Part shown: in pieces, positions 1 to 64,000 of the stretch
Layout: the number at the start of each line of letters is the position of its first letter
Position numbering within the stretch: the first letter of the stretch is position 1
NCBI RefSeq assembly: GCF_029227915.1
Contig: NC_079883.1
Span: forward strand, 30,940,001 to 31,004,000
DNA: 64,000 nucleotides
Origin: Hydractinia symbiolongicarpus
Lineage: Eukaryota; Cnidaria; Hydrozoa; Anthoathecata; Hydractiniidae
Direction of reading: 5' to 3'
Made by a program: the position numbers and the translations under genes
The notes under the pieces: model-generated
The model's input: the letters and a program-made list of their open reading frames with translations, nothing else
Database searches by the model: none
What the model was told of the DNA's origin: nothing

Positions 1-3000
1 CGGGAAATGAGTTAACACCCCGGGGTACTTTCTTTGTATACTTTTGACTATACGGGCCGAGTCCGAGATTTACGGGAAATCGCAGGTTTTCGTTTGCCGG
101 CGATTAAACTTCTTTCATTCAGCGTCTCATCAAAAATGAAATAATTTTTGAAAACTACAAGTCTCATGCGTTTTAGTGGTAAAAAAAAGCATTAAAAAAT
201 CGTTCGGGAAATGAGTTTACTCCCTGGGTACTTTCTTTGTATACATTCGACTACACGGGCCAAGCCGGGGATTTAGGGGAAATCGCTGGTTTTCGTTTGC
301 CGGCGATTAAACCTCTTTCATTAAGCGTCTCATCAAAAATAAAAACATTTTTGAAAACTACAAGTCTCATGCGTTTTAGTGGTGAAAAAATAATATAAAA
401 AATCGTTCGGGAAATGAGTTTACTCCCTGGGTACTTTCTTTGTATACATTCGACTACACGGGCCAAGCCCGGGATTTAGGGGAAATCGCTGGTTTTCGTT
501 TGCTGGCGATTAAACCTCCTTCATTAAGCGTTTCATCAAAAATGAAAACATTTTTGAAAACTACAAGTCTCATGCGTTTTAGTGGTGAAAAATCAATTTA
601 AAAAATCGTTCGGAAAATGAGTTTACTCCCTGGGTACTTTCTTTGTATACTTTTGACTATACGGGCCAAGCCCGGGATTTACGGGAAATGGCGGGTTTTC
701 GTTTGCCGGCGATTAAACTTCTTTTATTCAGTGTCTCATCAAAAATGAAAACATTTTTGAAAACTACAAGTCTCTTGCGTTTTAGTGGTGAAAAGATAAT
801 TTAAAAAATCGCTCGTGAAATGAGTTTACTTCATGGGTACTTTTTTGTATACTTTTGACTACACGGGCCAAGCCCGGGATTTAGGGGAAATCGCTGGTTT
901 TCGTTTGCCGGCGATTAAACCTCTTTCATTAAGCGTCTCATCAAAAATGAAAACATTTTTGAAAACTACAAGTCTCATGCGTTTTAGTGGTGAAAAAATA
1001 ATATAAAAAATCGTTCGGGAAATGAGTTTACTCCCTGGGTACTTTTTTTGTATACTTTTGAATATACGGGCCAAGCCCGGGATTTAGGGGAAATGGCGGG
1101 TTTTCGTTTGCCGGCGATTAAACTTCTTTTATTCAGTGCCTCATTAAAAATGAAAACATTTTTGAAAACTACAAGTCTCATGCGTTTTAGTGGTGAAAAG
1201 ATAATTTAAAAAATCGCTCGGGAAATGAGTTTACTCCCTGGGTACTTTTTTGTATACTTTTGACTATACGGGCCGAGTCCGGGATTTACGGGAAATCGCA
1301 GGTTTTCGTTTGCCGGCGATTAAACTTCTTTTATTCAGCGTCTCATCAAAAATGAAAACACTTTTAAAAACTACAAGTCTCATGCGTTTTAGTGGTGAAA
1401 AAAAAAATTATAAAATCGTTCGGGAAATGAGTTTACTCCCTGGGTACTTTCTTTGTATACATTCGACTACACGGGCCAAGCCCGGGATTTAGGGGAAATC
1501 GCTGGTTTTCGTTTGCTGGCGATTAAACCTCCTTCATTAAGCGTCTCATCAAAAATGAAAACATTTTTGAAAACTACAAGTCTCATGCGTTTTAGTGGTG
1601 AAAAATTAATTTAAAAAATCGTTCGGAAAATAAGTTTACTCCCTGGGTACTTTCTTTGTATACTTTTGACTATACGGGCCAAGCCCGGGATTTACGGGAA
1701 ATGGCGGGTTTTCGTTTGCCGGCGATTAAACTTCTTTTATTCAGTGTCTCATCAAAAATGAAAACATTTTTGAAAACTACAAGTCTCTTGCGTTTTAGTG
1801 GTGAAAAGATAATTTAAAAAATCGCTCGTGAAATGAGTTTACTCCCTGGGTACTTTTTTTTATACTTTTGATTATACGGGCCGAGTGCGGGATTTACGGG
1901 AAGTCGCGGGTTTTCGTTTGCCGGCGATTAAACTTCTTTTATTCAGCGTCTCATCAAAAATGAAAAAATTTTTAAAAACTACAAATCCCATGGTCTTTAG
2001 TGGTGAAATAATAATTTAAAAAATCGTTCGGGAAATAAGTTTACACCCTGGGTACTTTCTTTGTATACTTTTGACTATACGGGCCGAGTCCGAGATTTAC
2101 GGGAAATCGCAGGTTTTCGTTTGCCGGAGATTAAACTTCTTTCATTCAGCGTCTCATCAAAAATGAAATCATTTTTGAAAACTACAAGTCTCATGCGTTT
2201 TAGTGATGAAAAAAAGAATTAAAAAATCGTTCGAGAAATGAGTTTACTCCCTGGGTACTTTCTTTGTATACATTCGACTACACGGGCCAAGCCCGGGATT
2301 TAGGGGAAATCGCTGGTTTTCGTTTGCCGGCGATTAAACCTCTTTCATTAAGCGTCTCATCAAAAATGAAAACATTTTTGAAAACTACAAGTCTCATGCG
2401 TTTTAGTGGTGAAAAATTAATTTAAAAAATCGTTCGGAAAATGAGTTTACTCCCTGGGTACTTTCTTTGTATACTTTTGACTATACGGGCCGAGTCCGGG
2501 ATTTACGGGAAATCGCGGTTTTTCGTTTGCCGGCGATTAAACTTCTTTTATTCAGCGTCCCATCAAAAAAAAAAACATTTTTGAAAACTACAAGTCTCAT
2601 GCGTTTTAGCGGTGAAAAAATAATATAAAAAATCGTTCGGGAAATGAGTTTACTCCCTGGGTACTTTCTTTGTATACTTTTGACTATACGGGCCAAGCCC
2701 GGGATTTACGGGAAATGGCGGGTTTTCGTTTGCCGGCGATTAAACTTCTTTTATTCAGTGTCTCATCAAAAATGAAAACATTTTTGAAAACTACAAGTCT
2801 CATGCGTTTTAGTGGTGAAAAGATAATTTAAAAAATCGCTCGGGAAATGAGTTTAATCCCTGGGTACTTTTTTGTATACTTTTGACTATACGGGCCGAAT
2901 CCGGGATTTACGGGAAATCGCATGTTTTCGTTTGCCGGCGATTAAACTTCTTTTATTCAGCGTCTCATCAAAAATGAAAACATTTTTGAAAACTACAAGT

Positions 3001-3770
3001 CTCATGCGTTTTAGTGGTGAAAAAATAAATTAAAAAATCGTTGAGGAAATGAGTTTACTCCCTGGGTACTTTCTTTGTATACTTTTGACTATACGGGCCA
3101 AGCCCGGGATTTACGGGAAATCGCGGGTTTTCGTTTGCAGGCGATGAAACTTCTTTTATTCAGCGTCTCATCAAAAATGAAAACAATTTTGAAAACTACA
3201 AGTCTTATGCGTTTTAGTGGTGAAAAGATAATTTAAAAAATCGTTCTGGAAATGAGTTTACTCACAGGGTACTTTTTTTGTATACATTCGACTATATGGG
3301 CCAAGCCCGGGATTTACGGGAAATCGCGGGTTTTCGTTTGCCGGCGATTAAACCTCTTTCATTAAGCGTCTCATCAAAAATGAAAACATTTTTGGAAATT
3401 ACAAGTCTCATGCGTTTTAGTGGTGAAAAAAAATTTTAAAAAATCGTTCGGGAAATGAGTTTACTCCCTGGGTACTTTCTTTGTATACTTTTGACTATAC
3501 GGGCCAAGCCCGACATTTACGGGAAATCGCGGTTTTTTTGTTTGGCGGCGATTAAACTTCTTTTATTCAGTGTCTCATCAAAAATGAAAACATTTTTGAA
3601 AACTACAAGTCTCATGCGTTTTAGTGGTGAAAAGATAATTTAAAAAATCGTTTTGGAAATGAGTTTACTCACAGGGTACTTTCTTTGTATACATTCGACT
3701 ACACGGGCCAAGCCCGGGATTTACGGGAAATCGCGGGTTATCGTTTGCTGGCGATTAAGCCACTTTCACT

Positions 3771-6700
3771 AAGCGTTTCATCAAAAATGAAAACACTTCT
3801 AAAAACTACAAGTCTCATGCGTTTTAGTGGTGAAAAAATAATTTAAAAAATCGTTCGGGAAATGAGTTTACTCCCTGGGTACTTTCTTTGTATACTTTTG
3901 ACTATACGGGCCGAGTCCGGGATTAACGGGAAGTCGCGGGTTTTTGTTTGCCGGCGATTAAACTTCTTTTATTCAGCGTCTTATCAAAAATGAAAACATT
4001 TTTAAAAACTACAAGTCTCATGCGTTTTAGTGGTGTAAAGATAATTTAAAAAATCGTTTTGGAATAGAATTTACTCACAGGGTACTTTCTTTGTATACAT
4101 TCGACTACACGGGCCAAGCCCGGGATTTACGGGAAATCGCGGGTTATCGTTTGCTGGCGATTAAGCCACTTTCACTAAGCGTTTCATCAAAAATGAAAAC
4201 ACTTCTAAAAACTACAAGTCTCATGCGTTTTAGTGGTGAAAAAATAATTTAAAAAATCGTTCGGGAAATGAGTTTACTCCCTGGGTACTTTCTTTGTATA
4301 CTTTTGACTATACGGGCCGAGTCCGGGATTAACGGGAAGTCGCGGGTTTTTGTTTGCCGGCGATTAAACTTCTTTTATTCAGCGTCTTATCAAAAATGAA
4401 AACATTTTTAAAAACTACAAGTCTCATGGGCTTTAGTGGTGAAATAATAATTTAAAAAATCGTTCGGGAAATGAGTTTACACCCTGGGTACTTTCTTTGT
4501 ATACTTTTGCGTATACGGGCCGAGTCTGGGGTTTACGGGAAATGGCGGGTTTTCGTTTGCCGGCGATTAAACTTCTTTTATTCAGCGTCTCATATAAAAT
4601 GAAAACATTTTTAAAAACTACAGGTCTCATGGGCTTTAGTGGTGAAATAATAATTTAAAAAATCGTTCTGGAAGTGAGTTTACACCCTGGGTACTTTCTT
4701 TGTACACTTTTGACTATACGGGCCGAGCCCGGGATTTACGGGAAGTCGCAGGTTTTCCTTTGCCGGCGATTAAACTTCTTTTATTCAGCGTCTCATCAAA
4801 AATGAAAACATTTTTGAAAACTACAAGTCTCATGCGTTTTAGTGGTGAAAAAATAATTTAAAAAATCGTTCGGGAAATGAGTTTACTCCCTGGGTACTTT
4901 CTTTGTATACTTTTGAATATACGGGCCGAGTCCGGGGTTTACGCAAAATGGCGGGTTTTCGTTTGCCGGCGATTAAACTTTTTTTATTCAGCGTCTCATC
5001 AAAAATGAAAACATTTTTGAAAACCACAAGTCTCATGCGTTTTAGTGGTGAAAAAATAAATTAAAAAATCGTTGGGGAAATGAGTTTACTCCCTGGGTTC
5101 TTTCTTTGTATACTTTTGACTATACGCGCCAAGCCCGGAATTTACGGGAAATCGCGGGTTTTCGTTTGCCGGCGATGAAACTTCTTTTATTCAGCGTCTC
5201 ATCAAAAATGAAAACATTTTTGAAAACTACAAGTCTCATGCGTTTTAGTGGTGAAAAGATAATTTAAAAAATCGCTCGGGAAATGAGTTTACTCCCTGGG
5301 TACTTTTTTGTATACTTTTGACTATACGGGCCGAGTCCGGGATTTACGGGAAATCGCATGTTTTCGTTTGCCGGCGATTAAACTTCTTTTATTCAGCGTC
5401 TCATCAAAAATGAAAACATTTTTGAAAACTACAAGTCTCATGCGTTTTAGTGGTGAAAAAATAAATTAAAAAATCGTTGGGGAAATGAGTTTACTCCCTG
5501 GGTACTTTCTTTGTATACTTTTGACTATACGGGCCAAGCCCGGGATTTACGGGAAATCGCGGGTTTTCGTTTGCCGGCGATGAAACTTCTTTTATTCAGC
5601 GTCTCATCAAAAATGAAAACAATTTTGAAAACTACAAGTCTTATGCGTTTTAGTGGTGAAAAGATAATTTAAAAAATCGTTCTGGAAATGAGTTTACTCA
5701 CAGGGTACTTTTTTTGTATACATTCGACTATATGGGCCAAGCCCGGGATTTACGGGAAATCGCGGGTTTTCGTTTGCCGGCGATTAAACCTCTTTCATTA
5801 AGCGTTTCATCAAAAATGAAAACACTTCTAAAAACTACAAGTCTCATGCGTTTTAGTGGTGAAAAAATAATTTAAAAAATCGTTCGGGAAATGAGTTTAC
5901 TCCCTGGGTACTTTCTTTGTATACTTTTGACTATACGGGCCGAGTCCGGGATTAACGGGAAGTCGCGGGTTTTTGTTTGCCGGCGATTAAACTTCTTTTA
6001 TTCAGCGTCTTATCAAAAATGAAAACATTTTTAAAAACTACAAGTCTCATGCGTTTTAGTGGTGAAAAGATAATTTAAAAAATCGTTTTGGAATAGAATT
6101 TACTCACAGGGTACTTTCTTTGTATACATTCGACTACACGGGCCAAGCCCGGGATTTACGGGAAATCGCGGGTTATCGTTTGCTGGCGATTAAGCCACTT
6201 TCACTAAGCGTTTCATCAAAAATGAAAACACTTCTAAAAACTACAAGTCTCATGCGTTTTAGTGGTGAAAAAATAATTTAAAAAATCGTTCGGGAAATGA
6301 GTTTACTCCCTGGGTACTTTCTTTGTATACTTTTGACTATACGGGCCGAGTCCGGGATTAACGGGAAGTCGCGGGTTTTTGTTTGCCGGCGATTAAACTT
6401 CTTTTATTCAGCGTCTTATCAAAAATGAAAACATTTTTAAAAACTACAAGTCTCATGGGCTTTAGTGGTGAAATAATAATTTAAAAAATCGTTCGGGAAA
6501 TGAGTTTACACCCTGGGTACTTTCTTTGTATACTTTTGCGTATACGGGCCGAGCCCGGGGTTTACGGGAAATGGCGGGTTTTCGTTTGCCGGCGATTAAA
6601 CTTCTTTTATTCAGCGTCTCATATAAAATGAAAACATTTTTAAAAACTACAGGTCTCATGGGCTTTAGTGGTGAAATAATAATTTAAAAAATCGTTCTGG

Positions 6701-7828
6701 AAATGAGTTTACACCCTGGGTACTTTCTTTGTACACTTTTGACTATACGGGCCGAGTCCGGGATTTACGGGAAGTCGCAGGTTTTCCTTTGCCGGCGATT
6801 AAACTTCTTTTATTCAGCGTCTCATCAAAAATGAAAACATTTTTGAAAACTACAAGTCTCATGCGTTTTAGTGGTGAAAAAATAATTTAAAAAATCGTTC
6901 GGGAAATGAGTTTACTCCCTGGGTACTTTCTTTGTATACTTTTGAATATACGGGCCGAGTCCGGGGTTTACGCAAAATGGCGGGTTTTCGTTTGCCGGCG
7001 ATTAAACTTTTTTTATTCAGCGTCTCATCAAAAATGAAAACATTTTTGAAAACCACAAGTCTCATGCGTTTTAGTGGTGAAAAAATAAATTAAAAAATCG
7101 TTGGGGAAATGAGTTTACTCCCTGGGTTCTTTCTTTGTATACTTTTGACTATACGCGCCAAGCCCGGAATTTACGGGAAATCGCGGGTTTTCGTTTGCCG
7201 GCGATGAAACTTCTTTTATTCAGCGTCTCATCAAAAATGAAAACATTTTTGAAAACTACAAGTCTCATGCGTTTTAGTGGTGAAAAGATAATTTAAAAAA
7301 TCGCTCGGGAAATGAGTTTACTGCCTGGGTACTTTTTTGTATACTTTTGACTATACGGGCCGAGTCCGGGATTTACGGGAAATCGCATGTTTTCGTTTGC
7401 CGGCGATTAAACTTCTTTTATTCAGCGTCTCATCAAAAATGAAAACATTTTTGAAAACTACAAGTCTCATGCGTTTTAGTGGTGAAAAAATAAATTAAAA
7501 AATCGTTGGGGAAATGAGTTTACTCCCTGGGTACTTTCTTTGTATACTTTTGACTATACGGGCCAAGCCCGGGATTTACGGGAAATCGCGGGTTTTCGTT
7601 TGCCGGCGATGAAACTTCTTTTATTCAGCGTCTCATCAAAAATGAAAACAATTTTGAAAACTACAAGTCTTATGCGTTTTAGTGGTGAAAAGATAATTTA
7701 AAAAATCGTTCTGGAAATGAGTTTACTCACAGGGTACTTTTTTTGTATACATTCGACTATATGGGCCAAGCCCGGGATTTACGGGAAATCGCGGGTTTTC
7801 GTTTGCCGGCGATTAAACCTCTTTCATT
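3771..7828. repeat. Higher-order repeat, two copies of 2029 bp (10 monomers)
   Basis: Rare variants recur with an offset of exactly 2029 bp: GGAATAGAATTTACTC at 4061 and 6090, the GCATGTTTTCG variant near 5357 and 7386, and the AAGCGTTTCATC variant at 3771 and 5800. Outside these limits the offset match is lost: 3741 has the TTATCGTTTGCTGG form while 5770 has TTTCGTTTGCCGG. The unit boundaries are therefore near 3771, 5800 and 7829. This is a recent tandem duplication of ten monomers. Confidence 0.8.
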
Positions 7829-9294
7829 AAGCGTCTCATCAAAAATGATAACATTTTTGGAAATTACAAGTCTCATGCGTTTTAGTGGTGAAAAAAAATT
7901 TTAAAAAATCGTTCGGGAAATGAGTTTACTCCCTGGGTACTTTCTTTGTATACTTTTGACTATACGGGCCAAGCCCGACATTTACGGGAAATCGCGGTTT
8001 TTTTGTTTTGGCGGCGATTAAAGTTCTTTTATTCAGTGTCTCATCAAAAATGAAAACATTTTTGAAAACTACAAGTCTCATGCGTTTTAGTGGTGAAAAG
8101 ATAATTTAAAAAATCGTTTTGGAAATGAGTTTACTCACAGGGTACTTTCTTTGTATACATTCGACTACACGGGCCAAGCCCGGGATTTACGGGAAATCGC
8201 GGGTTATCGTTTGCTGGCGATTAAGCCACTTTCACTAGGCGTTTCATCAAAAATGAAAACACTTCTAAAAACTACAAGTCTCATGGGCTTTAGTGGTGAA
8301 ATAATAATTTAAAAAATCGTTCGGGAAATGAGTTTACACCCTGGGTACTTTCTTTGTATACTTTTGCGTATACGGGCCGAGTCTGGGGTTTACGGGAAAT
8401 GGCGGGTTTTCGTTTGCCGGCGATTAAACTTCTTTTATTCAGCGTCTCATATAAAATGAAAACATTTTTAAAAACTACAGGTCTCATGGGCTTTAGTGGT
8501 GAAATAATAATTTAAAAAATCGTTCTGGAAATGAGTTTACACCCTGGGTACTTTCTTTGTACACTTTTGACTATACGGGCCGAGTCCGGGATTTACGGGA
8601 AGTCGCAGGTTTTCCTTTGCCGGCGATTAAACTTCTTTTATTCAGCGTCTCATCAAAAATGAAAACATTTTTGAAAACTACAAGTCTCATGCGTTTTAGT
8701 GGTGAAAAAATAATTTAAAAAATCGTTCGGGAAATGAGTTTACTCCCTGGGTACTTTCTTTGTATACTTTTGATTATACGGGCCGAGTCCGGGGTTTACG
8801 CGAAATGGCGGGTTTTCGTTTGCCGGCGATTAAACTTTTTTTATTCAGCGTCTCATCAAAAATGAAAACATTTTTGAAAACCACAAGTCTCATGCGTTTT
8901 AGTGGTGAAAAAATAAATTAAAAAATCGTTGGGGAAATGAGTTTACTCCCTGGGTTCTTTCTTTGTATACTTTTGACTATACGCGCCAAGCCCGGGATTT
9001 ACGGGAAGTCGCAGGTTTTCCTTTGCCGGCGATTAAACTTCTTTTATTCAGCGTCTCATCAAAAATGAAAACATTTTTGAAAACTACAAGTCTCATGCGT
9101 TTTAGTGGTGAAAAAATAATTTAAAAAATCGTTCGGGAAATGAGTTTACTCCCTGGGTACTTTCTTTGTATACTTTTGATTATACGGGCCGAGTCCGGGG
9201 TTTACGCGAAATGGCGGGTTTTCGTTTGCCGGCGATTAAACTTTTTTTATTCAGCGTTTCATCAAAAATGAAAACATTTTTGAAAACCACAAGT

Positions 9295-12200
9295 CTCATG
9301 CGTTTTAGTGGTGAAAAAATAAATTAAAAAATCGTTGGGGAAATGAGTTTACTCCCTGGGTTCTTTCTTTGTATACTTTTGACTATACGCGCCAAGCCCG
9401 GAATTTACGGGAAATCGCGGGTTTTCGTTTGCCGGCGATGAAACTTCTTTTATTCAGCGTCTCATCAAAAATGAAAACAATTTTGAAAACTACAAGTCTT
9501 ATGCGTTTTAGTGGTGAAAAGATAATTTAAAAAATCGTTCTGGAAATGAGTTAACTCACAGGGTACTTTTTTTGTATACATTCGACTATATGGGCCAAGC
9601 CCGGGATTTACGGGAAATCGCGGGTTTTCGTTTGCCGGCGATTAAACCTCTTTCATTAAGCGTCTCATCAAAAATGAAAACATTTTTGGAAACTACAAGT
9701 CTCATGCGTTTTAGTGGTGAAAAAAAAGTTTAAAAAATCGTTCGGGAAATGAGTTTACTCCCTGGGTACTTTCTTTGTATACTTTTGACTATACGGGCCA
9801 AGCCCGACATTTACGGGAAATCGCGGTTTTTCGTTTGCCGGCGATTAAACTTCTTTTATTCAGTGTCTCATCAAAAATGAAAACATTTTTGAAAACTACA
9901 AGTCTCATGCGTTTTAGTGGTGAAAAGATAATTTAAAAAATCGTTTTGGAAATGAGTTTACTCACAGGGTACTTTCTTTGTATACATTCGACTACACGGG
10001 CCAAGCCCGGGATTTACGGGAAATCGCGGGTTATCGTTTGCTGGCGATTAAGCCACTTTCACTAAGCGTCTCATCAGAAATGAAAACATTTCTGAAAACT
10101 ACAAGTCTCATGCGATTTAGTGGTGAAAAAATAATTTAAAAAATCGTTCGGGAAATGAGTTTACACCCTGGGTACTTTCTTTGTATACTTTTGACTATAC
10201 GGGCCGAGTCCGGGATTTACGGGAAGTCGCGGGTTTTTGTTTGCCGGCGATTAAACTTCTTTTATTCAGCGTCTTATCAAAAATGAAAACATTTTTAAAA
10301 ACTACAAGTCTCATGGGCTTTAGTGGTGAAATAATAATTTAAAAAATCGTTCGGGAAATGAGTTTACACCCTGGGTACTTTCTTTGCATACTTTTGCGTA
10401 TACGGGCCGAGTCTGGGGTTTACGGGAAATGGCGTGTTTTCGTTTGCCGGCGATTAAACTTCTTTTATTCAGCGTCTCATCAAAAATGAAAACATTTTTA
10501 AAAACTACAAGTCTCATGGGCTTTAGTGGTGAAATAATAATTTAAAAAATCGTTCTGGAAATGAGTTTACACCCTGGGTACTTTCTTTGTATACTTTTGA
10601 TTATACGGGCCGAGTCCGGAATTTACGGGAAATTGCGGTTTTTCGTTTGCCGGCGATTAAACTTCTTTTATTCAGCGTCCCATCAAAAATAAAAACATTT
10701 TTGAAAACTACAAGTCTCATGCGTTTTAGTGGTGAAAAAATAATATAAAAAATCGTTCGGGAAATGAGTTTACTCCCTGGGTACTTTCTTTGTATACTTT
10801 TGACTATACGGGCCAAGCCGGGATTTACGGGAAATGGCGGGTTTTCGTTTGCCGGCGATTAAACTTCTTTTATTCAGTGTCTCATCAAAAATGAAAACAT
10901 TTTTGAAAACTACAAGTCTCATGCGTTTTAGTGGTGAAAAGATAATTTAAAAAATCGCTCGGGAAATGAGTTTACTCCCTGGGTACTTTTTTGTATACTC
11001 TTGACTATACGGGCCGAGTCCGGGATTTACGGGAAATCGCAGGTTTTCGTTTGCCGGCGATTAAACTTCTTTTATTCAGGGTATCATCAAAAATGAAAAC
11101 ATTTTTGAAAACTACAAGTCTCATGCGTTTTAGTGGTGAAAAAATAAATTAAAAAATCGTTGGGGAAATGAGTTTACTCCCTGGGTACTTTCTTTGTATA
11201 CTTTTGACTATACGGGCCAAGCCCGGGATTTACGGGAAATCGCGGGTTTTCGTTTGCCGGCGATGAAACTTCTTTTATTCAGCGTCTTATCAAAAATGAA
11301 AACAATTTTGAAAACTACAAGTCTTATGCGTTTTAGTGGTGAAAAGATAATTTAAAAAATCGTTCTGGAAATGAGTTTACTCACAGGGTACTTTTTTTGT
11401 ATACATTCGACTATATGGGCCAAGCCCGGGATTTACGGGAAATCGCGGGTTTTCGTTTGCCGGCGATTAAACCTCTTTCATTAAGCGTCTCATCAAAAAT
11501 GAGAACATTTTTGGAAACTACAAGTCTCATGCGTTTTAGGGGTGAAAAAAAATTTTAAAAAATCGTTCGGGAAATGAGTTTACTCCCTGGGTACTTTCTT
11601 TGTATACTTTTTACTATACGGGCCAAGCCCGACATTTACGGGAAATCGCGGTTTTTCGTTTGCCGGCGATTAAACTTCTTTTATTCAGTGTCTCATCAAA
11701 AATGAAAACATTTTTGAAAACTACAAGTCTCATGCGTTTTAGTGGTAAAAAGATAATTTAAAAAATCGTTTTGGAAATGAGTTTACTCACAGGGTACTTT
11801 CTTTGTATACATTCGACTACACGGGCCAAGCCCCGGATTTACGGGAAATCGCGGGTTATCGTTTGTTGGCGATTAAGCCACTTTCACTAAGCGTCTCATC
11901 AAAAATGAAAACATTTCTGAAAACTACAAGTCTCATGCGATTTAGTGGTGAAAAAATAATTTAAAAAATCGTTCGGGAAATGAGTTTACTCCCTGGGTAC
12001 TTTCTTTGTATACTTTTGACTATACGGGCCGAGTCCGGGATTTACGGGAAGTCGCGGGTTTTTGTTTGCCGGCGATTAAACTTCTTTTATTCAGCGTCTT
12101 ATCAAAAATGAAAACATTTTTAAAAACTGCAAGTCTCATGGGCTTTAGTGGTGAAATAATAATTTAAAAAATCGTTCGGGAAATGAGTTTACACCCTGGG

Positions 12201-12944
12201 TACTTTCTTTGCATACTTTTGCGTATACGGGCCGAGTCTGGGGTTTACGGGAAATGGCGTGTTTTCGTTTGCCGGCGATTAAACTTCTTTTATTCAGCGT
12301 CTCATCAAAAATGAAAACATTTTTAAAAACTACAAGTCTCATGGGCTTTAGTGGTGAAATAATAATTTAAAAAATCGTTCTGGAAATGAGTTTACACCCT
12401 GGGTACTTTCTTTGTATACTTTTGATTATACGGGCCGAGTCCGGGATTTACGGGAAATTGCGGTTTTTCGTTTGCCGGCGATTAAACTTCTTTTATTCAG
12501 CGTCCCATCAAAAATAAAAACATTTTTGAAAACTACAAGTCTCATGCGTTTTAGTGGTGAAAAAATAATATAAAAAATCGTTCGGGAAATGAGTTTACTC
12601 CCTGGGTACTTTCTTTGTATACTTTTGACTATACGGGCCAAGCCGGGATTTACGGGAAATGGCGGGTTTTCGTTTGCCGGCGATTAAACTTCTTTTATTC
12701 AGTGTCTCATCAAAAATGAAAACATTTTTGAAAACTACAAGTCTCATGCGTTTTAGTGGTGAAAAGATAATTTAAAAAATCGCTCGGGAAATGAGTTTAC
12801 TCCCTGGGTACTTTTTTGTATACTTTTGACTATACGGGCCGAGTCCGGGATTTACGGGAAATCGCAGGTTTTCGTTTGCCGGCGATTAAACTTCTTTTAT
12901 TCAGGGTCTCATCAAAAATGAAAACATTTTTGAAAACTACAAGT
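9295..12944. repeat. Higher-order repeat, two copies of 1825 bp (9 monomers)
   Basis: Diagnostic variants repeat at an offset of 1825 bp: the ATGCGATTTAGTGG variant at about 10110 and 11935, TTTGCATACTTTTGCG near 10385 and 12210, and TCAGGG at 11076 and 12901. Limits are approximate. Near 12945 the second copy switches to a CTTATGCG form not found at the matching place in the first copy. Confidence 0.75.
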
Positions 12945-12949
12945 CTTAT

Positions 12950-15900
12950 GCGTTTTAGTGGTGAAAAGATAATTTAAAAAATCGTTCTGGAAATGAGTTT
13001 ACTCCCTGGGTACTTTCTTTGTATACTTTTGACTATACGGGCCAAGCCCGGGATTTACGGGAAATCGCGGGTTTTCGTTTGCCGGCGATTAAACCTCTTT
13101 CATTAAGCGTCTCATCAAAAATGAGAACATTTTTGGAAACTACAAGTCTCATGCGTTTTAGTGGTGAAAAAAATTTTTAAAAAATCGTTCGGGAAATGAG
13201 TTTACTCCCTGGGTACTTTCTTTGTATACTTTTGACTATACGGGCCAAGCCCGACATTTACGGGAAATCGCGGTTTTTCGTTTGCCGGCGATTAAACTTC
13301 TTTTATTCAGTGTCTCATCAAAAATGAAAACATTTTTGAAAACTACAAGTCTCATGCGTTTTAGTGGTGAAAAGATAATTTAAAAAATCGTTTTGGAAAT
13401 GAGTTTACTCACAGGGTACTTTCTTTGTATACATTCGACTACACGGGCCAAGCCCGGGATTTACGGGAAATCGCGGGTTATCGTTTGCTGGCGATTAAGC
13501 CACTTTCACTAAGCGTCTCATCAAAAATGAAAACATTTCTGAAAACTACAAGTCTCATGCGTTTTAGTGGTGAAAAAATAATTTTAAAAATCGTTCGGGA
13601 ACTAAGTTTACTCCCTGGGTACTTTCTTTGTATACTTTTGACTATACGGGCCGAGTCCGGGATTTACAGGAAGTCGCGGGTTTTTGTTTGCCGGCGATTA
13701 AACTTCTTTTATTCAGCGTCTTATCAAAAATGAAAACATTTTTAAAAACTAAAAGTCTCATGGGCTTTAGTGGTGAAATAATAATTTAAAAAATCCTTCG
13801 GGAAATGAGTTTACACCCTGGGTACTTTCTTTGTATACTTTTGCGTATACGGGCCGAGTCTGGGGTTTACGGGAAATGGCGGGTTTTCGTTTGCCGGCGA
13901 TTAAACTTCTTTTATTCAGCGTCTCATCAAAAATGAAAACATTTTTAAAAACTACAAGTCTCATGGGCTTTAGTGGTGAAATAAAAATTTAAAAAATCGT
14001 TCTGGAAATGAGTTTACACCCTGGGTACTTTCTTTGTACACTTTTGACTATACGGGCCGAGTCCGGGATTTACGGGAAGTCGCAGGTTTTCGTTTGCCGG
14101 CGATTAAACTTCTTTTATTCAGCGTCTCATCAAAAATGAAAACATTTTTGAAAACTACAAGTCTCATGCGTTTCAGTGGTGAAAAAATAATTTAAAAAAT
14201 CGTTCGGGAAATGAGTTTACTCCCTGGGTACTTTCTTTGTATACTTTTGATTATACGGGCCGAGTCCGGGGTTTACGGGAAATGGCGGGTTTTCGTTTGC
14301 CGGCGATTAAACTTCTTTTATTCAGCGTCTCATCAAAAATGAAAACATTTTTGAAAACTACAAGTCTCATGCGTTTTAGTGGTGAAAAGATAATTTAAAA
14401 AATCGCTCGGGAAATGAGTTTATTCCCTGGGTACTTTTTTGTATACTTTTGACTATACGGGCCGAGTCCGGGATTTACGGGAAATCGCAGGTTTTCGTTT
14501 GCCGGCGATTAAACTTCTTTTATTCAGCGTCTCATCAAAAATGAAAACATTTTTGAAAACTACAAGTCTCATGCGTTTTAGTGGTGAAAAAATAAATTAA
14601 AAAATCGTTGGGGAAATGAGTTTACTCCCTGGGCACTTTCTTTGTATACTTTTGACTATACGGGCCAAGCCCGGGATTTACGGGAAATCGCGGGTTTTCG
14701 TTTGCCGGCGTTGAAACTTCTTTTATTCAGCGTCTCATCAAAAATGAAAACAATTTTGAAAACTACAAGTCTTATGCGTTTTAGTGGTGAAAAGATAATT
14801 TAAAAAATCGTTCTGGAAATGAGTTTACTGACAGGGTACTTTTTTTGTATACATTCGACTATATGGGCCAAGCCCGGGATTTACGGGAAATCGCGGGTTT
14901 TTGTTTGCCGGCGATTAAACCTCTTTCATTAAGCGTCTTATCAAAAATGAACACATTTTTGAAAACTACAAGTCTTATGCGTTTTAGTGGTGAAAAGATA
15001 ATTTAAAAAATCGTTCTGGAAATGAGTTTACTCACAGGGTACTTTTTTTGTATACATTCGACTATATGGGCCAAGCCCGGGATTTACGGGAAATCGCGGG
15101 TTTTCGTTTGCCGGCGATTAAACCTCTTTCATTAAGCGTCTCATCAAAAATGAGAACATTTTTGGAAACTACAAGTCTCATGCGTTTTAGTGGTGAAAAA
15201 AAATTTTAAAAAATCGTTCGGGAAATGAGTTTACTCCCTGGGTACTTTCTTTGTATACTTTTGACTATACGGGCCAAGCCCGACATTTACGGGAAATCGC
15301 GGTTTTTCGTTTGCCGGCGATTAAACTTCTTTTATTCAGTGTCTCATCAAAAATGAAAACATTTTTAAAAACTACAAGTCTCATGCGTTTTAGTGGTGAA
15401 AAGATAATTTAAAAAATCGTTTTGGAAATGAGTTTACTCACAGGGTACTTTCTTTGTATACATTCGACTACACGGGCCAAGCCCGGGATTTACGGGAAAT
15501 CGCGGGTTATCGTTTGCTGGCGATTAAGCCACTTTCACTAAGCGTCTCATCAAAAATGAAAACATTTCTGAAAACTACAAGTCTCATGCGTTTTAGTGGT
15601 GAAAAAATAATTTAAAAAATCGTTCGGGAACTGAGTTTACTCCCTGGGTACTTTCTTTGTATACTTTTGACTATACGGGCCGAGTCCGGGATTTACAGGA
15701 AGTCGCGGGTTTTTGTTTGCCGGCGATTAAACTTCTTTTATTCAGCGTCTTATCAAAAATGAAAACATTTTTAAAAACTAAAAGTCTCATGGGCTTTAGT
15801 GGTGAAATAATAATTTAAAAAATCCTTCGGGAAATGAGTTTACACCCTGGGTACTTTCTTTGTATACTTTTGCGTATACGGGCCGAGTCTGGGGTTTACG

Positions 15901-16430
15901 GGAAATGGCGGGTTTTCGTTTGCCGGCGATTAAACTTCTTTTATTCAGCGTCTCATCAAAAATGAAAACATTTTTAAAAACTACAAGTCTCATGGGCTTT
16001 AGTGGTGAAATAAAAATTTAAAAAATCGTTCTGGAAATGAGTTTACACCCTGGGTACTTTCTTTGTACACTTTTGACTATACGGGCCGAGTCCGGGATTT
16101 ACGGGAAGTCGCAGGTTTTCGTTTGCCGGCGATTAAACTTCTTTTATTCAGCGTCTCATCAAAAATGAAAACATTTTTGAAAACTACAAGTCTCATGCGT
16201 TTTAGTGGTGAAAAAATAATTTAAAAAATCGTTCGGGAAATGAGTTTACTCCCTGGGTACTTTCTTTGTATACTTTTGATTATACGGGCCGAGTCCGGGG
16301 TTTACGGGAAATGGCGGGTTTTCGTTTGCCGGCGATTAAACTTCTTTTATTCAGCGTCTCATCAAAAATGAAAACATTTTTGAAAACTACAAGTCTCATG
16401 CGTTTTAGTGGTAAAAAGATAATTTAAAAA
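12950..16430. repeat. Higher-order repeat, 2029-bp period, second copy partial
   Basis: The variants GAGAACATTTTTGG (13123 and 15152) and ACTAAAAGTCTCATGGGC (near 13748 and 15777) recur 2029 bp apart. The match breaks around 14.4 kb/16.4 kb, where GGGCACTTTC occurs 1826 bp apart, so one monomer was lost from the second copy. Boundaries are approximate. Confidence 0.65.
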
Positions 16431-17093
16431 ATCGCTCGGGAAATGAGTTTACTCCCTGGGCACTTTCTTTGTATACTTTTGACTATACGGGCCAAGCCCG
16501 GGATTTACGGGAAATCGCGGGTTTTCGTTTGCCGGCGTTGAAACTTCTTTTATTCAGCGTCTCATCAAAAATGAGAACAATTTTGAAACCTACAAGTCTT
16601 ATGCGTTTTAGTGGTGAAAAAATAATTTAAAAAATCGTTCGGGAAATGAGTTTACTCCCTGGGTACTTTCTTTGTATACTTTTGATTATACGGGCCTAGT
16701 CCGGGGTTTACGGGAAATGGCGGGTTTTCGTTTGCCGGCGATTAAACTTCTTTTATTCAGCGTCTCATCAAAAATGAAAACATTTTTGAAAACTACAAGT
16801 CTCATGCGTTTTAGTGGTGAAAAGATAATTTAAAAAATCGCTCGGGAAATGAGTTTACTCCCTGGGCACTTTCTTTGTATACTTTTGACTATACGGGCCA
16901 AGCCCGGGATTTACGGGAAATCGCGGGTTTTCGTTTGCCGGCGTTGAAACTTCTTTTATTCAGCTTCTCATCAAAAATGAGAACAATTTTGAAACCTACA
17001 AGTCTTATGCGTTTTAGTGGTGAAAAGATTATTTAAAAAATCGTTCTGGAAATGAGTTTACTCACAGGGTACTTTTTTTGTATACATTCGACT

Positions 17094-17097
17094 ATAT
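17094..17097. other. Target site duplication, left (ATAT)
   Basis: ATAT directly precedes the first base of the left inverted repeat and matches ATAT at 23230-23233. Because ATAT is itself a dyad, a 2-bp TA duplication with ends one base longer (TCACGG..CCGTGA) cannot be excluded from this site alone. Confidence 0.8.
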
Positions 17098-17134
17098 CAC
17101 GGCTGTTTCAGAGCGGAAACTAAGACTGCGCATG
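17098..17134 (+). repeat. Left terminal inverted repeat, short-spacer form
   Basis: The outer block CACGGCTGTTTCAG (17098-17111) is followed by a 3-bp spacer AGC and an inner block GGAAACTAAGACTGCGCATG (17115-17134). The right end carries the same two blocks in inverted orientation: outer identical over 14 bp, inner 19 of 20 matching. There the spacer is 13 bp. This end lies beyond the 3' end of the transposase gene. Confidence 0.9.
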
Positions 17135-17173
17135 CGTCAATAATTACGGCCACGTTGAGGCGCAAGATGGCGG
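17127..17173 (+). promoter_or_regulatory. Possible plus-strand promoter-like motifs (NRF1-like, YY1-like)
   Basis: TGCGCATGCGTC at 17127-17138 differs by one position from the NRF1-type palindrome, and CAAGATGGCGG at 17163-17173 matches the YY1-type core. Both motifs are common in animal TATA-less promoters. Together with the downstream plus-strand donor and acceptor they could drive a non-coding transcript entering the element. This is motif reading only, with no further support. Confidence 0.3.
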
Positions 17174-17925
17174 GCGCAAATAAAAACAATCATGATAAAT
17201 AAGTAACTAACTTTTTGAAATCGCTTTTGCATGATAGAATCTATTTCAGTGGATTTAATTTAGTTTTTTAAAGCATTTCAACACGCTGGAAGCTAAATCT
17301 TTCTTTTACCTTTGCGACAAGCATGCTGTTGGAGTAATACTGTGGCAGTTTTGAAGGCATACTTTTTTTTGTTAAAATTAACATGGCAACTTGTTCCAAC
17401 TAATTTTTGGTTTTGTGGACGTTGCGAAGTTATGTGGCTGGTGTATTATATATTTTTGGAAAGCTGAAAGGCTCATCTACAAGGTAAGAAAAACGAAAAA
17501 ACTGTATCAGTACTTCTGAAAGAATGCTAGAGCGCTGAATTCTGGCAATAAAAGTTAGTGTAAAACCTGAAAATTTTAACTCCCTCTTTGACATAATCTA
17601 CTGTATGATTTATTGTAGGCATTAAAACTGTTGTAGTTTACTAAGCTAATATTTCACAGAATAACAACACTAAACAACATTCTATATAAACAATTCTGTA
17701 ACTCTAAATAAGGTTTCTGCGTCTCATACACTACTAACGTAAGCTCGACAAAAAGTCAAATAAAAATGAACTATGCATGTAGTAAGCTAATTAACTGTTC
17801 AATTCTTTTTCTTTCTAGACCAGCTGATCCACCTTTGAAATAATGCAAAGACTAAAGGAGCTTGCAAAGTAATGCTAATATGCAGTTAAAGATATAACTA
17901 GCTATCTAAGCTGTAAGTCTAAAAG
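17135..17925. other. Non-coding left flank of the transposon, copy 1
   Basis: About 790 bp between the left inverted repeat and the stop codon of the transposase. It has no open frame of note on either strand. It contains a CAAGATGGCGG element at 17163-17173, a plus-strand splice donor (AAG/GTAAGA at 17484) and a plus-strand acceptor with a long pyrimidine tract (CTTTCTAG ending at 17818). It also has a minus-strand AATAAA at 17614-17609 and a plus-strand AATAAA at 17547-17552. On the minus strand it should hold the 3' untranslated region of the transposase mRNA. Confidence 0.6.
17609..17614 (-). terminator. Candidate polyadenylation signal of the transposase gene
   Basis: AATAAA on the minus strand, about 310 bases after the stop codon at 17928-17926. 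It is the clearest such hexamer found in the 3' flank. The cleavage site is not determined. Confidence 0.45.
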
Positions 17926-18098
17926 TTATTCTTCACGTGCAATTTTTCTTTTTTTAATTTTTGGTTTTAATTGGCTCGATTCAGGATTTACATTAACAAA
18001 ATGTTGCTTTAATGTATTTCGTAACCGCTCGACTGGGTTTTTGATGCAGCTGTACCTGCTCGACATCCTGTTGATTTCATGATGCAAGCTTTCTCCAC
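17926..18098 (-). CDS. Transposase exon 9 (copy 1): catalytic Glu and C-terminus
   Basis: Codes residues 909-965 and stop TAA (17928-17926). It begins GGESLHHEINRM; E911 lies 21 residues after H890 (RAG1: 20 from H942 to E962), and E916 is the alternative catalytic residue. It ends with a Lys/Arg-rich tail. The acceptor TTTTTAAG/GT is weaker than the others but keeps the conserved GEQGGES reading. Confidence 0.8.
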
Positions 18099-21000
18099 CT
18101 TAAAAATGTTATAATTTGACATTTAAGCTAGCTAGCTACACATTTTCTGAAAAATAACACATTTTGGTAAAAAACACAAATTTTGGTGTTACCAGGTTAC
18201 AAATTTAAGTGGCTGTTTACCTTGTTCGCCATAAAACCCAAATCCAACATTCCATTTTGCTATGAACTCAGTGACATGATCTTCAAGCATATGCAGTTTT
18301 GGTGAAATATTAACTTTTGGCCAGTTAGTTCGCAGATGCATCATGAATTTATTAATTGAAATTTCTAGAATTATGTACTATATGTATATTATTCTTTCTT
18401 TTTGTTTTGTTTTTGGCACATGAAATTTTAAAAAAAACTTATTTATTATTAAAAAAAGGAACAAGTTTCTCACCTAAAGCCAGTATTTCCTCACATGACA
18501 GATATTTTGCCGAATTGTAAATGTTATGAACTTCTGCAAAGTAAGTAAATAACATGTCGTACTTATCCATTTCTAAATTCACACTGTGAATAAGCTGGTC
18601 ATCATGCTTTTGTGCTGCAACAATCTCTTTAATGCTGGATGTTAAATTTTGGATGTTTTCTTTCTATAAGAGCAAGATTGTTTTTTTAATTTTCTTTAAA
18701 TATGTTATTTTTAAATTGCTACATTATTGTTAGTATTAACAAACCTTTAGCAATTTATGTACATGGTTGCCGATAAAACTTTGGCCATGGTAGGCCTGAC
18801 GTTCAACACCCATTTTTTGCAGCGTTTTATCTATTGAAGAAGCACAAGGACCAACACCTAAAATAAGATGAACAAACTATTAAACATAGCTTTAGATTGG
18901 AGAGAATATAAGGCTTGCATCATAAGATCAGAATGAAAATTATAATTTTGGAAAGTTTTTTTTCGGGAATTAAATTTCTTGGAATTTCCAGACAAAAAAA
19001 CATTTGCGAATATCACAAAAAATTACTTAGGTAATAAAAATGATCATACCCACTAAAATTCTTTTGTTGTTTCCCAAGGTTGAGATTTCTAATTCTAATT
19101 CTGTGATTTTCTTCTCAGTTTTTATTATACTTTTCTCGTACGTCAGTATATTTCGTTGTAAGCCACCAGATATTACAAGCCAGTTTAACTGATCTTGCTG
19201 GTTTGCTAATTTGGCTTTTTCATCTTCCAGCTTTTGCTGCAAGTCATTTGTTTCTTTAAGGACTTCGATGTAGTCACCATAATCTGAATCCAGTTCATTG
19301 TCTTCTGTTGCCAACAGCAGAGCTATTTTTACATCATAGTCTTGGCAAGAAGACTCAAACATTTTAAACATCTTTTGATATACACCCAAGGAAATATGAA
19401 GACCAGGAATACAGACCTAAAATTAGGTGTTTATATAGATTTTATTTTGGGATTATTAAATCAACTTGCAGTGGAAAAGCATAAAAATATGATGTATACT
19501 TGATCAATAGGTATGTCAAAAAATATGTTGTCAATGACATTATAAAATTCTTTCGCATTTTTAGGGCTCCCACCACTTTCACGGAAATCTGCTAAATTTT
19601 CTTCAAGTGTCGCCAGTGACCTTTTCTTAAATTTCTTGCGAGTAAACACTGGGATGTTCATTAGTTTTGAGGTAATGTTGCAAAACAAACAGCTGTGACG
19701 CCCTAAACACAAATGTTAAAGTATACATATTTTATTAGAAACTTTTAAAAATAAACCATTTTTAACTATGCATTTCCCATATCTGCGTAGTAAAAACCCA
19801 TTGTTAAACTACAGGAACTTTATGAAGTTGCAAAAAAAGTTCTGTAAAAATTAATTAATTTTGATTATCAACTAGCAACTTGCCCCAGATCTTAAGTAAT
19901 TAATATTTACCATTTGCACCAGTTATACCATACATTGCACACAGAAATTCGTAGTCGCCATACATAAATACACGGAATATCGACTCTTTATATTTGACTT
20001 GTTGCAGCATTTTTATTTGTGGTCAAAAATTAATTAATTTTGATTATCAACTAGCAACTTGCCCCAGATCTTAAGTAATTAATATTTACCATTTGCACCA
20101 GTTATACCATACATTGCACACAGAAATTCGTAGTCGCCATACATAAATACACGGAATATCGACTCTTTATATTTGACTTGTTGCAGCATTTTTATTTGTG
20201 GTCAAAAATTAATTAATTTTGATTATCAACTAGCAACTTGCCCCAGATCTTAAGTAATTAATATTTACCATTTGCACCAGTTATACCATACATTGCACAC
20301 AGAAATTCGTAGTCGCCATACATAAATACACGGAATATCGACTCTTTATATTTGACTTGTTGCAGCATTTTTATTTGTGGTCGAAACCGTTCAAGGCAGA
20401 CTCTTAAGTTTGTTCTTGTGTCTTTCCCTAATTTAAAAAAAAAATATAAAAAATGTTTTGATTTCTACTTTAGATCACTTAGATCATTTCTACTTTAGAT
20501 CACAATTAGACATCACATGCATAGAATTTTGGAAATTCCAGTTTTAATTTTTTTTTTTTCATATTTGTAATATATTGCATTAATGTTTGTTACCTTCAAA
20601 AATGCTAAACATTATTGTGTTTTCCTTCTTGTTTGGGTTTAGAACATTGCCTATTTGATATGCCATTTTAAAACTATTTCCTCCATGGTCTCCACCAATT
20701 TTAACATGGATCTCATTGTCAGGAATGAAACTATGTTTTACAAGTAAATTGTGACATTCTAGCTTTTTGAGTTGATACAGAATGTGGCCAACTACATTAT
20801 ACAGATACCCCCAGGGCCTAGGTATAACGGATACCCTGTTTCCAACTGATAATTTGGTGAGAGGAGCCAGCTCAACTCTCAGTCCTTGGCCTACCCATTC
20901 AGCAGCGACACTTCTTGCTTTTTTTTCTGATTCAATTTTTATGTTGAATGTTTTCAACCAACGTGATATTTCACGTAGTTGATTCCATGGCATGTTTAAA

Positions 21001-22749
21001 TTTGATTTCATTGCTGTGATGTGATTGGCTGGAATAATGACTTCTGTACCCAAATTTTTAATGATAGTATTTCTGTCACTTTCTTCCATAGACTTTAGCA
21101 GTGCTGTGGTCTGTTTTGTGACAGATTGGGTTTCTTCACCAGACATCAGATGGATTAACTCCTTGGCTGTATTTGCTCTTTTCCGCACATTCCTTTCACA
21201 TGTTTCATCAGAAGACTTGCGAGGAATTCTAATGGGTGTTATTGTCAATGGCTAAAATATGGAACATATGTTATTAATTTGTTTTATGTAAAATGTAATA
21301 TTACTATTAAAATTATCATATTGTTACAGACAATTATGTGTACATTATTTTTAATATAACATAGCATAGTTTTGTATTTTTGTATAAAGTAGTTATACAC
21401 ATTTTTTATATAAGATCACTTAACGATGTAGACGCCTTAGCATTTAGGGTGGGCACATCAAAATTTTAGTAAATCTCCTAATATATAGAATGGTTTTTAT
21501 TGACCCCCAAAACTTCCTATATTCTGTGACCCCTCTAGCCACTTACTTATATTTATTATTATTTTTAATTATTTACTCTGAACATTTTAAAATTTGTCTT
21601 GTTCTTATTATGGCTTGTTTTTTGTATAAAAAATGTGTATAAGAAACATTTCACTGGAATTGTAAAAAAATGATAACCTAGGTATGCACATATATAGACA
21701 TATACAAAAGCAACTTATTTTCAGTTTTGATTTCAGCCTTAAAATTGCTAAGATCAAAATTTTTTGCTTTATCAGCCGTTTGAAAATCAGTTGCTTGTTA
21801 AAAAAAGTCAATGTCAAATCACTTTTACTGAGTCCACTCCATACATAAGTAATCTTACTTGTGAACTTCCACTGGGCAATTGGACAGTTTTATTCGGCAA
21901 GTTTGACTGCTGCATTTTTATTCCAACCACATGAGCAATGCATTCTTCTACCTTTTTCGGTACAGGCTTGGAAGGGCTCAACTGCATCATCTCTAGTGTT
22001 GTAAATGACAATGCTGGAGAGCATGTGTGCGATTGTGCAGACAGCAGTTTAAATGAACAACCACATGTTCCCTTGACAACTCGTGTGTTTAAAATCCTGG
22101 AAATGCACAAACCAGGCGAGACATCCCCGGGTGTTGTTGGGATGCTGCAGGTGGGACATCTATTTGAATTTTCCAACCAATTTGTTAAACACAAGGCACA
22201 AAACACGTGGTTACATTGGTTTATCATTAATGGCCTTTTTAAAATATTGCTACACAAAGCACAAATCAGATGTTCCCAGTTGCCTTCACTGATATTTATG
22301 TCTGAGAGAACGTTTCCACTATAGTCAAAAAGTTCAGAGGTTTTTCTGTAAATTTTATTAAGTTCTAGGGGTGTCCAAGTTTTTTCTGCGGAATCCACAG
22401 CTTTGTGTGTTGGGTTACCACCGCCCCTTCTTTTCATAGGTTTGCCACCTCTCTTTTTTTGTGCACTTAATATGCATGTTTTGCACTCGGTGTCTTTATG
22501 TGTATACCATTTAACAGGCACAATAGCGGTAGCTGAGTCACGTTTTAGGACATTACTTATTGTAGCAAAGCACGAGTGACAGAATTTTTTTGGGTGAATG
22601 CCTGCCCGATCAGAATAAAAATCAGCTCTGAAAATACTGTCCAAGTTCTTTATGTGCTCTTGGACAATATGTGATCGTCCAGGCAGAGTGTTTCCACATA
22701 TTCGACACAGCTTGTTCAACCGAGCTAGGTGTAAATCCCCAGTAGCCAT
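17926..22749 (-). CDS. RAG1-like transposase with N-terminal RING finger, nine exons, copy 1
   Basis: Predicted DDE transposase (cut-and-paste, nuclear). Exons in coding order: 22749-21859, 21251-20594, 20427-20269, 19702-19500, 19416-19050, 18857-18745, 18663-18474, 18364-18221, 18098-17926. They total 2898 bp, 965 residues plus TAA, and every junction uses GT..AG with matching phase. The start is the first ATG in the exon, in good context (AAG ATG G). Seen: cysteine/histidine pairs C15/C18, H52/C57/C60, H84/C89/C92; RING C163-C201; a C229/C231/H241/C243 finger; D485 in GGDHGG; D555 in MYGDYEFLC; C574-x2-C577; coiled coil ~686-752; H885-x4-H890; E911 in QGGESLHH; basic tail ~953-964. RAG1 knowledge: D600, D708, E962 catalyse and C727, C730, H937, H942 bind zinc. 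The second-acid-to-CxxC distance (19) and His-His distance (5) are identical here. Family is inferred and splicing is hand-predicted. The gene appears unbroken. Confidence 0.85.
18221..18364 (-). CDS. Transposase exon 8 (copy 1): His-x4-His zinc ligands
   Basis: Codes residues 861-908 plus one base. The SPKLHMLEDHVTEF block holds H885 and H890, five residues apart as H937 and H942 are in RAG1. It ends in GFGFYGEQ. The acceptor is TTCTAG/AA and the donor CAAG/GTAAAC. Confidence 0.82.
18474..18663 (-). CDS. Transposase exon 7 (copy 1)
   Basis: Codes residues 798-860 plus one base. It is a helical-looking linker (begins KENIQNLTSS, ends SCEEILAL) with no recognisable catalytic residue. The acceptor is CTATAG/AAA and the donor TTTAG/GTGAGA. 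Confidence 0.78.
18745..18857 (-). CDS. Transposase exon 6 (copy 1): RQAYHGQSFIGNHVHKL block
   Basis: Codes residues 760-797. It is too short to stand out as an open frame but is bounded by good splice sites (TTTTAG/GTG and AAAG/GTTTGT) with phases that match exons 5 and 7. It contains the His-rich block at ~779-795. Confidence 0.8.
19050..19416 (-). CDS. Transposase exon 5 (copy 1): conserved PGLHISLG block and coiled coil
   Basis: Codes residues 638-759 plus one base. It opens with VCIPGLHISLGVY, a conserved-looking block. It is followed by an acidic stretch and about 67 residues of Leu/Ile heptads rich in Lys, Glu and Gln (about 686-752), an insert predicted to form a coiled coil. The acceptor is TTTTAG/GTC and the donor G/GTATGA. 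Confidence 0.83.
19500..19702 (-). CDS. Transposase exon 4 (copy 1): CxxC zinc ligands
   Basis: Codes residues 570-637. The acceptor TTTAG/GG completes Gly570 and is followed by RHSCLFC (C574 and C577), 19 residues after D555 as in RAG1. The donor is CAA/GTATAC, phase 0. Confidence 0.83.
19846..20382 (-). repeat. 179-bp tandem triplication across the exon 3/intron 3 border, copy 1
   Basis: Three consecutive units of 179 bp (19846-20024, 20025-20203, 20204-20382) that look identical. Each holds 114 bp of exon 3, its splice donor and 65 bp of intron. The unit nearest the gene's 5' end is the functional exon end. The other two lie inside intron 3 as dead exon fragments. The same triplication is present in the second transposon copy. 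Confidence 0.95.
20269..20427 (-). CDS. Transposase exon 3 (copy 1): second catalytic Asp
   Basis: Codes residues 517-569 plus one base of codon 570. The acceptor is AATTAG/GG and the donor AATG/GTAAAT. It contains FRVFMYGDYEFLCAMYG with D555. The last 114 bp of this exon and its donor are repeated twice more downstream in intron 3 (179-bp triplication). Those copies lack an acceptor that would keep the frame open, so only the first donor gives the full protein. Confidence 0.82.
20594..21251 (-). CDS. Transposase exon 2 (copy 1): DNA-binding region and first catalytic Asp
   Basis: Codes residues 298-516 plus the first base of codon 517. The acceptor is TTTTAG/CCA and the donor GAAG/GTAACA. 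A basic segment RNVRKRANTAKE (~316-327) sits where RAG1 has its nonamer-binding domain; equivalence is a guess. HVKIGGDHGGNSFKMAYQ near the end contains D485, the proposed first catalytic acid. Confidence 0.85.
21252..21858 (-). other. Intron 1 of the transposase gene, copy 1
   Basis: A 607-bp AT-rich intron with GTAAGA donor and TTTTAG acceptor. A 69-codon open frame at 21608-21817 (minus strand) has no recognisable domain and lies wholly inside the intron; I do not call it a gene. Nothing else is seen. Confidence 0.7.
21859..22749 (-). CDS. Transposase exon 1 (copy 1): N-terminal zinc region and RING finger
   Basis: Codes residues 1-297. The frame is also open upstream of the ATG to 22806 without another ATG. 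The RING pattern is C-x2-C-x12-C-x-H-x2-C-x2-C-x10-C-x2-C (residues 163-201), the C3HC4 class usually linked to ubiquitin ligase activity, which vertebrate RAG1 also carries. A Lys/Arg/Gly-rich stretch (about 98-112) lies between the first zinc region and the RING and could be a nuclear signal. The donor is CAA/GTAAGA; the open frame runs 14 codons past it to a stop. Confidence 0.88.
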
Positions 22750-23182
22750 CTTGAACTTTAACAAAAATTTTGAAAAAAAAGTACCTAATGTTTGATACAA
22801 TATCAATTCGTAATGTACTGATACACCTACAGTTCTTTTTTTATTCGTATCTCGTAACTATCTTGGAATGATTTTTATAAAAATTATCTGTGGGATAACT
22901 TCGTATCTGAAAATATTTTGCTTTAAGTTGGCATGGTGTCCACAGTCTTCAAAATGGAGGTTGAAAGTTTTTGTTTTGTTTTAGCTAGGCAACAAGCGAA
23001 TAGCTTTGTATTTGAATTAATCTTATTGGTATAGGACTATATTTTATTTAAACCACTTAGTTTCCAGTCCTTAAGTTGGTTTATGTGATTAAAATGCCTA
23101 TTAAACCTGGTGCTAGCTACCCTAAAATTTGTTTACTTTTAAGCGCAACTCGCCCCAGTCCTTATTTTAAATTTTTTTTTGA
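22750..23182 (-). promoter_or_regulatory. 5' flank of the transposase gene, copy 1
   Basis: 433 bp between the start codon and the right inverted repeat, which must hold the transposase promoter and 5' untranslated region if the element is autonomous. It is AT-rich, with no open frame of note. No clear TATA box or initiator could be fixed by eye, so the transcription start is unknown. Confidence 0.45.
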
Positions 23183-23229
23183 CATGCGCAGTCTGAGTTT
23201 CCGAAATCTCGCTAGCTGAAACAGCCGTG
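23183..23229 (-). repeat. Right terminal inverted repeat, long-spacer form
   Basis: Read on the minus strand from 23229: outer block CACGGCTGTTTCAG (23229-23216), a 13-bp spacer (23215-23203), then inner block GGAAACTCAGACTGCGCATG (23202-23183). It is the partner of the left repeat but has 10 bp more between the two blocks. This end lies on the 5' side of the transposase gene. Confidence 0.9.
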
Positions 23230-23233
23230 ATAT
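23230..23233. other. Target site duplication, right (ATAT)
   Basis: ATAT directly follows the right inverted repeat and continues into satellite GGGCCAAGCCCGGG. Confidence 0.8.
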
Positions 23234-24540
23234 GGGCCAAGCCCGGGATTTACGGGAAATCGCGGGTTTTTGTTTGCCGGCGATTAAACCTCTTTCATTA
23301 AGCGTCTTATCAAAAATGAACACATTTTTGGAAACTACAAGTCTCATGCGTTTTAGTGGTGAAAAAATTTTTTAAAAAATCGTTTGGGAAATGAGTTTAC
23401 TCCATGGATATTTTCTTGGTATACTTTTGACTATACGGGCCAAGGCCGACATTTACGGGAAATCGCGGTTTTTCGTTTGCCGGCGATTAAACTTCTTTTA
23501 TTTAGTGTCTCATCAAAAATGAAAACATTTTTGAAAACTACAAGTCTCATGCGTTTTAGTGGTGAAAAGATAAATTAAAAAATCGTTTTGGAAATGAGTT
23601 TACTCACAGGGTACTTTCTTTGTATACATTCGACTACACGGGCCAAGCCCGGGATTTACGGGAAATCGCGGGTTATCGTTTGCTGGCGATTAAGCCACTT
23701 TCACTAAGCGTCTCATCAAAAATGAAAACATTTCTGAAAACTACAAGTCTCATGCGTTTTAGTGGTGAAAAAATAATTTAAAAAATCGTTCGGGAAATGA
23801 GTTTACTCCCTGGATACTTTCTTTGTATACTTTTGACTATACGGGCCGAGTCCGGGATTTACGGGAAGTTGCGGGTTTTTGTTTGCCGGCGATTAAAATT
23901 CTTTTATTCAGCGTCTTATCAAAAATGAAAACATTTTTAAAAACTACAAGTCTCATGGGCTTTAGTGGTGAAATAATAATTTAAAAAATCGTTCGGGAAA
24001 TGAGTTTACACCCTGGGTACTTTCTTTGTATACTTTTGCGTATACGGGCCGAGTCTGGGGTTTACGGGAAATGGCGGGTTTTCGTTTGCCGGCGATTAAA
24101 CTTCTTTTATTCAGCGTCTCACCAAAAATGAAAACATTTTTAAAAACTACAAGTCTCATGGGCTTTAGTGGTGAAATAATAATTTAAAAAATCGTTCTGG
24201 AAATGAGTTTACACCCTGGGTACTTTCTTTGTACACTTTTGACTATACGGGCCGAGTCCGGTATTTACGGGAAGTCGCAGGTTTTCGTTTGCCGGCGATT
24301 AAACTTCTTTTATTCAGCGTCTCATCAAAAATGAAAACATTTTTGAAAACTACAAGTCTCATGCGTTTTAGTGGTGAAAAAATAATTTAAAAAATCGTTC
24401 GGGAAATGAGTTTACTCCCTGGGTACTTTCTTTGTATACTTTTGATTATACGGGCCGAGTCCGGGGTTTACGGGAAATGGCGGGTTTTCGTTTGCCGGCG
24501 ATAAAACTTCTTTTATTCAGCGTCTCATCAAAAATGAAAA

Positions 24541-26164
24541 CATTTTTGAAAACCACAAGTCTCATGCGTTTTAGTGGTGAAAAAATAATATAAAAAATCG
24601 TTCGGGAAGTGAGTTTACTCCCTGGGTACTTTCTTTGTATACTTTTGACTATACGGGCCAAACCCGGGATTTACGGGAAATGGCGGGTTTTCGTTTGCCG
24701 GCGATTAAACTTCTTTTATTCAGCGTCTCATCAAAAATGAAAACATTTTTGAAAACCACAAGTCTCATGCGTTTTAGTGGTGAAAAAATAATATAAAAAA
24801 TCGTTCGGGAAATGAGTTTACACTCTGGGTACTTTCTTTGTATACTTTTGAGTATACGGGCCGAGTCAGGGATTTACGGGAAATCGCAGGTTTTCGTTTG
24901 CCGGCGATTAAACTTCCTTCATTCAGCGTCTCATCAAAAATGAAAACATTTTAGAAAACTACAAGTCTCATGCGTTTTAGTGGTGAAAAAATAATTTAAA
25001 AAATCGTTCGGGAAATGAGTTTACTCCCTGGATACTTTCTATATATACTTTTGATTATACGAGCCGAGTCCGGGGTTTACGGGAAATGGCGGGTTTTCGT
25101 TTGCCGGGGATTAAACTTCTTTTATTCAGCGTCTCATCAAAAATGAAAACATTTTGAAAAACTACAAGTTCCATGGGCTTTAGTGGTGAAATAATAATTT
25201 AAAAAATCGTTCTGGAAATGAGTTTACACCCTGGGTACTTTCTTTGTACACTTTTGACTATACGGGCCGAGTCCGAGATTTACGGGAAGTCGCAGATTTT
25301 CGTTTACCGGCGATTAAACTTCTTTTATTCAGCGTCTCATCAAAAATGAAAACATTTTTGAAAACCACAAGTCTCATGCGTTTTAGTGGTGAAAAAATAA
25401 TATAAAAAATCGTTCGGGAAGTGAGTTTACTCCCTGGGTACTTTCTTTGTATACTTTTGACTATACGGGCCAAACCCGGGATTTACGGGAAATGGCGGGT
25501 TTTCGTTTGCCGGCGATTAAACTTCTTTTATTCAGTGTCTCATCAAAAATGAAAACATTTTTGAAAACTACAAGTCTCATGCGTTTTAGTGGTGAAAAAA
25601 TAATATAAAAAATCGTTCGGGAAATGAGTTTACACTCTGGGTACTTTCTTTGTATACTTTTGAGTATACGGGCCGAGTCAGGGATTTACGGGAAATCGCA
25701 GGTTTTCGTTTGCCGGCGATTAAACTTCCTTCATTCAGCGTCTCATCAAAAATGAAAACATTTTAGAAAACTACAAGTCTCATGCGTTTTAGTGGTGAAA
25801 AAATAATTTAAAAAATCGTTCGGGAAATGAGTTTACTCCCTGGATACTTTCTATATATACTTTTGATTATACGAGCCGAGTCCGGGGTTTACGGGAAATG
25901 GCGGGTTTTCGTTTGCCGGGGATTAAACTTCTTTTATTCAGCGTCTCATCAAAAATGAAAACATTTTGAAAAACTACAAGTTCCATGGGCTTTAGTGGTG
26001 AAATAATAATTTAAAAAATCGTTCTGGAAATGAGTTTACACCCTGGGTACTTTCTTTGTACACTTTTGACTATACGGGCCGAGTCCGAGATTTACGGGAA
26101 GTCGCAGATTTTCGTTTACCGGCGATTAAACTTCTTTTATTCAGCGTCTCATCAAAAATGAAAA
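24541..26164. repeat. Higher-order repeat, two copies of 812 bp (4 monomers)
   Basis: Variants recur 812 bp apart: AACCACAAGTCTCATG (24551 and 25363), ACACTCTGGGTAC (near 24829 and 25641), and CTATATATACTTTTG (near 25039 and 25851). The same block is present at +15158 in the segmental copy (about 39699-41322). Confidence 0.8.
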
Positions 26165-26608
26165 ACATTTTTGAAAACTACAAGTCTCGTGCGTTTTAGT
26201 GGTGAAAAAATAATTTAAAAAATCGTTCGGGAAATGAGTTTACTCCCTGGGTACTTTCTTTGTATACTTTTGACTATACGGGCCAAGCCCGGGATTTACG
26301 GGAAATGGCGGGTTTTCGTTTGCCGGCGATTAAACTTCTTTTATTCAGTGTCTCATCAAAAATGAAAACATTTTTGAAAACTACAAGTCTCATGGGCTTT
26401 AGTGGTGAAATAATAATTTAAAAAATCGTTCGGGAAATGAGTTTACACCCTGGGTACTTTCTTTGTATACTTTAGACTATACGGGCCGAGTCCGGGATTT
26501 ACGGGAAATCGCAGGTTTTCGTTTGCCGGCGATTAAACTTCTTTCATTCAGCGTCTCATCAAAAATGAAAACATTTTTGAAAACTACAAGTCTCATGCGT
26601 TTTAGTGG

Positions 26609-28404
26609 TGAAATAATAATTTAAAAAATCGTTTGGGAAATGAGTTTACACCCTGGGTACTTTCTTTGTATACTTTAGACTATACGGGCCGAGTCCGGGA
26701 TTTACGGGAAATCGCAGGTTTTCGTTTGCCGGCGATTAAACTTCTTTCATTCAGCGTCTCATCAAAAATGAAAACATTTTTGAAAACTACAAGTCTCATG
26801 CGTTTTAGTGGTGAAAAAAAAATTAAAAAATCGTTCGGGAAATGAGTTTACTCCCTGGGTACTTTCTTTGTATACATTCGACTATACGGGCCAAGCCCGG
26901 GATTTACGGGAAATCGCGGGTTTTCCTTTGCCCGCGATTAAACTTCTTTTATTCAGCGTCTCATCAAAAATGAAAACATTTTTGAAAACTACAAGTGTCA
27001 TGCGTTTTAGTGGTGAAAAAATAATTTAAAAAATCGTTCGGAGAAATGAGTTTACTCCCTGGGTACTTTCTTTGTATACTTTTGATTATACGGGCCGAGT
27101 CCGGGGTTTACGGGAAATGACGGGTTTTCGTTTGCCGGCGATTAAACTTCTTTTATTCAGCGTCTCATCAAAAATGAAAACATTTTTGAAAACTACAAGT
27201 CTTATGCGTTTTAGTGGTGAAAAGATAATTTAAAAAATCGTTCTGGAAATGAGTTTACTCACAGGGTACTTTTTTTGTATACATTCGACTATATGGGCCA
27301 AGCCCGGGATTTACGGGAAGTCGCGGGTTTTCGTTTGTCGGAGATTAAACCTCTTTCATTAAGCGTCTCCTCAAAAATGAGAACATTTTTGGAAACTACA
27401 AGTCTCATGCGTTTTAGTGGTGAAAAAAATTTTTAAAAAATCGTTCGGGAAATGAGTTTACTCCCTGGGTACTTTCTTTGTATACTTTTGACTATACGGG
27501 CCAAGGCTTTAGTGGTGAAATAATAATTTAAAAAATCGTTCGGGAAATGAGTTTACACCCTGGGTACTTTCTTTGTATACTTTAGACTATACGGGCCGAG
27601 TCCGGGATTTACGGGAAATCGCAGGTTTTCGTTTGCCGGCGATTAAACTTCTTTCATTCAGCGTCTCATCAAAAATGAAAACATTTTTGAAAACTACAAG
27701 TCTCATGCGTTTTAGTGGTGAAAAAAAAAATTAAAAAATCGTTCGGGAAATGAGTTTACTCCCTGGGTACTTTCTTTGTATACATTCGACTATACGGGCC
27801 AAGCCCGGGATTTACGGGAAATCGCGGGTTTTCCTTTGCCCGCGATTAAACTTCTTTTATTCAGCGTCTCATCAAAAATGAAAACATTTTTGAAAACTAC
27901 AAGTGTCATGCGTTTTAGTGGTGAAAAAATAATTTAAAAAATCGTTCGGAGAAATGAGTTTACTCCCTGGGTACTTTCTTTGTATACTTTTGATTATACG
28001 GGCCGAGTCCGGGGTTTACGGGAAATGACGGGTTTTCGTTTGCCGGCGATTAAACTTCTTTTATTCAGCGTCTCATCAAAAATGAAAACATTTTTGAAAA
28101 CTACAAGTCTTATGCGTTTTAGTGGTGAAAAGATAATTTAAAAAATCGTTCTGGAAATGAGTTTACTCACAGGGTACTTTTTTTGTATACATTCGACTAT
28201 ATGGGCCAAGCCCGGGATTTACGGGAAGTCGCGGGTTTTCGTTTGTCGGAGATTAAACCTCTTTCATTAAGCGTCTCCTCAAAAATGAGAACATTTTTGG
28301 AAACTACAAGTCTCATGCGTTTTAGTGGTGAAAAAAATTTTTAAAAAATCGTTCGGGAAATGAGTTTACTCCCTGGGTACTTTCTTTGTATACTTTTGAC
28401 TATA
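26609..28404. repeat. ~898-bp tandem repeat joined out of monomer register at 27507
   Basis: Marker TTTTCCTTTGCCCGCG occurs at 26931 and 27829, 898 bp apart, which is 4.4 monomers. At 27501-27510 the sequence GGGCCAAG runs directly into GCTTTAGTGGTG, skipping the central ~117 bp of a monomer and leaving a partial unit of about 86 bp. All other junctions I examined keep the 203-bp register. The same junction is at 42659-42668. Confidence 0.85.
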
Positions 28405-31400
28405 CGGGCCAAGCCCGACATTTACGGGAAATCGCGGTTTTTCGTTTGCCGGCGATTAAACTTCTTTTATTCAGTGTCTCATCAAAAATAAAAACATTTT
28501 TGAAAACTACAAGTCTTATGCGTTTTAGTGGTGAAAAGATAATTTTGAGTTTTGAAAATGAGTTTACTCACAGGGTACTTTCTTTGTATACATTCGACTA
28601 CACGGGCCAAGCCCGGGATTTACGGGAAATCGCAGGTTATCGTTTGCTGGCGATTAAGCCACTTTCACTAAGCGTCTCATCAAAAATGAAAACATTTCTG
28701 AAAACTACAAGTCTCATGCGTTTTAGTGGTGAAAAAATAATTTAAAAAATCGTTCGGGAACTGAGTTTACTCCCTGGGTACTTTCTTTGTATACTTTTGA
28801 CTATACGGGCCGAGTCCGGGATTTACGGGAAGTCGCGGGTTTTTGTTTGCCGGCGATTAAACTTCTTTTATTCAGCGTCTTATCAAAAATGAAAACATTT
28901 TTAAAAACTAAAAGTCTCATGGGCTTTAGTGGTGAAATAATAATTTAAAAAATCCTTCGGGAAATGAGTTTACACCCTGGGTACTTTTTTGTATACTTTT
29001 GCGTATACGGGCCGAGTCTGGGGTTTACGGGAAATGGCGGGTTTTCGTTTGCCGGCGATTAAACTTCTTTTATTCAGCTTCTCATCAAAAATGAAAACAT
29101 TTTTAAAAACTACAAGTCTCATGGGCTTTAGTGGTGAAATAAAAATTTAAAAAATCGTTCTGGAAATGAGTTTACACCCTGGGTACTTTCTTTGTACACT
29201 TTTGACTATCCGGGCCGAGTCCGGGATTTACGGGAAGTCGCAGGTTTTCGTTTGCCGGCGATTAAACTTCTTTTATTCAGCGTCTCCTCAAAAATGAAAA
29301 CATTTTTAAAAACTACAAGTCTCATGCGTTTTAGTGGTGAAAAAATAATTTAAAAAATCGTTCGGGAAATGAGTTTACTCCCTGGGTACTTTCTTTGTAT
29401 ACTTTTGATTATACGGGCCGAGTCCGGGGTTTACGGGAAATGGCGGGTTTTCGTTTGCCGGCGATTAAACTTCTTTTATTCAGCGTCTCATCAAAAATGA
29501 AAACATTTTTGAAAACTACAAGTCTCATGCGTTTTAGTGGTGAAAAGATAATTTAAAAAATCGCTCGGGAAATGAGTTTATTCCCTGGGTACTTTTTTGT
29601 ATACTTTTGACTATACGGGCCGAGTCCGGGATTTACGGGAAATCGCAGGTTTTCGTTTGCCGGCGATTAAACTTCTTTTATTCAGCGTCTCATCAAAAAT
29701 GAAAACATTTTTGAAAACTACAAGTCTCATGCGTTTTAGTGGTGAAAAAATAAATTAAAAAATCGTTGGGGAAATGAGTTTACTCCCTGGGCACTTTCTT
29801 TGTATACTTTTGACTATACGGGCCAAGCCCGGGATTTACGGGAAATCGCGGGTTTTCGTTTGCCGGCGTTGAAACTTCTTTTATTCAGCGTCTCATCAAA
29901 AATGAAAACAATTTTGAAAACTACAAGTCTTATGCGTTTTAGTGGTGAAAAGATAATTTAAAAAATCGTTCTGGAAATGAGTTTACTGACAGGGTACTTT
30001 TTTTGTATACATTCGACTATATGGGCCAAGCCCGGGATTTACGGGAAATCGCGGGTTTTTGTTTGCCGGCGATTAAACCTCTTTCATTAAGCGTCTTATC
30101 AAAAATGAACACATTTTTGAAAACTACAAGTCTTATGCGTTTTAGTGGTGAAAAGATAATTTAAAAAATCGTTCTGGAAATGAGTTTACTCACAGGGTAC
30201 TTTTTTTGTATACATTCGACTATATGGGCCAAGCCCGGGATTTACGGGAAATCGCGGGTTTTCGTTTGCCGGCGATTAAACCTCTTTCATTAAGCGTCTC
30301 ATCAAAAATGAGAACATTTTTGGAAACTACAAGTCTCATGCGTTTTAGTGGTGAAAAAAAATTTTAAAAAATCGTTCGGGAAATGAGTTTACTCCCTGGG
30401 TACTTTCTTTGTATACTTTTGACTATACGGGCCAAGCCCGACATTTACGGGAAATCGCGGTTTTTCGTTTGCCGGCGATTAAACTTCTTTTATTCAGTGT
30501 CTCATCAAAAATGAAAACATTTTTAAAAACTACAAGTCTCATGCGTTTTAGTGGTGAAAAGATAATTTAAAAAATCGTTTTGGAAATGAGTTTACTCACA
30601 GGGTACTTTCTTTGTATACATTCGACTACACGGGCCAAGCCCGGGATTTACGGGAAATCGCGGGTTATCGTTTGCTGGCGATTAAGCCACTTTCACTAAG
30701 CGTCTCATCAAAAATGAAAACATTTCTGAAAACTACAAGTCTCATGCGTTTTAGTGGTGAAAAAATAATTTAAAAAATCGTTCGGGAACTGAGTTTACTC
30801 CCTGGGTACTTTCTTTGTATACTTTTGACTATACGGGCCGAGTCCGGGATTTACAGGAAGTCGCGGGTTTTTGTTTGCCGGCGATTAAACTTCTTTTATT
30901 CAGCGTCTTATCAAAAATGAAAACATTTTTAAAAACTAAAAGTCTCATGGGCTTTAGTGGTGAAATAATAATTTAAAAAATCCTTCGGGAAATGAGTTTA
31001 CACCCTGGGTACTTTCTTTGTATACTTTTGCGTATACGGGCCGAGTCTGGGGTTTACGGGAAATGGCGGGTTTTCGTTTGCCGGCGATTAAACTTCTTTT
31101 ATTCAGCGTCTCATCAAAAATGAAAACATTTTTAAAAACTACAAGTCTCATGGGCTTTAGTGGTGAAATAAAAATTTAAAAAATCGTTCTGGAAATGAGT
31201 TTACACCCTGGGTACTTTCTTTGTACACTTTTGACTATACGGGCCGAGTCCGGGATTTACGGGAAGTCGCAGGTTTTCGTTTGCCGGCGATTAAACTTCT
31301 TTTATTCAGCGTCTCATCAAAAATGAAAACATTTTTGAAAACTACAAGTCTCATGCGTTTTAGTGGTGAAAAAATAATTTAAAAAATCGTTCGGGAAATG

Positions 31401-32255
31401 AGTTTACTCCCTGGGTACTTTCTTTGTATACTTTTGATTATACGGGCCGAGTCCGGGGTTTACGGGAAATGGCGGGTTTTCGTTTGCCGGCGATTAAACT
31501 TCTTTTATTCAGCGTCTCATCAAAAATGAAAACATTTTTGAAAACTACAAGTCTCATGCGTTTTAGTGGTAAAAAGATAATTTAAAAAATCGCTCGGGAA
31601 ATGAGTTTACTCCCTGGGCACTTTCTTTGTATACTTTTGACTATACGGGCCAAGCCCGGGATTTACGGGAAATCGCGGGTTTTCGTTTGCCGGCGTTGAA
31701 ACTTCTTTTATTCAGCGTCTCATCAAAAATGAGAACAATTTTGAAACCTACAAGTCTTATGCGTTTTAGTGGTGAAAAAATAATTTAAAAAATCGTTCGG
31801 GAAATGAGTTTACTCCCTGGGTACTTTCTTTGTATACTTTTGATTATACGGGCCTAGTCCGGGGTTTACGGGAAATGGCGGGTTTTCGTTTGCCGGCGAT
31901 TAAACTTCTTTTATTCAGCGTCTCATCAAAAATGAAAACATTTTTGAAAACTACAAGTCTCATGCGTTTTAGTGGTGAAAAGATAATTTAAAAAATCGCT
32001 CGGGAAATGAGTTTACTCCCTGGGCACTTTCTTTGTATACTTTTGACTATACGGGCCAAGCCCGGGATTTACGGGAAATCGCGGGTTTTCGTTTGCCGGC
32101 GTTGAAACTTCTTTTATTCAGCTTCTCATCAAAAATGAGAACAATTTTGAAACCTACAAGTCTTATGCGTTTTAGTGGTGAAAAGATTATTTAAAAAATC
32201 GTTCTGGAAATGAGTTTACTCACAGGGTACTTTTTTTGTATACATTCGACTATAT

Positions 32256-32292
32256 CACGGCTGTTTCAGAGCGGAAACTAAGACTGCGCATG
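32256..32292 (+). repeat. Left terminal inverted repeat, copy 2
   Basis: Outer block CACGGCTGTTTCAG at 32256-32269, spacer AGC, inner block at 32273-32292, as in copy 1. Confidence 0.9.
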
Positions 32293-33083
32293 CGTCAATA
32301 ATTACGGCCACGTTGAGGCGCAAGATGGCGGGCGCAAATAAAAACAATCATGATAAATAAGTAACTAACTTTTTGAAATCGCTTTTGCATGATAGAATCT
32401 ATTTCAGTGGATTTAATTTAGTTTTTTAAAGCATTTCAACACGCTGGAAGCTAAATCTTTCTTTTACCTTTGCGACAAGCATGCTGTTGGAGTAATACTG
32501 TGGCAGTTTTGAAGGCATACTTTTTTTTGTTAAAATTAACATGGCAACTTGTTCCAACTAATTTTTGGTTTTGTGGACGTTGCGAAGTTATGTGGCTGGT
32601 GTATTATATATTTTTGGAAAGCTGAAAGGCTCATCTACAAGGTAAGAAAAACGAAAAAACTGTATCAGTACTTCTGAAAGAATGCTAGAGCGCTGAATTC
32701 TGGCAATAAAAGTTAGTGTAAAACCTGAAAATTTTAACTCCCTCTTTGACATAATCTACTGTATGATTTATTGTAGGCATTAAAACTGTTGTAGTTTACT
32801 AAGCTAATATTTCACAGAATAACAACACTAAACAACATTCTATATAAACAATTCTGTAACTCTAAATAAGGTTTCTGCGTCTCATACACTACTAACGTAA
32901 GCTCGACAAAAAGTCAAATAAAAATGAACTATGCATGTAGTAAGCTAATTAACTGTTCAATTCTTTTTCTTTCTAGACCAGCTGATCCACCTTTGAAATA
33001 ATGCAAAGACTAAAGGAGCTTGCAAAGTAATGCTAATATGCAGTTAAAGATATAACTAGCTATCTAAGCTGTAAGTCTAAAAG
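32293..33083. other. Non-coding left flank of the transposon, copy 2
   Basis: Same content as 17135-17925: CAAGATGGCGG at 32321-32331, plus-strand donor at 32642, plus-strand acceptor ending 32976, and minus-strand AATAAA at 32772-32767. No gene is visible. Confidence 0.6.
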
Positions 33084-36000
33084 TTATTCTTCACGTGCAA
33101 TTTTTCTTTTTTTAATTTTTGGTTTTAATTGGCTCGATTCAGGATTTACATTAACAAAATGTTGCTTTAATGTATTTCGTAACCGCTCGACTGGGTTTTT
33201 GATGCAGCTGTACCTGCTCGACATCCTGTTGATTTCATGATGCAAGCTTTCTCCACCTTAAAAATGTTATAATTTGACATTTAAGCTAGCTAGCTACACA
33301 TTTTCTGAAAAATAACACATTTTGGTAAAAAACACAAATTTTGGTGTTACCAGGTTACAAATTTAAGTGGCTGTTTACCTTGTTCGCCATAAAACCCAAA
33401 TCCAACATTCCATTTTGCTATGAACTCAGTGACATGATCTTCAAGCATATGCAGTTTTGGTGAAATATTAACTTTTGGCCAGTTAGTTCGCAGATGCATC
33501 ATGAATTTATTAATTGAAATTTCTAGAATTATGTACTATATGTATATTATTCTTTCTTTTTGTTTTGTTTTTGGCACATGAAATTTTAAAAAAAACTTAT
33601 TTATTATTAAAAAAAGGAACAAGTTTCTCACCTAAAGCCAGTATTTCCTCACATGACAGATATTTTGCCGAATTGTAAATGTTATGAACTTCTGCAAAGT
33701 AAGTAAATAACATGTCGTACTTATCCATTTCTAAATTCACACTGTGAATAAGCTGGTCATCATGCTTTTGTGCTGCAACAATCTCTTTAATGCTGGATGT
33801 TAAATTTTGGATGTTTTCTTTCTATAAGAGCAAGATTGTTTTTTTAATTTTCTTTAAATATGTTATTTTTAAATTGCTACATTATTGTTAGTATTAACAA
33901 ACCTTTAGCAATTTATGTACATGGTTGCCGATAAAACTTTGGCCATGGTAGGCCTGACGTTCAACACCCATTTTTTGCAGCGTTTTATCTATTGAAGAAG
34001 CACAAGGACCAACACCTAAAATAAGATGAACAAACTATTAAACATAGCTTTAGATTGGAGAGAATATAAGGCTTGCATCATAAGATCAGAATGAAAATTA
34101 TAATTTTGGAAAGTTTTTTTTCGGGAATTAAATTTCTTGGAATTTCCAGACAAAAAAACATTTGCGAATATCACAAAAAATTACTTAGGTAATAAAAATG
34201 ATCATACCCACTAAAATTCTTTTGTTGTTTCCCAAGGTTGAGATTTCTAATTCTAATTCTGTGATTTTCTTCTCAGTTTTTATTATACTTTTCTCGTACG
34301 TCAGTATATTTCGTTGTAAGCCACCAGATATTACAAGCCAGTTTAACTGATCTTGCTGGTTTGCTAATTTGGCTTTTTCATCTTCCAGCTTTTGCTGCAA
34401 GTCATTTGTTTCTTTAAGGACTTCGATGTAGTCACCATAATCTGAATCCAGTTCATTGTCTTCTGTTGCCAACAGCAGAGCTATTTTTACATCATAGTCT
34501 TGGCAAGAAGACTCAAACATTTTAAACATCTTTTGATATACACCCAAGGAAATATGAAGACCAGGAATACAGACCTAAAATTAGGTGTTTATATAGATTT
34601 TATTTTGGGATTATTAAATCAACTTGCAGTGGAAAAGCATAAAAATATGATGTATACTTGATCAATAGGTATGTCAAAAAATATGTTGTCAATGACATTA
34701 TAAAATTCTTTCGCATTTTTAGGGCTCCCACCACTTTCACGGAAATCTGCTAAATTTTCTTCAAGTGTCGCCAGTGACCTTTTCTTAAATTTCTTGCGAG
34801 TAAACACTGGGATGTTCATTAGTTTTGAGGTAATGTTGCAAAACAAACAGCTGTGACGCCCTAAACACAAATGTTAAAGTATACATATTTTATTAGAAAC
34901 TTTTAAAAATAAACCATTTTTAACTATGCATTTCCCATATCTGCGTAGTAAAAACCCATTGTTAAACTACAGGAACTTTATGAAGTTGCAAAAAAAGTTC
35001 TGTAAAAATTAATTAATTTTGATTATCAACTAGCAACTTGCCCCAGATCTTAAGTAATTAATATTTACCATTTGCACCAGTTATACCATACATTGCACAC
35101 AGAAATTCGTAGTCGCCATACATAAATACACGGAATATCGACTCTTTATATTTGACTTGTTGCAGCATTTTTATTTGTGGTCAAAAATTAATTAATTTTG
35201 ATTATCAACTAGCAACTTGCCCCAGATCTTAAGTAATTAATATTTACCATTTGCACCAGTTATACCATACATTGCACACAGAAATTCGTAGTCGCCATAC
35301 ATAAATACACGGAATATCGACTCTTTATATTTGACTTGTTGCAGCATTTTTATTTGTGGTCAAAAATTAATTAATTTTGATTATCAACTAGCAACTTGCC
35401 CCAGATCTTAAGTAATTAATATTTACCATTTGCACCAGTTATACCATACATTGCACACAGAAATTCGTAGTCGCCATACATAAATACACGGAATATCGAC
35501 TCTTTATATTTGACTTGTTGCAGCATTTTTATTTGTGGTCGAAACCGTTCAAGGCAGACTCTTAAGTTTGTTCTTGTGTCTTTCCCTAATTTAAAAAAAA
35601 AATATAAAAAATGTTTTGATTTCTACTTTAGATCACTTAGATCATTTCTACTTTAGATCACAATTAGACATCACATGCATAGAATTTTGGAAATTCCAGT
35701 TTTAATTTTTTTTTTTTCATATTTGTAATATATTGCATTAATGTTTGTTACCTTCAAAAATGCTAAACATTATTGTGTTTTCCTTCTTGTTTGGGTTTAG
35801 AACATTGCCTATTTGATATGCCATTTTAAAACTATTTCCTCCATGGTCTCCACCAATTTTAACATGGATCTCATTGTCAGGAATGAAACTATGTTTTACA
35901 AGTAAATTGTGACATTCTAGCTTTTTGAGTTGATACAGAATGTGGCCAACTACATTATACAGATACCCCCAGGGCCTAGGTATAACGGATACCCTGTTTC

Positions 36001-37907
36001 CAACTGATAATTTGGTGAGAGGAGCCAGCTCAACTCTCAGTCCTTGGCCTACCCATTCAGCAGCGACACTTCTTGCTTTTTTTTCTGATTCAATTTTTAT
36101 GTTGAATGTTTTCAACCAACGTGATATTTCACGTAGTTGATTCCATGGCATGTTTAAATTTGATTTCATTGCTGTGATGTGATTGGCTGGAATAATGACT
36201 TCTGTACCCAAATTTTTAATGATAGTATTTCTGTCACTTTCTTCCATAGACTTTAGCAGTGCTGTGGTCTGTTTTGTGACAGATTGGGTTTCTTCACCAG
36301 ACATCAGATGGATTAACTCCTTGGCTGTATTTGCTCTTTTCCGCACATTCCTTTCACATGTTTCATCAGAAGACTTGCGAGGAATTCTAATGGGTGTTAT
36401 TGTCAATGGCTAAAATATGGAACATATGTTATTAATTTGTTTTATGTAAAATGTAATATTACTATTAAAATTATCATATTGTTACAGACAATTATGTGTA
36501 CATTATTTTTAATATAACATAGCATAGTTTTGTATTTTTGTATAAAGTAGTTATACACATTTTTTATATAAGATCACTTAACGATGTAGACGCCTTAGCA
36601 TTTAGGGTGGGCACATCAAAATTTTAGTAAATCTCCTAATATATAGAATGGTTTTTATTGACCCCCAAAACTTCCTATATTCTGTGACCCCTCTAGCCAC
36701 TTACTTATATTTATTATTATTTTTAATTATTTACTCTGAACATTTTAAAATTTGTCTTGTTCTTATTATGGCTTGTTTTTTGTATAAAAAATGTGTATAA
36801 GAAACATTTCACTGGAATTGTAAAAAAATGATAACCTAGGTATGCACATATATAGACATATACAAAAGCAACTTATTTTCAGTTTTGATTTCAGCCTTAA
36901 AATTGCTAAGATCAAAATTTTTTGCTTTATCAGCCGTTTGAAAATCAGTTGCTTGTTAAAAAAAGTCAATGTCAAATCACTTTTACTGAGTCCACTCCAT
37001 ACATAAGTAATCTTACTTGTGAACTTCCACTGGGCAATTGGACAGTTTTATTCGGCAAGTTTGACTGCTGCATTTTTATTCCAACCACATGAGCAATGCA
37101 TTCTTCTACCTTTTTCGGTACAGGCTTGGAAGGGCTCAACTGCATCATCTCTAGTGTTGTAAATGACAATGCTGGAGAGCATGTGTGCGATTGTGCAGAC
37201 AGCAGTTTAAATGAACAACCACATGTTCCCTTGACAACTCGTGTGTTTAAAATCCTGGAAATGCACAAACCAGGCGAGACATCCCCGGGTGTTGTTGGGA
37301 TGCTGCAGGTGGGACATCTATTTGAATTTTCCAACCAATTTGTTAAACACAAGGCACAAAACACGTGGTTACATTGGTTTATCATTAATGGCCTTTTTAA
37401 AATATTGCTACACAAAGCACAAATCAGATGTTCCCAGTTGCCTTCACTGATATTTATGTCTGAGAGAACGTTTCCACTATAGTCAAAAAGTTCAGAGGTT
37501 TTTCTGTAAATTTTATTAAGTTCTAGGGGTGTCCAAGTTTTTTCTGCGGAATCCACAGCTTTGTGTGTTGGGTTACCACCGCCCCTTCTTTTCATAGGTT
37601 TGCCACCTCTCTTTTTTTGTGCACTTAATATGCATGTTTTGCACTCGGTGTCTTTATGTGTATACCATTTAACAGGCACAATAGCGGTAGCTGAGTCACG
37701 TTTTAGGACATTACTTATTGTAGCAAAGCACGAGTGACAGAATTTTTTTGGGTGAATGCCTGCCCGATCAGAATAAAAATCAGCTCTGAAAATACTGTCC
37801 AAGTTCTTTATGTGCTCTTGGACAATATGTGATCGTCCAGGCAGAGTGTTTCCACATATTCGACACAGCTTGTTCAACCGAGCTAGGTGTAAATCCCCAG
37901 TAGCCAT
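33084..37907 (-). CDS. RAG1-like transposase with N-terminal RING finger, nine exons, copy 2
   Basis: Exons in coding order: 37907-37017, 36409-35752, 35585-35427, 34860-34658, 34574-34208, 34015-33903, 33821-33632, 33522-33379, 33256-33084, again 2898 bp and 965 residues. The large exons give the same amino acid sequence as copy 1, and the small exons and splice sites read the same. Residue numbers and domains are therefore those given for the first copy: RING 163-201, D485, D555, C574/C577, H885/H890, E911. Two identical intact genes 15 kb apart are more likely the result of recent duplication than of selection. Which copy, if any, is expressed inside the satellite cannot be told from the sequence. 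Confidence 0.85.
35004..35540 (-). repeat. 179-bp tandem triplication across the exon 3/intron 3 border, copy 2
   Basis: Units 35004-35182, 35183-35361 and 35362-35540, matching 19846-20382. Presence in both copies shows the triplication is older than the 15-kb segmental duplication. Confidence 0.95.
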
Positions 37908-38340
37908 CTTGAACTTTAACAAAAATTTTGAAAAAAAAGTACCTAATGTTTGATACAATATCAATTCGTAATGTACTGATACACCTACAGTTCTTTTTTT
38001 ATTCGTATCTCGTAACTATCTTGGAATGATTTTTATAAAAATTATCTGTGGGATAACTTCGTATCTGAAAATATTTTGCTTTAAGTTGGCATGGTGTCCA
38101 CAGTCTTCAAAATGGAGGTTGAAAGTTTTTGTTTTGTTTTAGCTAGGCAACAAGCGAATAGCTTTGTATTTGAATTAATCTTATTGGTATAGGACTATAT
38201 TTTATTTAAACCACTTAGTTTCCAGTCCTTAAGTTGGTTTATGTGATTAAAATGCCTATTAAACCTGGTGCTAGCTACCCTAAAATTTGTTTACTTTTAA
38301 GCGCAACTCGCCCCAGTCCTTATTTTAAATTTTTTTTTGA
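37908..38340 (-). promoter_or_regulatory. 5' flank of the transposase gene, copy 2
   Basis: Same as 22750-23182; presumed promoter and 5' untranslated region, with no motif fixed by eye. Confidence 0.45.
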
Positions 38341-38387
38341 CATGCGCAGTCTGAGTTTCCGAAATCTCGCTAGCTGAAACAGCCGTG
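38341..38387 (-). repeat. Right terminal inverted repeat, copy 2
   Basis: Outer block at 38374-38387, 13-bp spacer, inner block at 38341-38360, as in copy 1. Confidence 0.9.
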
Positions 38388-39698
38388 ATATGGGCCAAGC
38401 CCGGGATTTACGGGAAATCGCGGGTTTTTGTTTGCCGGCGATTAAACCTCTTTCATTAAGCGTCTTATCAAAAATGAACACATTTTTGGAAACTACAAGT
38501 CTCATGCGTTTTAGTGGTGAAAAAATTTTTTAAAAAATCGTTTGGGAAATGAGTTTACTCCATGGATATTTTCTTGGTATACTTTTGACTATACGGGCCA
38601 AGGCCGACATTTACGGGAAATCGCGGTTTTTCGTTTGCCGGCGATTAAACTTCTTTTATTTAGTGTCTCATCAAAAATGAAAACATTTTTGAAAACTACA
38701 AGTCTCATGCGTTTTAGTGGTGAAAAGATAAATTAAAAAATCGTTTTGGAAATGAGTTTACTCACAGGGTACTTTCTTTGTATACATTCGACTACACGGG
38801 CCAAGCCCGGGATTTACGGGAAATCGCGGGTTATCGTTTGCTGGCGATTAAGCCACTTTCACTAAGCGTCTCATCAAAAATGAAAACATTTCTGAAAACT
38901 ACAAGTCTCATGCGTTTTAGTGGTGAATAAATAATTTAAAAAATCGTTCGGGAAATGAGTTTACTCCCTGGATACTTTCTTTGTATACTTTTGACTATAC
39001 GGGCCGAGTCCGGGATTTACGGGAAGTCGCGGTTTTTTGTTTGCCGGCGATTAAAATTCTTTTATTCAGCGTCTTATCAAAAATGAAAACATTTTTAAAA
39101 ACTACAAGTCTCATGGGCTTTAGTGGTGAAATAATAATTTAAAAAATCGTTCGGGAAATGAGTTTACACCCTGGGTACTTTCTTTGTATACTTTTGCGTA
39201 TACGGGCCGAGTCTGGGGTTTACGGGAAATGGCGGGTTTTCGTTTGCCGGCGATTAAACTTCTTTTATTCAGCGTCTCACCAAAAATGAAAACATTTTTA
39301 AAAACTACAAGTCTCATGGGCTTTAGTGGTGAAATAATAATTTAAAAAATCGTTCTGGAAATGAGTTTACACCCTGGGTACTTTCTTTGTACACTTTTGA
39401 CTATACGGGCCGAGTCCGGTATTTACGGGAAGTCGCAGGTTTTCGTTTGCCGGCGATTAAACTTCTTTTATTCAGCGTCTCATCAAAAATGAAAACATTT
39501 TTGAAAACTACAAGTCTCATGCGTTTTAGTGGTGAAAAAATAATTTAAAAAATCGTTCGGGAAATGAGTTTACTCCCTGGGTACTTTCTTTGTATACTTT
39601 TGATTATACGGGCCGAGTCCGGGGTTTACGGGAAATGGCGGGTTTTCGTTTGCCGGCGATAAAACTTCTTTTATTCAGCGTCTCATCAAAAATGAAAA

Positions 39699-41322
39699 CA
39701 TTTTTGAAAACCACAAGTCTCATGCGTTTTAGTGGTGAAAAAATAATATAAAAAATCGTTCGGGAAGTGAGTTTACTCCCTGGGTACTTTCTTTGTATAC
39801 TTTTGACTATACGGGCCAAACCCGGGATTTACGGGAAATGGCGGGTTTTCGTTTGCCGGCGATTAAACTTCTTTTATTCAGCGTCTCATCAAAAATGAAA
39901 ACATTTTTGAAAACCACAAGTCTCATGCGTTTTAGTGGTGAAAAAATAATATAAAAAATCGTTCGGGAAATGAGTTTACACTCTGGGTACTTTCTTTGTA
40001 TACTTTTGAGTATACGGGCCGAGTCAGGGATTTACGGGAAATCGCAGGTTTTCGTTTGCCGGCGATTAAACTTCCTTCATTCAGCGTCTCATCAAAAATG
40101 AAAACATTTTAGAAAACTACAAGTCTCATGCGTTTTAGTGGTGAAAAAATAATTTAAAAAATCGTTCGGGAAATGAGTTTACTCCCTGGATACTTTCTAT
40201 ATATACTTTTGATTATACGAGCCGAGTCCGGGGTTTACGGGAAATGGCGGGTTTTCGTTTGCCGGGGATTAAACTTCTTTTATTCAGCGTCTCATCAAAA
40301 ATGAAAACATTTTGAAAAACTACAAGTTCCATGGGCTTTAGTGGTGAAATAATAATTTAAAAAATCGTTCTGGAAATGAGTTTACACCCTGGGTACTTTC
40401 TTTGTACACTTTTGACTATACGGGCCGAGTCCGAGATTTACGGGAAGTCGCAGATTTTCGTTTACCGGCGATTAAACTTCTTTTATTCAGCGTCTCATCA
40501 AAAATGAAAACATTTTTGAAAACCACAAGTCTCATGCGTTTTAGTGGTGAAAAAATAATATAAAAAATCGTTCGGGAAGTGAGTTTACTCCCTGGGTACT
40601 TTCTTTGTATACTTTTGACTATACGGGCCAAACCCGGGATTTACGGGAAATGGCGGGTTTTCGTTTGCCGGCGATTAAACTTCTTTTATTCAGTGTCTCA
40701 TCAAAAATGAAAACATTTTTGAAAACTACAAGTCTCATGCGTTTTAGTGGTGAAAAAATAATATAAAAAATCGTTCGGGAAATGAGTTTACACTCTGGGT
40801 ACTTTCTTTGTATACTTTTGAGTATACGGGCCGAGTCAGGGATTTACGGGAAATCGCAGGTTTTCGTTTGCCGGCGATTAAACTTCCTTCATTCAGCGTC
40901 TCATCAAAAATGAAAACATTTTAGAAAACTACAAGTCTCATGCGTTTTAGTGGTGAAAAAATAATTTAAAAAATCGTTCGGGAAATGAGTTTACTCCCTG
41001 GATACTTTCTATATATACTTTTGATTATACGAGCCGAGTCCGGGGTTTACGGGAAATGGCGGGTTTTCGTTTGCCGGGGATTAAACTTCTTTTATTCAGC
41101 GTCTCATCAAAAATGAAAACATTTTGAAAAACTACAAGTTCCATGGGCTTTAGTGGTGAAATAATAATTTAAAAAATCGTTCTGGAAATGAGTTTACACC
41201 CTGGGTACTTTCTTTGTACACTTTTGACTATACGGGCCGAGTCCGAGATTTACGGGAAGTCGCAGATTTTCGTTTACCGGCGATTAAACTTCTTTTATTC
41301 AGCGTCTCATCAAAAATGAAAA
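39699..41322. repeat. 812-bp higher-order repeat, segmental copy
   Basis: The 15,158-bp-offset counterpart of the 4-monomer tandem repeat at 24541-26164, with the same CTATATATACTTTTG and ACACTCTGGGTAC variants. Confidence 0.78.
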
Positions 41323-44300
41323 ACATTTTTGAAAACTACAAGTCTCGTGCGTTTTAGTGGTGAAAAAATAATTTAAAAAATCGTTCGGGAAATGTGTTTA
41401 CTCCCTGGGTACTTTCTTTGTATACTTTTGACTATACGGGCCAAGCCCGGGATTTACGGGAAATGGCGGGTTTTCGTTTGCCGGCGATTAAACTTCTTTT
41501 ATTCAGTGTCTCATCAAAAATGAAAACATTTTTGAAAACTACAAGTCTCATGGGCTTTAGTGGTGAAATAATAATTTAAAAAATCGTTCGGGAAATGAGT
41601 TTACACCCTGGGTACTTTCTTTGTATACTTTAGACTATACGGGCCGAGTCCGGGATTTACGGGAAATCGCAGGTTTTCGTTTGCCGGCGATTAAACTTCT
41701 TTCATTCAGCGTCTCATCAAAAATGAAAACATTTTTGAAAACTACAAGTCTCATGCGTTTTAGTGGTGAAATAATAATTTAAAAAATCGTTCGGGAAATG
41801 AGTTTACACCCTGGGTACTTTCTTTGTATACTTTAGACTATACGGGCCGAGTCCGGGATTTACGGGAAATCGCAGGTTTTCGTTTGCCGGCGATTAAACT
41901 TCTTTCATTCAGCGTCTCATCAAAAATGAAAACATTTTTGAAAACTACAAGTCTCATGCGTTTTAGTGGTGAAAAAAAAATTAAAAAATCGTTCGGGAAA
42001 TGAGTTTACTCCCTGGGTACTTTCTTTGTATACATTCGACTATACGGGCCAAGCCCGGGATTTACGGGAAATCGCGGGTTTTCCTTTGCCCGCGATTAAA
42101 CTTCTTTTATTCAGCGTCTCATCAAAAATGAAAACATTTTTGAAAACTACAAGTGTCATGCGTTTTAGTGGTGAAAAAATAATTTAAAAAATCGTTCGGA
42201 GAAATGAGTTTACTCCCTGGGTACTTTCTTTGTATACTTTTGATTATACGGGCCGAGTCCGGGGTTTACGGGAAATGACGGGTTTTCGTTTGCCGGCGAT
42301 TAAACTTCTTTTATTCAGCGTCTCATCAAAAATGAAAACATTTTTGAAAACTACAAGTCTTATGCGTTTTAGTGGTGAAAAGATAATTTAAAAAATCGTT
42401 CTGGAAATGAGTTTACTCACAGGGTACTTTTTTTGTATACATTCGACTATATGGGCCAAGCCCGGGATTTACGGGAAGTCGCGGGTTTTCGTTTGTCGGA
42501 GATTAAACCTCTTTCATTAAGCGTCTCCTCAAAAATGAGAACATTTTTGGAAACTACAAGTCTCATGCGTTTTAGTGGTGAAAAAAATTTTTAAAAAATC
42601 GTTCGGGAAATGAGTTTACTCCCTGGGTACTTTCTTTGTATACTTTTGACTATACGGGCCAAGGCTTTAGTGGTGAAATAATAATTTAAAAAATCGTTCG
42701 GGAAATGAGTTTACACCCTGGGTACTTTCTTTGTATACTTTAGACTATACGGGCCGAGTCCGGGATTTACGGGAAATCGCAGGTTTTCGTTTGCCGGCGA
42801 TTAAACTTCTTTCATTCAGCGTCTCATCAAAAATGAAAACATTTTTGAAAACTACAAGTCTCATGCGTTTTAGTGGTGAAAAAAAAAATTAAAAAATCGT
42901 TCGGGAAATGAGTTTACTCCCTGGGTACTTTCTTTGTATACATTCGACTATACGGGCCAAGCCCGGGATTTACGGGAAATCGCGGGTTTTCCTTTGCCCG
43001 CGATTAAACTTCTTTTATTCAGCGTCTCATCAAAAATGAAAACATTTTTGAAAACTACAAGTGTCATGCGTTTTAGTGGTGAAAAAATAATTTAAAAAAT
43101 CGTTCGGAGAAATGAGTTTACTCCCTGGGTACTTTCTTTGTATACTTTTGATTATACGGGCCGAGTCCGGGGTTTACGGGAAATGACGGGTTTTCGTTTG
43201 CCGGCGATTAAACTTCTTTTATTCAGCGTCTCATCAAAAATGAAAACATTTTTGAAAACTACAAGTCTTATGCGTTTTAGTGGTGAAAAGATAATTTAAA
43301 AAATCGTTCTGGAAATGAGTTTACTCACAGGGTACTTTTTTTGTATACATTCGACTATATGGGCCAAGCCCGGGATTTACGGGAAGTCGCGGGTTTTCGT
43401 TTGTCGGAGATTAAACCTCTTTCATTAAGCGTCTCCTCAAAAATGAGAACATTTTTGGAAACTACAAGTCTCATGCGTTTTAGTGGTGAAAAAAATTTTT
43501 AAAAAATCGTTCGGGAAATGAGTTTACTCCCTGGGTACTTTCTTTGTATACTTTTGACTATACGGGCCAAGCCCGACATTTACGGGAAATCGCGGTTTTT
43601 CGTTTGCCGGCGATTAAACTTCTTTTATTCAGTGTCTCATCAAAAATAAAAACATTTTTGAAAACTACAAGTCTTATGCGTTTTAGTGGTGAAAAGATAA
43701 TTTTGAGTTTTGAAAATGAGTTTACTCACAGGGTACTTTCTTTGTATACATTCGACTACACGGGCCAAGCCCGGGATTTACGGGAAATCGCAGGTTATCG
43801 TTTGCTGGCGATTAAGCCACTTTCACTAAGCGTCTCATCAAAAATGAAAACATTTCTGAAAACTACAAGTCTCATGCGTTTTAGTGGTGAAAAAATAATT
43901 TAAAAAATCGTTCGGGAACTGAGTTTACTCCCTGGGTACTTTCTTTGTATACTTTTGACTATACGGGCCGAGTCCGGGATTTACGGGAAGTCGCGGGTTT
44001 TTGTTTGCCGGCGATTAAACTTCTTTTATTCAGCGTCTTATCAAAAATGAAAACATTTTTAAAAACTAAAAGTCTCATGGGCTTTAGTGGTGAAATAATA
44101 ATTTAAAAAATCCTTCGGGAAATGAGTTTACACCCTGGGTACTTTTTTGTATACTTTTGCGTATACGGGCCGAGTCTGGGGTTTACGGGAAATGGCGGGT
44201 TTTCGTTTGCCGGCGATTAAACTTCTTTTATTCAGCTTCTCATCAAAAATGAAAACATTTTTAAAAACTACAAGTCTCATGGGCTTTAGTGGTGAAATAA

Positions 44301-45099
44301 AAATTTAAAAAATCGTTCTGGAAATGAGTTTACACCCTGGGTACTTTCTTTGTACACTTTTGACTATCCGGGCCGAGTCCGGGATTTACGGGAAGTCGCA
44401 GGTTTTCGTTTGCCGGCGATTAAACTTCTTTTATTCAGCGTCTCCTCAAAAATGAAAACATTTTTAAAAACTACAAGTCTCATGCGTTTTAGTGGTGAAA
44501 AAATAATTTAAAAAATCGTTCGGGAAATGAGTTTACTCCCTGGGTACTTTCTTTGTATACTTTTGATTATACGGGCCGAGTCCGGGGTTTACGGGAAATG
44601 GCGGGTTTTCGTTTGCCGGCGATGAAACTTCTTTTATTCAGCTTCTCATCAAAAATGAAAACATTTTTGAAAACTACAAGTCTCATGCGTTTTAGTGGTG
44701 AAAAGATAATTTAAAAAATCGCTCGGGAAATGAGTTTACTCCCTGGGTACTTTTTTGTATACTTTTGACTATACGGGCCGAGTCCGGGATTTACGGGAAA
44801 TCGCAGGTTTTCGTTTGCCGGCGATTAAACTTCTTTTATTCAGCGTCTCATCAAAAATGAAAACATTTTTAAAAACTACAAGACTCATGCGTTTTAGTGG
44901 TGCAAAAATAAATTAAAAAATCGTTGGGGAAATGAGTTTACTCCCTGGGCACTTTCTTTGTATACTTTTGACTATACGGGCCAAGCCCGGGATTTACGGG
45001 AAATCGCGGGTTTTCGTTTGCCGGCGTTGAAACTTCTTTCACTAAGCGTCTCATCAAAAATGAAAACATTTCTGAAAACTACAAGACTCATGCGTTTTA

Positions 45100-48000
45100 G
45101 TGGTGAAAAGATAATTTAAAAAATCGTTCGGGAACTGAGTTTACTCCCTGGGTACTTTCTTTGTATACTTTTGACTATAAGGGCCGAGTCCGGGATTTAC
45201 GGGAAGTCGCGGGTTTTTGTTTGCCGGCGATTAAACTTCTTTTATTCAGCGTCTTATCAAAAATGAAAAAATTTTTAAAAACTAAAAGTCTCATGGGCTT
45301 TAGTGGTGAAATAATAATTTAAAAAATCCTTCGGGAAATGAGTTTACACCCTGGGTACTTTCTTTGTATACTTTTGCGTATACGGGCCGAGTCTGGGGTT
45401 TACGGGAAATGGCGGGTTTTCGTTTGCCGGCGATTAAACTTCTTTTATTCAGCGTCTCATCAAAAATGAAAACATTTTTAAAAACTACAAGTCTCATGGG
45501 CTTTAGTGGTAAAATAAAAATTTAAAAAATCGTTCTGGAAATGAGTTTACACCCTGGGTACTTTCTTTGTACACTTTTGACTATACGGGCCGAGTCCGGG
45601 ATTTACGGGAAGTCGCAGGTTTTCGTTTGCCGGCGATTAAACTTCTTTTATTCAGCGTCTCCTCAAAAATGAAAACATTTTTGAAAACTACAAGTCTCAT
45701 GCGTTTTAGTGGTGAAAAAATAATTTAAAAAATCGTTGGGGAAATTAGTTTACTCCCTGGCCACTTTCTTTGTATACTTTTGACTATACGGGCCAAGCCC
45801 GGGATTTACGGGAAATCGCGGGTTTTCGTTTGCCGGCGTTGAAACTTCTTTTATTCAGCGTCTCATCAAAAATGAAAACAATTTTGAAAACTACAAGTCT
45901 CATGCGTTTTAGTGGTGAAAAGATAATTTAAAAAATCGTTTTGGAAATGAGTTTACTCACAGGGTACTTTCTTTGTATACTTTTGACTATACGGGCCAAG
46001 CCCGGGATTTACGGGAAATCGCGGGTTTTCGTTTGCCGGCGTTGAAACTTCTTTTATTCAGCGTCTCATCAAAAATGAAAACAATTTTGAAAACTACAAG
46101 TCTCATGCGTTTTAGTGGTGAAAAGATAATTTAAAAAATCGTTTTGGAAATGAGTTTACTCACAGGGTACTTTCTTTGTATACATTCGACTACACGGGCC
46201 AAGCCCGGGATTTACGGGAAATCGCGGGTTATCGTTTGCTGGCGATTAAGCCACTTTCACTAAGCGTCTCATCAAAAATGAAAACATTTTTGGAAACTAC
46301 AAGTCTCATGCGTTTTAGTGGTGAAAAAATTTTTTAAAAAATCGTTCGGGAAATGAGTTTACTCCCTGGGTACTTTCTTTGTATACTTTTGACTATACAG
46401 GCCAAGCCCGACATTTACGGGAAATTGCGGTTTTTCGTTTGCCGGCGATTAAACTTCTTTTATTCAGTGTCTCATCAAAAATGAAAACATTTTTGAAAAC
46501 TACAAGTCTCATGCGTTTTAGTGGTGAAAAGATAATTTAAAAAATCGTTTTGGAAATGAGTTTACTCACAGGGTACTTTCTTTGTATACATTCGACTACA
46601 CGGGCCAAGCCCGGGATTTACGGGAAATCGCGGGTTATCGTTTGCTGGCGATTAAGCCACTTTCACTAAGCGTCTCATCAAAAATGAAAACATTTCTGAA
46701 AACTACAAGTCTCATGCATTTTAGTGGTGAAAAAATAATTTAAAAAATCGTTCGGGAACTGAGTTTACTCCCTGGGTACTTTCTTTGTATACTTTTGACT
46801 ATACGGGCCGAGTCCGGGATTTACGGGAAGTCGCGGGTTTTTGTTTGCCGGCGATTAAACTTCTTTTATTCAGCGTCTTATCAAAAATGAAAACATTTTT
46901 AAAAACTAAAAGTCTCATGGGCTTTAGTGGTGAAATAATAATTTAAAAAATCCTTCGGGAAATGAGTTTACACCCTGGGTACTTTCTTTGTATACTTTTG
47001 CGTATACGGGCCGAGTCTGGGGTTTACGGGAAATGGCGGGTTTTCGTTTGCCGGCGATTAAACTTCTTTTATTCAGCGTCTCATCAAAAATGAAAACATT
47101 TTTGAAAACTACAAGTCTTATGCCTTTTAGTGGTGAAAAGATAATTTAAAAAATCGTTCTGGAAATGAGTTTACACCCTGGGTACTTTCTTTGTACACTT
47201 TTGACTATACGGGCCGAGTCCGGGATTTACGGGAAGTCGCAGGTTTTCGTTTGCCGGCGATAAAACTTCTTTTATTCAGCGTCTCCTCAAAAATGAAAAC
47301 ATTTTTGAAAACTACAAGTCTCATGCGTTTTAGTGGTGAAAAAATAATTTAAAAAATCGTTGGGGAAATGAGTTTACTCCCTGGGCACTTTCTTTGTATA
47401 CTTTTGACTATACGGGCCAAGCCCGGGATTTACGGGAAATCGCGGGTTTTCGTTTGCCGGCGTTGAAACTTCTTTTATTCAGCGTCTCATCAAAAATGAA
47501 AACAATTTTGAAAACTACAAGTCTCATGCGTTTTAGTGGTGAAAAGATAATTTAAAAAATCGTTTTGGAAATGAGTTTACTCACAGGGTACTTTCTTTGT
47601 ATACATTCGACTACACGGGCCAAGCCCGGGATTTACGGGAAATCGCGGGTTATCGTTTGCTGGCGATTAAGCCACTTTCACTAAGCGTCTCATCAAAAAT
47701 GAAAACATTTCTGAAAACTACAAGTCTTATGCGTTTTAGTGGTGAAAAAATAATTTAAAAAATCGTTCGGGAACTGAGTTTACTCCCTGGGCACTTTCTT
47801 TGTATACTTTTGACTATACGGGCCGAGTCCGGGATTTACGGGAAGTCGCGGGTTTTTGTTTGCCGGCGATTAAACTTCTTTTATTCAGCGTCTTATCAAA
47901 AATGAAAAAATTTTTAAAAACTAAAAGTCTCATGGGCTTTAGTGGTGAAATAATAATTTAAAAAATCCTTCGGGAAATGAGTTTACACCCTGGGTACTTT

Positions 48001-51000
48001 CTTTGTATACTTTTGCGTATACGGGCCGAGTCTGGGGTTTACGGGAAATGGCGGGTTTTCGTTTGCCGGCGATTAAACTTCTTTTATTCAGCGTCTCATC
48101 AAAAATGAAAACATTTTTAAAAACTACAAGTCTCATGGGCTTTAGTGGTGAAATAAAAATTTAAAAAATCGTTCTGGAAATGAGTTTACACCCTGGGTAC
48201 TTTCTTTGTACACTTTTGACTATACGGGCCGAGTCCGGGATTTACGGGAAGTCGCAGGTTTTCGTTTGCCGGCGATTAAACTTCTTTTATTCAGCGTCTC
48301 CTCAAAAATGAAAACATTTCTGAAAACTACAAGTCTCATGCGTTTTAGTGGTGAAAAAATAATTTAAAAAATCGTGCGGGAACTGAGTTTACTCCCTGGG
48401 TACTTTCTTTGTATACTTTTGACTATACGGGCCGAGTCCGGGATTTACGGGAAGTCGCGGGTTTTTGTTTGCCGGCGATTAAACTTCTTTTATTCAGCGT
48501 CTTATCAAAAATGAAAACATTTTTAAAAACTAAAAGTCTCATGGGCTTTAGTGGTGAAATAATAATTTAAAAAATCCTTCGGGAAATGAGTTTACACCCT
48601 GGGTACTTTCTTTGTATACTTTTGCGTATACGGGCCGAGTCTGGGGTTTACGGGAAATGGCGGGTTTTCGTTTGCCGGCGATTAAACTTCTTTTATTCAG
48701 CGTCTCATCAAAAATGAAAACATTTTTGAAAACTACAAGTCTTATGCCTTTTAGTGGTGAAAAGATAATTTAAAAAATCGTTCTGGAAATGAGTTTACAC
48801 CCTGGGTACTTTCTTTGTACACTTTTGACTATACGGGCCGAGTCCGGGATTTACGGGAAGTCGCAGGTTTTCGTTTGCCGGCGATTAAACTTCTTTTATT
48901 CAGCGTTTCCTCAAAAATGAAAACATTTTTGAAAACTACAAGTCTCATGCGTTTTAGTGGTGAAAAAATAATTTAAAAAATCGTTGGGGAAATTAGTTTA
49001 CTCCCTGGGCACTTTCTTTGTATACTTTTGTCTATACGGGCCAAGCCCGGGATTTACGGGAAATCGCGGGTTTTCGTTTGCCGGCGTTGAAACTTCTTTT
49101 ATTCAGCGTCTCATCAAAAATGAAAACAATTTTGAAAACTACAAGTCTCATGCGTTTTAGTGGTGAAAAGATAATTTAAAAAATCGTTTTGGAAATGAGT
49201 TTACTCACAGGGTACTTTCTTTGTATACATTCGACTACAGGGGCCAAGCCCGGGATTTACGGGAAATCGCGGGTTATCGTTTGCTGGCGATTAAGCCACT
49301 TTCACTAAGCGTCTCATCAAAAATGAAAACATTTCTGAAAACTACAAGTCTTATGCGTTTTAGTGGTGAAATAATAATTTAAAAAATCCTTCGGGAAATG
49401 AGTTTACACCCTGGGTACTTTCTTTGTATACTTTTGCGTATACGGGCCGAGTCTGGGGTTTACGGGAAATGGCGGGTTTTCGTTTGCCGGCGATTAAACT
49501 TCTTTTATTCAGCGTCTCATCAAAAATGAAAACATTTTTAAAAACTACAAGTCTCATGGGCTTTAGTGGTGAAATAAAAATTTAAAAAATCGTTCTGGAA
49601 ATGAGTTTACACCCTGGGTACTTTCTTTGTACACTTCTGACTATACGGGCCGAGTCCGGGATTTACGGGAAGTCGCAGGTTTTCGTTTGCCGGCGATTAA
49701 ACTTCTTTTATTCAGCGTCTCCTCAAAAATGAAAACATTTCTGAAAACTACAAGTCTCATGCGTTTTAGTGGTGAAAAAATAATTTAAAAAATCGTTCGG
49801 GAACTGAGTTTACTCCCTGGGCACTTTCTTTGTATACTTTTGACTATACGGGCCGAGTCCGGGATTTACGGGAAGTCGCGGGTTTTTGTTTGCCGGCGAT
49901 TAAACTTCTTTTATTCAGCGTCTTATCAAAAATGAAAACATTTTTAAAAACTAAAAGTCTCATGGGCTTTAGTGGTGAAATAATAATTTAAAAAATCCTT
50001 CGGGAAATGAGTTTACACCCTGGGTACTTTCTTTGTATACTTTTGCGTATACGGGCCGAGTCTGGGGTTTACGGGAAATGGCGGGTTTTCGTTTGCCGGC
50101 GATTAAACTTCTTTTATTCAGCGTCTCATCAAAAATGAAAACATTTTTGAAAACTACAAGTCTTATGCCTTTTAGTGGTGAAAAGATAATTTAAAAAATC
50201 GTTCTGGAAATGAGTTTACACCCTGGGTACTTTCTTTGTACACTTTTGACTATACGGGCCGAGTCCGGGATTTACGGGAAGTCGCAGGTTTTCGTTTGCC
50301 GGCGATTAAACTTCTTTTATTCAGCGTTTCCTCAAAAATGAAAACATTTTTGAAAACTACAAGTCTCATGCGTTTTAGTGGTGAAAAAATAATTTAAAAA
50401 ATCGTTGGGGAAATTAGTTTACTCCCTGGGCACTTTCTTTGTATACTTTTGACTATACGGGCCAAGCCCGGGATTTACGGGAAATCGCGGGTTTTCGTTT
50501 GCCGGCGTTGAAACTTCTTTTATTCAGCGTCTCATCAAAAATGAAAACAATTTTGAAAACTACAAGTCTCATGCGTTTTAGTGGTGAAAAGATAATTTAA
50601 AAAATCGTTTTGGAAATGAGTTTACTCACAGGGTACTTTCTTTGTATACATTCGACTACACGGGCCAAGCCCGGGATTTACGGGAAATCGCGGGTTATCG
50701 TTTGCTGGCGATTAAGCCACTTTCACTAAGCGTCTCATCAAAAATGAAAACATTTCTGAAAACTAAAAGTCTTATGCGTTTTAGTGGTGAAAAAATAATT
50801 TAAAAAATCGTTCGGGAACTGAGTTTACTCCCTGGGTACTTTCTTTGTATACTTTTGACTATACGGGCCGAGTCCGGGATTTACGGGAAGTCGCGGGTTT
50901 TTGTTTGCCGGCGATTAAACTTCTTTTATTCAGCGTCTTATCAAAAATGAAAACATTTTTAAAAACTAAAAGTCTCATGGGCTTTAGTGGTGAAATAATA

Positions 51001-51300
51001 ATTTAAAAAATCCTTCGGGAAATGAGTTTACACCCTGGGTACTTTCTTTGTATACTTTTGCGTATACGGGCCGAGTCTGGGGTTTACGGGAAAAGGCGGG
51101 TTTTCGTTTGCCGGCGATTAAACTTATTTTATTCAGCGTCTCATCAAAAATGAAAACATTTTTAAAAACTACAAGTCTCATGGGCTTTAGTGGTGAAATA
51201 AAAATTTAAAAAATCGTTCTGGAAATGAGTTTACACCCTGGGTACTTTCTTTGTACACTTTTGACTATACGGGCCGAGTCCGGGATTTACGGAAGTCGCA
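45100..51300. repeat. Mosaic higher-order region with 13-, 7- and 8-monomer spacings
   Basis: A distinctive monomer series (ACTAAAAGTCTCATGGGC followed by the TTTTGCGTATAC type) recurs at about 45290, 47929, 49360 and 50974, at distances near 2639, 1421 and 1624 bp (13, 7 and 8 monomers). The CTTATGCCTTTTAG variant recurs at 47118, 48742 and 50163. Distances differ but register is kept, as expected from repeated unequal exchange of variable length. Confidence 0.7.
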
Positions 51301-53239
51301 GGTTTTCGTTTGCCGGCGATTAAACTTCTTTTATTCAGCGTCTCCTCAAAAATGAAAACATTTTTGAAAACTACAAGTCTCATGCGTTTTAGTGGTGAAA
51401 AAATAATTTAAAAAATCGTTGGGGAAATTAGTTTACTCCCTGGGCACTTTCTTTGTTTACTTTTGACTATACGGGCCAAGCCCGGGATTTACGGGAAATC
51501 GCGGGTTTTCGTTTGCCGGCGTTGAAACTTCTTTTATTCAGCGTCTCATCAAAAATGAAAACAATTTTGAAAACTACAAGTCTTATGCGTTTTAGTGGTG
51601 AAAAGATAATTTAAAAAATCGTTCTGGAAATGAGTTTACTCACAGGGTACTTTTTTTGTATACATTCGACTATATGGGCCAAGCCCGGGATTTACGGGAA
51701 ATCGCGGGTTTTTGTTTGCCGGCGATTAAACCTCTTTCATTAAGCGTCTTATCAAAAATGAACACATTTTTGGAAACTACAAGTCTCATGCGTTTTAGTG
51801 GTGAAAAAAATTTTTAAAAAATCGTTCGGGAAATGAGTTTACTCCATGGATATTTTCTTGGTATACTTTTGACTATGCGGGCCAAGGCCGACATTTACGG
51901 GAAATCGCGGTTTTTCGTTTGCCGGCGATTAAACTTCTTTTATTTAGTGTCTCATCAAAAATGAAAACATTTTTGAAAACTACAAGTCTCATGCGTTTTA
52001 GTGGTGAAAAGATAATTTAAAAAATCGTTTTGGAAATGAGTTTACTCACAGGGTACTTTCTTTGTATACATTCGACTACACGGGCCAAGCCCGGGATTTA
52101 CGGGAAATCGCGGGTTATCGTTTGCTGGCGATTAAGCCACTTTCACTAAGCGTCTCATCAAAAATGAAAACATTTCTGAAAACTACAAGTCTCATGCGTT
52201 TTAGTGGTGAAAAAATAATTTAAAAAATCGTTCGGGAAATGAGTTTACTCCCTGGGTACTTTCTTTGTATACTTTTGACTATACGGCCCGAGTCCGGGAT
52301 TTACGGGAAGTCGCGGGTTTTTGTTTGCCGGCGATTAAACTTCTTTTATTCAGCGTCTTATCAAAAATGAAAACATTTTTATAAACTACAAGTCTCATGG
52401 GCTTTAGTGGTGAAATAATAATTTAAAAAATCGTTCTGGAAATGAGTTTACACCCTGGGTACTTTCTTTGTACACTTTTGACTATACGGGCCGAGTCGGG
52501 TATTTACGGGAAGTCGCAGGTTTTCGTTTGCCGGCGATTAAACTTCTTTTATTCAGCGTCTCATCAAAAATGAAAACATTTTTGAAAACTACAAGTCTCA
52601 TGTGTTTTAGTGGTGAAAAAATAATTTAAAAAATCGTTCGGGAAATGAGTTTACTCCCTGGGTACTTTCTTTGTATACTTTTGATTATACGGGCCGAGTC
52701 CGGGGTTTACGGGAAATGGCGGGTTTTCGTTTGCCGGCGATTAAACTTCTTTTATTCAGCGTCTCATCAAAAATGAAAACATTTTTGAAAACCACAAGTC
52801 TCATGCGTTTTAGTGGTGAAAAAATAATATAAAAAATCGTTCGGGAAGTGAGTTTACTCCCTGGGTACTTTCTTTGTATACTTTTGACTATACGGGCCAA
52901 GCCCGGGATTTACGGGAAATGGCGGGTTTTCGTTTGCCGGCGATTAAACTTCTTTTATTCAGTGTCTCATCAAAAATGAAAACATTTTTGAAAACTACAA
53001 GTCTCATGCGTTTTAGTGGTGAAAAAATAATATAAAAAATCGTTCGGGAAATGAGTTTACACTCTGGGTACTTTCTTTGTATACTTTTGAGTATACGAGC
53101 CGAGTCCGGGGTTTACGGGAAATGGCGGGTTTTCGTTTGCCGGGGATTAAACTTCTTTTATTCAGCGTCTCATCAAAAATGAAAACATTTTGAAAAACTA
53201 CAAGTTCCATGGGCTTTAGTAGTGAAATAATAATTTAAA

Positions 53240-56200
53240 AAATCGTTCTGAAAATGAGTTTACACCCTGGGTACTTTCTCTGTACACTTTTGACTATACG
53301 GGCCGAGTCCGAGATTTACGGGAAGTCGCAGGTTTTCGTTTACCGGCGATTAAACTTCTTTTATTCAGCGTCTCATCAAAAATGAAAACATTTTTGAAAA
53401 CTACAAGTCTCGTGCGTTTTATTGGTGAAAAAATAATTTAAAAAATCGTTCGGGAAATGAGTTTACTCCCTGGGTACTTTCTTTGTATACTTTTGACTAT
53501 ACGGGCCAAGCCCGGGATTTACGGGAAATGGCGGGTTTTCGTTTGCCGGCGATTAAACTTCTTTTATTCAGTGTCTCATCAAAAATGAAAACATTTTTGA
53601 AAACTACAAGTCTCATGGGCTTTAGTGGTGAAATAATAATTTAAAAAATCGTTCGGGAAATGAGTTTACACCCTGGGTACTTTCTTTGTATACTTTAGAC
53701 TATACGGGCCGAGTCCGGGATTTACGGGAAATCGCAGGTTTTCGTTTGCCGGCGATTAAACTTCTTTCATTCAGCGTCTCATCAAAAATGAAAACATTTT
53801 TGAAAACTACAAGTCTCATGCGTTTTAGTGGTGAAAAAAAAAATTAAAAAATCGTTCGGGAAATGAGTTTACTCCCTGGGTACTTTCTTTGTATACATTC
53901 GACTATACGGGCCAAGCCCGGGATTTACGGGAAATCGCGGGTTTTCCTTTGCCCGCGATTAAACTTCTTTTATTCAGCGTCTCATCAAAAATGAAAACAT
54001 TTTTGAAAACTACAAGTGTCATGCGTTTTAGTGGTGAAAAAATAATTTAAAAAATCGTTCGGAGAAATGAGTTTACTCCCTGGGTACTTTCTTTGTATAC
54101 TTTTGATTATACGGGCCGAGTCCGGGGTTTACGGGAAATGGCGGGTTTTCGTTTGCCGGCGATTAAACTTCTTTTATTCAGCGTCTGATCAAAAATGAAA
54201 ACTTTTTTGAAAACTACAAGTCTCAAGCGTTTTAGTGGTGAAAAAAAAATTTAAAAAATCGTTCGGGAAATGAGTTTACTCCCTTGGTACTTTCTTTGTA
54301 TACATTCGACTATACGGGCCAAGCCCGGGATTTACGGGAAATCGCGGGATTTCGTTTGCCGGCGATTAAACCTCTTTCATTAAGCGTCTCATCAAAAATG
54401 AAAACATTTTTGAAAACTAAAAGTCTCATGCGTTTTAGTGGTAAAAAAAAAAATCGTTCCGGAAATGAGTTTACACCCTGGGTACTTTCTTTGTATACTT
54501 TTGACTATACGGCCGAGTCCGGGATTTACGGGAAATCGCAGGTTTTCGTTTGCCGGCGATTAAACTTCTTTTATTCAGCGTCTCATCAAAAATGAAAACA
54601 TTTTTGAAAACTACAAGTCTCATGCGTTTTAGTGGTGAAAAAAAAAAAAAATTAAAAAATCGTTCGGGAAATGAGTTTACTTCCTGGGTACTTTCTTTGT
54701 ATACTATTGACTATACGGGCCAAGCCCGGGATTTACGGGAAATCGCGGGTTTTCGTTTGCCGGCGATTAAACTTCTTTTATTCAGCGTCTCATCAAAAAT
54801 GAAAACATTTTTGAAAACTACAAGTCTTATGCGTTTTAGTGGTGAAAAAATAATTTAAAAAATCGTTCCGGAAATGAGTTTACTCAAAGGGTACTTTCTT
54901 TGTATACATTCGACTATACGGGCCAAGCCCGGGATTTGCGGGAAATCGCGGGTTTTCGTTTGCCGGCGATTAAACCTCTTTCATTAAGCGTCTCATCAAA
55001 AATGAAAACATTTTTGAAAACTACAGGTCTCATGCGTTTAAGTGGTAAAAAAAAAATTTAAAAAATCGTTCGGGAAATGAGTTTACTCCCTGGGTACTTT
55101 CTTTGTATACATTCGACTATACGGGCCAAGCCCGGGATTTACGGGAAATCGCGGGTTTTCGTTTGCCGGCGATTAAACCTCTTTCATTAAGCGTCTCATC
55201 AAAAATGAAAACATTTTTGAAAATTACAAGTCTCATGCGTTTTAGTGGTAAAAAATAATTTCAAAAATCGTTCGGGAAATGAGTTTACTCCCTGGGTACT
55301 TTCTTTATATTCATTCGACTATACCGGCCAAGCCCGGAATTTACGGGAAATCGCGGGATTTCGTTTGCCGGCGATTAAACGTCTTTCATTAAGCGTCTCA
55401 TCAAAAATGAAAACATTTTTGAAAACTGCAAGTCTCATGCGTTTTAGTGGTAAAAAAAAAATTTAAAAAATCGTTCGGGAAATGAGTTTACACCCTGGGT
55501 ACTTTCTCTGTACACTTTTGACTATACGGGCCGAGTCCGAGATTTACGGGAAGTCGCAGGTTTTCGTTTACCGGCGATTAAACTTCTTTTATTCAGCGTC
55601 TCATCAAAAATGAAAACATTTTTGAAAACTACAAGTCTCGTGCGTTTTATTGGTGAAAAAATAATTTAAAAAATCGTTCGGGAAATGAGTTTACTCCCTG
55701 GGTACTTTCTTTGTATACTTTTGACTATACGGGCCAAGCCCGGGATTTACGGGAAATGGCGGGTTTTCGTTTGCCGGCGATTAAACTTCTTTTATTCAGT
55801 GTCTCATCAAAAATGAAAACATTTTTGAAAACTACAAGTCTCATGGGCTTTAGTGGTGAAATAATAATTTAAAAAATCGTTCGGGAAATGAGTTTACACC
55901 CTGGGTACTTTCTTTGTATACTTTAGACTATACGGGCCGAGTCCGGGATTTACGGGAAATCGCAGGTTTTCGTTTGCCGGCGATTAAACTTCTTTCATTC
56001 AGCGTCTCATCAAAAATGAAAACATTTTTGAAAACTACAAGTCTCATGCGTTTTAGTGGTGAAAAAAAAAATTAAAAAATCGTTCGGGAAATGAGTTTAC
56101 TCCCTGGGTACTTTTTTTGTATACATTCGACTATACGGGCCAAGCCCGGGATTTACGGGAAATCGCGGGTTTTCCTTTGCCCGCGATTAAACTTCTTTTA

Positions 56201-57693
56201 TTCAGCGTCTCATCAAAAATGAAAACATTTTTGAAAACTACAAGTGTCATGCGTTTTAGTGGTGAAAAAATAATTTAAAAAATCGTTCGGAGAAATGAGT
56301 TTACTCCCTGGGTACTTTCTTTGTATACTTTTGATTATACGGGCCGAGTCCGGGGTTTACGGGAAATGGCGGGTTTTCGTTTGCCGGCGATTAAACTTCT
56401 TTTATTCAGCGTCTGATCAAAAATGAAAACTTTTTTGAAAACTACAAGTCTCAAGCGTTTTAGTGGTGAAAAAAAAATTTAAAAAATCGTTCGGGAAATG
56501 AGTTTACTCCCTTGGTACTTTCTTTGTATACATTCGACTATACGGGCCAAGCCCGGGATTTACGGGAAATCGCGGGATTTCGTTTGCCGGCGATTAAACC
56601 TCTTTCATTAAGCGTCTCATCAAAAATGAAAACATTTTTGAAAACTAAAAGTCTCATGCGTTTTAGTGGTAAAAAAAAAAATCGTTCCGGAAATGAGTTT
56701 ACACCCTGGGTACTTTCTTTGTATACTTTTGACTATACGGCCGAGTCCGGGATTTACGGGAAATCGCAGGTTTTCGTTTGCCGGCGATTAAACTTCTTTT
56801 ATTCAGCGTCTCATCAAAAATGAAAACATTTTTGAAAACTACAAGTCTCATGCGTTTTAGTGGTGAAAAAAAAAAAATTAAAAAATCGTTCGGGAAATGA
56901 GTTTACTTCCTGGGTACTTTCTTTGTATACTATTGACTATACGGGCCAAGCCCGGGATTTACGGGAAATCGCGGGTTTTCGTTTGCCGGCGATTAAACTT
57001 CTTTTATTCAGCGTCTCATCAAAAATGAAAACATTTTTGAAAACTACAAGTCTTATGCGTTTTAGTGGTGAAAAAATAATTTAAAAAATCGTTCCAGAAA
57101 TGAGTTTACTCACAGGGTACTTTCTTTGTATACATTCGACTATACGGGCCAAGCCCGGGATTTGCGGGAAATCGCGGGTTTTCGTTTGCCGGCGATTAAA
57201 CCTCTTTCATTAAGCGTCTCATCAAAAATGAAAACATTTTTGAAAACTACAGGTCTCATGCGTTTAAGTGGTAAAAAAAAAATTTAAAAAATCGTTCGGG
57301 AAATGAGTTTACTCCCTGGGTACTTTCTTTGTATACATTCGACTATACGGGCCAAGCCCGGGATTTACGGGAAATCGCGGGTTTTCGTTTGCCGGCGATT
57401 AAACCTCTTTCATTAAGCGTCTCATCAAAAATGAAAACATTTTTGAAAATTACAAGTCTCATGCGTTTTAGTGGTAAAAAATAATTTCAAAAATCGTTCG
57501 GGAAATGAGTTTACTCCCTGGGTACTTTCTTTATATTCATTCGACTATACCGGCCAAGCCCGGAATTTACGGGAAATCGCGGGATTTCGTTTGCCGGCGA
57601 TTAAACGTCTTTCATTAAGCGTCTCATCAAAAATGAAAACATTTTTGAAAACTGCAAGTCTCATGCGTTTTAGTGGTAAAAAAAAAATTTAAA
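53240..57693. repeat. Higher-order repeat, two copies of ~2227 bp (11 monomers)
   Basis: GTACTTTCTCTGTACAC occurs at 53271 and 55499, CTCCCTTGGTAC near 54280 and 56508, and TTTATATTCATTCG near 55305 and 57531. The offset falls from 2228 to 2226 because A tracts differ in length (for example the run near 54640 against 56866). Boundaries are approximate. Confidence 0.8.
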
Positions 57694-58099
57694 AAATCGT
57701 TCGGGAAATGAGTTTACTCCCTGGGTACTTTCTTTGTATACTTTTGAATATGCGGGCCGAGTCCGGGGTTTACGGGAAATGGCGGGTTTTCGTTTGCCGG
57801 CGATTAAACTTCTTTTTTTCAGCGTCTGATCAAAAATGAAAACATTTTTGAAAACTACAAGTCTCATGGGCTTTAGTGGTGAAATAATAATTTAAAAAAT
57901 CGTTCGGGAAATGAGTTTACACCCTGGGTACTTTCTTTGTATACTTTAGACTATACGGGCCGAATCCGGGATTTACGGGAAATCGCAGGTTTTCGTTTGC
58001 CGGCGATTAAACTTCTTTCATTCAGCGTCTCATCAAAAATGAAAACATTTTTGAAAACTACAAGTCTCATGCGTTTTAGTGGTGAAAAAAAAAATTAAA

Positions 58100-60920
58100 A
58101 AATCGTTCGGGAAATGAGTTTACTCCCTGGGTACTTTCTTTGTATACATTCGACTATACGGGCCAAGCCCGGGATTTACGGGAAATCGCGGGTTTTCCTT
58201 TGCCCGCGATTAAACTTCTTTTATTCAGCGTCTCATCAAAAATGAAAACATTTTTGAAAACTACAAGTGTCATGCGTTTTAGTGGTGAAAAAAAATTTAA
58301 AAAATCGTTCGGGAAATGAGTTTACTCCCTTGGTACTTTCTTTGTATACATTCGACTATACGGGCCAAGCCCGGGATTTACGGGAAATCGCGGGATTTCG
58401 TTTGCCGGCGATTAAACCTCTTTCATTAAGCGTCTCATCAAAAATGAAAACATTTTTGAAAACTAAAAGTCTCATGCGTTTTAGTGGTAAAAAAAAAATC
58501 GTTCGGGAAATGAGTTTACACCCTGGGTACTTTCTTTGTATACATTCGACTATACGGGCCAAGCCCGGGATTTACGGGAAATCGCGGGTTTTCGTTTGCC
58601 GGCGATTAAACTTCTTTTATTCAGCGTCTCATCAAAAATGAAAACATTTTTGAAAACTACAAGTCTTATGCGTTTTAGTGGTGAAAAAATAATTTAAAAA
58701 ATCGTTCCGGAAATGAGTTTACTCACAGGGTACTTTCTTTGTATACATTCGACTATACGGGCCAAGCCCGGGATTTGCGGGAAATCGCGGGTTTTCGTTT
58801 GCCGGCGATTAAACCTCTTTCATTAAGCGTCTCATCAAAAATGAAAACATTTTTGAAAACTACAAGTCTCATGCGTTTAAGTGGTAAAAAAAAAATTTAA
58901 AAAATCGTTCGGGAAATGAGTTTACTCCCTGGGTACTTTCTTTGTATACATTCGACTATACGGGCCAAGCCCGGGATTTACGGGAAATCGCGGGTTTTCG
59001 TTTGCCGGCGATTAAACCTCTTTCATTAAGCGTCTCATCAAAAATGAAAACATTTTTGAAAATTACAAGTCTCATGCGTTTTAGTGGTAAAAAATAATTT
59101 CAAAAATCGTTTGGAAATGAGTTTACTCCCTGGGTACTTTCTTTGTATTCATTCGACTATACGGGCCAAGCCCGGAATTTACGGGAAATCGCGGGATTTC
59201 GTTTGCCGGCGATTAAACGTCTTTCATTAAGCGTCTCATCAAAAATGAAAACATTTTTGAAAACTGCAAGTCTCATGCGTTTTAGTTGTAAAAAAAAAAT
59301 TTAAAAAATCGTTCGGGAAATGAGTTTACTCCCTGGGTACTTTCTTTGTATACTTTTGAATATGCGGGCTGAGTCCGGGGTTTACGGGAAATGGCGGGTT
59401 TTCGTTTGCCGGCGATTAAACTTTTTTTTTTCAGCGTCTGATCAAAAATGAAAACATTTTTGAAAACTACAAGTCTCAAGCGTTTTAGTGGTGAGAAAAA
59501 AATTTAAAAAATCGTTCGGGAAATGAGTTTACTCCCTGGGTACTTTCTTTGTATACATTCGACTATACGGACCAAGCCCGGGATTTACGGGAAATCGCGG
59601 GTTTTCCTTTGCCCGCGATTAAACTTCTTTTATTCAGCGTCTCATCAAAAATGAAAACATTTTTGAAAACTACAAGTGTCATGCGTTTTAGTGGTGAAAA
59701 AAAAATTTAAAAAATCGTTCGGGAAATGAGTTTACTCCCTTGGTACTTTCTTTGTATACATTCGACTATACGGGCCAAGCCCGGGATTTACGGGAAATCG
59801 CGGGATTTCGTTTGCCGGCGATTAAACCTCTTTCATTAAGCGTCTCATCAAAAATGAAAACATTTTTGAAAACTAAAAGTCTCATGCGTTTTAGTGGTAA
59901 AAAAAAAATCGTTCGGGAAATGAGTTTACACCCTGGGTACTTTCTTTGTATACATTCGACTATACGGGCCAAGCCCGGGATTTACGGGAAATCGCGGGTT
60001 TTCGTTTGCCGGCGATTAAACTTCTTTTATTCAGCGTCTCATCAAAAATGAAAACATTTTTGAAAGCTACAAGTCTTATGCGTTTTAGTGGTGAAAAAAT
60101 AATTTAAAAAATCGTTCCGGAAATGAGTTTACACACAGGGTACTTTCTTTGTATACATTCGACTATACGGGCCAAGCCCGGGATTTGCGGGAAATCGCGG
60201 GTTTTGGTTTGCCGGCGATTAAACCTCTTTCATTAAGCGTCTCATCAAAAATGAAAACATTTTTGAAAACTACAAGTCTCATGCGTTTAAGTGGTAAAAA
60301 AAAAATTTAAAAAATCGTTCGGGAAATGAGTTTACTCCCTGGGTACTTTCTTTGTATACATTCGACTATACGGGCCAAGCCCGGGATTTACGGGAAATCG
60401 CGGGTTTTCGTTTGCCGGCGATTAAACCTCTTTCATTAAGCGTCTCATCAAAAATGAAAACATTTTTGAAAATTACAAGTCTCATGCGTTTTAGTGGTAA
60501 AAAATAATTTCAAAAATCGTTTGGAAATGAGTTTACTCCCTGGGTACTTTCTTTGTATTCATTCGACTATACGGGCCAAGCCCGGAATTTACGGGAAATC
60601 GCGGGATTTCGTTTGCCGGCGATTAAACGTCTTTCATTAAGCGTCTCATCAAAAATGAAAACATTTTTGAAAACTGCAAGTCTCATGCGTTTTAGTGGTA
60701 AAAAAAAAATTTAAAAAATCGTTCGGGAAATGAGTTTACTCCCTGGGTACTTTCTTTGTATACTTTTGAATATGCGGGCTGAGTCCGGGGTTTACGGGAA
60801 ATGGCGGGTTTTCGTTTGCCGGCGATTAAACTTCTTTTTTTCAGCGTCTGATCAAAAATGAAAACATTTTTGAAAACTACAAGTCTCAAGCTTTTTAGTG
60901 GTGAGAAAAAAATTTACAAA
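58100..60920. repeat. Higher-order repeat, two copies of 1410 bp (7 monomers)
   Basis: TTTTCCTTTGCCCGCG at 58193 and 59603, the shortened A-tract linker near 58485 and 59895, TTTGTATTCATTCG near 59143 and 60553, and GAATATGCGGGCTGAG near 59358 and 60768 all repeat at 1410 bp. This is 11 bp less than seven standard monomers because one linker is shortened. Confidence 0.75.
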
Positions 60921-63900
60921 ATCGTTCGGGAAATGAGTTTACTCCCTGGGTACTTTCTTTGTATACATTCGACTATACGGGCCAAGCCCGGGATTTACGG
61001 GAAAAAGCGGGATTTCGTTTGCCGGCGATTAAACCTCTTTCATTAAGCGTCTCATCAAAAATGAAAACATTTTTGAAAACTACAAGTCTCATGCGTTTTA
61101 GTGGTAAAAAAAAAATTTAAAAAATCGTTCGGGAAATGAGTTTACACCCTGGGTACTTTCTTTGTATACTTTTGACTATACGGGCCGAGTCCGGGATTTA
61201 CGGGAAATCGCAGGTTTTCGTTTGCCGGCGATTAAACTTCTTTTATTCAGCGTCTCATCAAAAATGAAAACATTTTCGAAAACTACAAGTCTTATGCGTT
61301 TTAGGGGTGAAAAAATAAATTAAAAAATCGTTCGGGAAATGAGTTTATTTCCTGGGTACTTTCTTTGTATACTTTTGACTATACGGGCCATGCCCGGGAT
61401 TTACGGGAAATCGCGGGTTTTCGTTTGCCGGCGATTAAACTTCTTTTATTCAGCGTCTCATCAAAAATGAAAACATTTTTGAAAACTACAAGTCTTATGC
61501 GTTTTAGTGGTGAAAAAATAATTTAAAAAATCGTTTCGGAAATGAGTTTACTCACAGGGTACTTTCTTTGTATACATTCGACTATACGGGCCAAGCCCGG
61601 GATTTACGGGAAATCGCGGGTTTTCGTTTGCCGGCGATTAAACCTCTTTCATTAAGCGTCTCATCAAAAATGAAAACATTTTTGAAAACTACTAGTCTCA
61701 TGCGTTTTAGTGGTAAAAAAAAAAATTAAAAAATCGTTCGGGAAATGAGTTTACACCATGGGTACTTTCTTTGTATACTTTTGACTATACGGCCGAGTCG
61801 GGGATTTACGGGAAATCGCAGGTTTTCGTTTGCCGGCGATTAAACTTCTTTTATTCAGCGTCTCATCAAAAATGAAAACATTTTTGAAAACTACAAGTCT
61901 CATGCGTTTTAGTGGTGAATAAAAGAATTAAAAAATCGTTCGGGAAATGAGTTTACTTCCTGGGTACTTTCTTTGTATACTTTTGACTATACGGGCCAAG
62001 CCCGGGATTTACGGGAAATCGCGGGTTTTCGTTTGCCGGCGATTAAACTTCTTTTATTCAGCGTCTCATCAAAAATGAAAACATTCTTGAAAACTACAAG
62101 TCTTATGCGTTTTAGTGGTGAAAAAATAATTTAAAAAATCGTTCCGGAAATGAGTTTACTCACAAGGTACTTTCTTTGTATACATTCGACTATACGGGCC
62201 AAGCCCGGGATTTACGGGAAATCGCGGGTTTTCGTTTGCCGGCGATTAAACCTCTTTCATTAAGCGTCTCATCAAAAATGAAAACATTTTTGAAAACTAC
62301 AAGTCTCATGCGTTTAAGTGGTAAAAAAAAAATTTAAAAAATCGTTCGGGAAATGAGTTTACTCCCTGGGTACTTTCTTTGTATACATTCGACTATACGG
62401 GCCAAGCCCGGGATTTACGGGAAATCGCGGGTTTTCGTTTGCCGGCGATTAAACCTCTTTCTTTAAGCGTCTCATCAAAAATGAAAACATTTTTGAAAAG
62501 TACAAGTCTCATGCGTTTTAGTGGTAAAAAATACTTTCAAAAATCGTTCGGGAAATGAGTTTACTCCCTGGGTACTTTCTTTGTATACATTCGACTATAC
62601 GGGCCAAGCCCGGAATTTACGGGAAATCGCGGGATTTCGTTTGCCGGCGATTAAACGTCTTTCATTAAGCGTCTCATCAAAAATGAAAACATTTTTGAAA
62701 ACTGCAAGTGTCATGCGTTTTAGTGGTGAAAAAATAATTTAAAAAATCGTTCGGAGAAATGAGTTTACTCCCTGGGTACTTTCTTTGTATACTTTTGATT
62801 ATACGGGCCGAGTCCGGGGTTTACGGGAAATGGCGGGTTTTCGTTTGCCGGCGATTAAACTTCTTTTATTCAGCGTCTGATCAAAAATGGAAACTTTTTT
62901 GAAAACTACAAGTCTCAAGCGTTTTAGTGGTGAAAAAAAAATTTTAAAAATCGTTCGGGAAATGAGTTTACTCCCTTGGTACTTTCTTTGTATACATTCG
63001 ACTATACGGGCCAAGCCCGGGATTTACGGGAAATCGCGGGATTTCGTTTGCCGGCGATTAAACCTCTTTCATTAAGCGTCTCATCAAAAATGAAAACATT
63101 TTTGAAAACTAAAAGTCTCATGCGTTTTAGTGGTAAAAAAAAAAAATCGTTCGGGAAATGAGTTTACACCCTGGGTACTTTCTTTGTATCCTTTTGACTA
63201 TACGGCCGAGTCCGGGATTTACGGGAAATCGCAGGTTTTCGTTTGCCGGCGATTAAACTTCTTTTATTCAGCGTCTCATCAAAAATGAAAACATTTTTGA
63301 AAACTACAAGTCTCATGCGTTTTAGTGGTGAAAAAAAAAAATTAAAAAATCGTTCGGGAAATAAGTTTACTTCCTGGGTACTTTCTTTGTATACTTTTGA
63401 CTATACGGGCCAAGCCCGGGATTTACGGGAAATCGCGGGTTTTCGTTTGCCGGCGATTAAACTTCTTTTATTCAGCGTCTCATCAAAAATGAAAACATTT
63501 TTGAAAACTACAAGTCTTATGCGTTTTAGTGGTGAAAAAATAATTTAAAAAATCGTTCCGGAAATGAGCTTACTCCCTGGGTACTTTCTTTGTATACATT
63601 CGACTATACGGGCCAAGCCCGGGATTTACGGGAAATCGCGGGTTTTCGTTTGCCGGCGATTAAACCTCTTTCTTTAAGCGTCTCATCAAAATTGAAAACA
63701 TTTTTGAAAACTACAAGTCTCATGCGTTTTAGTGGTAAAAAATAATTTCAAAAATCGTTCGGGAAATGAGTTTACTCCCTGGGTACTTTCTTTGTATACA
63801 TTCGACTATACGGGCCAAGCCCGGAATTTACGGGAAATCGCGGGATTTCGTTTGCCGGCGATTAAACGTCTTTCATTAAGCGTCTCATCAAAAATGAAAA

Positions 63901-64000
63901 CATTTTTGAAAACTGCAAGTGTCATGCGTTTTAGTGGTGAAATAATAATTTAAAAAATCGTTCGGAGAAATGAGTTTACTCCCTGGGTACTTTCTTTGTA

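Follow-up and report, generated by a model that had tools for sequence, protein, structure and literature searches.

Within the 64,000-nucleotide window (the whole stretch of Hydractinia symbiolongicarpus DNA analysed here, G000:C9:30940001-31004000 of a 480.9-Mb assembly), a complete transposon carrying a nine-exon transposase gene lies embedded in satellite DNA. The element is present twice, and its two copies are the sole stretches of the window that are not covered by satellite. The features are as follows, in positions of the window:

17094..17097, left copy of the 4-bp target-site duplication, ATAT
17098..23229, minus strand (gene), complete Chapaev transposon of 6,132 bp, with a 100% copy at 32256-38387
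17098..17134, plus strand, terminal inverted repeat (TIR) beside the 3' side of the gene: 12 outer bp and a spacer of 5 bp precede an inner block that starts at base 18 (GAA at base 19)
17926..18098, minus strand, exon 9: proposed catalytic E911 at 18091-18093, C-terminus and stop
18221..18364, minus strand, exon 8: H(4)H zinc motif (H885, H890)
18474..18663, minus strand, exon 7: placed by the joined frame and alignment to relatives
18745..18857, minus strand, exon 6: placed by the joined frame and alignment to relatives
19050..19416, minus strand, exon 5: carries the LH motif and, between the second Asp and the Glu, a helical insert resembling a coiled coil
19500..19702, minus strand, exon 4: placed by the joined frame and alignment to relatives
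19846..20386, minus strand, 179-bp unit in three tandem copies, each with the 3' part of exon 3, its donor and part of intron 3
20269..20427, minus strand, exon 3: second proposed catalytic Asp, D555, at 20312-20314
20594..21251, minus strand, exon 2: DUF1280/Chapaev core, proposed catalytic D485 at 20688-20690
21859..22749, minus strand, exon 1: Chapa domain, a zinc region resembling the importin-binding part of RAG1 (about 22441-22638), and C3HC4 RING (about 22147-22263)
23183..23229, minus strand, TIR beside the 5' side of the gene: the 12 outer bp of the other TIR and a spacer of 15 bp precede an inner block that starts at base 28 (GAA at base 29)
23230..23233, right copy of the 4-bp target-site duplication, ATAT
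32256..38387, minus strand, second identical copy: 6,132 bp without a difference, the same insertion duplicated with the satellite

Joined across eight GT..AG introns, the nine exons give 2,898 nt, that is, 965 codons and a stop with 0 internal stops, and GC content is 38% in exons and 25.6% in introns. The uninterrupted 965-residue frame that the initial annotation had assembled from nine minus-strand segments is confirmed, its junctions being supported by relatives: seven of the eight align gaplessly with the relative P0001, and junction 5 falls in a variable stretch in which P0001 is one residue shorter and other relatives are up to three residues shorter. Every exon can be aligned separately to relatives (the seven nearest long ones were used), with identities of 42-52% in exon 2 and 51-61% in exon 8. 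A chance origin of the nine-exon model is excluded. Intron 1 measures 607 nt, intron 3 measures 566 nt with the donor that keeps the frame, and the other six measure 81-192 nt. What the initial annotation overlooked, while its nine exons and 965 codons stand, is the tandem triplication of the 3' part of exon 3 together with its donor.

The element starts and finishes with CACG..CGTG at 17098 and 23229, and GACTATATGGGCC, the sequence of the empty site, occurs 14 times in the satellite. Owing to the palindromic nature of ATAT, the ends could also be read as longer, with a 2- or 0-bp duplication; this was ruled out by the 4-bp duplications of other copies. The two copies in the window share one insertion: a block is repeated at a distance of 15,158 bp (12344-32254 against 27505-47412, 98.4% identity over 19.9 kb), with zero differences over 9,595 bp that include the element. 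This 15,158-bp tandem repeat of satellite plus transposon (12344-47412) reflects either a recent unequal exchange or an effect of assembly. The 203-bp satellite is also found beside other Chapaev insertions on other contigs (L036, L041 and L042). Folding of the two TIRs as single-stranded DNA gave nothing above shuffled sequences.

Exon 2 is found in at least 22 places of the genome at about 100% identity, and we examined 22 copies, namely the two of the window and 20 others (L010-L029). Both ends and a perfect 4-bp duplication were found in all 20 other copies, the 20 duplications all being different, and terminal CAC...GTG is common to the window copy and the 20 others; the 22 near-identical copies thus occupy 21 sites, each with its own 4-bp duplication. 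The other copies are 5,548-5,957 bp long, one of them (L013) with an internal loss of 226 nt. All 965 codons are retained in 19 of the 22 (the window's two and 17 of the 20 others), and the remaining three comprise one with a 12-nt in-frame loss and two with broken frames. Transposons of this type generally survive in genomes as old, broken copies. Once columns with more than two gaps are excluded, the alignment of the copies has 29 variable columns, 19 of which are singletons and the other 10 of which form one short stretch common to three or four copies, a star-like pattern that marks a very recent burst. A shorter locus at G000:C5:5586833-5591268, with both ends of this family correctly spaced and part of exon 2 with a stop, is likely to be an internally deleted copy. 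Outside this assembly, an exon-1 protein from another sequence source (P0015) is 99% identical, and its three differences, as judged by eye, are absent from the list for the 19 full-frame copies, so that the family seems to be present in other individuals or close relatives. No relatives of the transposase were found in viral_contigs, genome_contigs or plasmids. A scan of genome_contigs with the TIR pattern gave zero matches, and the sole match in viral_contigs (L001) was rejected as due to chance: it has no tblastn match to relatives, it resembles the element over short stretches only, and it lacks a second end whose sequence goes on in the same way as the first.

In the window copy the three 179-bp units differ from each other at 0-1 of 179 positions, and the three exon-3 donors are identical. 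The frame is kept by the first donor only; splicing from the second or third leads to a stop after two more codons. The number of units varies among the 22 copies, with one in 5, two in 15 and three in the window's two. As the later donors truncate the protein, full-length transposase from multi-unit copies hinges on use of the first donor, and these copies might also make a truncated product that contains both Asp residues and lacks the Glu. With two of three identical donors leading to an early stop, the window copy may yield little full-length protein.

The domain content of the predicted protein was examined by profile HMM searches, which had been proposed along with the initial annotation. 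Exon 1 matches the Pfam RAG1 importin-binding family (RAG1_imp_bd, PF12560) at 2.5e-8 and a RING family (PF13923) at 5.2e-12, and it aligns with residues 156-357 of RAG1 at an E-value of 1.4e-13; exon 2 matches DUF1280 (PF06918) at 4.1e-12 (46.6 bits, against a cut-off of 25). Among 36 aligned relatives, D485 and D555 are Asp in all 36, and E911, which is aligned with a Glu of lancelet RAG1L, is Glu in all 32 that have a residue at that position. The motifs of CMC/Chapaev transposases are all present (C574/C577 of C(2)C, LH at 643-644 and H885/H890 of H(4)H; conservation was examined in the same 36 relatives). We propose from these alignments that D485, D555 and E911 form the catalytic triad. 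The RING is probably an E3 ubiquitin ligase. Searches with a 36-row profile gave no sequence match to the RAG1 core at E-values up to 1, and with an 8-row profile nothing fell below 0.1, the best hit being lancelet RAG1L at 0.15. A fold resembling the RAG1 core is seen in the predicted structure of P0001, a RING-less relative with 45% identity. Some RAG1 chains, from residues 393-412 onwards, align with that model from residues 171-184 at an rmsd of 6-12, so that the helical stretch before the core could be regarded at best tentatively as a counterpart of the RAG1 NBD. A model of the N-terminal region, built for the near-identical P0015, matches RING and zinc folds, the RAG1 structure 1rmd being one among many others; the VIA and Foldseek lists for it consist mostly of generic RING domains, and thus suggest no special tie to RAG1 in that part.

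DUF1280 corresponds to Chapaev transposases according to the accessible text of PMC3985635, and the hallmarks of Chapaev given in the portion of PMC4079192 available to us are CAC/GTG ends, duplications of 3-4 bp and the C(2)C, LH and H(4)H motifs. All of these are found here (CAC...GTG ends, a 4-bp duplication, a predicted DDE triad with its motifs and a DUF1280 core preceded by Chapa and then RING), and the combination of Chapa, RING and Chapaev core had already been described by Kapitonov and Koonin in 2015 (PMC4411706, in the part consulted), so that the element belongs to a known kind. Within that kind it is, on sequence, a separate new family, which we call family 1. The nearest long protein found is P0001 (45% identical over 74%); fragment relatives are P0011 (57% over 30%) and P0015 (99% over 31%, evidently the same family). 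DUF1280 is annotated in 7 of 7 relatives of one set and in 9 of 10 of another, the tenth being an N-terminal fragment. In a tree of 45 cores the transposase and seven RING-less proteins form a set of eight (SH-aLRT 99), and the RING-bearing Hydra proteins lie outside it. The presence of the RING requires 6 changes on this tree, and 143 of 500 sets of shuffled labels (mean 6.7) need as few, so that the RING is not clustered, the count being a rough one in that the RING was scored by pattern on gene predictions, some of them fragmentary.

We conclude, with a probability of roughly 0.9, that the locus is one copy, apparently intact, of a young and recently mobile Chapaev transposon of the autonomous, cut-and-paste type, whose single gene encodes a 965-residue transposase with a RAG1-like layout, and which may be active at present. 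The designation "RAG1-like transposase" given in the initial annotation fits the N-terminus and the core fold of a relative; it does not fit the core sequence, which is of the DUF1280/Chapaev type and has no RAG1 match. Descent from the RAG1/Transib lineage, as a TransibSU- or ProtoRAG-like close relative of the V(D)J ancestor, would agree with the CAC ends as well as with that N-terminus and modelled fold, yet it is very improbable given the DUF1280 core, common among the relatives, the lack of a RAG1-core match with the 36-row profile, and duplications of 4 bp in the window and all 20 other copies (21 of 21 insertions), where those of Transib are of 5 bp in the accessible part of PMC4411706; membership of the Transib family itself is refuted by the duplications and the core. 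Nor is the element of the N-RAG-TP type, with RAG1 N-terminal-like sequence alone, since a DUF1280 core with the predicted triad follows. An intact frame with many introns might be expected of a domesticated host gene, a reading to which we give practically no credence, refuted as it is by 22 near-identical copies at 21 sites with a 4-bp duplication at each. We consider it unlikely, though far less so, that the window copy is a non-autonomous passenger, in which mis-splicing of the triplicated exon 3 yields a product of some 570 residues that has both Asp residues but lacks the Glu, perhaps a repressor, while transposase is supplied by single-unit copies. Besides the three identical donors and the early stops behind the downstream ones, the length of intron 3 speaks for this, as the last donor makes it shortest (208 nt, against 566 nt for the frame-keeping donor) and six of the other seven introns are of 81-192 nt; on the other hand, the 607-nt intron 1 indicates that a long intron is spliced in the same gene, a 159-nt exon may favour the first donor, and the two-unit copies are the commonest (15 of 22), so that an extra unit has not halted the lineage.

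We compared the ends of the element with those of other Chapaev families in the same genome. The two ends of family 1 have 12 outer bases in common, followed by a spacer of 5 (3' side of the gene) or 15 (5' side) and an inner block identical at 20 of 21 positions, and the same spacing is found in all 20 other copies (there the spacers were counted from a 14-base outer match, as 2 and 12). Family 2 (L030-L032) is RING-less, 4,549 bp long, 56% identical in exon 2 and present in 15 places; its three copies are 99.98-100% identical to each other, with a 4-bp duplication each. L041 and L042 were rejected as a separate family, being family-2 copies inside satellite. The RING pattern is present, as in family 1, in families 3, 4, 5, 7 (in L038; L037 is broken) and 11, and absent from family 2. 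Both ends, defined as CACG..CGTG with a matching duplication, were available for families 2 (three copies), 3 (two), 5 (one of two, L040; L039 lacks a 3' end flanked by the matching duplication), 7 (two) and 11 (one of two, L043), the 3' ends of families 5 and 11 being located as CACG behind a matching duplication; family 4 (L035/L036), with no defined pair of ends, was left out.

Each of the six families has a GAA at base 19 on the 3' side and at base 29 (families 1, 2, 5 and 7) or 30 (families 3 and 11) on the 5' side, a mark picked post hoc; four of them have an extra GAA among the first 45 bases. Independently of GAA, the best 14-base inner match has an offset of 10 in families 1, 5 and 7 and of 11 in families 3 and 11, each equalled by at most 1 of 300 shuffles. 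For family 2 an offset of 4 (11/14) ranks above one of 10 (10/14), and 5 of 300 shuffles are as good. Between families, inner blocks align best at offset 0 in just 8 of 15 pairs of 3'-side ends and within one base of it in 8 of 15 pairs of 5'-side ends, and every pair that fails includes family 2 or 11. Averaged over pairs of families, identity is 1.00 at bases 1-4, 0.42 and 0.48 at bases 5-12, and 0.24 and 0.33 in the spacers. Whereas the reversed pattern occurs 12 times in the genome, CACGGNTGNTTC-N{0,30}-GGAA occurs 156 times. Among the 100 of these 156 matches listed, the spacer is 5 in 39 and 15 in 40, and 64 are exact ends of family 1 or 2; the other 36 have spacers of 5 (7 matches), 15 (8), 14 (2), 16 (2) and 1 (8), with 9 scattered. 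The ends are unequal and bipartite, with a near-fixed offset of one helical turn. No description of such ends in Chapaev was found in the accessible parts of the papers cited here; Chapaev itself was reportedly first described in Repbase Reports.

What these ends mean is a question on which we are more cautious. We suggest tentatively, at somewhat below even odds, that Chapaev follows a 12/23-like pairing rule, by which every element has one short-spaced (3' side) and one long-spaced (5' side) end and only unlike ends are synapsed; the evidence comes from one genome and one superfamily. For the same reason both forms of end could simply have been inherited by descent from an ancestral indel with no role in pairing, which is a real, if doubtful, possibility and one with which the slight preference of family 2 for offset 4 over 10 agrees. 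Against mere inheritance, the spacer letters have diverged (identities of 0.24 and 0.33) whereas an offset of 10 or 11 is kept, and the change of one base that sets families 3 and 11, at 11, apart from the others, at 10, still leaves one turn.

In our main reading the transposase comprises a Chapa zinc domain, a RING and a RAG1-like RNase-H core with D485, D555 and E911, and a predicted zinc site (C574xxC577/H885-H890) surrounds the coiled-coil-like insert. We propose that transposition proceeds as follows. A transposase dimer would grip a short and a long end at once, its core contacting the outer CAC and a second DNA-binding part the inner block; this part may be the helical region that precedes the core, at the position of the NBD in RAG1. 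Since the inner block lies one helical turn further in on the 5' side, the correct pair would be one short and one long end. The dimer would then cut at CAC and join the target with a 4-bp stagger.

For specialists the surprise lies in the one-turn offset of the ends and not in the type of element. If a 12/23-like rule operates in Chapaev, either its logic existed before RAG and Transib or a shared geometric constraint led to it twice, and a young cnidarian element would offer a natural test system; Hydractinia is amenable to laboratory work. The family bears on whether Chapaev transposases act like RAG1, on the age of the unequal-end logic behind V(D)J recombination, and on the role of a RAG1-type zinc/RING N-terminus in a transposase, for which the RING-less family 2 provides a contrast within the same genome.

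The Chapaev elements with Chapa and RING in the accessible part of PMC4411706 have the same order of Chapa and RING, the DUF1280 core, CAC/GTG ends and 3-4 bp duplications; the Hydractinia family differs from them, as there described, in being very young, in its unequal one-turn ends and in an exon-3 unit that varies from 1 to 3. DUF1280 and RING proteins of Hydra vulgaris, such as P0054 (LOC105850185), also have the order Chapa, RING and core, but are 37% identical in exon 2 and fall outside the set formed by the transposase and the seven RING-less proteins. N-RAG-TP of Aplysia likewise carries a RAG1 N-terminal-like region in a transposon and, in the text available of PMC8355894, is made entirely of such sequence, whereas the Hydractinia element adds a full core. 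ProtoRAG of lancelets has bipartite, asymmetric terminal repeats that begin with CAC, with spacers of 27/31 in the accessible text of PMC8289069, which makes an offset of 4, against 10-11 in the Hydractinia Chapaevs. The reverse complement of its TR5 element in that source, CAAGATGGC, is found at 17163-17171 and 22745-22753. These sites lie near the left end and at the start codon, and there are 4 in the window, the second copy included, against 0.2 expected from shuffles. The sequence may be no more than a start-codon or YY1-like motif. Vertebrate RAG1 resembles the transposase in its collinear N-terminal zinc/RING region, apparently in its core fold, as modelled for P0001, and probably in the place of the Glu, as aligned through lancelet RAG1L. 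RAG1 and its recombination signal sequence (RSS), which has a spacer of 12 or 23 bp between its heptamer and its nonamer (PMC8289069, in part), differ from the Hydractinia element in the sequence family of the core, in a stagger of 5 instead of 4 bp, and in an A-rich nonamer in place of a dissimilar inner block. In the 12/23 RSS the inner block starts at 20 and 31, and in the Hydractinia Chapaevs at about 19 and 29-30, which brings the Chapaev spacing close to 12/23.
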